Shown in pieces: positions 1 through 64,000 of a stretch of 64,000 nucleotides of DNA (positions are counted from its first letter, which is position 1; each line of letters starts with the position of its first letter). The notes beneath the pieces are model-generated. The model was not told the origin of the DNA. It was given only the letters and a program-made list of their open reading frames with translations, and did no database searches. Both the position numbers and the translations under genes were made by a program. Source of the stretch: Mugil cephalus (lineage: Eukaryota; Chordata; Actinopteri; Mugiliformes; Mugilidae); NCBI RefSeq assembly GCF_022458985.1, contig NC_061791.1, positions 150,001 through 214,000 of the forward strand, given 5' to 3'.

Positions 1-161
1 CAGCTCGGGGGGCGGTGAAGAGCGGCCTGGTGGCGTTCATGGTCCTGGGGCTGGCTGTGCTCACCATGGCGCTGGCGGTGGGCGGCCGCAAGGCCATGGA
101 GTCCTTCGACAGGCGGCACTACACGAGACTGGAGCTCAACGACCTGCACTACGAGGTGTAG
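1..161 (+). CDS. C-terminal end of a single-pass membrane protein (partial; MANSC1-like?)
   Basis: An open frame from base 3 to a TAG at 159-161 gives 52 residues. They comprise a hydrophobic segment (VAFMVLGLAVLTMALAV), a basic stop-transfer GGRK, and a short cytosolic tail rich in Tyr and Arg (RRHYTRLELNDLHYEV). This is the layout of a type I membrane protein C-terminus. The start lies off the left edge, so the ectodomain is unseen. The tail loosely resembles my recollection of the MANSC1 C-terminus, a gene near DUSP16 in human, but this identity is a weak inference and no symbol is given. The reading frame as a real gene end is fairly secure, since a long AT-richer stretch follows the stop as expected for a 3' UTR. 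Confidence 0.55.
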   Translation, partial: ARGAVKSGLVAFMVLGLAVLTMALAVGGRKAMESFDRRHYTRLELNDLHYEV

Positions 162-1830
162 GAGGGGCCAGGCTTAACGAGGCTTAACGAGGCTTAACGA
201 GGCTCAACGAGTCTAACGAGTTAAACAGCGTTAACTTCCTCTTCTTATTCAACAACAGACAGTTTCACAGAGTGTCCACATCCTGCTGGAAGCTAGAGGG
301 ACTTTCAGTTGGAGCTCCGCCTCCTCACAGTGGATTGGTTTAATTATCGAGGCTGGTTTAATTTGTGATGGAGGTCCACAGCTGTTCTTACTGCGGTGAT
401 GCTGGGCTGTGATTGGTCAGAGGTTCTTCTGATACATTTTGTCAACAGGTTTTCTGGTTGTTGCAGATTAATTTAATTTAACCATCCAGGCTTAACGAGC
501 TCATTTAACCGCTGGTCTGAACACTGGGCTGTGATTGGTCGGAAAAGATCTCATTAATATTTAATAACAACAGTCTTCATTAACCAGTCAATCAGCTTCA
601 TCTTAATGAGGGTGTTTAGTTTCTTACCTTCAAACATTTTTAATTAATTGAAACAATAATTAGTCTAAAACATTTGACTGAAATTATTTTAAAATGATGC
701 AACTTGTGAATCCTGACGTTTCATTTATTGACTTTGATGAAGAGAAAGATCCTCGTTAAGGTTTTTCCTTCATGAATATTTAATCAGATTTTTAGTCTTT
801 TTCCTGTCGTTTGGTTCAATGTGAGACATATTCTCTAAATAATCAAACATTTAATTCAGCATTAATCACACGATGAAACATTTGAATCAGCTTCAGGCTT
901 TATTCTGCTTCACCGTCGTCATAGAAACGGATGTTCAGAATTGCCTAAGTCATCATTTCATTGATGTTGTAACAGGAAGTCAAACGATGACTTTTCTATT
1001 ACTTCAGATCTGTAGAGAAGCAGAGAACCAGTGTGAAGGAACCTTTTAGTTCCTGGTTGTGGAGTCTCTGAGTTTTCTTTTCAGCGTTTTGTTCCACTAA
1101 CATGTGATGAGCTGTTCGGAAACTTCAGACGGAACAAAGAACAAACAGCAATATTTCTACTCCCTAAACTCAGGAAGCCTCTGAAGTGGCTGTGAACGTG
1201 GAGCAGCTGTCGTCCATGTGTTCACCTGCATTCACCTGCATGTCTCCAGCTATAGGAGCCCGGCCTCGTTCTTCTTCTCTGATTCACACTCACTGTGTAG
1301 ATTTGTAGTTTTCTTTCTCATGAGATGGATGATCCTCTCAGATGATGCACTACTGTGCCCTGGTGTTTCTCACGTGTCTGAATGTGTTTCATAGCTGCGC
1401 ACTATTTTCCTACAAGAGCATTTGTATTGGATGTCACGTGCACTGAGGCTGCAGCGCCTCCGCTCCACCAGGGGGCGCCAGCGCCCGAAGAGGCTCTGAT
1501 TTTTACCTGATTGTAATAGTTAGGTCTTGTTTTGTGAAGTGAAGCTTTTGAATAAGTTTCTTTTTTTGATGTTTTGTTCTCGTAAGAATTAAAAAGTGTG
1601 ATTTTTGAACCCGTCTGTTTATTTATTTAATTTATTTATTTAATTATTTTTATTGGATTCTGGTTTAGTTTATTCTGGAGAAAGTCAGTTATGAGGAGAT
1701 GAACAAACACATATTAAAATAAACCCTGGGAAAAAGAAAAGCTGGTACTTTATTTAGATTTAGAAACAGACTCAGGGACTTGGTTTAATGGTTAAATCAT
1801 CTCATTGTCAAGTTAAAAATGTTCCTGAAG
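162..1830. other. 3' UTR and intergenic spacer upstream of socs2
   Basis: It starts with four near-perfect copies of GGCTTAACGA (about 173-215). The first part is probably the 3' UTR of the preceding gene; an ATTAAA at 1588-1593 is a possible poly(A) signal. No coding frame was recognised. A CTCF-like motif at 1465-1480 is listed separately. Confidence 0.5.
1465..1480 (+). promoter_or_regulatory. CTCF-like motif
   Basis: CCACCAGGGGGCGCCA matches the known vertebrate CTCF core (CCASYAGRKGGCRS). It lies in a locally GC-rich patch between the upstream gene and socs2. Occupancy cannot be judged from sequence. Confidence 0.45.
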
Positions 1831-1912
1831 GATGAAAAACTTGAGTCTGGTCCTTTTTAATTCACATCATGTCCCAGGTTCAGGTAAAAACAATCGATCA
1901 TGTTCGGTCTTT

Positions 1913-2002
1913 CTCTATCTATCTATCTATGATCCGGGTCCTGGTCCCGGCCCTGGTCCTGGTCCCGGTCCTGGTCCTGGTCCTGGTCCGGGTCCGGGTC
2001 CT
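1913..2002. repeat. (ATCT)n followed by (GGTCCT/GGTCCC)n
   Basis: A short tetranucleotide run passes into a hexanucleotide repeat just upstream of the socs2 first exon. It makes spurious Gly-Pro open frames. Confidence 0.85.
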
Positions 2003-2075
2003 CACAGGGACGCTGGGACCTGCAGAGTGTGTCCGCTCCACCTTAAATCCGTCCTGGCTGCACCACGTGACCGTG

Positions 2076-2095
2076 TTCTTGGAAAGTTCCTGGAA
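2076..2095 (+). promoter_or_regulatory. Tandem GAS (STAT-binding) palindromes, socs2 promoter
   Basis: TTCTTGGAA (2076-2084) and TTCCTGGAA (2087-2095) both fit TTCNNNGAA, the STAT gamma-activated site. Their starts are 11 bp apart, about one helical turn. SOCS2 is an established STAT5-induced feedback inhibitor, so such sites just upstream of its first exon are what the family predicts. A CACGTG E-box lies close by at about 2064-2069. Confidence 0.6.
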
Positions 2096-2149
2096 ATGCT
2101 GCTCGGTCTGGGCTCAGTTCTCAGGCTGCTGCTGGACTCCGGTGATCCG

Positions 2150-2390
2150 GGCTCGGTGTGTGTCTCTGGGTCCACCGGGAGGACGGGAAGCTGTCGGTGT
2201 CCGTGTCGGTTCGGTCCGCGGAGATAGAGCCGCCGTGCGGGAGCCGGGAGGGAGGACGGAGACGAGCAGAGCCGCCCGAGAGGAGCCTTCCGCCGGGTTC
2301 GGACCCGGAACATGTCGGTGTGTTGGAGGAGCAGAACCGGGCTCTGAGCTAGCTCTCTGCTAGCAGCTAGCAGCGACCGCAGCCTCTCAG
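2150..2390 (+). other. socs2: Non-coding first exon of socs2 (5' UTR)
   Basis: A GC-rich, CpG-containing segment ends in CTCTCAG followed by the strong donor GTGAGT at 2391. No in-frame start joins it to the coding exon, so it is read as an untranslated first exon. The 5' limit is approximate because no TATA box or initiator was seen. The next exon probably starts at 3881 after the acceptor TTGAACAG. Confidence 0.45.
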
Positions 2391-3880
2391 GTGAGTCTGA
2401 ACACCTGAGACCTGGACGCACCGAACTCCTTCAACACGCTGACATGTTCCGTGTTCGCCCAGTTCTCTGACATTTCTGGGAAATTAAAACCAAAACAGAT
2501 GATGTTTTCCTTTATTTCCACGTTCACGCTTTAATTCCACCAACAACAATAAGCGCACGAGGCGATGGTTTGTTTTCTCCTGCAGGGAAAGAATCGATAA
2601 TGTTCCACCAAACTCCGTAGAAAAAGCTCCGTATTTAACACTAACTCGACACCTCTTACATTTATAATCACTTAAAAGCAAAACAGGCGACATTTTCCTT
2701 TATTTACCAGCTGAGTCTTTAATTCTGCCAACAACAACAAACCAGCACTGACTCTAATCTCACTGTTTTCTCCTGTAAGGAAAGAATCGATGGTGTTACA
2801 CAAAACTCACGTTAAAATTCAGATTATTTTCAATCTTCTTCGAGTAAAAAAAATCACAATAACATACGTGCCTTTATTTATCAGTAGACTCTTTAATAAT
2901 AAACAAGTTCATTTGTTTTCAACTGTTTAGGGACAAACTCTAAAACTGTCTCTTTAAAAACTTCTAACGTAAAAAATGTGAAGAGGAGACTTTTCCTTTA
3001 AAAACTGTCCCTCTTTCATTCCGCTAAACGAAATAAACACATGACGCAACAATAGCTCTGATTTGACTCAGTTTTCACCTGAAGGATCAACTGTTAGCTT
3101 CGCCAAACTCCCTTTAAAATTCCGCCAATTTTACTTCCTCTCTCTGACTTTCTGTGTCCAAACGTGCTTTAGCATAATTAAACACGGTTTTCCATTATTT
3201 TGAAGTCCAGTCTTTAATTCGTCTGTCGCCATCCTGTGTTTATTCCTACATTTATATTCCCTCCAGTGTTCTAATAACTGTCTAACACTGTTACACATGG
3301 AGCAGATGATGCAGATGATTAGATTAAACATTTCCTCTGCTGGTTATAAACATGTCAGGAAAGAAAATATCGTTTAAGTTCTGCACACAAGAAAGAAGTT
3401 ATGAAAGTGTTTTTATAGAGATGAAAACACTCTGGTTGAACCAAAGTGTGTTGGTGTTTCAGCTGATTTAACGGTTCTGTGTGGTGGTAAACGTTCAGGT
3501 GAAGGAGACAGACAGGAAATTATTCAGAGCTGATAAGAAACACGAGGACGCTGTTACTGTCGTAAAGATAAACACACAACGCTACACCTTCTCATTCCAC
3601 CAGAGTCCTGTCAGAATCCTGCTGATTTAAGAACCTGAAACTGAATCAGATCCTGATATTAAATGAATAAAAGGAAACAAAGGTTAAGATGGTTTAAGAT
3701 TCAGAGCTCAGCTCAGTGAATAAATCCACAGACAGACGGTGGTTATGTAAGAATATGGAGAGAGGCTGGTGTTAATTTCAGGTTTTATTTTCTGTTAATC
3801 TTCTAATTAGGTGCAGATGCTTTGATTTATTTCAAGCTTTTCTTAAATGGCTGTATTTTTGAATGGAGTTTGTTGAACAG
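2391..3880 (+). other. socs2 intron 1
   Basis: AT-rich sequence between the putative non-coding exon and the start-codon exon. I see no coding frame, no transposon ends and no long tandem repeat. Confidence 0.4.
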
Positions 3881-3981
3881 ACGTGGCTCTGGCTCCAGGG
3901 CTGATTCCTGGTGCAGACGTGCAGACCTCCTCCATGTCTGAGCTCCGGGCCTAAAGCTCGGCTGAAGGCTGGACCTGTCCA

Positions 3982-5582
3982 ATGACCTGCCAGTCCTCCG
4001 AGTCCGCGGACACCATCGAGGGCGACAGACGAGCCGACAGCAACGCCGGGGCAGTGGAATCGGACGAGCGCCGCATCGCCTTAGCCATGAAGGACCTCAG
4101 GAACACAGGTGGGTTCATTTCTACCACTGAAACCTAAGAGAAGGAAAAGAATCCTGGGAGCGTTTCCTCAAAGCCTCCAGATCCAGCCAACGGAGAACGT
4201 CTGGAGAACATCTGGAGAACGTGTGGAGAACATCTGGAGCTTCTGTCCTGGACCCTCTGGGTTTTTAAATCAGACCGTCGTTCTCCAGCCACTAACAGAT
4301 CAGCTCATTTATTGAGTTTATTGGACGTCACCAGGTTCTTCTAACCAGGAGCTGAACCTGAAAACATCCAGCGAAGAAAAACTAGAACTGAAACGTTTCT
4401 GAACCGACTCTGGTTCAACACGTTAGTTCAAACTTCAAAATTCTAGATTCGATGCTGGAGGACGGATCCATCAGAGACACGGACCCCTCGGTCTCTAGGG
4501 GACGTCCCAGCCTCTGGTTGCCATGGTGACGCTCATATAAACATGCCTAGTGTTCTTCCTCTTCCTCCTCCGAGCTGACATCATCGTCATGGAGGAGGAT
4601 CTGGTCTCATGTTCCAGGTTTTGGTTTTATCTCATGGACGTTTTTAACCTTTACAGGCTTCATGAAATATGTGGAAATCAACTTGGAGGAGAAGAAGAAC
4701 GATTTACTTCCCATGTGTTAAATCTCATGTCTAGTTCCTGGTCTCATTTCTGGTTCCTGGTATCATATCTGGTTCCTGGTTCCTGGTCTCATATCTGGTT
4801 CCTGGTCCTTAAACTAATGTAAACATGTATTTGTCACATTAGAACATCATCAACATCATCACATTAGAAACATCAGGACACTTGTTCTTCTTCATGGTTC
4901 CTGATAAACCAGGTCAGAGGGGGGACCTTGTAGACCACATTAGACCCTGATTAGACCTGAGGATGTTTCCTGGATCTTCTCTGATTGGCTCAATGAAAAC
5001 CACATGATAATAAACCTCACTGAGAGGAACCAGGAACCACGTTACCACCTACGGTTCCTGGTCCACGGAGCGTTGACCGTGTCCCTGTGTGACTTGTCTC
5101 CTCCAGGTTGGTACTGGGGCAGCCTGACCGCTAACGAAGCCAAAGAGATCCTGCAGGACGCGTCTGAGGGAACCTTCCTGGTGCGGGACAGCTCCCAGAG
5201 AGACTACCTGTTCACCATCTCCGCCATGACGTCGGCGGGTCCCACCAACCTGCGCATCGAGTACAAACACGGCAAGTTCAAGCTGGACTCTGTGGTCCTG
5301 GTGAAGCCCCGGCTGAAGCAGTTTGACAGCGTGGTCCACCTGGTGGAGCACTACGTCCAGCTGTCCCGGACCAGCGACCGGGCGGCGCCGGACTCTCAGC
5401 CCGCCGCCGCGCCGCCCAACGGGACAGTGCAGCTGCTGCTGACCCGCCCCGTGTACACGGCCACGCCCACGCTGCAGCATCTCTGTCGCATCGCCATCAA
5501 CAGGACGACGCGGCGCGTCCAGGACCTGCCGCTGCCCCCCCGGCTGAAGGACTACCTGACCGACTACGCCTACAACGTGTAG
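3982..5582 (+). CDS. socs2: Suppressor of cytokine signalling 2
   Basis: Coding exons 3982-4108 and 5107-5582 encode 200 aa; the intron splits the Gly codon before WYWG. SOCS2 is the substrate receptor of a Cullin5-Elongin B/C ubiquitin ligase that damps growth-hormone and other JAK/STAT signalling. The SH2 domain runs from about residue 44 (WYWGSLTANEAK) and has the phosphotyrosine-binding FLVRDSS with Arg69; GPTNLRIEY and KQFDSVVHL are nearly as in mammals. The SOCS box is C-terminal: the Elongin BC-box lies around LQHLCRIAIN and the Cul5 region contains LPLPPRLKDYL. The start at 3982 has an N-terminal extension of typical SOCS2 length. A Pro/Ala-rich stretch (AAPDSQPAAAPP) lengthens the linker before NGTVQL compared with human. 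The TAG is at 5580-5582. Confidence 0.97.
4109..5106 (+). other. socs2 intron 2
   Basis: Bounded by donor GTGGGT and acceptor CCTCCAG. It carries a dispersed module at about 4483-4600 (TCTCTAGGGGACGTCCCAG...) that has a relative at about 22990, and short TGGTTCCTGGTCTCAT-type repeats at about 4735-4810. Nothing coding was recognised. Confidence 0.6.
4483..4600 (+). repeat. Dispersed repeat module (copy 1)
   Basis: GGTCTCTAGGGGACGTCCC, AGCCTCTGGTTGCCATGG and CCTAGTGTTCTTCCTCTTCC correspond in order to a block near 22990-23100 in a ptpro intron. The family is not identified. Confidence 0.5.
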
Positions 5583-6880
5583 AGGCCGAGCAGCCTGCCC
5601 TGTGTCGCCGGCGCCAGGACCCGGCGCCAGGACCGGTCCGGTGGATCAGCTGATCCCTGTGGACGTGTTCTGAGCTGGGTCACGAGAACTCGTCTTCATT
5701 GATTTATTTAGGATGAGAAGAAGAATCACAAACATCGGTGCAGACGTCACCGTCCTTCCTGGAACGTTGGACAATGATTGACCTGAAGAATACTATGCAG
5801 AAACCAAACCTGTCGTCCCCACCTGTAAACATGGGAACGAAGCCGCCTGATTGGCCGGTGGACGGCTGTGTTTTTGAGGCGGCAATCGATCGTCTGAAAA
5901 CAAACACGGCGTCCCGTGCGCTGTTGATGGTTTCCTGTGGACAGACGTCAGGTTTGACCTCCGAGGCTCCGCTAGACTTTGGCCCTGCAGCCCGTAGTAC
6001 TCTGCAGCCCTCAGCCAATCACAGCGCAGGAAAACAAAGGTGTAGTATCACTCTCACAGACCTGTTCACAACGCAGACCACTGGAGAGACTCTGAACCAG
6101 CTCCTGTCTGCAGGAGCACGTCCAACCAAACTCTATTTAAAAACACGGACGTTTTAAGAGTTCCTCGTTCACACTTAATTATTAACATGTGGTAGAACAT
6201 TAAGTTTGAGTCTGTGAAGCTCGGAGCGTCTGGTAAATTCAGCACATGTATCACCACTCGGTAGCATTTATAATATCAACTTTAAATCAGATTGTTGAAC
6301 CAGACTCTATTTAAAAATCGTTCGTTTTTAAGATTCCCTGTTGTGAGTTAAGAATTCTCTGCTGGTGAAACAAAAACAACGAGTCTCTTTAAAGCTCGGT
6401 GTCGATGAGGAAATTCGTCTCATTATTTGATTTAATCAGTGACCATCTGTTGTTGATGATGTCCCTGTTTGAAACCAGGGTCACAGAAGTAACCACCTGT
6501 TCCATCCAAACAAACACAGGCCATGTGAAGCTAGCATGTTGTTGAGGGTGCAGCTAACCTCTCGTGACTTCTTGTTGACTCTGACTAATCATCCAACCAG
6601 AGCTCGGTCGGCCATGTTGGCGCCCTGTGGTGATGGACGCTGAGCCTCGCTGCTCCTTTCTCTGAATAAATCTTTTTACTGATGGAGTCTTTGTACATAT
6701 CACGGCCGCTGTCGGCCGCTTTGATTTGTTCTTTTTTTAAAGGTATTTATTGATCGTGTCACACTGTGTTTTCTGGTACATTTTTGTAAAGAAGATTTGA
6801 AAGCATGTGTTTGGCCTGTAAACTGTAACGTTGATCATGTCCGACTGTGAGATCAATAAAATTTTTATATGGTGCTTCAT
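5583..6880 (+). other. socs2: socs2 3' UTR
   Basis: A long AT-leaning region after the stop, ending at the AATAAA listed below. Two chance open frames cross it, neither with recognisable protein similarity. Long 3' UTRs are normal for SOCS2. Confidence 0.55.
6855..6860 (+). terminator. socs2: Poly(A) signal AATAAA, socs2
   Basis: AATAAA followed by T-rich and GT-rich sequence, about 1.27 kb after the socs2 stop and before the cradd promoter. Confidence 0.6.
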
Positions 6881-7094
6881 CACTTCTGAATCTTGAGTTT
6901 TATTTTCATAAAAAGGTGAAATTTGTTCTCATATTATTGGATGTATGAAAACATGTCGGTTAATTATTTTAAATGAGTGGAAATTCATTCCTATGACAAA
7001 AGGAAATAAACGGAAATAAAATGGCAAAATAAATGTTATATTTGGACAAACAAGAAAATGAAAAGAACTGAAAATTTCAGGGGTTGTGTCCTGA

Positions 7095-7104
7095 TCTCGC
7101 GAGA
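7095..7104. promoter_or_regulatory. TCTCGCGAGA palindrome, probable cradd promoter
   Basis: A perfect TCTCGCGAGA, a known core element of CpG-type vertebrate promoters (reported ligands include BANP and ZBTB33). It sits 12 bases upstream of a strong splice donor (CGCAAG|GTAAGT, donor GT 7117-7118), which suggests a short non-coding first exon of cradd ending at 7116. Confidence 0.5.
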
Positions 7105-7751
7105 ATTCACCGCAAGGTAAGTTCACGTTACCGTTAGCTCAGGTGTTAGCGATAAAAAAACTAAGAAATGACGGTTTTATTTGAACATTTAGTCTGGAAA
7201 GGTTCATCTTTAATAAAATCTGATTTTAATGGAGGAGTCGAGACAACTGAGCTCCGTTTGAATCAGATTTTATAAATTCTCGTGGATTTCATTAGTAACC
7301 AGTGTTTATTAAACCATAAATATGAACCTTCGGCTGGTTCAGTGTCTTCTGGAAGTTTCTGCATCATTATTTTCTCTAAAATCTATTTATTAAGTAGAAA
7401 CGGATGATTTTAACATGTTTGTGTTTAAAACCAGCTCCGTAGAAACGTAGCGGAGTTTTCCCTGATGTGTTAAATATGCGCCGCATTAATGAGAAGATCG
7501 TTATAAATGTTTTAATTAACTCGGTGATAATTATTAGAGCCTCGTAACGAATTAAAAGTAAATATAGATTAAAACGTGTGACTGGAAACTGGTGTTTGCT
7601 GAATGTTTGTTCCGCTTCCGTGTTTCCACTCGGACATAATAACACTGAGGACACCACCGGACTGGAAGCTGAGACGGGACCGGGCTTCAGCACCAATAAT
7701 CGGTTAGTGGACTCTGGTGGACCGAGGGGGGACCGGCGGCTCGCCGAGGAC

Positions 7752-8825
7752 ATGGAGCCGGCTCACAGAGCTCTGCTCCGGGAGCACCGCCTAGAACTGT
7801 CCGGGCTGCTCCTGGTCAGCGACACCATCGTTCCGTTCCTGTACCAGGAGGACATCTTGACGGAGGCGCAGGTGGAGGACATCGAGTCTCAGCCCACAGA
7901 GACACGCAGGACTCTGAAGCTCCTGGACATCCTCCCGAGCCGAGGGCCCCGGGCCTTCCCCGCCTTCCTGCGCTCCCTCAAGGACTTCGACTGGGTCCGA
8001 GAGAAGCTGCTGCTGGAGCTCCAGAGTCCACCTGGACCCGGAACCACAGGTGAGACAGCACCAGGGTCCTAACGCTAGACCTGGACCCGGAACCACAGGT
8101 GAGACAGAACCAGACCTGGACCTGGAACCACAGGTGAGACAGAACCAGACCTGGATCCGGAACCACAGGTGAGACAGAACCAGACCTGGACCCGGACTTT
8201 ACAGGTCGAGAAGCCCAGGAGCTCCTAAGTAACCTGGACCCGGAACCACAGGTGAGACAGAACCAGACCTGGACCTGGAACCACAGGTGAGACAGAACCA
8301 GACCTGGATCCGGAACCACAGGTGAGACAGAACCAGACCTGGACCCGGAACCACAGGCCTGTAGAACCAACTCCTCCTCCTCTTAAATAAAGATTTCTAC
8401 ACTTTTACAATAAAACAGATTAAATCTGAGTTTGAGAAGGAAAAATCTGAAAAATAACATTTTGTTTTTTTTATTGTTTTTATTGTTAATTTAGACTCTA
8501 TGTGTCCCCCACAGATGTCCCGGTCCCGGTCCCGGTCCCAGACCCAGTCCTCCAGGTGGTCCCTTCGGACCGGCAGCTGTCCCGGCTGGCGTCCCATCTG
8601 GGTCCTGAGTGGGAGTGGGTCCTGATGGACCTGGGTCTGTCCCCTGAGGCCGTGTTTCGCTGCCGGGCCGACCACAGTCTGAGCGTGGGGGGGGCGGCTC
8701 TGGCCGGTCTGGTCCAGTGGAGGAGGTCCAGAGGGAAGGAGGCCACGGCCCAGAGGCTCCTGGAGAGTCTGAGGGCGGGGGGCGTCCATCCGTCCGTCCT
8801 GGAGGACGCCCTCAGGACGCCGTGA
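7752..8825 (+). CDS. cradd: CARD- and death-domain adaptor CRADD (RAIDD)
   Basis: Coding exons 7752-8049 and 8515-8825 encode 202 aa, close to the 199 aa of human. CRADD bridges PIDD1 and caspase-2 in the PIDDosome through homotypic death-fold contacts. The N-terminal CARD (about residues 1-90) has LRLEL-like RLELSGLLL, PFLYQEDILTE, LLDILPSRGPRAF and DFDWVREKL, all typical of the family. The C-terminal death domain (about 110-200) has PSDRQLSRLASHLGPEWEW and a Trp-containing helix (ALAGLVQWRRSRGKEAT). The first ATG after several in-frame upstream codons matches the mammalian N-terminus (MEPAHRALLREHRLEL), so 7752 was chosen. The linker holds a Val-Pro repeat (VPVPVPVPDP) at the start of exon 2. 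The intron is filled with copies of the exon-1 donor region. Confidence 0.96.
8022..8357 (+). repeat. Tandem ~35-bp repeat containing the cradd exon-1 splice donor
   Basis: The exon end and donor (CTGGACCCGGAACCACAG|GTGAGACAG) are repeated through the intron. I count seven copies of CACAGGTGAGAC, including the real junction, plus two decayed ones (ACAGGTCGAG near 8203, CACAGGCCTG near 8353). The commonest spacing is 35 bp, and every intact copy presents a consensus 5' splice site. An in-frame TAA follows the first donor at 8070-8072. Confidence 0.9.
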
Positions 8826-9204
8826 CCTCTTCTCCAACCGCAGGACGACGAGACGTGAGACTCAGAGACTCAGAGACTCAGAGACAAAAGACTGAACTAA
8901 AGTTTGATCTGAGACGTCTTCACACGCTGGACTGAACTCAGTCTTTTTATTTCCTCAGTCTTTTTATTTCCTCAGAAACAGTTTCCAGACAAACTGAAGA
9001 CTTTTATTTTGAAAACTACTTCTACTTTTATTTTGACAGGTTGCACAGTTCACTCTTTGATTTCTTTTATTTTTTTTGCAGTTTTAATCTCAGTTTTATT
9101 GTAAAACTGTAGAAACTTTTATTTGCTGATTATGATCTTTTTTCCTCCCGTCACTCGTTCTCTAGTGATGCATTTAGACTTTTTACAGTTTAAATCTGAC
9201 ACTA

Positions 9205-9210
9205 AATAAA
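9205..9210 (+). terminator. cradd: Possible poly(A) signal, cradd
   Basis: AATAAA within an AT-rich stretch 380 bases after the cradd stop. Other A/T-rich candidates lie further on, so the choice is tentative. Confidence 0.4.
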
Positions 9211-11200
9211 AATAGTCCATTTTATTTCTGAGCTCTGACCTCATCACGTCCCTGGATGAACATCATTCACGTTCATGTCTCTTTTTTATTGATGTAGTTT
9301 TGACCAAGTCTAAAGTTTTTTACGAGATTTCTAAAAGTGTTAAAATTAATCCTGAATATGTAAAAATAATAATGAGATGATTTAACTTCACATTTTTATT
9401 CTTTAGACTCAAATAAAAGTCAAGAATCTCAGATCAGAAAAGGTTTTTATTTAGGAAAAGTTTCACATTGTGAGAACAAAATGTTCCTCCTCCTCCTCTC
9501 ACTCCTCCTGTCGCTCAGACTAATCATTTCTTTGGGGGAGGAGGAGGAGGAGGAGGAGGAGGAGGAACCTCCAGGAACAATCATGGCCGCCGTCACTGAG
9601 CTTCATTAATTCCTCAACAGCCTCAGAGCTGCAGGTTTTAAGGTGGAACTGACGAGTTCAGGCTGTGGCTGAAAAATAAAAACGTTTCAATCCGGAGAAA
9701 AACAAAGTGAAGGAAACTAGAAGGAAAAGAACTTTTAACTGTGAACTTTTCTCACCATGAACTGGTTCATTTATATCAGAGAAAAGAAGAAAAGTTTTAA
9801 TTTAGTCAGAGACAAACAAATGTAACGAATGTCTGTTTAAAATAAGTTCATTTCATTAAAGTTATACAAGAATTCATTAGATTGAAATCCACATTTTTCA
9901 GATCCCAGTAATTTTTTTTAACGAAGTCTCTAAAAATATTTTTACAATTAAAATGAGATTAAATCTGAGGTTAAAACCATTTATTTGGGAAGTTTCTGAA
10001 TAAAAATCTGAAAAATAACTTAAAAAATATAAAATAAGTCAGAAAGAACATAATATAATTAAAAGCCTGTTAAATGTTACGTTTTGTTTATTAATCACGT
10101 GGCTGGACGTGTTATTTTTACCTTCTGCTCTGGTTTGTGTTCGTGGTGTCACAGAATCAGTGTTAAATGTTAATTAAGGTCAGACTGTGTGTAATGACCC
10201 GGTTCCTCCAGCAGGAGGCGCAACAGCCTCAAGAAAACTGAGTGAACACATGAATTTTAACTCGTTCACCATGAACCACAGTAAAGTGTGTGTGTGTATA
10301 TATAAATATATAAATATATAAATATATAAAGAGAGAGAGATGAGGCGCTTTTTTTTGTTTTTGTGCAGTTTTGTTTTTGTGCAGTTTGCACCAGCGTCTC
10401 TTTTTATAGAAACATTAATTAGAGGAAGAACTGTGCATCATTTTGAAGGAGCTCTAGATGCTAACTGTTAGCCTAGCCAATACTGTTTGAAGGTAGCATC
10501 AGCTAACATAGCATACACTGCTGCATGCTAACTTCAGGCTATCACCCCTGACTCTTCCATTTATTTTATGCCAAGGTAACATTAGGCCGTAGGTAAACAG
10601 AATATTAATAAAACAAAAGGTTTTTTACAAAATTGTGTCAGTTGAGGGAGAGGCTAATGCTAAGCTAACCGAAGCTTAACTGAGAAAACATTTAAATGAA
10701 TAATAAACATCAAGTCTCGTTATTTCCTGGACAAAAAACAGAGAACTGTAAATACAAACAATCTTTAGTTCGTTAAATCCGACCAGTTTATATCTAAATA
10801 AAATAAAATAAAATAAAACCGAACCGAATGGTTTTATGTTTCAGATCAAACCACATTCAGAGCTAACGTTCGATGCTAACGATGCTAACTTACTCGACAG
10901 GTGCGTTCAGCTCTGGGCGGAGCCTCTAGACTTTGACTCCACCCCCAAGGAAATTAGAAAAAAAACAAATCGGTGGATGGTAAAACTGAAAACTAGGATG
11001 ATGATGATGATTGATCAATTAATTGATTGATGGTTAATTGGTTAATTTATTCATCGTTTAATCGGTTAATTGATTATCTCTCAAAAATAAAACGTTGGTG
11101 ATTTTAGTTTGTTTTGCTCTGGAGATTTCTGCAGGAAACAAAATAATTTGAGATATTTTTGATATTTTCAGGGCTGACTCTGGAGAACCGATGGTGTAGA
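9211..11200. other. Intergenic spacer between cradd and ptpro
   Basis: AT-rich, with no coding frame recognised. It holds a (GGA)n run at 9536-9566, a weak CTCF-like motif at about 10208-10221 (CCAGCAGGAGGCGC), an (ATATAA)n stretch at 10290-10330, a TTTTTGTGCAGTTTTG duplication near 10355-10390, (AATAA)n near 10800 and several GCTAAC words (10450-10690). Confidence 0.5.
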
Positions 11201-11207
11201 GGGTTAT

Positions 11208-11250
11208 GAGGAGGAGGAGGAGGAGGAGGAGGAGGAGGAGGAGGAGGAGG
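11208..11250. repeat. (GGA)n microsatellite, ptpro 5' region
   Basis: About 14 GGA units just upstream of the probable ptpro 5' UTR. Confidence 0.9.
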
Positions 11251-11585
11251 ACCCGGTGTCTCCATGCAGCCTCCGAGGCGCAGGGCGGGGCGACGCCGCG
11301 CAGCAGCAGCTTCATCACCGCTGACCGACACCGACCTCCTGTTCGCCTCCAGGCCGCGGCATGGACCCCGGAGCCCGGGCAGAATCCTGTGAATCCCCGC
11401 GGGTCCGGTTCGAGCTGCGGTCCGTTGAGAGGAAGAGGAAGATGAAGATGCTGGTGGCGGAGAAGCGGGACTGAAGCTCCTCACGGAGCATCGATGCAGC
11501 ACGGATCGCCATTGTTTGGATGCGCAGCAGACTGAGAGGGAGGAGGACCAGGCCGGAGTCCAGAGACAGACCAGCCAGCGGCACC

Positions 11586-14500
11586 ATGCTCCCCCCCAGG
11601 CTCCCCCCCAGGCTCCCCCCGCTGCTCCCCCCGCTGCTCCTGCTCTGCTCCAGCCAGGTAAGACCGCTTCTTCACGGGGCTCAGGGGGGACGTGCGTGGA
11701 GGCTTTGTTCGCTCAGACATCCACAGCACCGGGAGGAGGAGGAGGAGGAGGAGGAGGAGGAGGACGGGCTCTGCCTCCTTCTGTGTCCGTGCATGTGTCG
11801 CTGGTGAAGCGGGGGATGATGAGATGAGACACCGAGGGAGACGCTCCCTGTCCGGGGAGAAAGTGGGTCAGACGGCGGCAGCTCCGCTCTGGATGTAGGA
11901 TCTATACAGACACGTAGATATAGAACATATAGATAGACACACATGTACATGGACGGACAAGACACAAATAACATGAGAATAATCAAATAATATCATAATA
12001 AATCAGGGATCAGGCAGAAAATGGCTTTATTAGCACCGATCAGCCACAACATTATGACCACTGACACATTTAAACCATCTGGTGACCAATCAGTGTTTGA
12101 AGCAACGAGTCCGTCCCCAGCAGGTTTCAGCCTGACACAGACCCCCCCCCCTTCAGAAGGCCCATGTCCTTCCTACACAATGTTAGAGCGGTGGTCATAA
12201 AGTTATGGCTGATTGGTTCAGACCTGGAGACAGTGAAACCTTCTTCTGGTCTCTGCTCTGCTGGTGGTGAGTTCACAGCACAGACATGTTCCCTCTCCTC
12301 CCACCCCCCTTTCACTCTCCTCCACCCCTCCTCCTCCTGGACCACCTCTCACCTCCCCTACCACCTCCCACCCCCTCTCCTCCTTACCTCCCCTCTCCTC
12401 TCACCCACCTTCTCCTCCTCCTTCCTCGATCTTCTCTGTGCTCTCTGACTCCTCCGTCAGTATGAACCTGGTTTAAAGGTGAAGGAGTCGCTCTGTGTTT
12501 TTAAAGATGTTCGTTGGTTTTAATCTTCTCATTAAAGTTTAAAAATGTTCAGATGAATCATTAATTAAGTTAAATCTGAACTTTTGTGGGCGCGCAGTGA
12601 TGATGTCATCAGTGGGTGTGGTCTGTTTTAAGGCGGAGCTCAGTGATGTCATCATTAACCAGGTGGAGGTGAACCATCCTCCATCTCACCCTCAACTACA
12701 GCTTATCGCCGTTGTCATGGCGACGGTTCAAAATGGCAGACGCCTGTTTCACGGTTCGTTAGACCGCGACTCGACCAATCAGACGCCTCCGTCCATCAAC
12801 AGCTGATCGACGTCATCAGCCCAGTGTCACATCCAGGTTTAATTCAGATTCGATCGACGCAGATTGAGACAGAAACGAGAGAAAGACGTTTATACGTCGA
12901 GATACGTAGAGAAAAGACGAGTTTAACAGAAAACAGATCAGACGGAGAAAATCTGTGAATGAATCGACTCCAGAACACGTCAGAGTTTGGGTTTGGGTTT
13001 CGCTCTAGATGCAGAACGAGTGTGAACAGAAACGAGTGGAGACGTTCAGGTTAAATAACTGACGTCTCCACATGTGGACGTTTAATGAGGGTTTGAGTCT
13101 GAATCATTAAAGTTATTAATAACGAGCTGCTCTCCAGTAACAAACAGTTCATATTTAAATAAATAATCTCTGATTGGACGTTTCTGTTCATCCTCCACAT
13201 CATTAAACACAAATATAAGAATAATCAGGTAGAAAATCACATCATCAATCACAGCAGGGGAATAAGATATTACCTTTAGTTTAGTGTTAGCTCTGTTAGC
13301 TCTGTTAGCTCCGTTAGCTCTGTTAGCTCCATTAGCTCTATTAGCTCTGTTAGCTCTATTAGCTCTGTTAGCTCTATTAGCTCTATTAGCTTAGAATCTT
13401 AGATAATAACATCTGATCAGATCCTCCTCCGGCTGCAGACGCTTGACCTCCATTTACTGGAATCTCTGCAGAGTTCATCTGTGGAGAGGAGGAGGTCTCA
13501 GTGAGGAGGAGAGGAGGTCTCAGTGAGGAGGAGAGGAGGTCTCAGTGAGGAGGAGGGGAGGTCTCAGTGAGGAGGTCTCAGTGAGGAGGTCTCAGTGAGG
13601 AGGAGAGGAGGTCTCAGTGAGGAGGTCTCAGTGAGGAGGAGAGGAGGTCTCAGTGAGGAGGTCTCAGTGAGGAGGAGGTCTCAGATTAGATCCAGGCTAC
13701 AGACCAGAGAATCAGACACAGATCCTCCTCTCACACCAGAAAACCACAGACATTCATGTTACAACAAGACGAATATCAACCAGAGGACGGAGACGGCAAT
13801 ATTCTTATTATATGGAGGAGAAGGAGGAGGAGAAGGAAGAGGAGGTGAAGAAGGAGGAGGAGGAGGAGGAGGAGAAGTGTGGTCAGTGATGTTGAAGACC
13901 CATTAGTCAGAGAATGAAACCTACAGCTTTCAGCTTCTCGTACATGAACTTCGTTTACTTATTTAATGAGTTTCCTGTTGAAGAGTTAAAGCCTCGAGCT
14001 GCGTTACTGAGCTGCTGATTCATCCCCGCCCTCGTTCCCATGACGACCAGCAGCATCAGCATCCCAGCTGGAGGACAGTCGCAGCTTTGTGGTTCCTGTC
14101 ACATGACACGACGAGAGACAACAGCGTCTCTGTGATCACATTTCATTAGGTCACACAAGCGTTAGCGCCTCAATGCTAAATGCTAAACGTGTTTCCACCA
14201 GTTTTTGCTCTGACACCAGATGTTACTTCTAAACGCCGGCTGGCACATGTTGGTGATTTTAAGGACATAACGTATTAGTTTTAAGACAGTACCTGTTTAT
14301 TTTAAGCTCAAACTATTTAGTTTCAAGCTGACACATGTTTAATTTAAGCTAAAACAGGTTAGTTCATTTTAAGTAAACTGGTTGTGATGGAACCAGATCA
14401 TATCTTTGCTAGCGCGTGTTATTTAGGGGCTAACGCGTTGGTTTAAATTAAACACATGCTCAGTTTAAGTTATGCTATTTTTATGCTAAAACGTGTTAGC

Positions 14501-17500
14501 AGGTTAGTTTTGCACATTAGCCAACACAGTTTTTGAGCTAAACTAGTGCCTGTTTGTTTTAAGCTTAAACATTTTTAGCTTTGAGCTAAAACAAAGATGC
14601 TAACTTTAAGATAACACGTGTTGAGGATGAAACTATATTAAATGTGTGTTTGGTCTTTTCTGTTGTGAGTGGGAGGTTAAAGAGCTGGACCTCACACACA
14701 TGGAAAAAGCTTCACATTGTTCTGTGAATGGGGCTCAGAGCTGTCAATCATCTTTTGTCTCGGAGCTGAAACGAATCCTCACCAGACTCCATTCAGAAAA
14801 GTTTGGTTTTAAAGAGGAGCTCAGTGAGTGAAAGGGCCTTTTCTGAGCCTGGTGAGTCCGGAGGAGGTGGAGAATATTTAGCTGGTGTCTGTGGACGTCT
14901 GCCGCCTCCCTCCGCCTCCCTCCGCCTCCCTCCACCTCCCTCCACCTCCCTCCACACAGCCACACAAAAACCCTGGAGGTTTGCATGATAATGTTGGCAG
15001 CTGCCGGGGGGGCGCCGCCTCCTGACCCCCCGCCTGCCGCCATTCAGGGGTCACATACTCGCCTCATTCAGGGCTGAGAAAAGGCTGCGAGCTGCAGGAC
15101 GCTCTCATTCCACCAGAGACCGATCCACCCAGAGTCCTCCTGGTTCTGGTTCCACTGAGACCGGATCCTCCTGGTTCTGGTTCCACTGAGACCGGAAACA
15201 GAGGAACTGACTCATTTCAGTCGCTTTGTTTAAAAAATTATTTGATGACGTTGTTAGAATCCTTCACTTTATCACTGGTTCATAGGAACTGGTCCTGGTC
15301 CTGGTTCTGGTTCTGGTTCTGTGGCGAGGGTTGGTTTGGTGGAAAAGGTTAAAATCCATGAAGCTCAGATGTTTTGAGGGTCCGAGGGTAGAAGCTGCTT
15401 CTGGTTGTGTGTCCTGGTTGTGCGTTCCTGTTGTGTGTAGTGTGTCCTGGTTGTGTGTTGTGTGTTCTGGTTGTGTGTTGTGTGTCCAGGTTGTGTGTTC
15501 TGGTTGGTTGTGCGTTCCTGTTGTGCATCCTGGTTGTGTGTTGTGCGTCCTGGTTGTGCGTTCCTGTTGTGTGTAGTGTGTTCTGGTTGGTTGTGCGTTC
15601 CTGTTGTGTGTTGTGTGTTCTGGTTGGTTGTGCGTTCCTGTTGTGCGTTCCTGTTGTGTGTAGTGTGTTCTGGTTGGTTGTGCGTTCCTGTTGTGTGTAG
15701 TGTGTTCTGGTTGGTTGTGCGTTCCTGTTGTGCGTTCCTGTTGTGTGTTGTGTGTTCTGGTTGGTTGTGCGTTCCTGTTGTGCGTTCTCCGCCTGCAGAG
15801 CGTGTTTGGTCTCTAAAGCCGTGAACACATTATTATTCCCCGCCGCCCCCTGAGGCCGCTCTGCTCCGTGTCCATGGTAATCCTGGAATCAGACATAATG
15901 AGCATCTCCTCCTTTCATCCCTGTTGCCGTGGCGACGCTGGAGCGGCGCTGGAGCGGCGCTGGATGGCGACGGGTCGTCTTCTCGCCATCGGACGTAATC
16001 TCGTCTGTTTGTCTCCGAACGTCCTTCACCTTCGCTCCGTTTACCGACCGACACCGGAAATTTGTTTGTGCTTCATTGGCCACTTTATTAGGAACAGAGA
16101 GAGGTTCTGTTCCTGCAGCGTCTTTTTAACGGCGCTAGTTTCAGTTTCAGCGGTTAATCTGAAGTGTGGTTGCTGTAAATAATTTATTTAACCTCAGAAA
16201 GTGCGATTAATCACGATCAAACATTTCAATCTTTTGATGGAGGTATTTTTATTTTCAGTTACTTGTTTTTTATTTTTATTTCAGAACAAAGGGCAGAAAA
16301 AAATCCCGTCAACACCAGTTGTCGATTGTGTTTTCATTGTTGTTGTGTTGACTGGTGTCAGCCTTATAATTAAACAGCGACAGTTCGACTTCCTCCAAGA
16401 GAAGAATAGAGGAACTAGGACTGAGCCCTGAGGTACGCCACACTGCTGACCACAAACAAACAGAGGCTGGTATTTCATTGTGTCGCTGGAGGAGGCGTCT
16501 CTGGACAAAAAAAGAAAGAACCCTCCAACATACGGCCCACGGGCCCAAAGTGGCCCAGCGGAGGCTCTAATCCGGCCACAGCATCATTTACAAAGTTCAC
16601 ACATTTACAAATTACACAGAACCGACCGACATGTTTCACCGAGAATAACTTCTGTCTCTAATTTCTCCACTTTGTCCAGTTTGTAGTTAGAGAATAAAGA
16701 CCCAGGTCTAAGGTTTTAATGTCAGCTCTTTGGTTCAGGGGCAATAAAACAGAAACTAGAGCAGCTTTACACAACAACATACAATATGTACAATAAAAGA
16801 CAAGAAACAGCTGATTGTCACTGGATTAGTTAGCGTTAGCGTAGCGGGAGGGTTCAGGTCGTTACTTTACTAATTATAAACATGGACGATTCCCACAGGA
16901 TTAAGATCACAGACGAGCTCGGACATTATTAGCAGAGGATCCTGTCAGAACGGGACCCAAGACTCAGGAGTTCAGTGACTGAACGCTGAGCGAGCGTCAG
17001 GCTTCAGGCTTTGTGCTGATAGTTCCCAGAATGCATCAGTGCAGCACATGTCCAGTGACTCTTGACGTCGCTCTGAGTCTCAGATTAGAAAAGTAGGTCA
17101 GGATCTGGAGGATCAACAGACGGCAACACACTCCCATCCAGGAGAAACCGTTAGCTTAGCTTAGCATGAAGCCTGGGAGCAGGGGAGACTGTTAGCTTAG
17201 CTTAGCATGAAGAATAATCTGTCCATATAATGAGCAATAATTCCCAGTGACTCTTACAACTGTGAATTATATCTTCTTATTTTTATATATATTTTCAATT
17301 CTCTAGTAAATAAAACCTTTTGCACTTTTTGTATTTGTGTCTGTGCTTAATGAAGGATATTCTGTTCTATTCTGTTCTATTCTATTCTATTCTATTCTGT
17401 TCTGTTCTGTTCTATTCTATTCTATTCTATTCTGTTCTGTTCTGTTCTGTTCTGTTCTGTTCTGTTCTGTTCTGTTCTGTTCTGTGTTCTGTTCTATTCT

Positions 17501-20500
17501 GTTGTGTTGTGTTGTGTTGTGTTGTGTTGTGTTCTATTCTATTCTGTTCTGTTCTGTTCTGTTCTGTTCTGTTCTATTCTATTCTATTCTATTCTATTCT
17601 ATTCTATTCTATTCTATTCTATTCTGTTCTGTTCTGTTCTGTTCTGTTCTGTTCTGTTCTCTTGTAAACACTAAACCGAGTCCCGCTGACGGTCTCTGGT
17701 CTCTTCCAGATCGTGGCGGCGTTCCAGGCGTCTTTGAACGACGAGGGTTTGATCGTGGCGTCTCTGGAGCTCTCAGACCTGCAGGAGAACGTGACGGCGT
17801 ACGCGGTTCAGATCTCTGGAGAACCCCGACTGGTTCTGGTTCCGTTCATGAACAGCAGCGAGTCTCTGGCGTTCAACGCCTCGTTCCACGGCCTCTGCTA
17901 CAGCGTCGCTCTGCTGGTCCGACTGGGACCCAGCTGGTCCAGACCCACCAAGACCATCCCCGTCCTCACCAGTAAACACTCATCTCTAATATTTATTACA
18001 CATTTTAAAGAGTTTTTAATGGATTATCAGAGTCATTTAAAGGTGTTTTAAGAGTTTATTTAATTATACGATAGAATCATTTTAATAGGACAACCTGTAA
18101 GATACAAGCGGTTGGTCCTTGCTCTGACTGGTAGTTGCTCTGATTGTTGCTCTGACTGGTCATTGCTCTATTTGCTCTGACTGGTCGTTGCTCTGACTGG
18201 TTGTTGCTCTGGTTGTTGCTCTGGTTGTTGCTCTGACTTGTTGCTCTGGTCGTTGCTCTGGTTGTTGCTCTGGTTGTTGCTCTGGTTGTTGCTCTGACTG
18301 GTTGTTTTCCTCCCCAGAGCCTCTTCCCGTTGCCAGCGCTCAGATCTCGGACTATAAGGAGGCGCCAGAGACCGGCGTGGTGTTTGAGCTGGAGCCTCCG
18401 GCCAGAACCGTCTTCAGTCGAGTCAACATCAGCTTCACTGAAGGTTCAGAGCGACGCTCGATGCTCTACAAAGGTATAAAGAACCAGCGGGAACATGATG
18501 TCCATGCACTGATAAAATGATCCACTAGGAGGCACCGAACTATCAGCTCAGCCACATCCAGACTCTAACTTCTTTATGTGCAGATTTCTACCGAGGGAAG
18601 ACGGTGTTTAAGCACTGGTTACCGGGCGTCTGCTACCGCGACATCACCTTCCAGCTGATCTCTGAGGTCACCGTGTCACAGACGCCGCTGGTGTCACGCA
18701 GTGACATCACACACTCGCCTCTGCACCACCGCACAGGTAGCGTAGCTTAGCATAAGGCCTCGCATAGAGACTAGCTTAGCATAGAGACTGGGAGCAGGGG
18801 GTTAGCTTCCTGCTCCTCCCCCTCCTCCCCCTCCCAGATTAACTGACTGTTTCTCCTCCCCCCTCAGTGCCCTACCCCCCCCTCAACATCTCACATAAGA
18901 TCATCCACCTGAGCCAGAGGCCGCCTCCCCCCCCCCCCCCTCCTCCAGGTGAGCTTCCTGCTGGGGGGGGTCGGCGCTCCTCCCGCCAGGCCCGTGACGT
19001 CCCGCTGATGGAGGAGGAGCAGGAGGAGGAGGCGGTGCAGTCTGAGGAGGAGACCCCGTCTGAGGAGGAGGCGCCCACTCTGACTCCCTCCGACTCCTCC
19101 TCCTATAACCTGACGGGAGGCGTCGATGGCGGCAGGTCGGAGGGGGCGGAGCCTCTTAGCTCCTGGCCCGAGGCCACTCCTCCTCCGGCGGACGGGGAGG
19201 AGGAGGAGTTCGTCAACGCCGTGGTGTCGGAGTACGAGGACTCCAACGAGCCGGGGTCGGCCATGGCGCTCCCCCCCGCCGAGCCCTCGGTCCTCCCCAC
19301 CACGCTGCCCCCCGTCCTCCTGGAGCTCCGCTGGCTGCCCCCCCGCCCCCCCACCAGCTACGACGGCTTCACCCTCTACGTCTACAGAGACGGTAAGACG
19401 CTCCCGCACGCGCTCCGTGGCTCAGACCTCGGCTTTAACTGTGACTATAGACACTGACACCTCCTGCAAGGCATCATGGGAACTGTAGTCAGACCGTAAT
19501 TATCTGAATGTTTGTGACTGAAGGGAGATGACGGAGATGCTGCACCTCCTCCTCTAATGGTCTAACCTCCTCCTCCTCCTCCAGGGAACTCCACAGAGTC
19601 GGCCACTGTGGATGAGAACACTCATGAGTTCTTCACGGAGTTGACGGAGCCGGGGACGTATCGGGTCCAGATCAGGACGCTGAGTTCATCCGGAGGCTGC
19701 GACGCCCGAGAGAGCAGCGGGGACACGGGCTTCAGCTTCTACCTCAGTAGGTCCTCAGCGGGACAACCAGGGGGACGTCCTCAGCAGGACGACCAGGGGG
19801 ACGTCCTCAGCAGGACAACCAGGGGGACGTCCTCAACAGGACAACCAGGGGGACGTCCTCATTTAATTTATTTTAAGTGGGTTTTAGTGGATGAATCAGG
19901 CCTGAATATAATAAATTATTGAATATTTCTGGATATTTCTGTCTGGATGAAAAATGCATTTGATTCCATTTCAAATCAAAACAGTAGAAAATATTAAACG
20001 TATGAACCTGAAGTTAAAGTGGTTTTTAAATCAGAACCTGCTCTTTAATCCGTCCACACAACGTTTTGACCAGAAATGGATTAATGGTGATGATCGTCCG
20101 TGTCCAGGTCCCGGTGGAGACGTCCTGGAGGAGCTCCGGGACCGTCCTCAGTCCGTCTCCGTCCGGCTCCTGGACTCCAGCACGGCCGCCGTCTCCTGGG
20201 CTCCGTCCTCCCAGAACCACAACGGAAGTCTGGTGTCGGTGGTTTCTACAACCTGCCTGAAGCCCAGTCTGAGCCAGAGGATGGAGAACACCTACTGCAG
20301 CGAGGTGACCCCCCAGCTCCAGGTCCTGGTTCTCAGTCCTCCAGGTCCTGGTTTACATGAAAACTGCTTTGTTTCTAAGGCACCGGGGGGGGGGGGGGGG
20401 CACTCTGAGGAACTAGTCCAGGTAGTTTCTGATGGTTTTATCCTCAGAGTTTCTGTTTAAACTCTTTAAACTTAGACCTGAAGAAGCTCCTCAGATGAAA

Positions 20501-23500
20501 CGTCTTCTCTAGACTCTACGGGTCCACATGTGTTTTTTAAACTACGTTCAGATTAAATCTCTGATTTCATCAGATTCATTTTTATTTGTTTGACAGGAAA
20601 ACTTGACGAGCGCCATCATCAGTAACCTGACGCCTGGAGCTCAGTACCAGGTGGTCGTCTATCACACCAACGGACCCCTGATCAGCCCCCCCTCCGAGCC
20701 CGTCATCATCGACATCGGTGACCATCACTTCCTGATCTACCGCCTTCAATCTGGTTTAATCTGGTTTAATCTGGTTTAATGTGATCAGATCTTCATTAAT
20801 CTGGTTTAATCTGGTTTAATCTGATCAGATCATGATTAATCTGGTTTAATCTGATCATGCTTAATCTGGTTTAATCTGGTGGTTTAATCTGGCTCTGGTT
20901 TAATCTGGTTTAATCTGATCAGATCATTAATAATCTGGTTTAATCTGGCTCTGGTTTAATCTGGCTCTGGTTTAATCCGGTTTAATCTGGTTTGATCTGG
21001 TTTGATCTGATCAGATCATGATTAATCTGGTTTAATCATGATTAATCTGGTTTAATCTGGTTTAATCTGACCCTGTCCCGTCTGTCAGAACCCACCGGTG
21101 TCCGTGAGCTGGCCGTCTACCCTCTGAGTCCGACCGCCGTCATCCTGAGCTGGCAGCGTCCGTACCACGTGGCGTTCAGGAAGTACGTCCTGCAGACCTT
21201 CTTCTTCAACCCGGTCACGCTGGCATCTGAGTGGACGACCTACTACGAGATCGCCGCCACGGCCTCGGTCATCGCCTCCGTGGTAACGCCGCGTCTCAGA
21301 GAACAGCAGCATCCTGTAGACATGCTGAGCCTCACCTTGTCCCTGTTGTTGTCCCTGTTGTCCCTGTGTCTCTGGTAGAGAGTCACCGACCTGCTGCCCG
21401 CCTGGTATTATAACTTCCGCGTTTCCATGGTGACGTGGGGCGACCCTCCGCTCGGCTGCTGCGACAGCTCCACCGTCAGCTTCGTCACAGGTACGACTCC
21501 GAAACCTGCTCCACGCTGAGGTTAATCTGCACACGTCACTACACAGATAAACACAACCGGACCAGTGAGTCCAGGTGCTCCAGCCCCTCCCACGTCCAGG
21601 TGTATGAATCCAGCCCCTCCCACGTCCAGGTGTATGAATCCAGCCCCTCCCACGTCCAGGTGTATGAATCCAGCCCCTAGGCTGCAGACTGCTTCTACAA
21701 ACATTAGGGGGGGTCATAATGAGGTCTCCAGACTTGATGTTTAGCTTCAGATTAGCTCCAGAGCAGAGCTTCATGAATGGGTTTCCATGGCCCAGCAGCT
21801 GCATCCCAGCCCCACGTCACCACGGTCCTGCAGAGCGTGGGATGCAGAGCGTGGGATGCGGAGCGTGGGATGCAGAGCGTGGGATGCAGAGCGTGGGATG
21901 TGGGGCTGGGATGCAGAGCGTGGGATGTGGGGCTGGGATGCAGAGCGTGGGATGCAGAGCGTGGTGATGTGGGGCTGGGATGCAGAGCGTGGTGATGCAG
22001 AGCGTGGGATGTGGGGCTGGGATGCAGAGCGTGGGATGCAGAGCGTGGGATGCAGAGCGTGGGATGTGGGGCTGGGATGCAGAGCGTGGTGATGCAGAGC
22101 GTGGGATGCAGAGCGTGGGATGTGGGGCTGGGATGCAGAGCGTGGGATGCAGAGCGTGGTGATGTGGGGCTGGGATGCAGAGCGTGGGATGCAGAGCGTG
22201 GTGATGTGGGGCTGGGATGCAGAGCGTGGGATGTGGGGCTGGGATGCAGAGCGTGGGATGCAGAGCGTGGGATGCAGAGCGTTGGGATGCAGCACCACTG
22301 GACTCTAGAGCAGTAGAGACGTTCTCTGAAGGGGGACCAGTCTGGGTCTGGAGGTTCCCAGGAGAACGCTGGACAGTAACATGCTCCCAGTTTAGTGGGA
22401 CCAGTTTGAGGACGTCCCCCTTCCTGTTCCACCAGGACTGAGAACCAGAGACAAAGTCAGGTCCATAAAGACCTGGATGAGGAGGAACTGGCCCCCATAG
22501 AACGAACCCTCCTCAGTTCATATGTGTGAATGTTTCCCTCGTCCTCCTGCAGCTCCAGAGGCTCCTCACGTCTCCTCGGTGGACTACTCCCACGGCGTCC
22601 TCTATGTCCGCTGGACGTACGGAGAGCTCTTCATCGACCTGTCCCACTCCAGGATGCTGCACTGGCAGGTGGTGGCCGTGGGGAGGAAGGGCCCAGAGAG
22701 GAGCTACTCGGTCGATGTGAGTTCTTCTTCCTTACAAACTGTTTCCTGATTCAGGTCAGAGATTAGGATCCAGATCCAGATTTAGTTCTGAATGAATCTC
22801 TGGCAGAGGGAGTTGGAGCCAGTTTATCTGGAGTTTCTCTGTTGGGGCCAGTCAGATTGTTTGTGGGCGGGGCTTAATGTGTTGATGGACAGGTAGTTAG
22901 AGACATCTCTGATTTAGTTTGAACATCTGTGTTTGGTTGGAGGAGGAGGAATTTATTCTTTTTTCTTGACTTTACACTAACTCTCTGATCGGCCTCTAGT
23001 GGACATCCCAGGCTCTGGTTGCCTAGGTAACCACCAAATATGTCTAGTGTATGGGCAGAGCTGGCTCTTCTTCTTCTTCTTCTTCTTCTTCTTCTTCTTC
23101 TTGGTGAATCTGGGGGTAGGAACCAAAATGGCGGCCTGTGTTTCCTTCTGTGTTTGAGTCACGCTCCTATTGGTCCAGACCAGTTCAGCTTGGCCCCGCC
23201 CACCTCACGTGTCCTCATGCTGTGTTCTGGTTGCTAAGGAGCTACCAGTTGGTTGCCAGGTGGTTTCCACGGTGACGGCCCAGGTCCGTCTCAGGTGGTT
23301 GCTGGTGACGTGTTCATGTGTTTATTACAGAGCTCAGTGTCTCCAGGTTGATGTCAGGAATGAACCAGTCATGATGTGATGAACAGAGTCTATTAATAAC
23401 TTTAATCTGGGTTAATGTTGCAGAGCTGAGTCCGTGTGTGCAGGTGATTAATGAGACTGATCAGGACGTCTGGATTTACGCTCAGTTATTTTTACTTTAG

Positions 23501-24239
23501 GGCAGATTAATTCGTATTTTTGGAAAAGAGCAGCAGTGTTTCCTGTCGTCCTCATCAGAAGATGAACTCACGTTAAAACCTGCCTCCTTCTCACAATCCA
23601 TTAACCTGGAGTCTAGTGGTCCAGAGTCTAGTGGGTCCAGAATCTAGTGGGTCCAGAATCTAGTGGTCCAGAATCTAGTGGTCCAGAATCTAGTGGTCCA
23701 GAGTCTAGTAGTCCCAGAGTCCAGAGTCTAGTGGTCCAGAGTCTAGTGGGTCCAGAATCTAGTGGGTCCAGAATCTAGTGGTCCAGAGTCTAGTGTCTAC
23801 TAGAGTCTACTAACACAGCTAACACAGCTACAGCTAACACAGCTAACACAGCTAACACAGCTAACACAGCTAGCACAGCTACAGCTAACACAGGCGTTGC
23901 GTAGTACACAACCATATTATTCCACGTCAAAGTTCAACACTTTTACTATTGACTGTGAAACTTAACTTCACCGGTACTTTAGTGCATGTGCGTGTTTTTA
24001 TTGTGTTTTATTTTGTTATGTTTTACACCGTGTGGTTGTGTCAGGTGACCCGTAACGTGATGCGAGCCAGCCTCCCTCTGCCTCCAGGAGACATCTACAA
24101 CCTGACGGTGACGGCGTTTACCGAGCGCAGCAGGAACTCGTCCACGCCGAGCATCATCAAGCTGGGTCAGCACACACTCGCTCATACACACACACACTAA
24201 CACACACACTAATATATACACACACTAATATATACACAC

Positions 24240-24285
<46 letters not shown>

Positions 24286-27200
24286 ATATATACACACACA
24301 CACACACACAAATATATACACACTAACACACACACTAACACACACACACACTAATATATACACACTAACACACACACACACACTAATATATACACACTAA
24401 CACACACACACACTAATATATACACACTAACACACACACACACTAATATATACACACTAACACACACACACTAACACACACACACACACTAATATATATA
24501 ATATATATATATAAACTGAAACGTTGACAGTTTTTGGAACTGGTGTGGAAATAAAAAGTGGCCTCAGGTTGTTGGACTCTGTTGGTTCTGGTCCATGAGA
24601 TGGTTCTGGACCATGAGGTGGTTCTGGACCATGAGATGGTTCTGGTCCATGAGATGGTTCTGGACCATCACTGGAGTCCAGCTGTGTGTGAACTGATGAG
24701 GAAAAACGAGCTAAAATATCTGCAACATAAGAAACAGAGAACAGAACTGAGAGTCTGGCTTCTGGAAAACGACTTTTCATCAGTCAGAAGTGAAACCAGG
24801 AGATGGTTTAATGTTCACATCTCAGGATAAATAGAGAAATACACGTCGATCAGAACATCCTGTAGAACAGCTGCACCTGCACAACACACAACCTGACAAA
24901 CAGCGACTCACAACACAACCATGTTAACACAGCTACAGCTAATACAACTAACACAGCTACAGCTAATACAACTAACACAGCTACAGCTAATACAACTAAC
25001 ACAGCTACAGCTAATACAACTAACACAGCTACAGCTAATACAACTAACACAGCTACAGCTAATACAACTAACACAGCTACAACTAACACAGCTACAGCTA
25101 ACACAACTACCGCTAACACAGCTACAACTAACACAGCTACATCTAACACAACTACAGCTAACACAACTAACACAACTACAGCTAACACAGCTACAGCTAA
25201 CACAGCTAACACAGCTACAGGTAACTGTAGTTCCCAGTCTGACCTGATGGGGTCAGCGTAGCCTGTTTGGGGCCAGGACGCGTCTGCAGATGAAGATGAA
25301 GATGAGTTTCCATCAATCTTCCAAACAAACAGGATGAGGAACTAAATAATGATAATTATAGTTTGATGAACCAGTTACATCATCAGTTGAGACTCGTAGT
25401 TTATAGAATCAGGAAGTGATGCAGCGATGATGGAGGATAAAGATATAATGAGCTCAGCTTTAGTCCTGTCACGGGTTCCTACTAGAACCTTTCAGGTCAT
25501 TTAAAATGTCCGTTCAGATAAAATGGTCCATTCTCCAACTCAGTGACGAATGAATGGATGAATGGACGAATGGATGAGTGAGTGAATAGATGCTAACATC
25601 TGTTCATCTGCAGATTATTCTCTAGTTTATGTTCCTTCCTGCAGCAGGTTATTAACTCACTGACGATGAACCCAGGACAGATCACAAACCTTCAGAGGAG
25701 CCACAACAGAACCAGAACCAGAACCAGAACCTTTAGCTGTAGATCTCCTCCTCCTCCTCCTCCTCCTGCTGCTGTGAGTCAGTGACTTAATGAAACACAG
25801 TGCGATCATTTATATTCGTACTGTTCCTTTAAATCCAGCAGCTGTTTCTGACTGAAGCTGTTTTGGGTTTTTTTAACGGAGGAAATGAAACTAACGAGAG
25901 AAAAGTCGTTTTGAATGTGAAGCGTCTCCGTGGCGACATCGTCTCCAAACCTCAGACTGTGAGGTTCCTCCTGGAGTCTCTGACTGTGAATAACTGACCG
26001 CCTTCCTCCATCTTTGTTTGGGCCTCGACCCTCGTTCTTGGGCCAGAAAGTGAATATGAAACTAGTGATTCTCCACTTCCTCTTCTCGCCCCGCGGAGCC
26101 TCTCAGTCCGCGGAGGAAGCGCCAGCGTCGTCGTCTCCTCCGGCTCAGACCGGGTTTACCTGCCGGCTTCACCTCCTCTAAACTTCATCCGCTGCTTCCT
26201 GCAGAGCCGGCTCCGCCCAGATCGCTGTTCGCCGTCAACGCCACCGACTCGTCCGTCACTCTGCTGTGGAGCGAGGAGGGAGTGGTCGACTACTACCAGG
26301 TCCTGTGTAGACCCAGCAGAGCCAGCAAGGAGCGCAAGGTAAGGCTTAGTCTCAGGGTTAGTCTCAGGTTTAGTCTCAGGTTTAGTCTCGGGTTAGTCTC
26401 AGATTTAGTCTCGGGTTTAGCCTCAGGGTTAGTTTCAGAGTTAGTCTCAGAGTTCGTCTCAGGTTTAGTCTCAAGTTTAGTCTCAGATTTGGTCTCAGAG
26501 TTAGTCTCAGGTTTAGTCTCAGATTTAGTCTCGGGTTTAGTCTCAGGGTTAGTCTCAGGTTTAGTCTCAGATTTAGTCTCGGGTTTAGACTTGGGTTTAG
26601 TCTCAGGTTTAGTCTCAGAGTTAGTCTCAGAGTTAGTCTCAGGGTTAGTCTCAGGTTTAGTCTCAGGTTTAATATCGGGTTTAGACTTGGATTTAGTCTC
26701 AGGTTTAGTCTCAGGTTTAGTCCACTGTGTCTGTCTTCAGGACAGGCTCTGACGTCTCTAACTTGTCCTCCTCAGGCCCGTGAGCCTCAGACGTCCACGT
26801 CTCACGTCCTCACAGTTTCCGGTTTGTTGCCATCGTCCAGCTACAACTGCACCGTCACCAGCTTCAGCTACAGCACCCCCAGCCGGCCGGCCCTCATCAC
26901 CGTCAGCACCGTCGGTAGGTGGCGCCGTCCTGAGACCTGTCAGTCCTCCACCTGTCCCGGGGAGGGGGCGTGTCCTGGGGAGGGGGCGTGTCCTCTGTTA
27001 GTTTGATCACGTATTAAATGTAAACACGTGTCTGCAGCTAAAGAGATGAACCCCAGCGTCGCCGCCATCTCGGCTCTGGCCGTCCTCAGCGTCCTCCTCA
27101 TCAGCCTCCTCATCCTCTTCCTCCTCGTCCTCCGCAAGAAACACCTGCAGATGACCAGGTAACGCACGCCTCCACCTCCACCTGTAGCTAGAGATCCCTT

Positions 27201-28232
27201 AGACTGACCACATGGTGGCGCTGCTGCTTATATTGAATGTTAAACATCGGATCAGATTTTCCCGGTCCTCTGCGTTAGCTTTAGCGCTAACGTTAGTAGC
27301 GTCTGATTCACGTCCAAACCTCAGCTTCGTTAATAACATTTTGTCTTTGCGATTCATCTCTAGTGATAAAGTTCGTTCTCTCGGTTTCGTTAGTCTGAGG
27401 TTCTGGGTGCGAACCCCGGCCACTTTATTAGGAACGCTAGTGAACCTGCAGCCGGATCAGATCCATCCAGTTTAACTAGTGCATCTAATGATACAGATGT
27501 GTTTAAAATGCTGAGTTAGTATCTTGTTTTAATTCTTCTTGCATTTAAGTTTTACTTTGTGTTTCTAACAGGCTTCTATACATGTGAGATAAGTAAAGTA
27601 TTAACACCCAGTGTGGTTCTCTTGCGTAACTGATGTTTATCTTTAGGTTTCGAGGCTTGTGACTAATGAGGCTATTATGAGGTTTATGGGAACTCTGATA
27701 AAAGAATAAAAACGTGTCTAACTCGTGACTTATTTTTAGATAAACTTTTGCCGCAGAGTGAATAAACGTGATCAGATGCAAACATTTGGAGTTTTACTAA
27801 TCTCTTATAAATAAACAGTTAGTTCTGACTGTTCACGCAGCCTCGTTAAACCTCATTAAATTTAAATAAAGCTTAAGAGTTTCCAGTTATTCTTGTGCAC
27901 GCATTGACTTCCTCTATTTCCTGACCAGTCATCAAATATTTCTGACTTCCTCAAACATCTCCGCTCAGTTCTCACCACATCTTTTTCTGTTTGTGTTCTG
28001 TTTTTGTTCAGAGAGTGTGGAGCCGAGACCTTCGTCAACTTCGCTTCTTTTGAGAGAGACGGGAAACTTCCCTACAACTGGTACGACCTCATTCTGATCC
28101 TCATCCTCAGGTCACAACACTGAGCTGCATCCGTCGGGTTTCAGGGTTTCAGGGTTTCAGGGTTTCAGGGAGCAGATTAGATCTGAACATGTAGCTCAGA
28201 CTCTTAACTCATAACAGTGAAGATGAAGGTGG

Positions 28233-28269
<37 letters not shown>

Positions 28270-31200
28270 GACGAGCTCAGCAGAATTGGGGAGTTTGTTG
28301 ATGAAAGCTGAGGATTTCCCTTAATCTCAGATTAAAGGGACAAAACGCTGATTCTCACTCAGTTTTTTCCAAAACACAGAAATCACGTTTTGGCCGTCGA
28401 TTAATTCTCAACAGTTATATTTGATTTTAACGGGAAGTCGTGAGTAGAGGACACGCGTTGATTAATTTGTGATTAATATAACGGCTGAAAGACGGTCAGT
28501 TAAGGCAGAACCTTGGCTTCCATCTGCTGTTGTATTTGACTTCATCACTAAATGCACATTTCCATCAGTTTCCTTCTCAGTGTGGTGGCGCTGGTGGTGG
28601 ATTGTGTTTCTGCTTTGACTGTGCATGATGTCCTCTGGTCAGAGACGTCTTTACACATTCATAAAATCACTCACAGGAAGGAAAACTATGGAAGAAGCTG
28701 AAAGTTTTTACTCACATATTTGAAATATATTTTAGGTTTAGCATAAATTCCATTTTTTATATCCTATAGCAGAAAAAGACCAATGTAAACTAGATCTTTT
28801 TTTTGGCCTCCATTTAATTATCAAAATCAGACTCCACAGTTTTTAACCATTGTTCTATTTACTTCTGTAATAAAAATAAAGCCTTATATTTGTCTTTACA
28901 CGTTCATAACCTTATTTAGAATATTGTAATACTATCAGTGTTCCTCAGTTATTTAAGACTTAATTAAAAATAAATAAAATTCTTCTGCATAAAAAGGCCA
29001 AAACAAACAGGCCATTAACTGCTGTGGAGTACCTCAAGGCATTATACCGGATCCACTTCTTTTTATGTAATTAAGTTTATTTTTTATTTTTAAATAGATG
29101 ACTTCCAGACAGTAAGTTTTCAGTATCATGTTCAGAGCAGAGATTGTTTGGCTGCCCTCTGGTGTCAGAAATAATTTTCTGATCTTAAGTGTTTTCAAAC
29201 GTCACTAATTGTAAATATTAAAATCGTTTTTGACCTAAATACCTTTAAAACTTTTATCAAATTTTATAAAAAGACCAAAATTATTTCCAATGTTAATGTT
29301 TTCACAGCTTCATTCTGAATAAAATAACTTTAAATAAGATAAAATAAAGAGATTTACATCTTTATGACCAATGTGTAAAAATGAAACCTGACATTTCATT
29401 TTATCTTTAACTGCCTGATTTATCAATTAAATCTAAACTTAAATGTAAATGTCTGGAGGCAGGAAACAGACAAACTGAACCTATCTGCATCCTTCTCAGG
29501 TCAAACCTGAGAAACTGAAACGTCGTGAAGGTGGTTTGTTTTAAACTGTGTAGTGTTGCATCGTGGGTCGTCTGGAAGGACGCAGCGATGTCCCACATTC
29601 AGGATGGAGGTTGTTTTAGTTGAGACAGAGCATTCATTGACGTCCAGCAGCGGACAGACGCCTGTTGTCCTCCAGAGAGACAACGGGACACTTTCTGAGC
29701 GGCTGCATGATGCATTAACTCTGTGTTCAGCACTAATGTGAAGCTCTGTGCCTCTTTACTAATGGAGCGCCATGTTCTGTCCCCAACCTACCGCCCCCTG
29801 GTGTCTGTTCTCTTTATTTTCTTCTTGTTTGTGTTTTTATTTTGATTTTTATTTGAACCCCCTTCAGGCGAAGAAGCCTCTTTGCCTTCCTTACCCTACT
29901 GCCATCCTGCCTTTGGACTGACTATCTTTTGGCTTTTTATATTAATCCTTGGTAAGTAAGCACTTCAGGGGCATGTCCACGCAGCGCCACAGCCCACAGT
30001 ATTGACCAGAGACATTGTTTTATTGTCATGTCGGGTGTCCTAATATAATTCTGTCGGCAAATCTCCTGAAAAGACCAAAACCAACTTTTAGTTTTACTGA
30101 TGTGGTGTTCCTCAGGGCTCCATCCTGGCTCCTCTTCCTTTCTCCATCTACCTCTTAGACTTAAGACACGTAGATAATATATTATTGTATTTGTCCCCCT
30201 CTGGTTGCCACCAAGTGAAATAAAAACAATCTAATCTAACTTTTTTTTGAATTAACAAAGCTTTTATTGATGTGGTGTTCCTCAAGGCTCCATCCTGGCT
30301 CCTCTTGTTTTCTCCTGTAGACTTTATGAAGATGATATGTGTTTATATTTATTCACCATAAATTGGATTATTTCATATCTTGATTAATATAAGACTTTAT
30401 ATTTTCTAATTTCTAACAAAAAACTATCAAAGCTTTTACAGATGCGGTGTTCCTCAAGGCTCCATCACGGCTCCTCTTCTTTTCTCTGTCAGATATTTCA
30501 TAATTTAAATTTAATTTAAGTTTACTTACAACCAGAGCATTTGTTTTAAAATATTTCTGTCAAATGATCATTTTGGGCAGCAGTTGGTTTGGATCTCGGG
30601 TTCCAGCCAGAGTATCTCTCTGAGGTCAAAGCAAAACCCGTTCCGTTAAATTTAGGCAGTGACTGGTTGAAACCAACTCTTTATTGACCCAGATATTAGA
30701 TTTTCCTGTGTCGGCCACATCTTTGGCTCCATGGCACCGTCACTGCAGCAGAAACACAAGTATTGTACTTGTTATTATTATTATTATTATTATTGGTAGT
30801 AGTAGTGGGTGAAGTTGTAGTTTTTGATGAATGACCATGATGAACTGTGGCATTAACTCCAGAAAGACAAAAAAAGTGAAACTCTTAAATCAAAAACATT
30901 TATGTTCATATTACTTCCCCCAAAATAAATACATGTGTAATTTATGACGAATATTAAATTAAACGTGGTGTTCCACAGGGATCCATTCAGGGCTCTTATT
31001 CATAAAATCTTCTCATCTTTGTGTTTGTGAATTATTTATGGAGCTCGGAGGAATCAAACATATCAAACCACAGTGGTTGTTACCAGGAAGCCGTCAGTGT
31101 TGGTCGGATCTTTGTGTGATGTTTGTTCACAAGAAGAAAACCGAGACTCACCAGACTTTAAAGCTTTTATTCTGAAATTAAAGTGAATTTCCTGGGTCTT

Positions 31201-34200
31201 TTCTGACATGTTGAACTTTGTCTTGCAATGCTGTGCCTGTGGTGGAACCAAAGTCACTCTGAGTGTTTCTCTACTAACATGTTGAATGTACTTTAGCATG
31301 ATGCTAACTGATGCGACCTGATGCTAACTGTGGCTTCGCTCCACGTCTGCATGCGTCTGTGGTTTCTCTGTAGACGTAAATGTGCATGTGGTTGGTTGGA
31401 GATGATTTAGTGTCGTAGAACTCCAGATTAAAGCCGAGTTAGAAGTCTGGATGTAGGCTGCCCGGCCACTTCATTAGGTACGCCAGAGAAACCAGTCCTG
31501 CTCTAAGTCTCCATGAAAGTTCAGCTTCAAAGAACTCAGAGATGTTGAGTGAATGAATGAATGAATGAATGAATGAATGAATGGGGAATGTGTTTTCGTT
31601 GTGGAGGTTTGTAGCTTTAGATTGATCCAGTTTAACAGAAACATAAACTCCATCCAGTTATTAACATCATTTACATTAGAATGACTTGACTGGTGTACCT
31701 AATGATTTGGCCAGGGAGGGTCGAGGCTCGAGCATGAAGCATGACTCATCTGGAGCTGGAGAGGATGAAGCTCTGACGATGTTTGGGTTCATACTGACTC
31801 ATTAAGGAACTAAACGTTCATTCAGTCACAGTTGATTAGAATCTAAACTAGAGAAGAACTTTAGTTTCAGCTTCAGTAGAAACAGATCGAACCTTTAACG
31901 TTTGGCTTTAAAATTGAATCTGATTGTCATCGTTAAAGATGCAAACTATAGACTTCACTTAAGAGAAAATCAGAATTTTAGTTGTTGATTGTGTGAATAA
32001 AGTGTTGATAAGAGTCTAAAAATGAAATAAAAACTAAAATCACTTCCATTAAAACGAAGGCAGCTGCTTCTGAAACGTTTATTCATCTGTAAACAGGACA
32101 AATTTAGTTGGAAATAAATGAATGAATAAAAGATCATTTGGCTCATTCTAAAACTAACTTCTCATAAATGAACCCAGAGCAGTAGAAACCCACATCGGTA
32201 GAACTGAACCGATCAGCTGATCTGAACCTGAGGAACTGACATGTTTGTGTTTTATAGGAGCAAGACGGCTCTAAAGAAACGGAAGCTAACAAGGTAACGA
32301 GCCTGGAGGGTAGCATGTAGCATGTAGCGTTCGCGTCTGGACCGGAACCAGGAACTCGTTTGTCGACTCGTAACCATGAACAGATGTTTGTCAGTTTGTT
32401 TGTCGACTCATAACCATGAACAGATGTTTATCGACTCGTTTGTCGACTCGTTTGTCGACTTGTTTGTCGACTCATAACCATTAACAGATGTTTGTCGACT
32501 CATAACCATGAACAGATGTTTGTCGACTCGTAGCCTGATGGAAAATCTCTCACTGTTAACGTTCTTTGTCAATGACGTCAGTTATTTCAGCGAAGGAATG
32601 AGCTAGTTATAGGTGAATGGATGAATGTTGAATGAATGAATGTGAATGAATGAATGTGAATGAATGTTGAATGAATGAATGGATGAATGAATGTGAATGA
32701 ATGAATGTGAATGAATGAATGTGAATGAATGTTGAATGAATGAATGGATGAATGAATGTGAATGAATGAATGTGAATGAATGAATGAATGACGGCTCTGT
32801 GTCTCTTTCAGCCCGGTGCAGCTCGATGACTTTGAAGATTACTTCAAGGAGATGAGCAAAGACTCGGCGTACAAGTTCTCTCTGCAGTTCGAGGTTTGAC
32901 TCCAGAACCAGAACTAGAACCAGAACTAGAACCAGTTCAGAAGCTGCTTGAGAATCTGTCTGATTTAAGTTTCCTTTATTGATCAGAGACGTGAACCAGG
33001 AGCAACTTTAAAGAGACATATTATATTATTATATTATATTATATTATATTATATTATATTATATTATATTATATTATATTATATTATATTGTATTACATT
33101 GAATTATCACAATCACAATTTTTGACTTTTGACTCTATTTTATGATTTTTTTAAATATGTAAAGTGTCTTTAGTACCATGATTATTATTGTTATTAAAAT
33201 ATATTAGCTGATCTCTATTGAAGTTCTTAGATGATACTTCTAGTGCCTGTGATGGAGGCTGCATCTTTTTCTTTATCATCAGATACTCTTGTCTTAATAT
33301 TCATTCATTCATTCAGTCATTCATTCACTAAATGAACTCTGATGTTGTCCAGGAGCTGAAGAGTGTTGGTTTGGATCTGAGCCACGACGCGGCTGATCTA
33401 CCCATCAACCGCCCCAAGAACCGCTACACCAACATCCTGCCCTGTGAGTCCTGAGCTAATGCTAAGGTAATGCTAAGCTAAGGCTAAGCTAATGGCCTCT
33501 CTGCTCTGTCCTCAGACGACTTCAGCCGAGTGAAACTGATCTCGATGCACAACGACGAAGGTTCAGACTACATCAACGCCAACTACATCCCTGTGAGTCT
33601 ACAACCGGCCACACGATGGCGCCACTTGCACATTTAGATATTAACACTATTATTATTTAGATAAGAGATAAAGGTTTTATATATATAGGTAGAGACTGAG
33701 GGAAATAAAATAAAATACTAACTTAAAGGATGTGGCTCGTATACGCGTGAATTTACAATATTTTAAATAAAGTTCATTTATTGTTGTGAGATTATTTTGG
33801 TTTGTCCTAAAAAGTCAGAGATGATCTGAAAGAAGACGAGGACGTTCTAGCTTCAGTTAGAGGACGGATATTTTAACATTTACCCAAATGAAATTAAAAA
33901 TAAAAACGAATTCAGCTTCATCTCTACCTTTAATGCAAATAAATCACGTAAACTAAATCAGAAATGTTTCACCCTCAGCTGGTGTTAATGTAATATGATA
34001 TAATCGACTCGTTCTACGGCTACTGTTAAGGGACAAACAACAGAAGTGAATGAAAAGTAGAAATAAATAACATTAATAAATTAAAATGAGTGTTTTTGAA
34101 GAGGTCCCTTAATGATGATTATTACACCGTGTAAAAATGGAGGATTATGGAATTTGAGTTTCAAAATTTGCTAAAAATAAATAAATAAATAAAGATCTTT

Positions 34201-35449
34201 GAAATCAAAAAGCAGAACGAAACAGAAGATATTTAAAAAGTAAAATGATCCAGACCCAGAGAGGAGTGAGGTCATGTGACTGGAACGAGGTCATGTGACT
34301 GGACCGAGGTCATGTGACTGGTTGCTGTTGTTGTGTCCAGGGCTACAGACACAGTAAAGAGTACATCGCCACCCAGGGGCCGTTACCAGAGACTCGTAAC
34401 GACTTCTGGAGGATGGTCCTCCAGCAGAAGTCTCCCATCATCGTGATGCTCACCCAGTGTCAGGAGAGACGGAGGGTGAGTTAATTAATGACCTCGTTAG
34501 CAGGAAACGCTAATAAACTGATGTTTACATTTATGATCTGAGATGTAGAATAAATAATGATAATTAATAATTAGACTTTTGTTTGTGTTCGCTGTCGTTG
34601 GTCTTTAAATGATAAATAAATAAGATATAAAATATGTCCCCGGTGTGTCCCCCCCGCTGTCCCCAGGTGAAGTGTGACCACTACTGGCCCTTCACGGAGG
34701 AGCCCGTCCTCTACGGCGAGATCAGCGTGGAGATGCTGTCGGAGGCGGAGTCTCCAGAGTGGACCATCAGGAAGTTCAGACTGGGCTACGTGAGTCTGTT
34801 CAGGACCGACTGGATCTGAGAGGACCCCTCCACATCTGGATGTCCTCTTAACCTGTCCCCCTGTCCCCCCCAGGCCGACGAGACCCAGGACGTCCTGCAC
34901 CTGAACTACACGTCCTGGCCGGACCACGGCGTCCCCACGGTCAACGCCATCGAGAGCATCCTGCAGTTTGTCCACATTGTCCGGCAGCAGGCCAACCGGA
35001 CCAAGGACCCCCTCATCGTCCACTGCAGGTAGGACCGGGTCTGGACCGGGTCTGGACCGGAGGACAGGACGTCAGGACGTCCTCTCTGTGCCTGTAGACT
35101 CACCCCCCGTCCCTGTTATGTGTTTCAGTGCTGGAGTGGGGAGGACCGGGACCTTCATCGCTCTGGACCGACTGATGCAGCACATCAGAGAACACGAGTT
35201 CACCGACATCCTGGGCCTGGTCTCAGAGATGAGGGCCCACCGGCTCTCCATGGTCCAGACCGAGGTCAGTACCAGCAGGGTCCGCTCAGACCAGGGTCAG
35301 CTCAGAACACGTCAGACCATAACGTCCTCCTCCTCTTCCTTCAGGAGCAGTTTGTCTTCATCCACCAGTGCGTCCTGTTGATGTGGCAGAAGAAGAAGCA
35401 ACAGTCCGTCACCTCAGACGTCATCTACGAGAACGCCAGCAAGACATAA
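11586..35449 (+). CDS. ptpro: Receptor-type tyrosine phosphatase O (GLEPP1)
   Basis: Twenty-six exons: 11586-11657, 17710-17971, 18318-18473, 18584-18736, 18868-19392, 19585-19746, 20108-20304, 20597-20717, 21089-21282, 21379-21490, 22553-22716, 24045-24165, 26205-26338, 26776-26914, 27038-27158, 28012-28080, 29868-29951, 32258-32293, 32812-32893, 33353-33443, 33516-33592, 34341-34475, 34667-34789, 34874-35028, 35129-35264, 35345-35449. The phase is kept throughout and totals 1241 aa (human about 1216). PTPRO is a podocyte and neuronal R3-type receptor phosphatase. A Leu/Pro-rich signal peptide leads into a fibronectin-III-type ectodomain, one membrane helix at about 845-868 ([18 protein letters not shown]), then one catalytic domain (about 945-1225). 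It has [15 protein letters not shown], the WPD loop (1125-1127) and the P-loop [11 protein letters not shown] with nucleophile Cys1161 and Arg1167. The C-terminus [10 protein letters not shown] keeps the conserved tyrosine. Exon 5 carries a fish-type Pro/Glu-rich insert. The phosphatase looks fully active. Confidence 0.96.
11731..11764. repeat. (GGA)n microsatellite
   Basis: Eleven GGA units within the first 110 bases of ptpro intron 1. Confidence 0.9.
12034..12218. mobile_element. Tc1/mariner-derived MITE with terminal inverted repeats
   Basis: The left end CGATCAGCCACAACATTATG (about 12037-12056) is mirrored by the right end CATAAAGTTATGGCTGATTG (about 12196-12215), giving roughly 28-bp imperfect inverted termini. 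The motif CATAATGTTATGGCTGATCG is the known end of a widespread teleost Tc1-like transposon. About 185 bp with no transposase, so a non-autonomous or deleted copy. Confidence 0.7.
12286..12432. repeat. CT-rich (CTCC/CACCTC) low-complexity tract
   Basis: Polypyrimidine sequence with loose repeats of CTCCTCC and CACCTCCC; the open frames here are artefacts. Confidence 0.8.
13287..13391. repeat. (TTAGCTCTG/TTAGCTCTA)n minisatellite
   Basis: About eleven 9-bp units built on the word GTTAGC. Confidence 0.9.
13483..13683. repeat. GGAGGTCTCAGTGA minisatellite
   Basis: About ten units of 14-22 bp made of GGAGGTCTCAGTGA with variable extra GAGGA. Confidence 0.9.
13814..13874. repeat. GGAGGAGAA/GGA low-complexity tract
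   Basis: Purine-rich run of GGA and GAAGGA units in ptpro intron 1. Confidence 0.85.
14900..14955. repeat. (CCTCCCTCCGCCT)n tract
   Basis: Six or so units of CCTCCCTCC(G/A)C in ptpro intron 1. Confidence 0.85.
15396..15790. repeat. GT-rich minisatellite (TTGTGTGTTCTGG / TTGTGCGTTCCTG)
   Basis: About 25-30 degenerate units near 13 bp alternate between two unit types. It is open in several frames on both strands only because of its periodicity. Confidence 0.9.
16281..16508 (-). mobile_element. Degenerate LINE reverse-transcriptase fragment
   Basis: The minus strand reads [16 protein letters not shown], the RT motif (GVPQGS-x-LGPLLF) of non-LTR retrotransposons of the L2/CR1/Rex class. The surrounding frame is open for 75 codons, but only the 15 or so residues around the motif are recognisable. 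An old dead insertion. Confidence 0.7.
17143..17215 (+). repeat. TTAGCTTAGC-type dispersed teleost repeat
   Basis: Two adjacent copies of GTTAGCTTAGCTTAGCATGAAG, one followed by CCTGGGAGCAGGGGAGA. A related copy is at 18736-18810, and in reverse orientation the same family seeds the array at 53135-53577. Confidence 0.6.
17357..17660. repeat. (TTCTG/TTCTA)n pentanucleotide array
   Basis: About 60 pentamers alternating in blocks of TTCTG and TTCTA, with a short GTTGT block in the middle. It ends about 50 bases before the acceptor of ptpro exon 2. Confidence 0.95.
18110..18306. repeat. GTTGCTCTGACTG minisatellite
   Basis: About fourteen 12-14-bp units fill most of the intron before ptpro exon 3 and end about 10 bases short of its acceptor. 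Confidence 0.9.
18521..18566 (+). repeat. Dispersed repeat module, GATCCACTAGGAGGC type (copy 1)
   Basis: GATCCACTAGGAGGCACCG and AGCTCAGCCACATCCAG match, in order and spacing, a block at 51072-51117. The family is unidentified. Confidence 0.5.
19745..19862 (+). repeat. GGACAACCAGGGGGACGTCCTCA minisatellite at the ptpro exon-6 donor
   Basis: Four to five units of about 24 bp begin inside the donor region of exon 6 (CTCA|GTAGGTCCTCAG) and fill the first 115 bases of the intron. Confidence 0.9.
20741..21070. repeat. (AATCTGGTTT)n decanucleotide array
   Basis: About thirty degenerate 10-bp units with interspersed TGATCAGATCA. It occupies nearly the whole intron between ptpro exons 8 and 9. Confidence 0.95.
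21578..21678. repeat. 30-bp minisatellite CCAGCCCCTCCCACGTCC...
   Basis: Three complete copies and a partial fourth of a 30-bp unit, almost identical to each other, hence recent. Confidence 0.95.
21827..22287. repeat. GATGCAGAGCGTGG / GATGTGGGGCTGG minisatellite
   Basis: About 33 units of 13-14 bp of two kinds in a higher-order mixture; unit copies are near identical. It yields long spurious open frames on both strands. Confidence 0.95.
22987..23165 (+). repeat. Dispersed repeat module (copy 2) with (TTC)n
   Basis: GGCCTCTAGTGGACATCCC, AGGCTCTGGTTGCCTAGG and GTCTAGTGTATGGGCAG follow the same order as the block at 4483-4600. A (TTC)12 run sits at the equivalent place of the CTTCCTC tract in the other copy. 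Confidence 0.5.
23605..23895. repeat. (GGTCCAGAATCTAGT)n then (AACACAGCT)n
   Basis: A 15-17-bp array of about eleven units is followed directly by an array of 9-bp and 6-bp GCTAACACA units. Confidence 0.9.
24172..24512. repeat. (AC)n with (ACTAATATATAC) interruptions
   Basis: A compound microsatellite starting six bases after the exon-12 donor; it ends in (AT)n. Confidence 0.95.
24918..25220. repeat. ACAGCTACAGCTAATACAACTA minisatellite
   Basis: About eight 22-bp units, then a decayed half built of ACAGCTA and ACAACTA. Same word family as other GCTAAC arrays here. Confidence 0.95.
26339..26724 (+). repeat. (GTTTAGTCTCAG)n minisatellite at the ptpro exon-13 donor
   Basis: About 32 units of 12 bp begin immediately after the donor (CGCAAG|GTAAGG). 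Because the unit is a multiple of three and stop-free, the exon frame stays open into the intron until a TGA at 26750-26752. Confidence 0.95.
27159..28011 (+). other. ptpro intron after the transmembrane exon
   Basis: Mostly unique sequence. At 27395-27440 a B-box-like GGGTGCGAACCCCGG stands next to a solo Tc1-type end GGCCACTTTATTAGGAACG; no full element could be delimited. Confidence 0.5.
29026..29067 (+). mobile_element. LINE reverse-transcriptase shard 1
   Basis: Fourteen codons read [14 protein letters not shown], a decayed version of the RT motif GVPQGS-x-LGPLLF. Flanks are not recognisable. Confidence 0.55.
29151..29166 (-). promoter_or_regulatory. CTCF-like motif
   Basis: The minus strand reads GACACCAGAGGGCAGC, close to the CTCF consensus. 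It lies 0.7 kb upstream of the ptpro cassette exon. Confidence 0.4.
29791..29806 (-). promoter_or_regulatory. CTCF-like motif 62 bp before the ptpro cassette exon
   Basis: The minus strand reads GACACCAGGGGGCGG, matching the CTCF core. CTCF bound next to an alternative exon is known to affect inclusion in another receptor phosphatase gene (CD45); relevance here is inference. Confidence 0.4.
29868..29951 (+). CDS. ptpro: ptpro cassette exon (28-residue juxtamembrane insert)
   Basis: An 84-nt exon bounded by CCCCCTTCAG and GTAAGT. It enters and leaves in the same phase (TG|G), so skipping it keeps the frame. It encodes residues 901-928: [14 protein letters not shown] followed by [14 protein letters not shown]. 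From memory this differs from the mammalian alternatively spliced insert at one position (Leu for Ile), far better conserved than neighbouring residues. It is strongly hydrophobic and sits between the membrane helix and the phosphatase domain. Mammalian PTPRO is known in forms with and without this segment. Confidence 0.93.
30080..30495 (+). mobile_element. Three tandem ~171-bp units each bearing a LINE RT motif
   Basis: Frames starting at 30104, 30274 and 30446 read [33 protein letters not shown] and [15 protein letters not shown]. Each is preceded by a similar CTTTTA(T/C)(T/A)GATG(T/C)GGTGTTCCTCA stretch. Spacing is 170 and 172 bp, so this looks like a small tandem triplication of an RT-derived fragment. 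Confidence 0.6.
30967..31005 (+). mobile_element. LINE reverse-transcriptase shard
   Basis: [12 protein letters not shown] then a stop: another remnant of the same RT motif. Confidence 0.5.
31460..31718. mobile_element. Tc1/mariner-derived MITE with terminal inverted repeats
   Basis: Left end CCCGGCCACTTCATTAGGTA and right end TACCTAATGATTTGGCCAGG are imperfect inverted repeats. CCGGCCACTTTATTAGGTAC is the known end of another teleost Tc1-like family. The 259-bp interior has no transposase and includes a (TGAA)n expansion. Confidence 0.75.
32341..32530. repeat. TTTGTCGACTCATAACCATGAACAGATG repeat
   Basis: Degenerate units of 12-40 bp containing TTGTCGACTC, starting about 45 bases after the donor of the 36-nt ptpro exon 18. 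Confidence 0.85.
32618..32792. repeat. (TGAATGAA/TGTGAATGAA)n
   Basis: A tetranucleotide-based array ending about 20 bases before the acceptor of ptpro exon 19. Confidence 0.95.
33018..33092. repeat. (ATATT)n pentanucleotide repeat
   Basis: About 14 units in the intron between ptpro exons 19 and 20. Confidence 0.95.
33593..34340 (+). other. ptpro intron between exons 21 and 22
   Basis: Unique AT-rich sequence. Only a GGTCATGTGACTGGA triplet repeat (about 34271-34321) close to the acceptor stands out. Confidence 0.6.
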
Positions 35450-36630
35450 TCTCTCCAGATGTGAGTCTGTTTTCACCAGTGAACCAGAACCAGAAGCAGA
35501 ACCGGTCTCCAGGTGTCCCAGTTAAACCCCCTCGTTGTCTTACAGGCGTGGACTCGTCCTCCAGAGCTTCAGCTTCATCATCAGCATCAGAACCAACAGC
35601 AGAACATCTGGACGTCTTTACTTTGGCTCGGCGTCTGAGCATGGGACGGAGCTCCGCCTCCACCACCCTCTGGACCGTGACCCCGCCCCCCTCTGGACCC
35701 TCTGGACCCTCTGGACCCTCTGGACCGGACGTCTTGGTTCAGATCTGTTCGGTGGAACTGAGTCAGCAGCTTTTTGTTCTTTCTCAGGAGTCGCTGAAGA
35801 ACCAGCAAGCACACGACTCCGCCTCCGAGGCCTCAGGCTCCGCCCTAAGAGACCTCAGACTCCGCCTCCCAGGCCTCAGACTGTCTCAGAGGACGTGTCA
35901 GGACGGAGGACGTGTCCCTCTGGTCCTTTTTGTTTTGCTGGATCTTTACCGACTGGAGCTCGGGGTCGTGTTGGGTCGAGCTGCTCTGGACGTCGGTTTG
36001 AGAGACGGACTCTGGAACCAGACCAGGTTTGACGGACCACGTGTGAGGATCAGCTGGTCGGCCCCGGTCAGATCTGTAGGAACCAGAGGAACCGGTACAG
36101 GTTTACACCAGAACCCAAACTCTTTACTTTCATCGGTTTTAAATCCAGCAGCTGAAACACTTCAAACTTTTTTATTAATTCTAGTTTTTTCATTTTTTGT
36201 TAATTGTAAACGTTGAGACATTAACACTTCTCATATTAATTAAAAACACACTGCCCCCCCCCCCCCCCGGGTCGACCGCCGTCAGAATAAGAGCTGGAAC
36301 TAAAACATTTAAATCAGTTATTAAAGCACAAATCTTCACGTTTTGGTTCCACGATCAGATTTAAACACGTCGGAGCTCAAACTTTAAAACGTTGTCGTCC
36401 TAAAAGAGAGACAGGAAGCTTCAGACTCTTATTTTGACGGCGTCAGCTGTTACTGTAAATACTACGATGCTAAACTCTTCTTTCGGTTTTTAAACTCGTC
36501 GTAAATGTGAATCGAACTTTTCTTCTTCTTCTTCGTGTCGTAGTGTCACTTCCTGATCAGAGTGTTTGTGTGTTTCCTTCAAAATAAAATGTCCAGTTAC
36601 ACCTGTTGTTGTTTCCTTCAAAATAAAATG
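35450..36630 (+). other. ptpro: ptpro 3' UTR
   Basis: Begins at the TAA (35447-35449). Two AATAAA signals stand at 36583-36588 and 36622-36627. It contains TCTGGACCC repeats (35695-35730) and a C14 run (about 36255-36268). Long chance open frames cross it but show no protein similarity. Confidence 0.65.
36583..36627 (+). terminator. ptpro: Two poly(A) signals, ptpro
   Basis: AATAAA at 36583-36588 and 36622-36627, each within a repeated TTTCCTTCAAAATAAAATG phrase, about 1.15 kb after the stop. Confidence 0.6.
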
Positions 36631-37434
36631 CACCTTTTAAAACTAATCTAGTCACATTTAATCATTCCAACGTCTCCAATTTTTATTTCTGTTTAAGGTG
36701 GATTCATCCCAGTTGAACTTTATTATTAAATTTACAATGTATTTTTATTGAATTTATAAATGATTATTCCATTTATTTTTGGTGTTATTAATAGTATCAT
36801 TATTATTAGTAGTAGTAGTATTTAATTCATTATATATTATGTTTTTCCATTTAAATTTCTGTATAAAATCTTTGTCATATATGTTTTAGTGGCTATTATT
36901 AACAGGTCTGCACGTTAGCCGTTTATGCTAATGTTAGCGTGACAGAAACTACATATAAAGTTTAAATTGAAGAAGCTGTGAAACATTTTTTGCAGTCAAT
37001 GATCAATGACCCTGCGCTAACCCTGCTAGCCGTTAGCTGTTAGCCACTAGCTGCTGCTCTGAGGCTCTGTGACGTATTAGATTAGGAATGAACTTTGTTC
37101 TCAGCCTCAGAGGTTTGAACTGTAAAGGTCAAACCAGATTAAAACCTGTTCAGACCAGACTGAATCCAGATAACGGTTGGCATGACAACTGGTGGTGGTC
37201 GCCGTTAGGTCACAACCTGTTTCAAATAATGAAATAAAACGAAACTTATACAAAAACCACTTGAACATTAATCAAGTACATCCATGGAGAAAACCCAGAT
37301 GAATCAAGTTCCCAGATACGGTTCCTTGAAGGGTTTAGAGAATAAAACCTTGGACTCACCAGACGCTAAACTCTGAGCTACAGGCGGTTCCAGGTTCAGA
37401 AGAAAATCAGAGACGTAAAATGATTTTCAGACAT
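36631..37434. other. Intergenic gap between the convergent ptpro and eps8 3' ends
   Basis: AT-rich with (ATTATT)-like stretches and some GTTAGC words near 36910-37050. No gene seen. Confidence 0.5.
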
Positions 37435-37440
37435 TTTATT
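37435..37440 (-). terminator. eps8: Poly(A) signal, eps8
   Basis: The minus strand reads AATAAA, about 1.2 kb beyond the annotated stop. It is the only clear signal I found downstream of both candidate terminal exons, so both isoforms may share it. Confidence 0.5.
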
Positions 37441-38439
37441 GCAGAATGAGCAGATTTAAATGGAAAAGGCACGATGAAGACGACACAGAGCAGCATCATC
37501 ATCAGTGTGAGCTACAGGTCAAAGGTCAGTCAGAGCCAATCGATCACTGATCGTCTCCAGACATGATCAGACCTCCTCACCTCCTCTACCGGCTCATCAT
37601 GGGACTATATAGAAAACACATCATAATCACCAACATAATCATCCATCACGAGTCTGAGCTCATGACCAGCATGAACCAATCAGACATCAGCATCATTTTA
37701 TCCTCATTACTTCATTCATTCATTCGGTAGCTCAGGTTTGAAACTTCAGAACGAAACAGGAAAATGTAAAAAAATAACAACAATAATAACAAAAAGGAAA
37801 TTTGTTCACTTTTGTTTTGTTTGGAGCAGATCAATAAATTCCTGAGGACGAGGAAAATGGCAGCGACTGACGAGGTAGAAGTAAAAAAACATTTGTCTCA
37901 TCAACGCGTCTCAAGGATCAGAAATCCTCAGAAGGAGGAGCTTTCAGTGGACGGTTTCCATGGTAACGCAGTCAGTGGTGAGGGCGACCAATGGGAGCTG
38001 CTGTGGGCGGGGCCTGACTATAAGTCTGAACTGATTGGACCAGATGAACGTTTCTACTTTAATTAACAAATCACAGACGATTGAGTTGAATGATTCATAT
38101 TTATACTAATTATTCTTCTTAAGACGAACTAAACTAAAATAAACCTCTGTTAACGTCTCTTCTACTGGAACTCGTCTGTGTCTCGATGGTTTTCACCTCG
38201 TTCAGTCAGAGACAGGAACCAGGAACCAGGAACCAGGAACTAGAGCGTGGATCTGCAGCTCTAATCCTAACGCTCAAATGTCAGGAAACATCGACTCTGA
38301 ACGAACAAGACGAGAAAAACCTGAGACTCTGAAGCTCTAACGTTAATTCTGAGAGAAAGATGTTCTCTCAAAGTTCCCTCAGAGTTCCTTCAGTTCCCTC
38401 AGAGTTCCCTCAGAGTTCTGGCCGTCCGGTCCGGTCGGT

Positions 38440-38511
38440 TCATGGAGGTGAGCTGAGGAGTTCCTGCCGACGTCTCATGATCTCCACAAACTCAGCACGA
38501 TCAGCCTCCGC
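38440..38511 (-). CDS. eps8: Duplicated alternative last coding exon of eps8
   Basis: On the minus strand the acceptor CCTTCTTCTCAG precedes 24 codons reading [19 protein letters not shown] then SSPP and a TGA. The core [13 protein letters not shown] matches [13 protein letters not shown] of the canonical last exon 10 of 13. The exon starts in phase 0, as the canonical one does, so it can replace it directly after AALE of exon 40202-40334. Codons for the shared Arg triplet differ at synonymous positions (AGA CGT CGG against AGG AGG CGG), which suggests an old duplication kept for its protein. It lacks the [10 protein letters not shown] tail. Expression is unproven; it could be a relic. Confidence 0.65.
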   Translation of the reverse strand, partial: AEADRAEFVEIMRRRQELLSSPP

Positions 38512-38662
38512 CTGAGAAGAAGGAGCAGGATCCAGATTGAAAGGAGAGAAAGCAACAAGGAGGAGGAGGAAGAGGAGGAGGAGGAGGTGGTGCAGGAGGA
38601 GGAGGTGGAGGAGGAGGAGGAGGTGGTGCAGGAGGAGGAGGAGGAGGAGGAGGAGGAGGAGC
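38512..38662. repeat. (GGA)n tract between the two eps8 terminal exons
   Basis: About 120 bases of almost pure GGA (TCC on the transcript strand) with GGTGCA interruptions; it supplies an extreme polypyrimidine tract before the duplicated exon. Confidence 0.95.
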
Positions 38663-41600
38663 TCAGTGGGTGCTGCCTTCATCAAAAGACTCCACCCCTG
38701 AATCACAGGTGCTGACTGCCAGTTTCTCCTGCCGCCTCCTCATGATCTCCTGGAGCTCAGAGCCTGCACTCTTCTGGAGGAGGAGGAGGAGGAGGAGGAG
38801 GAGGGAGGAGGAGGAGGAGCAGCAAAAAGAAGAGGAGGGAGGGAAACACAAACAGGAAGTTACATCACAGACCAACACATTCCAGACCAGGTCTCTGGAG
38901 ACTCTGGAGGAGACTGGTTCTAAACCTGGACCAGGTCCTCCTCCCGAGAGCCTCCTCATTTTGATTCTCTACCGAGCGTCTCCTTAAAACTCAAAAGGGG
39001 AGGAGGAGGAGGAGGAGGCAGAGAGCATGCTGGGAGGAAAGGGGGAGGAGCCTGATTCATTGAGAAATAAAGTGAAGTTGACACTCGACTGATTATAAGA
39101 AAAGAACTGGAGGCTTCAACCGGACCAGACCAGACCAGACCAGACCAGACTCTGTCTCTATTAATAGTGTCTCCATTATCAGGTCTAAGGCAGGACCAGG
39201 TCTACATGAGTGACCTTCATGTCGTCCGTGGTCCAGATCAGTTTAAAATAGTCCTTCAGTTACTGGTTCCAGCTGGATCTGGTTTATTATCTATTCTGTG
39301 AAGGGACCTGAGACCTGGGACCAGGGACCTGGGACCGAAGACCAGGGGCCTGAGACCTGAGACCTGAGACCAGGGACCTGGGACCTGAGACCTGGACTGA
39401 CAGGTTCACTATGAGACCGGTTTAACGAGGGGACGAGGCTGGAGACGAACAGCTGATCTACCTGAAGAAGCTGCTACAGGTGGGAATGTGAGGAGACCTC
39501 GTTCTGAAGGCCGGTCTACTGGTCTACGTGAGACGGGATCATTACTAATGTCCCTGTTAGTCTCTGTGTGGACGCTCCGGCCGACAGAACGAAGCCGTGG
39601 ACATGAGGACATGAGGACGTGAGGACACATGAAGACGATACCTGAATGAATGAGTCAGAAGATCAGAGGAGGGTCAGAAGAAAACCTGCAGGTGGAAATA
39701 GAACCAGACCAGACCTGACCAGAGTCGGAGGACAGAGAGGACGGAGACAGCTTCCAGACACCAAGAGGGACCAGAGGACGCCTCCGGACCAGAGGACGCC
39801 TCCAATCAGAGGACGCCTCCAATCAGAGGACGTCTCCAGACCAGAGGACGCCTCCAATTAGAGGACGCCTCCGGACCAGAGGACGCCTCCAGACCAGAGG
39901 ACGCCTCCAATCAGAGGACGCCTCCGGACCAGAGGACGCCTCCGGACCAGAGGACGCCTCCAGTCAGAGGATGTCTCTAGCAGCAGCTGTCTGGAAGCTC
40001 GGCTCCAACATCATCATCAGATTCATCTGTAAACCATCTGTTTGTGAAGGTCCCTACTGAGCATGCTCAGCAGCTCACCTCTCTACAAAATAAGAGCTTT
40101 ATTCACTGAGTCCTAGTCTGGGTGTGTCCACTACACTCTGTCCGTCCTAGTCTGGGTGTGTCCACTACACTCTGTCCGTCCTGGTCTGGGTGTCCACTCA
40201 CCTCCAGCGCTGCTTTCTGAACCGTCACCTGACTGAAGACTCGAGCTCCGTCGTCAGGACAAACCGTCTTCAGCTCCTCCTTGTTGAGGGAGAACAGCTG
40301 AGCTCCGGTGAGGACGCCCAGGCTGGTGATGGTCCTACAGGGACACACGGAGACGGAGGTTAATGAGGACGAGGCCTGAGGAGGACGAGGCCTGAGGAGG
40401 AGCAGGACTCACACGGGGCTGAAGCCCTTGGCCTCCAGCCAGGCTTTGACCTGGTCCGGAGACGAGTCGTAGGTGATGTTGATGGACGAGAGGCTGCTGC
40501 TACGAGACGGAGGCTGGAACTTCTTGTGAGCGCTGCGACCCAGAGTCAGACGATGCAGCAGCTCGTCCTGGACCTCGTCCATGTTGGACTTCCTCCCTGC
40601 AGACACCACACAAACCTTAGTCCTGGACCACATTCAGACCAGACTGACCTCAACACAACAACAATCCATGATGAGATGAATGGAACTGGTTCAATGAGGG
40701 TAAAACAGCAGCATTGAGACAGTCAAGAGCTCCGGTCTCATCTGGACCAGTTTCTGGACCGGTTTCTGGACTCACTGATGGCGTCTGGTCTCTGGGGGCC
40801 GTGCTCCCTCATGGAGACGCCGGCGGCCTCGGTGGGCGTGGCCTCCCGGCTGAACACGGCGGGCTTGGACGGCTCCTCGGCTGGAGGAGGCTGGGGCGGC
40901 GTGGGGAGCCTGGTGGTGGGCAGGGGGGCCTTGGGTGGAGGCCTGGGTGGGGGCCTGGGTGGGCGCCGGGGGCATCGGAGTCACCGTGGGTCTAGTGGGC
41001 AGGAAGTCCGGCCGCGTGGTCTGTTTCTACGGATGAAACAACGCTTTAATTTAAAGGTTTTAACGTCATGACGGAGCGACAGAGACTGTTTCCATGGGAA
41101 CAACATCCAGGATAATGTGGGAGGAGCCTAATGTGAGCTAAACCTAGCCGTATGCTAATTTAAAGACATTAACATACAGTAGGAGAGAAAACATTTCATG
41201 CTAAAACTAGCATGCTAACCTTCTAATGTCCTGTCCTGGTAGAATATTCAGTTTGTGCTCTTTTTATTTTTATTTTGTCTCATTCCTGTACGATTAGATT
41301 ATTTTTTTTATGTCTGAAATAAACTAAACTAATGTCACCATAATGCAGATAAACACTAGCATTATTTAGGCGCTACCAGGTACCACGTTTAGCATAGCAT
41401 AGCATAGCCTACAGCCTGGAGGCCTGATCCCACAACAAACAGCAGGTGTTTGACGTTTACCTCGTTCAACTCTCCCAGTAACTGCTGCAGACGAAACGAA
41501 ACAAAGATGGAGGAGATGAGACATGGTTCATTGACCAGAGTTAAACTAAAACCTAAAAACACGATTAAAGGAACAGTCCCACATTACAGTTAGCCTAGCT

Positions 41601-44600
41601 TAGCATCAGTTCAGTGATGGGAGACAGACCCACATGAGCCCAGATTTATTTATTTTTGACTAAAATGAGTTTGCCCCCTGGTTTAATCTGTTGATACCGT
41701 GGAGTTGCTCTTGTGTTGCTTTTATTTTAAATGTGTGACTGTCCCTTTAAGAACCACAGCAAACCAAACTCAACTAGACCCCTCAGCCCGACTCCTCCTA
41801 CCTTAAACAACTCAAACTCCTTCTTTGGCATCATGAGCTTTAATCATCAGAGACGAGACATGAACGGATGAGACGGTGACGACATGAAGTGAAATGAGCC
41901 GCTAAGGCTAAGGCTAAGGCTAAGGCTAAGGCTAGCTTACCTGGATGGTGTGGCTGTAGATGGGTTCCCCTCGGCCCGTCATGTCCACCGCCCTGGTGAT
42001 CTCCAGGATGTTGTTTGGCACGTAGCCCAACGCCCCGGCGCCGTTACGGACCTTCCACCACTGCTTCCTGTCATCCAGAACCTGACGGACCAGAACCAGG
42101 GATTAGACCATTGGAACCTGACAGTTTCCAGCCCTTAATAGAAATTAGATGCACCAGGTTCTGTTCATTCAGTTCATGCTCATTTTTTTAATAATAATAT
42201 AAAACACCCCAGGCCGGGTTTAAAATACATAAGACACCAAACGCTTTGAAACTATAAGACAATGAAAGGATGAAAAGTTTAAAAACTGTGGAGAGAATGA
42301 GTTTAAAAAGGTTTAAACAAACTTCCTCCAGGTGAAACATCTTCTTTAAACTCTCTGTGCGTATTCACACCAGGCTCGTCTAGTCCGCTTGAAACGGACC
42401 TTTAAATTATATTAAGTACTTGATATAATCCATTCGCCACAGGAGTCCAGAGGAAAAATAAGTGTCAGTTTCGTCCGCAAAAACAAGAAAAAACAAAAAT
42501 GTGCGATCTATCGCTAACTGGGTCAATGTGGGCACAGAAGAGGGCGCTGCCTCCTCGATATATACGAGAGCATATATCAGCTGAGAGAATGTGGAGTTAG
42601 ACGTTATCCCGACTCAGTGTCGGCTTAAAGTGAAAAGACTTCGCCAAACTTCCCGCCAATAATTTTTATACAGAGATTGAGCGGCTACGACACATGTGGG
42701 TTTATTGGTTCGCTTTTCAAAAAATGCAATGTGAAGTTGCAAAACTGAAAAGGGTTTGTCTGTCTGGTTTTTCTACAACATACAGATAAATGCTAGCATT
42801 ATTTATGTAGCTTCTTCGTAGCTTCATGCCAGTTTATTAGAAAACTTTCAAATGCCAAGATTAGCGTTAGCATGCTGTGCAGTGTTTATCATGGTCCTGA
42901 GGACGTTGCATCACGTTCAGGTTTAGTTCACAAGGTGATTTTAATTGAATTATTTATTAAAGAACTTCGTCTTAATCGTTCTATTTAACGTTTAGATTGT
43001 TGTGGTGACGACGCTGTGATGTCGACACAGATGATAAAATAAAGGAGAGTTTTGTTCTTTACCTCGACCACCTCGTCTTTGAGGACCGACAGCTCCGTGT
43101 TGTTCCTCGCCACAAAGTCATATTTAGATTTGGCAAACATTTTCTGTGGGATCCTGGCGTCGGTGTCAAAACCTCTGAAAGAAATCAACAATGGTTTTAA
43201 TTCATCAGAGAGAAAACGTTTCCAATAATAATAATAAGTTATGTGAGTTTCTCTGTCTAGAATAAACTATTTCTTCTTCTGTGGTGGCAGAGTTCAGCTG
43301 AAATATTTAACATTAAAATGTTGTTCAGCTGGAAAATAGACCAGAAATATTAGACCAGACTATTGTGATGAATGAACTAAATATTAGATGATGAATAAAA
43401 ATCTGATCTCTGACGTGGATGAATTTACGGCCGTGGAGAAATGAGCCGACCTGAAACCAGAGAAACCAGAGAAACCAGAGAAACCAGAGAAACCACTGAG
43501 CGGGAAGTAAATTTAAGACAAATCGGTTTGAGGAGGAAAAAAAGATTCAGTGAAGAAACAGTTTGTTTTTAATCTGAAGAAGTCGAGCAGCAAATCAAAC
43601 GAGAGAAAAAAAAAATGAAGCAGGAAGTGAAGAAGAACGTCTCATTCATCAGTTTAAAATATATAAAAATCAACATTTTATTAAATTAATATGAAATAAC
43701 CTTATATATAACTAAATCTGTTGATTTAAAAGCAGGTATTTATCTATTTTATTTATTTATTTATTATTAAATATTTATGTGCATTTTATTTAATTTCAAA
43801 TTTTAATTATTTCTAAAAATAAAAACTACAGTTTTATATTTTAACTCTTGATTTAAAAGTCATGTTAATAATTATTATTATGTGTAATTATTATTTCTAA
43901 AAACATAAGAAATTAAAGAATGTAAAAATAAATCTGTCTAAATGAAACATCATTAATGAAATAATAAACTAATAAATGTAATTATGGATTAATTTAATAT
44001 TCATTTAATTGTCTGATGAATGAGACGTCTCAGGTTTCCGTAGGGCGGGGCTTAAAAAGTGGGTGGGGTCAGTTCTCCAGGGCCATGTGACCTGAGGGTT
44101 ACCGGTCTAAACGCCGGCCCACAGCCTGTTTGAAAGCAGCCAGGGAGTCCTGATCCAGGATCTGAAGGTTCTTGTAGGAGGAGTTGGAGAGCGCGTACCC
44201 ATCAGGGGGGAGGAACCTCTGCAGCGCCACCTGCAGGACAAACACAACACCACATCCCATTAGAACCCGGTTCCCCTGGCGACGTTTAAATCGGAGAACG
44301 ATGGAGCCGAGCGTCAGACCTCGTCCTCCAGCCTCAGCCTCAGGTCCTCGGAACCGGCGAGACTCTCAGAAGAACGGGTCACGTCCTGGTCCAGCTCTGG
44401 AGGAACCCAGCCGTCACGGAACCGGAGAACACAGGAAGGGAAGTAGTGATCCTTCGGCCACTCCAGCCTGCAGAACACAGCGAGAACGTGGTGAGAACGT
44501 GGAGAGAGCGTGGTGAGAACGTGGTGAGAACGTGGTGAGAACGTGGAGAGAACGTGGAGAGAGCGTGGTGAGAACGTGGAGAGAACGTGGAGAGAACGTG

Positions 44601-46433
44601 GAGAGAACGTGGTCTCACCTGGACTTGGTCCAGCCGTCTCCCAGGGACACCCACAGGTGTCTCTCCTCCGCCGTCCCCGAGGCGTGGAGGAATTCGATGG
44701 CGTCTCTGGTCAGAAGAGGAACCACGACGCTCCGGGCCACGTCCACGCTGGCAGACTCGATCACCTGAGGAACACGAACAGGTTCTAGAGAGTGGAACCG
44801 AAGCAGGAAGAAAGAACTGAGAGAACGACTGAGACTCACCAGCCTGAGAGGACTGAACAGGAAGTGAACCAGATCCAGGGCGCTGGGGTTCTGGATGTGG
44901 TCCTTCAGCTTCCCCTGGAGACGGAGCAGCACAGTGAGAGGGTTCTACTGGTTCTAAAAGTCTTACTGGCTCTAGAGGTTTCAAAGGTTCTACAGGTTCT
45001 ACATGTTCCACTGGTTCTAAATGTTCTACAGGATCCTGAAGCTCTACCGGTTCCAACGGCTCGTTTTAAAGTCTGAAAGACGTCAGAACCTTGAGACCTG
45101 AGTTCATCAATAATGAGATGAAATAAATAAGAGACGACGACGTTAAAGAACCACTGACTGAGTTCCACAGGTTCTGATTGGTTGAACCAGCAGAACGTCA
45201 GAAGAACATAAGAAGGGTTCCACGGTACCAGCTGGTTGAAGGCGTGTTTGAACTTCTGCAGACAGTCGATGAACTCGTCCTGGGCCGGGGGTCTGGATCT
45301 CAGCGTCAGGACGCCCTCTAGAGGACACACAGCGTCAGGACACGGGATCTGAGATCTGAGAATGAGTCAGGAGAACCCGGTTCCCTGGTTCCCCGGTACC
45401 CCCTCACCTCCGGGACCTTTCCTCTTCCCTTTCTTGGCCTTGTTCCTGCGGGACAGTTCGTTCAGAGCCTCCGACGCCTTCTGGAGTTTGGTGACAAAGA
45501 ACTCGATGTCGTCCAGGATGTGGTTCAGGATTTGCTGCAGGAACAAGAAGTCGAGGGTTCTTATGAGAACACATAGAGCCCCCCCACCACACCCACCCCC
45601 ACCCGTCCCCACCCTTCCCCACCTCACCCCAGGTCTGCACCGAGTCCTCCAGCTCTACTTTGTCCCATCAAGTATTATAATCATTATTATTATTATTATA
45701 TTATAATATTATATATTATTATTCTATTCCAATCTAATTCTAATCTCTGACAGAACCCTGTGAGGTCCTTGTCTGATAGAACCCTGTGAGGTCCTTGTCT
45801 GATAGAACCCTGTGAGGTCCTTGTCTGATAGAACCCTGTGAGGTCTGGAGGGGGAGGGACTCAGAGAGAACCCCTCCCTCTGTTCTCCTTACGTAAGCAG
45901 ATTTCCCTCCAAAGCCTCAGACTCTGATTGTTTTCTTCAGTCGCTCTAAATCTCTCAGTGTCCTCAGACCTAGATTAGACCAGATGAGACACGTGGGACA
46001 TGTGGGACACGTGGGACACCCACCACCTCCCGGTCCACCCGGGCCGACGTCATCTCCACCGGACCCTCGTCCTCCCAGAACGGCTGCTCGTCTGAAAAGG
46101 TCCGACAGGAGGAGGAGCTCGTTAACAGACGAGTCAATAAATTAAATTAAATTAAATTAAATATTTATCTATAGTTTAAACATTTGATGATTTTATTGAA
46201 ACACGATGTTAGAGCCTAAACTTTTACACATTCAGAGACTCCTCCCACTTCACAGCTGTATATATTAGCCAGAACATTATGACCACTCACTCTGGATTAC
46301 TTGGTTAGAAGCAGGAGAAGTGTTCGAATAGGAACCAGAGACAGTGGTCTGAGGAGGAGGAGGAGGAGGAGGAGGAGGAGGAGGACTAGAGACGAGGAAG
46401 AAAAGGAGGAGGAGGAGGAAGAGGACTAGAGAC

Positions 46434-46465
<32 letters not shown>

Positions 46466-49400
46466 GGAGGACTAGAGACGAGGAGGAGGAGGAGGAGGAA
46501 GAGGAGGAGGACCAGGATGGAGGGAACTCCTGCCTGTTCTACTACAGTGCGTTCATCTGCTGGTCATAATGTTGTGGCTGCTCCATGTGTGACATCACTC
46601 ACAGTCTGGCTGCTCATTGGTCCAGGCCGACCAAGCGGCCACGCGGCCCTTAGGGTCCATCTGATTGGACGGAGATGACGACGGAGGCAAGGGGGCGGGG
46701 TCGGCGGGGGGCGGGGGGATGACGGTGTCACTCTTCAGGATCATCCTGCACACAAAGCAATCAGCCAATCAGCAGCCAGCATCAGACCCAGGGTTCATCA
46801 GCCAATCAGAACACAGCATCAGTTCTCACCTCAGAGCCTCCGGCCTCTTCTTCACCTTCCCTCCTTTGGCATCACTCATGGCACTTTCTATATCGGCCTG
46901 GATCAGAGTCGCCTGCACCGACACAGACAGTCCAGTTCAAAGAGTTCAAAGAGTTTAAAGAGTTCAACAAGTTAAAGAGTTCAAAGAGTTTAAAGAGTTA
47001 AAATAGTTTAAAGAGTTAAAAGAGTTAAAAGAGCTAAAAGAGCTAAAAGAGTTCAAAGAGTTCAAAGAGTTAAAAGAGTTAAAAGAGTTCAAAGAGTTCA
47101 AAGAGTTAAAATGATTCAAAGAGTTTAAAGAGTTTAAAGAGTTCAACAAGTTAAAGAGTTAAAAGAGTTCAACAAGTTAAAGAGTTCAAAGAGTTTAAAG
47201 AGTTCAAAGAGTTCAAATAGTTAAAATGGTTCAAAGAGTTCAAATAGTTCAAATGGTTCAAAGAGTTAAAAGAGTCAAAAGCGTTAAAAGAGTTTAAAGA
47301 GTCCAAAGAGTTTAGAGTTTAAAGAGTTAAAAGAGTTCAACAAGTTAAAGAGTTAAAAGTGTTTAAAGAGCTAAATGTGTTTAAAGAGTTAAAGAGCTAA
47401 AAGAGTTCAGAGTTAAAAGAGTTAGAGACATTTTAAAGGAAATAAGAGACTTTTCAGGACATTAGACGTTACTCACTCTCACCATATACAACAACATTAT
47501 TATCAACAGAGGAGCCTCATGTTATCAACTCATCTCCCCTTAGACTGAAAATACTCATTTATAACATTATATTTAAAATTATTAGGACATAATCAAAGTA
47601 ACTGAATCTTGCTCATAAACATGTTGTAGCTCATTCATGGTCTTCGTCTCTTTTTAAAGACAAAACTTTGAGGAATCAAAGTTGACACAGTTGGGTTCAC
47701 TTGAATAAATGTGTTGGCTGAATCCTACAATAAATAAAATGACATATTAGTGTCCAGAGCTGTGATTGGTTCACATACACCCAGAGGAACGGTAGAGGCT
47801 GGTGTTCCTCAGGGATCTGCTCTCGGCCCAGTTCTCTTTCATCAGCTGTTAAACAGAAGCTCATTGGTCAGAGCAGGTTTACCTTGATGTCGTCACACTG
47901 GAACAGGTGCAGGTCTGGTTTGTTCTGACCCGAGTCTTTACAGACCAGAGCCAAGATGGAGTCGTAGTTGCAGGCGTTCATCACAGCCTGGCAGAGCTGG
48001 ATCGACCCGATGGGGAAGTTCTCCAACTCGTTCTGGAACATGGTCAGAACCACAACCACAGGACAGACGTGACCAGCTGGACTAGAGACGTCTCCTAAAT
48101 ACCCAGAGGACATGCGAGTCTCACCTTACTCTCCTGGTCGATCAGGCTCACCATCTTCTCCTCCACCTGCAGCAGGACCTCCTGAGTCCAGATCTTCCCT
48201 TTAGCGTCCAGCAGACGGAGACGTCTGATCCCGTCCTCCACCGTGATCATCCCGTCTTTACGGTCCAACACGAACGTGGAGAGGTGCTGAGGACAGGACA
48301 ACCAGGGGATAAAATGAGGACGACCAGGGGACAAACAGAGGACAAACAGGGGACAAACAGGGGATGACCAGCAGACAACCAGGAGATTAAACGAGGATGA
48401 CCAGGGGATGACCAGGGGACGACCAGAGGACAAAGAAAGGACAAACAGGGGACAACCAGGGGACAAATAGAGGACAACCAGGGGACAACCAGGGGATAAA
48501 ACGAGGACGACCAGGGGACAAAGGAAGGACAAACAGGGGACCAACAGGGGACAAAAAGCGGACGAGAGTAAAGTCAGTTTGATCAAAGCAGAGAAACTTT
48601 ATCCACTGAAAACTACAATTAGAGACAAGATGGCCGACGCTGTTCCACATGTCTGTATCAATAAAGTTTTTGAATGATGTTTCATCCAGGCAGTAACCTC
48701 TGTCTCCGAGCAACGAAGCCACGTGGAAGTGCAAAAAAAAAAAAAACAACTGCAGTTCATCGAGTGGCCACTAGAGGCTGCAGACGGGAGCAGATCCCCA
48801 TAGACCCCCATGTTAAAAAGCCTTCACAGCCTCATCTAACATGTTCACAGCCTGGTTCAAAAAACGGTTTTGGTCCCAATGGTTTATTTCAGACTGTACG
48901 GGGGTGAATTCTTTTGTAACTCTTCGATTAATTTTTATTAAGGTTTAAAATTCTGCACAATTAAGGGCGTTCCCGCTGTGAGTGACCGGCGGTAGCCTGA
49001 GCTAACTGGTAGCGTCCGACACGACCCCTACGTCCATATGTGGAGTATCCGCGTGTGGGTGGAGTAAAGCTTATCCAACATGGCGACGGCGGGCTCCGCC
49101 CACTTTGGGCTTCACGGTGGGTTTGTGGTGACGTCACCTGTTTATAGTATAAACAGCCAATGGCTTCAAATGAACATGGCGACCATCTTGTCTCTATGAT
49201 GTGGATTCACTGAACAATCAGAAACAATAGGTTCAGGTGTGGATCAGGATCAGGTGTGGATCAGGATCAGGTGTGGATCAGGATCAGGTGTGGATCAGGT
49301 TCAGGTGTGGATCAGGATCAGGTGTAGACGAGGACTCACCTCCACATGGTACTGGGACGTGTCCGTGAGGCTGTTGATGCTGGTCTTGGTGAAGTGTTTC

Positions 49401-50466
49401 CTTTGTTCTGGTTAAAACAGTTTAATGAGTTTTTAATGGTTAGATATTAATGAGTGAGACACGTTCAAGGACACTCTGTAAACCACACTGCTGCCTTCTA
49501 AGATGATGTTAACACGTAAAACATCCTGCAGGAAGATTAAAACTCAGAGTCGTCTTCATGGTGACTCCAGATTAACATGAAGACGACTTTTATTTATTCA
49601 GAAACACGACAAACGCACACGACTCAGCTCACTCTGGCTTTTCTTTTTATGTTTAGACGACGAACGAAGGAAATAAAGTTCATCCAGTCCTGTTAACGAG
49701 AGGAAGACACAAACCACAAGGACATTAATATGGAGGAGGAAGAGGAGGAGGAAGAAGAGGAGGAGGAGGAGGAGGAGGAGGAAGAGGAGGAGGAGGAGGA
49801 TGATGAAGAGTGGTGGACTGACCGTAGAGAGCTTTGGCACTGGTCTTGGTCTTGGTCTTGTTTGCAGGAGGAAGAGGAGGATGAGGAGATGAAGAGTCGT
49901 AACCACTGAGACAAGAAACAGAAGTCAACATATGACTGTTGCCACGGCAACGGATCAGAGGAGTCCAACCAATCAGAGCACGAGACTGAAGCATCAATCA
50001 ACAGGCGGCATTAATTAAAGCTCCAGTCATGATCTGATCTGGTCTGATCTGGTCTGGACCTCTGAAGGAACCGGACTGGATTTATCATCTATTATGTATC
50101 GAGATCTGGTCCCAGATAAAGATCCTGATCCAGGTTCTGTTCTGATGGACTTCATGAGGCTGCCGTTACCATGGTTACTGCAGGGTTTGTAGTGAAAACT
50201 AAAAGTTGGTGTGAAGGTTTAAATTAATTAAAATAAATTTCATTAACACACTGAAGGAAGAGTTTAAACATAAAACCTGTCCAGTGTTTGTGGGGCTTTA
50301 AAAGTTAAAGGTGCCATATATAACAGAGCTAACAGGTGAGCTAACAGGCGAGCCAACGGGCGAGCTAACAGGCGAGCTAACGCCACTAGCAACAGACTCA
50401 CTTGATGTGAGAGGAGTAGGAGGTGAAGACGCCCGAGGACGAAGCTGGAACTTCATATCCGTTCAT
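38663..50466 (-). CDS. eps8: Epidermal growth factor receptor kinase substrate 8 (actin capper/bundler)
   Basis: Twenty-two coding exons, 5' to 3': 50402-50466, 49823-49905, 49340-49407, 48125-48286, 47883-48032, 46830-46912, 46603-46745, 46024-46091, 45408-45534, 45229-45317, 44840-44914, 44619-44764, 44320-44467, 44103-44230, 43063-43174, 41941-42081, 41802-41837, 41461-41484, 40776-41026, 40413-40596, 40202-40334, 38663-38773. The product is about 841 aa (human 822). EPS8 caps and bundles actin in microvilli and stereocilia and, with ABI1/SOS1, activates Rac. The PTB domain is at about 65-200 ([25 protein letters not shown]). The SH3 domain is at about 525-585 ([31 protein letters not shown]). 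The C-terminal actin-binding region starts near 705 ([14 protein letters not shown]) and ends [13 protein letters not shown]. All phases agree except that exon 40776-41026 is one base off between its ends. EPS8 is a better match than EPS8L1-3. Confidence 0.94.
38774..38825. repeat. (GGA)n tract upstream of the canonical eps8 last exon
   Basis: Reads as (CTCCTC)n on the transcript strand, directly abutting the acceptor CTCCAG. Confidence 0.95.
38826..40201 (-). other. eps8 intron before the last exon
   Basis: Filled with a CCAGA run (39120-39151), GAGACCTGGGACC repeats (39300-39395), the AGAGGACGCCTCC array (39767-39973) and a GGTGTGTCCACTAC repeat (40115-40200). No additional exon was recognised. 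Confidence 0.6.
39767..39973. repeat. AGAGGACGCCTCCGGACC / AGAGGACGCCTCCAATC minisatellite
   Basis: About eleven units of 17-18 bp in two flavours. Confidence 0.95.
41461..41484 (-). CDS. eps8: eps8 microexon 2 (QLLGELNE)
   Basis: 24 nt between CGTCTGCAG and GTAAAC, phase 0 on both sides. It joins to the previous microexon and to [10 protein letters not shown] of the next exon. Human EPS8, as I recall it, goes directly from HTIQ to KQ here, so this and the next feature look like optional cassettes. Confidence 0.75.
41802..41837 (-). CDS. eps8: eps8 microexon 1 ([12 protein letters not shown])
   Basis: 36 nt between GATGATTAAAG and GTAGGA, phase 0 on both sides. It follows YSHTIQ at the end of the SH3 exon and encodes a charged amphipathic peptide. 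Confidence 0.75.
41904..41934. repeat. (AAGGCT)5 next to the eps8 SH3-exon donor
   Basis: A hexanucleotide run that stops a few bases from the donor of exon 41941-42081. Confidence 0.9.
42082..43062 (-). other. eps8 intron inside the SH3 coding region
   Basis: About 1 kb of mostly unique sequence. I see no exon or transposon end. Confidence 0.5.
43175..44102 (-). other. eps8 intron upstream of the SH3 exon
   Basis: Carries a GAAACCAGA repeat (43453-43498) and then a very AT-rich stretch of TAATTATT-like sequence (43660-44010). No exon seen. Confidence 0.55.
44478..44618. repeat. (GAGAACGTGGA)n minisatellite at an eps8 donor
   Basis: About twelve 11-bp units fill the whole intron between eps8 exons 44320-44467 and 44619-44764, running up to the donor. 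Confidence 0.95.
45745..45850. repeat. 26-bp repeat CCTGTGAGGTCCTTGTCTGA...
   Basis: Four near-identical copies in an eps8 intron. Confidence 0.95.
46265..46582. mobile_element. Tc1-derived MITE swollen by internal GGA repeats
   Basis: Left end AGCCAGAACATTATGACCAC and right end GGTCATAATGTTGTGGCTGC are inverted repeats of the same family as 12034-12218. The interior contains GAAGCAGGAG...GTTC as in the fragment at 59556 and about 160 bases of (GGA)n (46354-46513). Confidence 0.7.
46936..47425. repeat. (AAAGAGTTC/AAAGAGTTA)n minisatellite
   Basis: About fifty 9-bp units in the eps8 intron upstream of exon 46830-46912, beginning about 24 bases from its acceptor. Confidence 0.95.
47801..47845 (+). 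mobile_element. LINE reverse-transcriptase shard
   Basis: Reads [15 protein letters not shown], the best preserved of the RT-motif fragments in this window. It lies 38 bases from the donor of eps8 exon 47883-48032. Confidence 0.6.
48290..48560. repeat. GGGGACAAACAGGGGATGACCA minisatellite
   Basis: About twenty degenerate 11-bp-based units, starting right next to the acceptor of eps8 exon 48125-48286. Confidence 0.9.
48561..49225. other. eps8 intron segment with a probable old dispersed repeat
   Basis: CCACTAGAGGCTGCAGACGG (48768), CCCCATAGACCCCCATGTTA (48796) and GTTCAAAAAACGGTTTTGG (48855) are phrases I know from widespread teleost repeats, but I cannot delimit an element. Confidence 0.35.
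49228..49330. repeat. (CAGGTGTGGATCAGGAT)n
   Basis: About six 17-bp units close to the donor of eps8 exon 49340-49407. Confidence 0.95.
49729..49802. repeat. (GGA)n with GAA interruptions
   Basis: A purine run about 20 bases from the donor of eps8 exon 49823-49905. Confidence 0.9.
50330..50390. repeat. (GAGCTAACAGGC)n
   Basis: Five 12-bp units ending about 12 bases from the donor of the eps8 start-codon exon. Confidence 0.9.
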
Positions 50467-50496
50467 GGTGTCCAGGCTGGACGTCTGAAACACAGA

Positions 50497-50586
50497 GACA
50501 TTAGCAGCATTAGCAGCGTTAGCAGCATTAGCAGCGTTAGCAGCATTAGCAGCGTTAGCAGCATTAGCAGCATTAGCAGCGTTAGT
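50497..50586. repeat. (ATTAGCAGCGTTAGCAGC)n
   Basis: Ten 9-bp units beginning 13 bases from the acceptor of the eps8 start-codon exon, so that exon is flanked by GTTAGC-type arrays on both sides. Confidence 0.95.
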
Positions 50587-51071
50587 GTGACAGAGCTGAT
50601 GAGTCCTCATGTCTGAGGCTTCTCTGTGGACTCTGCTGCTACTTGTGATTACTTTTCCCACAACTTCCTTCATTCAGCTCGGACTCCATTTTGGACTCCG
50701 TTACCACGGCGACAGACTAATCTGCAGCTGAGAGAGAACCCAGAGAGAACCCAGAGAGAACCCAGAGAGTCGTAGAGCCCCGCCCCCTCTGACACAGCCC
50801 TCTGTAAATAAACAGCACGTCTGCAGAAAGGTCAAAGGTCAGAGTCTTTATCTGTGTTTACTCTGAGGAGACAATGCCTGAAATCTACTTCCTGTTTCCT
50901 TCCAGCTCAGAAACTTTTATATCAGAAGGAAGAGGAGGAGCAGGAGGAGCAGGAGGAGGAGTTTTAGTAGTTTCTAGATGTTTCCTCTGCTTGATGCAGC
51001 CAATGATTTACATCTTCTCTCCCTCCGTGGAGGAAATAAGAAGCTGCTCATTAAATAACTTGTTGAACTAA

Positions 51072-51117
51072 TGATCCACCAGGAGGCGCTGGACCATGAG
51101 CTCAGTTACATCCAGGA
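51072..51117 (+). repeat. Dispersed repeat module, GATCCACCAGGAGGC type (copy 2)
   Basis: GATCCACCAGGAGGCGCTGG and GAGCTCAGTTACATCCAGG align with 18521-18566. The core also resembles a CTCF site. Confidence 0.5.
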
Positions 51118-53134
51118 GCCTTTTGACCAGTGTGTGTTATTCCTAATTCAATAAAACCCTTTAGTTTGTCGGCGCTCAACGTTTTCAGTCCTTTATTTGA
51201 TCCAACATGGTTCCTGTGCTGGACGGTTTCCCATCATGCAACAGGAGGAAGGAGAGGATTAAAGAGAGAGGACGTAAATCTTCTTATCGTCCTCTTTGTT
51301 TCTGCCCCGTTAGACTCTGAGCTTTCACTGGATCAGGCTGCTTTCATTTAGAGACGAGATAAATTTATATATCACAATTAAATCTCATTCATTTTTAATC
51401 TCTATTAAATTAATTCATGTTTAATCTCTATTGATGGCGTTTCATTGTTCATGAGCAAACACACTGTTGATTAAACGCCTTCAACAGTTTCAACAACTTT
51501 CAGTGTCTTTCTTTGTCCACCATGTGTCCACATGAATGTGTCCCTGTTGCTACGGAGACAAACTAACTTGTGGACATTGTCCAACCAGAGCAGAGCTGAC
51601 GCTTCTTATTGAGAACAGTGTCTCCCAGTGAACAGTGGCTGCAGGAGTGGACACATATTAGCAGCAGCATTGGCAGCTTGTCTTTGTCTTGGTTTGTCTT
51701 GGTTTGTCTCCAGCTGTTAGCCGCGTTAGCCCAAGTGCTAGCAGAATCCCCGGCTAACGTATGCTTGGCTTGGTTCATGTGCTGTTTGAAGCTGGAAAGA
51801 AAACTCCTTCCTGCAGAGTGTGATGATACTTTATGTGTCTCCACTGGTCCCTCTTGGTGTCTTTGTCCTCAAATGTCCCATGGAGAGGACCAACGTGCTG
51901 TTTAGCGTCTTCCATCTTTATGGGTTGGTTCTGCTGCCTGTCACTACCGGATCAGCTGGTGCTAACGCTAACGCTACTTGGACAAACTGAGACACGTTCA
52001 CAGTCGTTCTGCTGCAGATGCTTCATTAATCACATTCATCATTAATAATATGGCCCTAATAATAATAATAATAATAACAACAACAATAATAATAATAAGA
52101 AGAAGAAGAAGAAGAACAATAGTAATAATAATAACAACAATAACAATAATAATAAAATAATCTGAGGCCGTACTAGAAATGTAGTTCAGGCGTTTATTGT
52201 TCACACCTCAGTGCTGTTAACTTTATCTTTAGTGACTCATTAACCGATTGTTTACTTACTTTCAGACTCTGTTGATTCTCTAAAATATGGAAGGAGTTAA
52301 TAATCAACAGATTAATATTCATTCTGCCCAGTTATCAAGTCTCTGATGTAACTGGCTCCTTAATATTTTAAAGTTTAATTCAGACAGTGAATAAAACTGC
52401 TTAAGTTTCAAAAGCTAAACGAATCATTACATCAAATATTTGGTTCAATAGACATTAGCATGCTAAGGTTAGCAGCTGCTTTAACTTAACAAGCTAATGC
52501 TACCAGCTACATTAACCTAAACAAGCTAATGTTAGCAGCTACATTAAATATTCAGGTAAACTTTCTAACGTTAACGGCTACATTCACATAAACAAGCTAA
52601 CGTTAGCAGCTGATCTAGCAGTTAACTTTGTGTCATTTCCTCCTTAAGGTTGACATATCTGATTAATGTTTAACGTTATCTGCTATCTAACCTAAACATG
52701 TTTATCAGAATCAGCTGTGTTGAAGAATGTGGCACATACAGGGAATTAGACTCTCATGTACAAAAACACTCGTTTTATTAATTTATAATTGAGCTGGAAT
52801 CTATTTTACAGCATCAGAGCAGCTCCAGAGTTAATCCAGACGAGAACAGAAGCACAAAGACTTCGTCCCGTCCATTTAATACCTGACAGAGATCAGCAAA
52901 CACAGGAACCTGAATGTCAAACAGCAGTTACCACGGAAACGGCACACAAACACGGTCAGCTGTTTAGTGTTTCCATGACAACGGTCAACTCAGTACAGTC
53001 AGAAATGTCTGAAAGACGTCATCAGTTTGATATCGACATGTAGCAGAGTCAGTTTAGATCCTTTATTATTAACCAGCAACAAGAATAAATCATGTTTAGT
53101 GGATTCATTTCCACAGAATTAATTCATTATGTTA

Positions 53135-53577
53135 GGCTAGGCTAACAGTTTCCCTCCACCTCTTTCCCATCTTTGTGCTAAGCTAGGCTAACAGTTTCCC
53201 TCCACCTCTTTCCCATCTTTGTGCTAAGCTAGGCTAACAGTTTCCCTCCACCTCTTTCCCATCTTTGTGCTAAGCTAGGCTAACAGTACTTCCTTCCAGT
53301 CTGTGTGCTAAGGCTAACACTACTTCCTTCCAGTCTGTGTGCTAAGCTAGGCTAACACTACTTCCTTCCAGTCTGTGTGCTAAGGCTAACACTACTTCCT
53401 TCCAGTCTTTGTGCTAAGCTAGGCTAACACTACTTCCTTCCAGTCTGTGTGCTAAGGCTAACACTACTTCCTTCCAGTCTTTGTGCTAAGCTAGGCTAAC
53501 ACTACTTCCTTCCAGTCTGTGTGCTAAGCTAGGCTAACACTACTTCCTTCCAGTCTGTGTGCTAAGCTAGGCTAAGT
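53135..53577. repeat. GGCTAACA(GT/CT)...CTTTGTGCTAAGCTA minisatellite
   Basis: About twelve units of 30-54 bp in two generations: three longer units with TTTCCCTCCACCTCTTTCCC, then nine with ACTTCCTTCCAGTCTGTG. The unit is the reverse complement of the TTAGCTTAGCA...GGGA dispersed repeat seen at 17143 and 18736. Confidence 0.9.
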
Positions 53578-53674
53578 GTCAGTTTGTTTAAGCCGTCTTT
53601 AATCATCAGTGTGAATCCACTAATCTTCATTCATGTTTTCCTTCCGTGTGTCCATGAGTCCAGCGCCTGAGAAA

Positions 53675-53782
53675 CAGCTGATCGTATTGATCATGTGACG
53701 CGTTCAGCAGCGAGGAGCTCAGCTGATCGTATTGATCATGTGACGCGTTCAGCAGCGAGGAGCTCAGCTGATCGTATTGATT
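53675..53782. repeat. 45-bp tandem repeat CAGCTGATCGTATTGATCAT...
   Basis: Two full copies and a partial third. Each contains CAGCTGATC, TGATCATGTGACGCG and a second AGCTCAGCTG. Confidence 0.9.
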
Positions 53783-56483
53783 ATCGGATTCTCCTGCAGC
53801 CTGGAGGCCACGCTGCTCTGGATCCAGGTCTCAATTATCTCCTGTAACCTACTTACTGCATGTCACCGTCCTCAGAGCCAGAAACACGCTAACAAATAAC
53901 ACATCTGAACCTGTTCCAGCTCCAAACCCAACACTTAACAGGTCCTAGGGTCAGTTTAGATCCTTCATTTTTCATCATCCACTCAAAAATAAATAAAAAA
54001 ATAAAGTGTCAAACGTTTAGTTTCCTGAACTCGTTTTCACTCAGAATTGATCCTGATATTGATCCAGAGAGACACTGATTATTCGTTCTAATTTAGGCTA
54101 AAAGTTTTCACTCTGCTTCCACTACTTGTGCTAAACTAGGCTAAGAGCTTTGTTCCAGTCCTCGTGCTAAGCTAGGCTAACACTAACAGTTTATCTTCAC
54201 TGTGTGACCTGATTTCAGACACTTTCACCAGCTGCTTCCTCCTTAAGGACCCGAACGCTGAACGAAGCTAAAAATAATCCAGAATAATCCTGAAAGTGCT
54301 GAAGTCTCCATTCTGCTCAGAGGGTCAAAGTCTATTAAAGGGAGACGTCCCTCACGTCCTGTCCACACCCTGTCCACCTCCGTTTATTTGGGTTAAGACA
54401 AGCTGCAAACCTGATCCACTTCTCCTCCTTCTTTAATTGTATTCATTTTAATTCACTTATTATGGTGGGAACCATCCTTCCATCTCAGGGGGCGGGGCCT
54501 ATCAATCAAAGATCAGCTGATCATTTAAAGATGACATGGCCACAGCCATGTTAAGCCCCACCCACACAGTCTGATTGGTTCCTAACAGAGAGACTACAAC
54601 TCTACTACACAAATAATTTAGCTTGACATTAGCGACGCGACAAACGCAGCAGAAATGTACTGGATTCTGAGCTAAATGCTAAGGTCACTGAATGTCAAAA
54701 CACTAAAGGGCTAAAGCAACATGCTAATCAACACTCAACAAGTCCTAGCTAGCTCGCTTTAGATAAATGCTAGCTAACATCTGCAGGCTAACAACTGCAT
54801 GCTAACATGCTCACAGGAACAACATCTGGCAGGAGAAACCATCTTAGCGTAGCATGTTAGCCTTCTAACTTACCCAGACATTTGCTAACTGGCAGATAAT
54901 TCTGATCACAAAGATAAAACTATGATCAGATTCAGTTCTGATCCGAGTGTGAACGCAGCGTAAACCAGAACCAGATCTAAGAGGTCACATGACTCCAGAG
55001 ATGTCAGGACGTCAATCAACGTCAACGCTGATCAGCTGATTGCGTCTTTCCACATCACAACACGAAGCTACAGGAGAAACAAACTCATCTCATCTCAGTT
55101 TCCATTGATTTCACATATTTTATATATTAATATTTATTCTCTGTTCCTTATTTTAACGGAGCTTCTCCTCCTCTGTGTGGCCGTGTGACCTGGATCTGGA
55201 TAAAATAATGAATTAATACTGAATTAACTGATTTCTGTAGGTTGTTGAGTCTGAGCTCAGGTGTCGAACGTTCCCAGCAGCTGATTGGCTGTTGGATCTG
55301 TCAGCAGGTGTTCCTAATAAAGTGGCCGTTGAGTTTAAATGATCATCATCATATAAATGAGGTCCTACCTGTTGACACGTCCACAGGTGATCAGAGACAG
55401 AGACGACTGAGGCAGATTACAGAGGACAGATTTACTCTAAGCCTGGAATTAACAGGTGGAGGGGCGGGGCTTAGGCACAGCTGACACAAGGGGGAGGGGC
55501 TTACATCATTTCATTTAGATTTAATTGAAGCTGAAAAGATTTTAATAAACATTTGAATATTTATTCGTCTTCAGATCGCCATGGTAACTGCTGATCAGGA
55601 GTGAGATCAGTGATCAGCTGATGATCAGAGTAGAATCAGCTGATGATCAGCTGACTGTGAGGGAGGCCCAGGGTCCTAGAGACCTCCTCTCCTGTTGTAG
55701 CGGCCTCCTCGTTAACCTCCCAGAAACTCGACTCCTGATGGCTTGACCAGTTTCCTGTTTCAATCCCATAATCCTCCGCTGGCAGGTACGGTTACATCAG
55801 CCTGTCGCCACGGCAACGCTCACAAAGGAGGCAGGCTCCCGGGAGACGCCCGGTAACGGTCATCAATAATGAAACCAATGTTTAGTTGGACATCGGGACT
55901 GAGACACGTTTGACTCCTGAATGATTGATGAGCGACGAGGCTCCAGTTCACGGCCGCTTATCGATAACTCACACGTTTCTGCTTTTTGATTCATATTTGG
56001 TAAAAGGTTGTTTTTAGCAAATGTCCATGTTTCAAACTCAAATCCCGTAAAACTCCATCACACAGGTAACCTGAACGGTTCAGTTCTCATCACTAAGAGA
56101 CAAAAGTGTCCTAAAAAATTTAGATTATTGAAAATAACTCCAGATTTTCTTCTTGCTACGTTCGTTACATATTAGAAGCACATTCACATAATAACCTCAG
56201 AATATTTCTTAGGTTATTATTCTTTCTTCTCCGTTCAGTCTCTTTATTGTGTAATATTTTAAACAGTGAGGACTGTTGTTATCTGAAGGTATTTATGAGG
56301 AGTCGCCTTTATTTCATTGTTCACAGGTTATAAAACTACCAGACGCAGCGAAGACTCTTTTATTGGTGGCACTTTGGCCCCTGAGGGACTCAGCGAAGAC
56401 GCTGCCATGTCCTCGTGTCCTAGTTGGACGTGTGACAAATTAAACTGTGCGTGCTGCTGTTTATCGACCTGTGAGATAGTGTC

Positions 56484-56517
<34 letters not shown>

Positions 56518-58285
56518 TCTCTCTGTGCTGGATGTCGACCTGACGCGTGTTTATACTCAGGTAGTTGTTCCTACAGAGACACAGGTGCATGCTGGGTATT
56601 GAAGATGGTGTTTGTTCATTAGTTTTTCCTCCGGGATCATAACAGCTGAAATGTGGAGCTTCCTTGTTGTGTTATCGTGTGTGTGCTATCGTGTGTGTGC
56701 TCATCGTACGGACGTCACTGTGGGTGTGGACTCATAAGTGAACAAGTGATCACACACCTGTTCACCTGTTCACCTTTTAACGGGGGAGAGGCTGAATACC
56801 TACAGACCACATCAGAGACTTTCCTGCTTCCTTTATTTGCACAGACGCTTGGAAGCGGCTGAGAGGGAAGTTGGTTGAATAAAAGAGTTAAACGGCCTCA
56901 AACGTGGTGAGAGTTCAGTTTATTCATGCAGAGAACAACATGAACATGTGGTGGTTTCAGGGCACGTTTGTGTCTGAACGGTGAGAACGTACTGGTTTAA
57001 AACCAGGTATGAGGGTTCAATAAAAACCAGCGTAGAGGAGGAGGCCTGCGTCACCATGACAACCCCGGCTCTGGGAAACATCCAGAAATAATGAGAGGAG
57101 CTGGAGCCGGTTCCCATGAAGAGCCGAGGCCTGGACTCACCCACCATCCCACAGGAAGAGCTGCACAAACAGCTGATTACACAACGACTCAAAGGTCAAC
57201 GCACGGCCCCTAGGAGCCCGGCGACCTTTGACCTGCAGCACAGACACGTGACCTGGACACGGCTGGTCCAGGCTGGACATCACCACCCAGCATCACGGAG
57301 GACACCACCACCACAACAACAACAACAACAACAACAACAACATCATCATCATCATCCTGCTGCTACACTCTCACGGTTCAGGAACGACTGTAAAAACAAA
57401 TAAAATGTCTGAAGTGAAACTAAATGAACTTCTAGGAACTCTGTCTCTGGGGTCTCTGAGGTCCATTCAGGATCCCGCTCAGTCTCATGAGGGCCCACAT
57501 GATATAACAAAGTATTTCTGTCCATGTGCTCATTACACAGGTTACTGGACCTGGACATGTCCTCCCTGTCCTCCCCGGTGACCGGCCCGGGACACATCCA
57601 GGGACATTTCCTCCCTGTCCTCCCTGTCCTGGACACATCCAGGGACATGTCTCTGTCGGCCTCACAGCTCCAGGGCTTCTCTGTGTTCACCCCGGAGCTG
57701 CCCTTCAGTCCCCTACCTGAGGCACGGCGTGTGCCAGACCCCGTTTAAAAATCCACCGATTTCAAGTTAATTCGAGGATCCGCCTCAATAAATGACTGAT
57801 TCGATCATAAACTGTTTGTTAAGAGGTTTTTATGTGTGTGCGTAGGTTCGGCTTAAATATAATGTACACTTAGGGACGATAATGTTACTTAAACTGATTA
57901 GTAAAGGTTGTTTTGGAGGACAGCAGCTTCTCATTTCTCCCTGTGAAAGACAGGAGGAACAACAGGACGAGAGCTAAAGAAAGTTCATTTTAAATTATTT
58001 CAAGACGTTTCTGTGTTCAGAGTCAAAGCCGAACTGAGGAACAGATCTAAATGCTCCAGGATATGTAATCAGTTTTCATTTATCCACGTCAGAGTTTCTA
58101 CTAAAGCATTTAATCCGTTTGTCTCAGCGGACCCTGGTGTGAGGGTTTGACCGCTGCTCCAGGACCAGGAGGCAGATCAAGTTGCTTCGATTTTCATCAA
58201 ATATTTATAGTTTCCCGGTGTGAACGGATCCGAAACCGGTTCCAGCTCCGTGTTTCCTGGAGCTGGTGGCTGAGCCGGGTCTTAC

Positions 58286-58500
58286 CTGCTGCAGGTGTGT
58301 CTTCATCCAGGATCCCAGCGCGGTCAGAAGAACATGGCACAAACCAGCGGCTCCGGCGGCTCCGTGTGTCCGACACACTGAGCTCCTCCTCGGCTACAGC
58401 AGCTCCAGCGGCTCCGTGGAAACTACACTTGACTTTGGATCGTGTTAAAAAAATAAAAGCATCAGCAGCAGCTGCAGAGACGAGGCAAGATGAACCCTAG
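58286..58500 (-). other. eps8: Candidate non-coding first exon and promoter region of eps8
   Basis: On the minus strand a GC-richer segment ends in CACCTGCAGCAG followed by the strong donor GTAAGACCC (GT at 58284-58285). It is the best donor in a GC-rich patch upstream of the eps8 start-codon exon. No TATA box was seen and the right boundary is a guess. Confidence 0.4.
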
Positions 58501-60082
58501 GTAGTGACTGGCAGGAAGAGGCCACGCCCCTTCTCTGCAGGCCACGCCCCTCCAGTTTCAGTTAGTGATTAACCAATTAAGGTGTGGTCACATGACAGGA
58601 CAGGACGGAACAAGTGACTCAACAAGGGTCTACTTTAATAATAATAACAATAATAATTATTATTATAATGATGTACATTATTATTATCATTGTTATTATT
58701 ATATCAGATCAGGTTTACAAATACTTTTTAATTAGAATCTTAAAATATAATAATTAGACACTATTTTCTATTTTAATTTACTAGATTTTACGTATGTTTC
58801 ATTTAAATCTTAATTTATCTTTCTTTTTACTTGTGGTTCTTAAGAGTGTTTTTACTTTTAACTAAGTTATTGAGACCAAGAGTTTTCTCTTATGGATCAT
58901 TAAAGTCTGTCTCGTGTAAAATAAAATATGTTAAATAAGAAATAATAATAATAATAAAAAACAAAATAGATATGATTTGACTTTTAGAACTGAATAAAAT
59001 TGAAATAATTGTAATAACTGTCATAATAATGTTGTTAAATGTATTTTATGTTTAAAAATTCATAGAAAAATTTCCAGCTTGAATATTAGTCTTTGTTAGA
59101 TATTTTTATAAATAATTTATTTAAATGTTATTTAGTTTGTTTATCTGCTGGTTTTTATTCTGTAAACACGTTTAAGCTGCTTGAAACAGAGGAAACTCTA
59201 TAAAATGTTAAATGACTAAAATAACAGTAATAAAATATTCTGTATAAATACTTTAAATTAAACATGATTCATAAATAATAAGAGTGATAATAATGAACCT
59301 GCAGACAACTCTCTGGGCATCAGACCCGTCTCTACGTAGGACTCTGGTCTGTGGAGGGTTAGGACGCCTCCCGCTGGACGTGGACGGACTCAACAGCTCT
59401 TCAAAAATAAAATGAAATAAAATAAAATAAAAAGTAAAAGACAAGAAGTTTCAGGTCATTAATATTTATATCATCATAATTTATATATTTTCAACATTTC
59501 TTGATTTTAATATTGAGACATTTCGTCATTAAAGTATCTTTATTGTTTCCACATTCAGCCATAACATTATGACCACTGGGTGGATCCTCAGAGTTGAGTC
59601 TGAAGCAGGAGGAACGTTCTAACTGGGGGTTGCTAACAATGCTAACACGAGCTAACGTAGCTAACGTAGCTAACGTTCCAGGCTGAGCTGCCATTGACAA
59701 GAGGAACAAGTTTTATCAGAAGAGTTTTATTTTTAGGAAACAAACCAGTCGTCAGAGACGTCCTCGTCATCACAGGCCACTGCTCCGCTCTGATTGGTCC
59801 CTGATCAGTGTTTTACTTCCTGCTCTGATCCATGAATCAATGAATCAGCTGATGAGTTTATTGATAATAAATCAGAGTCTTTACATCTTCATTGAGCCTT
59901 TCAGTGATCAGAGAGGAACAGGAAGTCAACAAACAAACGAACAAACAAACAAACAAACAAAGAGCAGCTTCAGTAAACAAACAAATCAAACTCAGTTTCT
60001 GGTGATTGTTCTGGATCCAAAGTGAACGATAAAGGTTATTCAAACAAGATGGCCGCCTCCTGCGGGGCTTTAATGAAGACCA
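58501..60082. other. Intergenic spacer between the eps8 promoter and the dusp16 3' end
   Basis: Very AT-rich (58630-59280) and without a gene. It contains a solo Tc1-type end with part of its interior (59556-59625), a short run of GCTAACGTA (59640-59680) and (AAAC)n (59934-59961). Confidence 0.5.
59556..59625 (+). mobile_element. Truncated Tc1-type MITE end
   Basis: CAGCCATAACATTATGACCAC followed by GAAGCAGGAGGAACGTTC parallels the left part of 46265-46582. The right terminus is missing. Confidence 0.5.
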
Positions 60083-60088
60083 TTTATT
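60083..60088 (-). terminator. dusp16: Possible poly(A) signal, dusp16
   Basis: AATAAA on the minus strand only 57 bases after the stop codon; others lie further downstream (59857-59862), so the used site is uncertain. Confidence 0.35.
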
Positions 60089-60144
60089 TTCTGAGTTCTG
60101 GGCTCCTGTTTTAGAGTCTGACCCTGACTCCAGGTCTACCGGTC

Positions 60145-63100
60145 TCAGGAAACCTGGATGACCTCCATGCTGCCGGAGAAGCTGGACTGTCCCCCCCCCA
60201 CGTCCTCCCTGGACCTGCTGTCCGTCCTCCCGTCCCCAAACTCCATCTGACAGCTGCGTCTCTTCAGCTGCTTCTCGAAGCTGCTCTCCTCGTGCCAGCT
60301 CCTCCTGGAGTCGCCGTGGTCCCCGGTCGGCCTCCGGCTGCGGCGCCGCACCGCCTCCAGGCCGTGGCCACACCCCCCGCTCAAGATGGCCGACGTGGAG
60401 TAGAAGCGCGTGGACTCGGAGGACAGGTACCAGCCCCCGGCCAGAGAGGAGGTGGACACGGTGACGGGGCCCAGCAGGATGTCGGAGTGCCAGCCCTTCA
60501 GCGCCCCCCCGGACCCGGGCCGGGCCAGGTGCTGCTGGCTGCGGGACAGGCCGAACAGGAAGCTGGTGGCGCTGTCCTCCATGCTGCCGCTGCGGTGCAG
60601 GTGGTGGGAACAGGTGTGGGCGGGGGGAGGTTTGGTGAAGCCGGCGGAGGCCGGGGGGGCGCCTCGCTCCGGGCCGGCGACCTCCTCCTTGTCGGGGCTC
60701 TGCTCCGGGGTGGACTGCTCAGAGACCTCCTCCACCGGGGAGAACTGGCAGGGCTTACTGGCGGCCTCGGGCCGGTGGGCGGAGCTTCTGGCCGGCTCGC
60801 CGTGAGACTTGATGTCCAGAGAGAAGGAGCGTTTGAGACGGACACTGTCCTCGGGCCCCTCAGAGAGCTGCAGGACGCTCAGGGCCTGGGACAGGTGCTC
60901 CTCAGGGCCCTCTGCGAGGACACAGGGCAGGGTGAGGGGCTCCAGACGGGCCGGGCCAGGTTCCCCGGGTTCCCCAGGTTCCCTAGGGGCCTCCGGGTCC
61001 AGACAGGCTGGAGGCTCCGGGGCCTGGAACTGAGCAGAGGCCTCAGCGCTGGGCTCAGACTGAGGGAGGAGCTTCAGTCTGGACTCAGCTCCAGGACTTT
61101 TTATCTTCTTCTCAAAGTCCAGCAGTTGACCCAGGAAGTTAAAGTTAGGAGAGATGGTCGGACGCTTCTCCTTCACGAACCTGCGGGGAGCACCAATCAG
61201 CACATTAGAGGAGCTAGCACGCTAGTCGTTAGCACAACAAGAGGCTACTGCTAGCTGGGAGGATAGGAAGAGCTACTGTTACAGCTACTGTTAGCAAGAG
61301 GCTAGGAAGAGCTACTGTTAGCAAGGAGGCTAGGAAGAGCTACTGTTAGAGCTACTGTTAGCAAGAGGCTAGGATCCCACGAGGAGCTACTGTTAGCTAG
61401 GAGGCTAAGAAGAGCTACTGTTAGCAAGGAGGCTAGGAAGAGCTACTGTTAGAGCTACTGTTAGCTAGGAAGAGCTACTGTTAGCTAGGAAGAGCTACTG
61501 TTAGAGCTACTGTTAGCAAGAGGCTAGGAAGAGCTACTGTTAGAGCTACTGTTAGCTAGGAAGAGCTACTGTTAGCAAGAGGCTAGGAAGAGTTACTGTT
61601 AGAGCTACTGTTAGCTAGGAAGAGCTACTGTTAGAGCTACTGTTAGCAAGAGGCTAGGATCTCACGAGGAGCTACTGTTAGCTAGGAGGCTACAAGGAGC
61701 TACTACTAGCTAGGAGGCTAGGAGGAGCTAGTGTTAGCTAGGAGGAGCTAGTGTTAGCTGGGAGGAGCTAGTGTTAGCTGGGAGGCTAGGAGGAGCTAGT
61801 GTTAGCTAGGAGGCTAGGAGGAGCTAGTGTTAGCTAGGAGGAGCTAGTGCTAGCTGGGAGGAGCTAGTGTTAGCTAGGAGGAGCTAGTGTTAGCTAGGAG
61901 GCTAGGAGGAGCTACTGTTAGCTAGGAGGAGCTAGTGCTAGCTAGGAGGAGCTAGTGTTAGCTAGGAGGCTAGGAGGAGCTAGTGTTAGCTAGGAGGCTA
62001 GGAGGAGCTAGTGTTAGCTAGGAGGAGCTACTGTTAGCTAGGAGGAGCTAGTGCTAGCTGGGAGGAGCTAGTGTTAGCTGGGAGGCTAGGAGGAGCTAGT
62101 GTTAGCTAGGAGGCTAGGAGGAGCTAGTGTTAGCTAGGAGGCTAGGAGGAGCTACTGTTAGCTAGGAGGAGCTAGTGCTAGCTAGGAGGAGCTAGTGCTA
62201 GCTGGGAGGAGCTAGTGTTAGCTGGGAGGAGCTAGTGTTAGCTGGGAGGCTAGGAGCTGGCTAATGACCTGTAGGCCTCGTCCAGAGACATGTCCATCCT
62301 CTTCATGATGTAGGCGATGGCGATGGTGGCGGAGCGCGAGATCCCGGCCAGACAGTGGACGAGGACTCGAGCGTTGGACGCTTTAGCTTTTTCTGAAACA
62401 ACAGAGTTGAGACGGAGCTGAAAACAGGACGGAGTCACATCCACAGACTCTTTGTGGGTCCAGGTGAACACGGTACCTATGAACTCCACCGAACGGTCCA
62501 ACCACGGCAGGATCTTCTCACAGAACGAGTCGTTGACCGGGACGCGCAGGAAGTGGGACTCAGGGATGAAGTCCGGTTTGGGGCAGGTGTTGCTGGCGTT
62601 GAGGACGTAGGCGATGTCGTTCTGCTGCATCAGGTCCTGGAGAACAAACACACAGTCAGTTCATCTTCTAAATAGAAGCTCCGCCCTCTAGCGCCCCCCG
62701 CTGGACTCGGTACAGGCAGCGGGTCCTGGTTCTGAGGAGGTCTCACCTTGTTGAGGACGTCCCTCTGGCAGCCCAGGTACAGGTGGGGCAGGATGCGGGT
62801 CGGGCCCAGGTTGGTGACGGGTAAACAGGGCTGAGACATGCAGGAGGGAACCAGGGAGGACTTCCCCTCACACAGACCAGGGAACAGGTGGGAGAACTCG
62901 GAGAACCCACCTAGAACCCAGACACAGGTATTAGCTCTCATTTAAAACCTCCTATTATTATTATTATATTTATACTTTATCTGTTCTTTTTAATGACCTG
63001 ATGTTTATTGTTCAGTGTTTGGTAAAAGGTTCTGAATAAAGTTCATTCAACTAGATTTATTTAATATTCTATTATATTAACATCAGAGCTGCTCTGAGGA

Positions 63101-63337
63101 GGATTTAGTGACTGGTGACATTTAAAGAGGGAAGTGATGATGATCGTGTTCATATTCTAGATGATAAATGTGTTTTATACGATGAGGACATGTCTGACCT
63201 GAGAGCAGGTGGACTGAGGGGAAGCTTCTCTCCAGTTTGACCAGCAGGACGCTGAGGAAGGACTCGGAGCCCAGAGACGTGGGGTCAGAAGACGTCTGGT
63301 CATAGACGACCACCTCCTGGTCTCCATGGAGCTCCAG
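60145..63337 (-). CDS. dusp16: Dual-specificity phosphatase 16 (MKP-7), 3' part
   Basis: Exons 5' to 3': 63199-63337, 62747-62910, 62477-62636, 62269-62392, 60145-61180, giving 540 residues in constant phase. The product dephosphorylates JNK and p38 MAP kinases. The first exon here encodes the end of the rhodanese/MAPK-binding domain (EVVVYDQTSSD, SVHLLSGG). The N-terminal 70-80 residues lie beyond base 64000. The catalytic domain has GPTRILPHLYLGCQRDVLN, the conserved NASNTCPKPDFIPESHFLRVPVND, and the P-loop VLVHCLAGISRS with its Cys and Arg. The large last exon holds MKP-7 signature blocks: LKRSFSLDIKS, CQFSPVEEVSEQ, HRSGSMEDS, LKGWHSDILLGP, SRRSWHEESSFEKQLKRRSC and the end SSFSGSMEVIQVS. 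This long Ser-rich tail separates it from shorter MKPs. Confidence 0.96.
61210..62262. repeat. 1-kb minisatellite (GCTAGGAGGAGCTAGTGTTA)n in dusp16
   Basis: About 45-50 units of 17-34 bp in two zones: AAGAGCTACTGTTAGC units on the left and GGAGGAGCTAGTGTTAGCT units on the right. It fills the intron between the last two dusp16 exons and ends a few bases from the donor at 62267-62268. Confidence 0.95.
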
Positions 63338-63401
63338 CTGGAACCGGAGCAGCATCATTAGGATCTGAGACCGTTAATCACAGAGGACCAGGTCCAGAAC
63401 C

Positions 63402-63447
<46 letters not shown>

Positions 63448-64000
63448 GAACTCAACGCGGGAAGGACCCTGGACCAGGTCCTGGTCTGTGCCCCTGTCCT
63501 GGTCTGACCCTGTCCTAGTCTGTCCTGGTCTATCCTGGTCCTGGTCCGTTTCCTGGCTCTAAATGTACTGAAGCTCTAAACACTCACAGACTCGTGTTGG
63601 TCCAGATTTAAACTCAGGTGAGAAACAGGAACTGAACCTTTAATCTGATCTCAGGGAAGTTACTGAACGAGTTCCTGCTGAACCAGAACCAGGAACCAGA
63701 TCAGATTTAAAACATTCACACGGAGACGTGACAAATCTGTTTCAGTCTGACTTCAGCTCTAGAACCCAGAACCACTAACCAGGACGGTCTAGACCAGAGG
63801 GGCCACATCCAGACCAGCACGATCCACAGGGACCGGACCAGTAACACAACACAACAATAACCAGTAACACAACACAATAATTAACTATAAGTAACACAAT
63901 AACTAACTGTAAATAACAACAACTACATTCTAACATTAGTTTCAGTCCAAACAAGAACCAAGAGATTAGAGAAAGTTTATATTTAATAAAATATCATTTA
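63338..64000 (-). other. dusp16 intron (continues beyond the window)
   Basis: Contains (AAC)n at 63403-63446 and CTGGTCTGTCCTGGTC repeats (63470-63550). No coding exon was found; the first coding exon must lie further right. Confidence 0.55.

Follow-up and report, generated by a model that had tools for sequence, protein, structure and literature searches.

A candidate second C-terminal tail encoded within the terminal exon of a fish eps8 gene

Results

We found that the 3' end of eps8 in Mugil cephalus encodes two homologous tails in the same splice register, and the second of these, tail B, is probably a functional, alternatively spliced and coding C-terminus of EPS8. The DNA analysed was a stretch of 64,000 nucleotides (C22:150001-214000, hereafter the window, in whose numbering all positions are given), with eps8 on the minus strand. 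The canonical exon A and the downstream exon B each begin directly after an AG acceptor, are entered in phase 0 and run to a TGA stop of their own, and both encode EIMRRRQE close to the splice site (Table 1). An earlier sequence-only reading of this DNA had described a second exon with its own acceptor, the same entry phase and a related peptide, and that description proved exact to the base. The two acceptors are 262 nt apart and the frame of exon B is open for 99 codons.

The SAM-like C-terminal lobe of EPS8 is present, with matches to PF18016 (SAM_3) at 5.3e-25 and to the EPS8 chain 2e8m at 7.3e-30. The last eps8 intron also carries a minisatellite of 18/53-bp units, GGACCAGAGGACGCCTCC, which lies between the shared donor and exon A (window 39768-39971).

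Table 1. Features at the 3' end of eps8, in window coordinates
Feature	Position	Strand	Remark
eps8 penultimate coding exon, end of SAM-like lobe	40202..40334	minus	donor GAG/GTGAGT after 40202, phase 0
TCC-rich polypyrimidine tract of acceptor A	38776..38846	minus	AG-free zone 117 nt
Exon A coding part, canonical tail, 36 residues + TGA	38663..38773	minus	acceptor, phase and stop read from sequence
10-residue C-terminal element of A with DSGVES, lost in tail B	38675..38704	minus	fits DpSGX1-3pS; putative function
Second TCC-rich tract	38539..38661	minus	AG-free zone 148 nt before acceptor B
Exon B coding part, 23 residues + TGA	38440..38511	minus	acceptor TTCTTCTCAG/GCGGAG
AATAAA, likely poly(A) signal common to both isoforms	37435..37440	minus	hexamer scan; presumed use

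Exons A and B resemble each other beyond chance

Local alignment of the two tails gave a score of 46, with 10 identical residues among the 15 aligned, out of 23 in tail B as a whole. With exon A left aside, the next best of the window's 3466 reading-frame pieces scored 38, and shuffling the region 300 times gave at most 41. Local alignment by itself would thus seem a moderate test of homology, and this score, modestly above background, is what speaks for a likeness that arose by chance. Two other results make chance scarcely credible. In a register test, which scores the match to A's core at the same distance from an acceptor AG, B scored 44 and the next site 18 among the 4000 open of 9367 AG sites in the window, the register having been set with B already known. 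At the DNA level the cores of A and B are alike in 21 of 24 bases, and their alignment scored 33, where none of 500 shuffles went above 23. The resemblance is therefore beyond chance. The copies are homologous in splice register, as tandem duplicated exons are, and the register test, the phase and the separate acceptor back the view that B is a genuine copy of the last exon's 5' part.

A profile of three paralogue tails alone gave B a score of 9.0, lower than that of at least six background sites (11.0-15.3). Since this profile fails to single out B, the A-B homology rests on A. A possible third copy near 35660 on the minus strand (score 38 with A, gapped AELRPMLRRR-AK) did not rank among the top sites in the register test and was rejected.

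The eps8 paralogues have a single tail exon each

We searched the genome (634.8 Mb, 24 contigs) with the SAM exons and exon A and obtained at least 12 matches, among them eps8 and at least five other convincing SAM-type loci, on C16, C20, C10, C1 and C4. A SAM-type match on C7 was left out (E 1.99, 29% identity, two stops). The loci on C16, C20 and C10 have one tail exon each, in the same register as the eps8 tail. We take these provisionally to be eps8l1- and eps8l2-like genes; of the two names only EPS8L2 came up in a search, its chain 1wwu being matched by the eps8 query. When the register test was applied to five 10-kb paralogue loci (6249 AG sites), the eps8l2-like tail scored 43 and the eps8l1-like tails 26 and 19, over a background of 18. 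No second tail exon rose above background in the 10-kb loci on C16, C20 and C10 at the scores used. The paralogue tail exons, which carry an E-L-x-[EA]-[VA]-M segment, are like that of eps8 in place and register, but each of these paralogues has only one.

The lead before the E of this segment is six residues long in B and in all three paralogue tails, and five in A. This places the acceptor of B at the family position. Hydrophobic moments of the shared segment did not exceed those of shuffles in five of five tails, and the idea of an amphipathic helix was dropped.

At C1 and C4 no tail exon could be made out with the scores applied, and the reading frame closes a little way past the SAM segment. 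In these two loci (L024 and L025) the eps8l3-like SAM frames pass the donor position of the other paralogues and then stop shortly after (KSTAAVSKSSNP, KSTMAVSDQRAS). Two further frames were rejected as background level, the window maximum being 38 and the shuffle maximum 41, and neither was among the best register sites. One, AFVDFVEVLKQRF/DFVEVLKQRF after CAG (L023, reverse, ~6047), lies ~4 kb beyond the eps8l1-like tail of C20 and scored 30 with B; the other, SEQIIRRRLGQSELSV/SEQIIRRRLGQ (L022, plus, ~8681), lies ~6.7 kb beyond the eps8l2-like tail of C10 and scored 37 with A. A genome query with the junction and tail B returned one match, exon B itself; exon A was not among the matches, so weaker copies would be missed as well. 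Scans of viral and prokaryote contigs confirmed no relative.

Codon differences suggest constraint on both copies

The sequence-only reading had pointed to synonymous codon differences in the shared RRR, and we find that two of these three codons differ between A and B. Over the whole of EIMRRRQE three of seven degenerate codons differ and no amino acid is changed. In a pairwise codon model the data were compared with an omega of 1 (2dlnL 10.7 for 15 codons, 9.2 for 20 codons) and with an omega of 0.5, approximately the value expected if one copy had drifted (6.9 and 6.0). In this model kappa was fixed at 2, the best omega lay at the lower bound and divergence was near saturation, and the tests cover 15-20 codons in an alignment chosen after the fact. 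Higher values from the 8-residue core (2dlnL 16.4 and 12.9) were set aside since that stretch had been picked for its identity. These data suggest an old duplication in which both copies have been under constraint. The proposal of long protein-level selection is thereby borne out as far as the codon model gives signs of constraint, and tempered by the shortness of a 15-20 codon stretch.

One terminal exon with two acceptors

The two exons had been read as mutually exclusive terminal exons, which would give each its own 3' end. A scan for 11 poly(A) hexamers, which covered 38700 to 36001 of the minus strand, found none of them from the stop of A to exon B. The first hexamers lie downstream of B, namely TATAAA at 38105, ATTAAA at 38063, GATAAA at 37702 and AATAAA at 37440. 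The last of these is the likely shared signal, with ATTAAA at 38063 as a possible alternative. As no poly(A) signal separates A from B, exon B sits in the 3'UTR of A, and the A and B forms would thus come from alternative 3' splice sites within a single terminal exon. We therefore rejected mutually exclusive terminal exons. At the sequence level there are two acceptors, one phase and one downstream 3' end. Splicing of A and B into one transcript was also ruled out, since there is no suitable donor between the acceptors: no donor-like GT there has more than six of nine matches, and the one with six is out of phase.

At acceptor A 22 of 22 positions are pyrimidines and at acceptor B 18 of 22, so that A is stronger as well as first. 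It follows that B might see little use or none. A search for YTNAY branch sites within 150 nt of each acceptor found none.

The sequence-only reading was right that a TCC tract precedes each acceptor. Its suggestion that these tracts are targets of PTB/PCBP-type control fared less well. The minus strand of the window has six long pyrimidine tracts, so that TCC-type tracts are common there, and the second tract is polypyrimidine tract if B is used but 3'UTR if A is used. For both reasons the tracts are weak evidence for PTB/PCBP control, although they may take part in the choice of acceptor. The AG-free zones are to be read with the fact that TCC repeats are AG-free by nature. Human exons with AG-free zones of at least 100 nt show more cassette-type alternative splicing (68 of 235, 47 expected; Gooding and co-workers, PMC1431707), and duplicated exons with unequal long pyrimidine tracts are a known theme (PMC5224494).

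A spliced tail B is the favoured explanation

We propose that eps8 ends in one long terminal exon whose two acceptors, 262 nt apart, compete. By default 40202 would be joined to 38773; the protein would then have the ancestral tail A, and the B region would belong to the 3'UTR. If acceptor A is passed over, 40202 would be joined to 38511 and the protein would end in tail B, in which EIMRRRQE still follows the SAM-like lobe but the 10-residue end of A is lost. Exon B would have arisen by an old tandem duplication within eps8 that took in the acceptor of exon A and the exon's 5' part, and would have been kept for its protein sequence. Its likely effect is to shed a regulatory tail while the actin-binding lobe is unchanged, and B would be the rarer form.

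Exon B could instead be a relic, a duplicated exon end that is never or no longer spliced and has kept its frame by luck. That acceptor A is both stronger and upstream fits such a history, as do the weak power of a codon test on so short a region and the extent to which B has diverged from A outside the core. However, the 8-residue core has taken synonymous changes while its amino acids have stayed the same, the likelihood goes against an omega of 0.5, the acceptor, frame and stop of B are intact, and its six-residue lead matches the paralogues. A relic is thus unlikely, though it is the alternative we take most seriously. The position of B within the 3'UTR of A would also suit a non-coding RNA element of the A transcript, and on that reading the sequence was kept as RNA. 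This is very improbable given that B resembles the coding core of A, in frame and in splice register, with differences that are synonymous.

The tails lie almost wholly beyond the actin-binding lobe

The same splicing might act on actin directly, and the sequence-only reading had held that an exon switch could alter capping or bundling. Hertzog and co-workers (PMC2879411) assign capping mainly to H1-H2, and bundling to the lobe formed by H2-H5, in which H5 spans mouse residues 765-788. In our comparison the solved EPS8 chain 2e8m is matched as far as the exon junction, which indicates that the alternative tails leave the lobe intact, and the A/B tail lies almost wholly beyond the solved lobe, although with the EPS8L2 chain 1wwu the match extends over the first 8 residues of tail A. 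The LNKDE bundling stretch and the H1-H2 capping helices are upstream (PMC2879411), and EIMRRRQE is retained by both tails. On the other side, the same source has the tail within the 648-821 actin-binding construct, H5 ends approximately at the junction and binds G-actin weakly when isolated, and parts outside H1-H2 are said to add to full capping. The maps and the end of the lobe match weaken the case for a capping or bundling switch, and we consider a direct effect on actin rather improbable. The favoured reading remains that tail B sheds a regulatory tail.

Tail A ends in a conserved element that may be a degron

The 10-residue element of A is also found in the EPS8 C-terminal peptide of Xenopus given in PMC1274305, and is absent from B and from three of three paralogue tails. 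A is in this respect an EPS8-type tail and B is not. Within it, DSGVES fits the beta-TrCP consensus, given as DpSGX1-3pS in PMC9606124, and of the five tails only tail A has such a match. The element may be a degron. The ligase described for EPS8 in PMC8441365 is SCF-Fbxw5, for which a degron could not be defined and prior modification was not needed. In the open-licence literature we found no paper joining DSGVES to EPS8 turnover and no stated role for the tail end of A, the one paper found with it, PMC1274305, using it as an antibody peptide; the EPS8 mentions seen in PMC10767929 and PMC11845296 say nothing on the tail.

One could go further and suppose that the choice of acceptor governs how long the protein lives, in that A carries a conserved phosphodegron and B, having shed it, provides a stable EPS8 in cells with long-lived actin bundles such as microvilli and stereocilia. 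We consider this quite improbable. If it were true, an antiserum to the C-terminal peptide, as was raised in Xenopus (PMC1274305), would be blind to B.

Discussion

EPS8 contributes to length control in microvilli and stereocilia. A second natural tail, if real, would separate the role of the actin-binding lobe from that of the conserved end of tail A. If B is made, C-terminal antisera and annotation that starts from the first acceptor overlook an isoform. The sequence-only reading knew of no described human equivalent, and this agrees with our search, in which the matches listed from the open-licence literature included no vertebrate EPS8 tail-splice isoform.

A close parallel is C. elegans, where one gene yields EPS-8A and EPS-8B with two C-termini by alternative splicing (PMC2553197), as proposed here for the fish gene. 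The likeness is one of splicing outcome: EPS-8B is without the actin-binding domain (PMC2553197), whereas in the fish the last 36 residues would be swapped for 23 and the lobe would stay. EPS8 isoforms of 97 and 68 kDa have been reported in mammalian cells, but unlike A and B both are said to have the C-terminal actin-binding domain (PMC4265741). In U2AF1 Ab/3, TPM1, FYN and others, as in eps8, homologous exons neighbour each other with long pyrimidine tracts (PMC5224494). Competition between acceptors is shown or proposed for those genes and presumed for eps8. Their exons are internal (PMC5224494), whereas both eps8 copies end in stops inside one terminal exon.

The window also holds frames that look like parts of other genes. 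On the plus strand, from ~17600 to 36000, there are exon frames like those of a receptor-type tyrosine phosphatase, with fibronectin repeats, lying tail to tail with eps8; in human, PTPRO is the neighbour of EPS8, and these phosphatase-like frames may be its counterpart. More gene-like frames are found at 4944-5582 and 7548-8825 on the plus strand and at 60145-62660 on the minus strand. From their translations these three regions look like SOCS2, CRADD and DUSP16.
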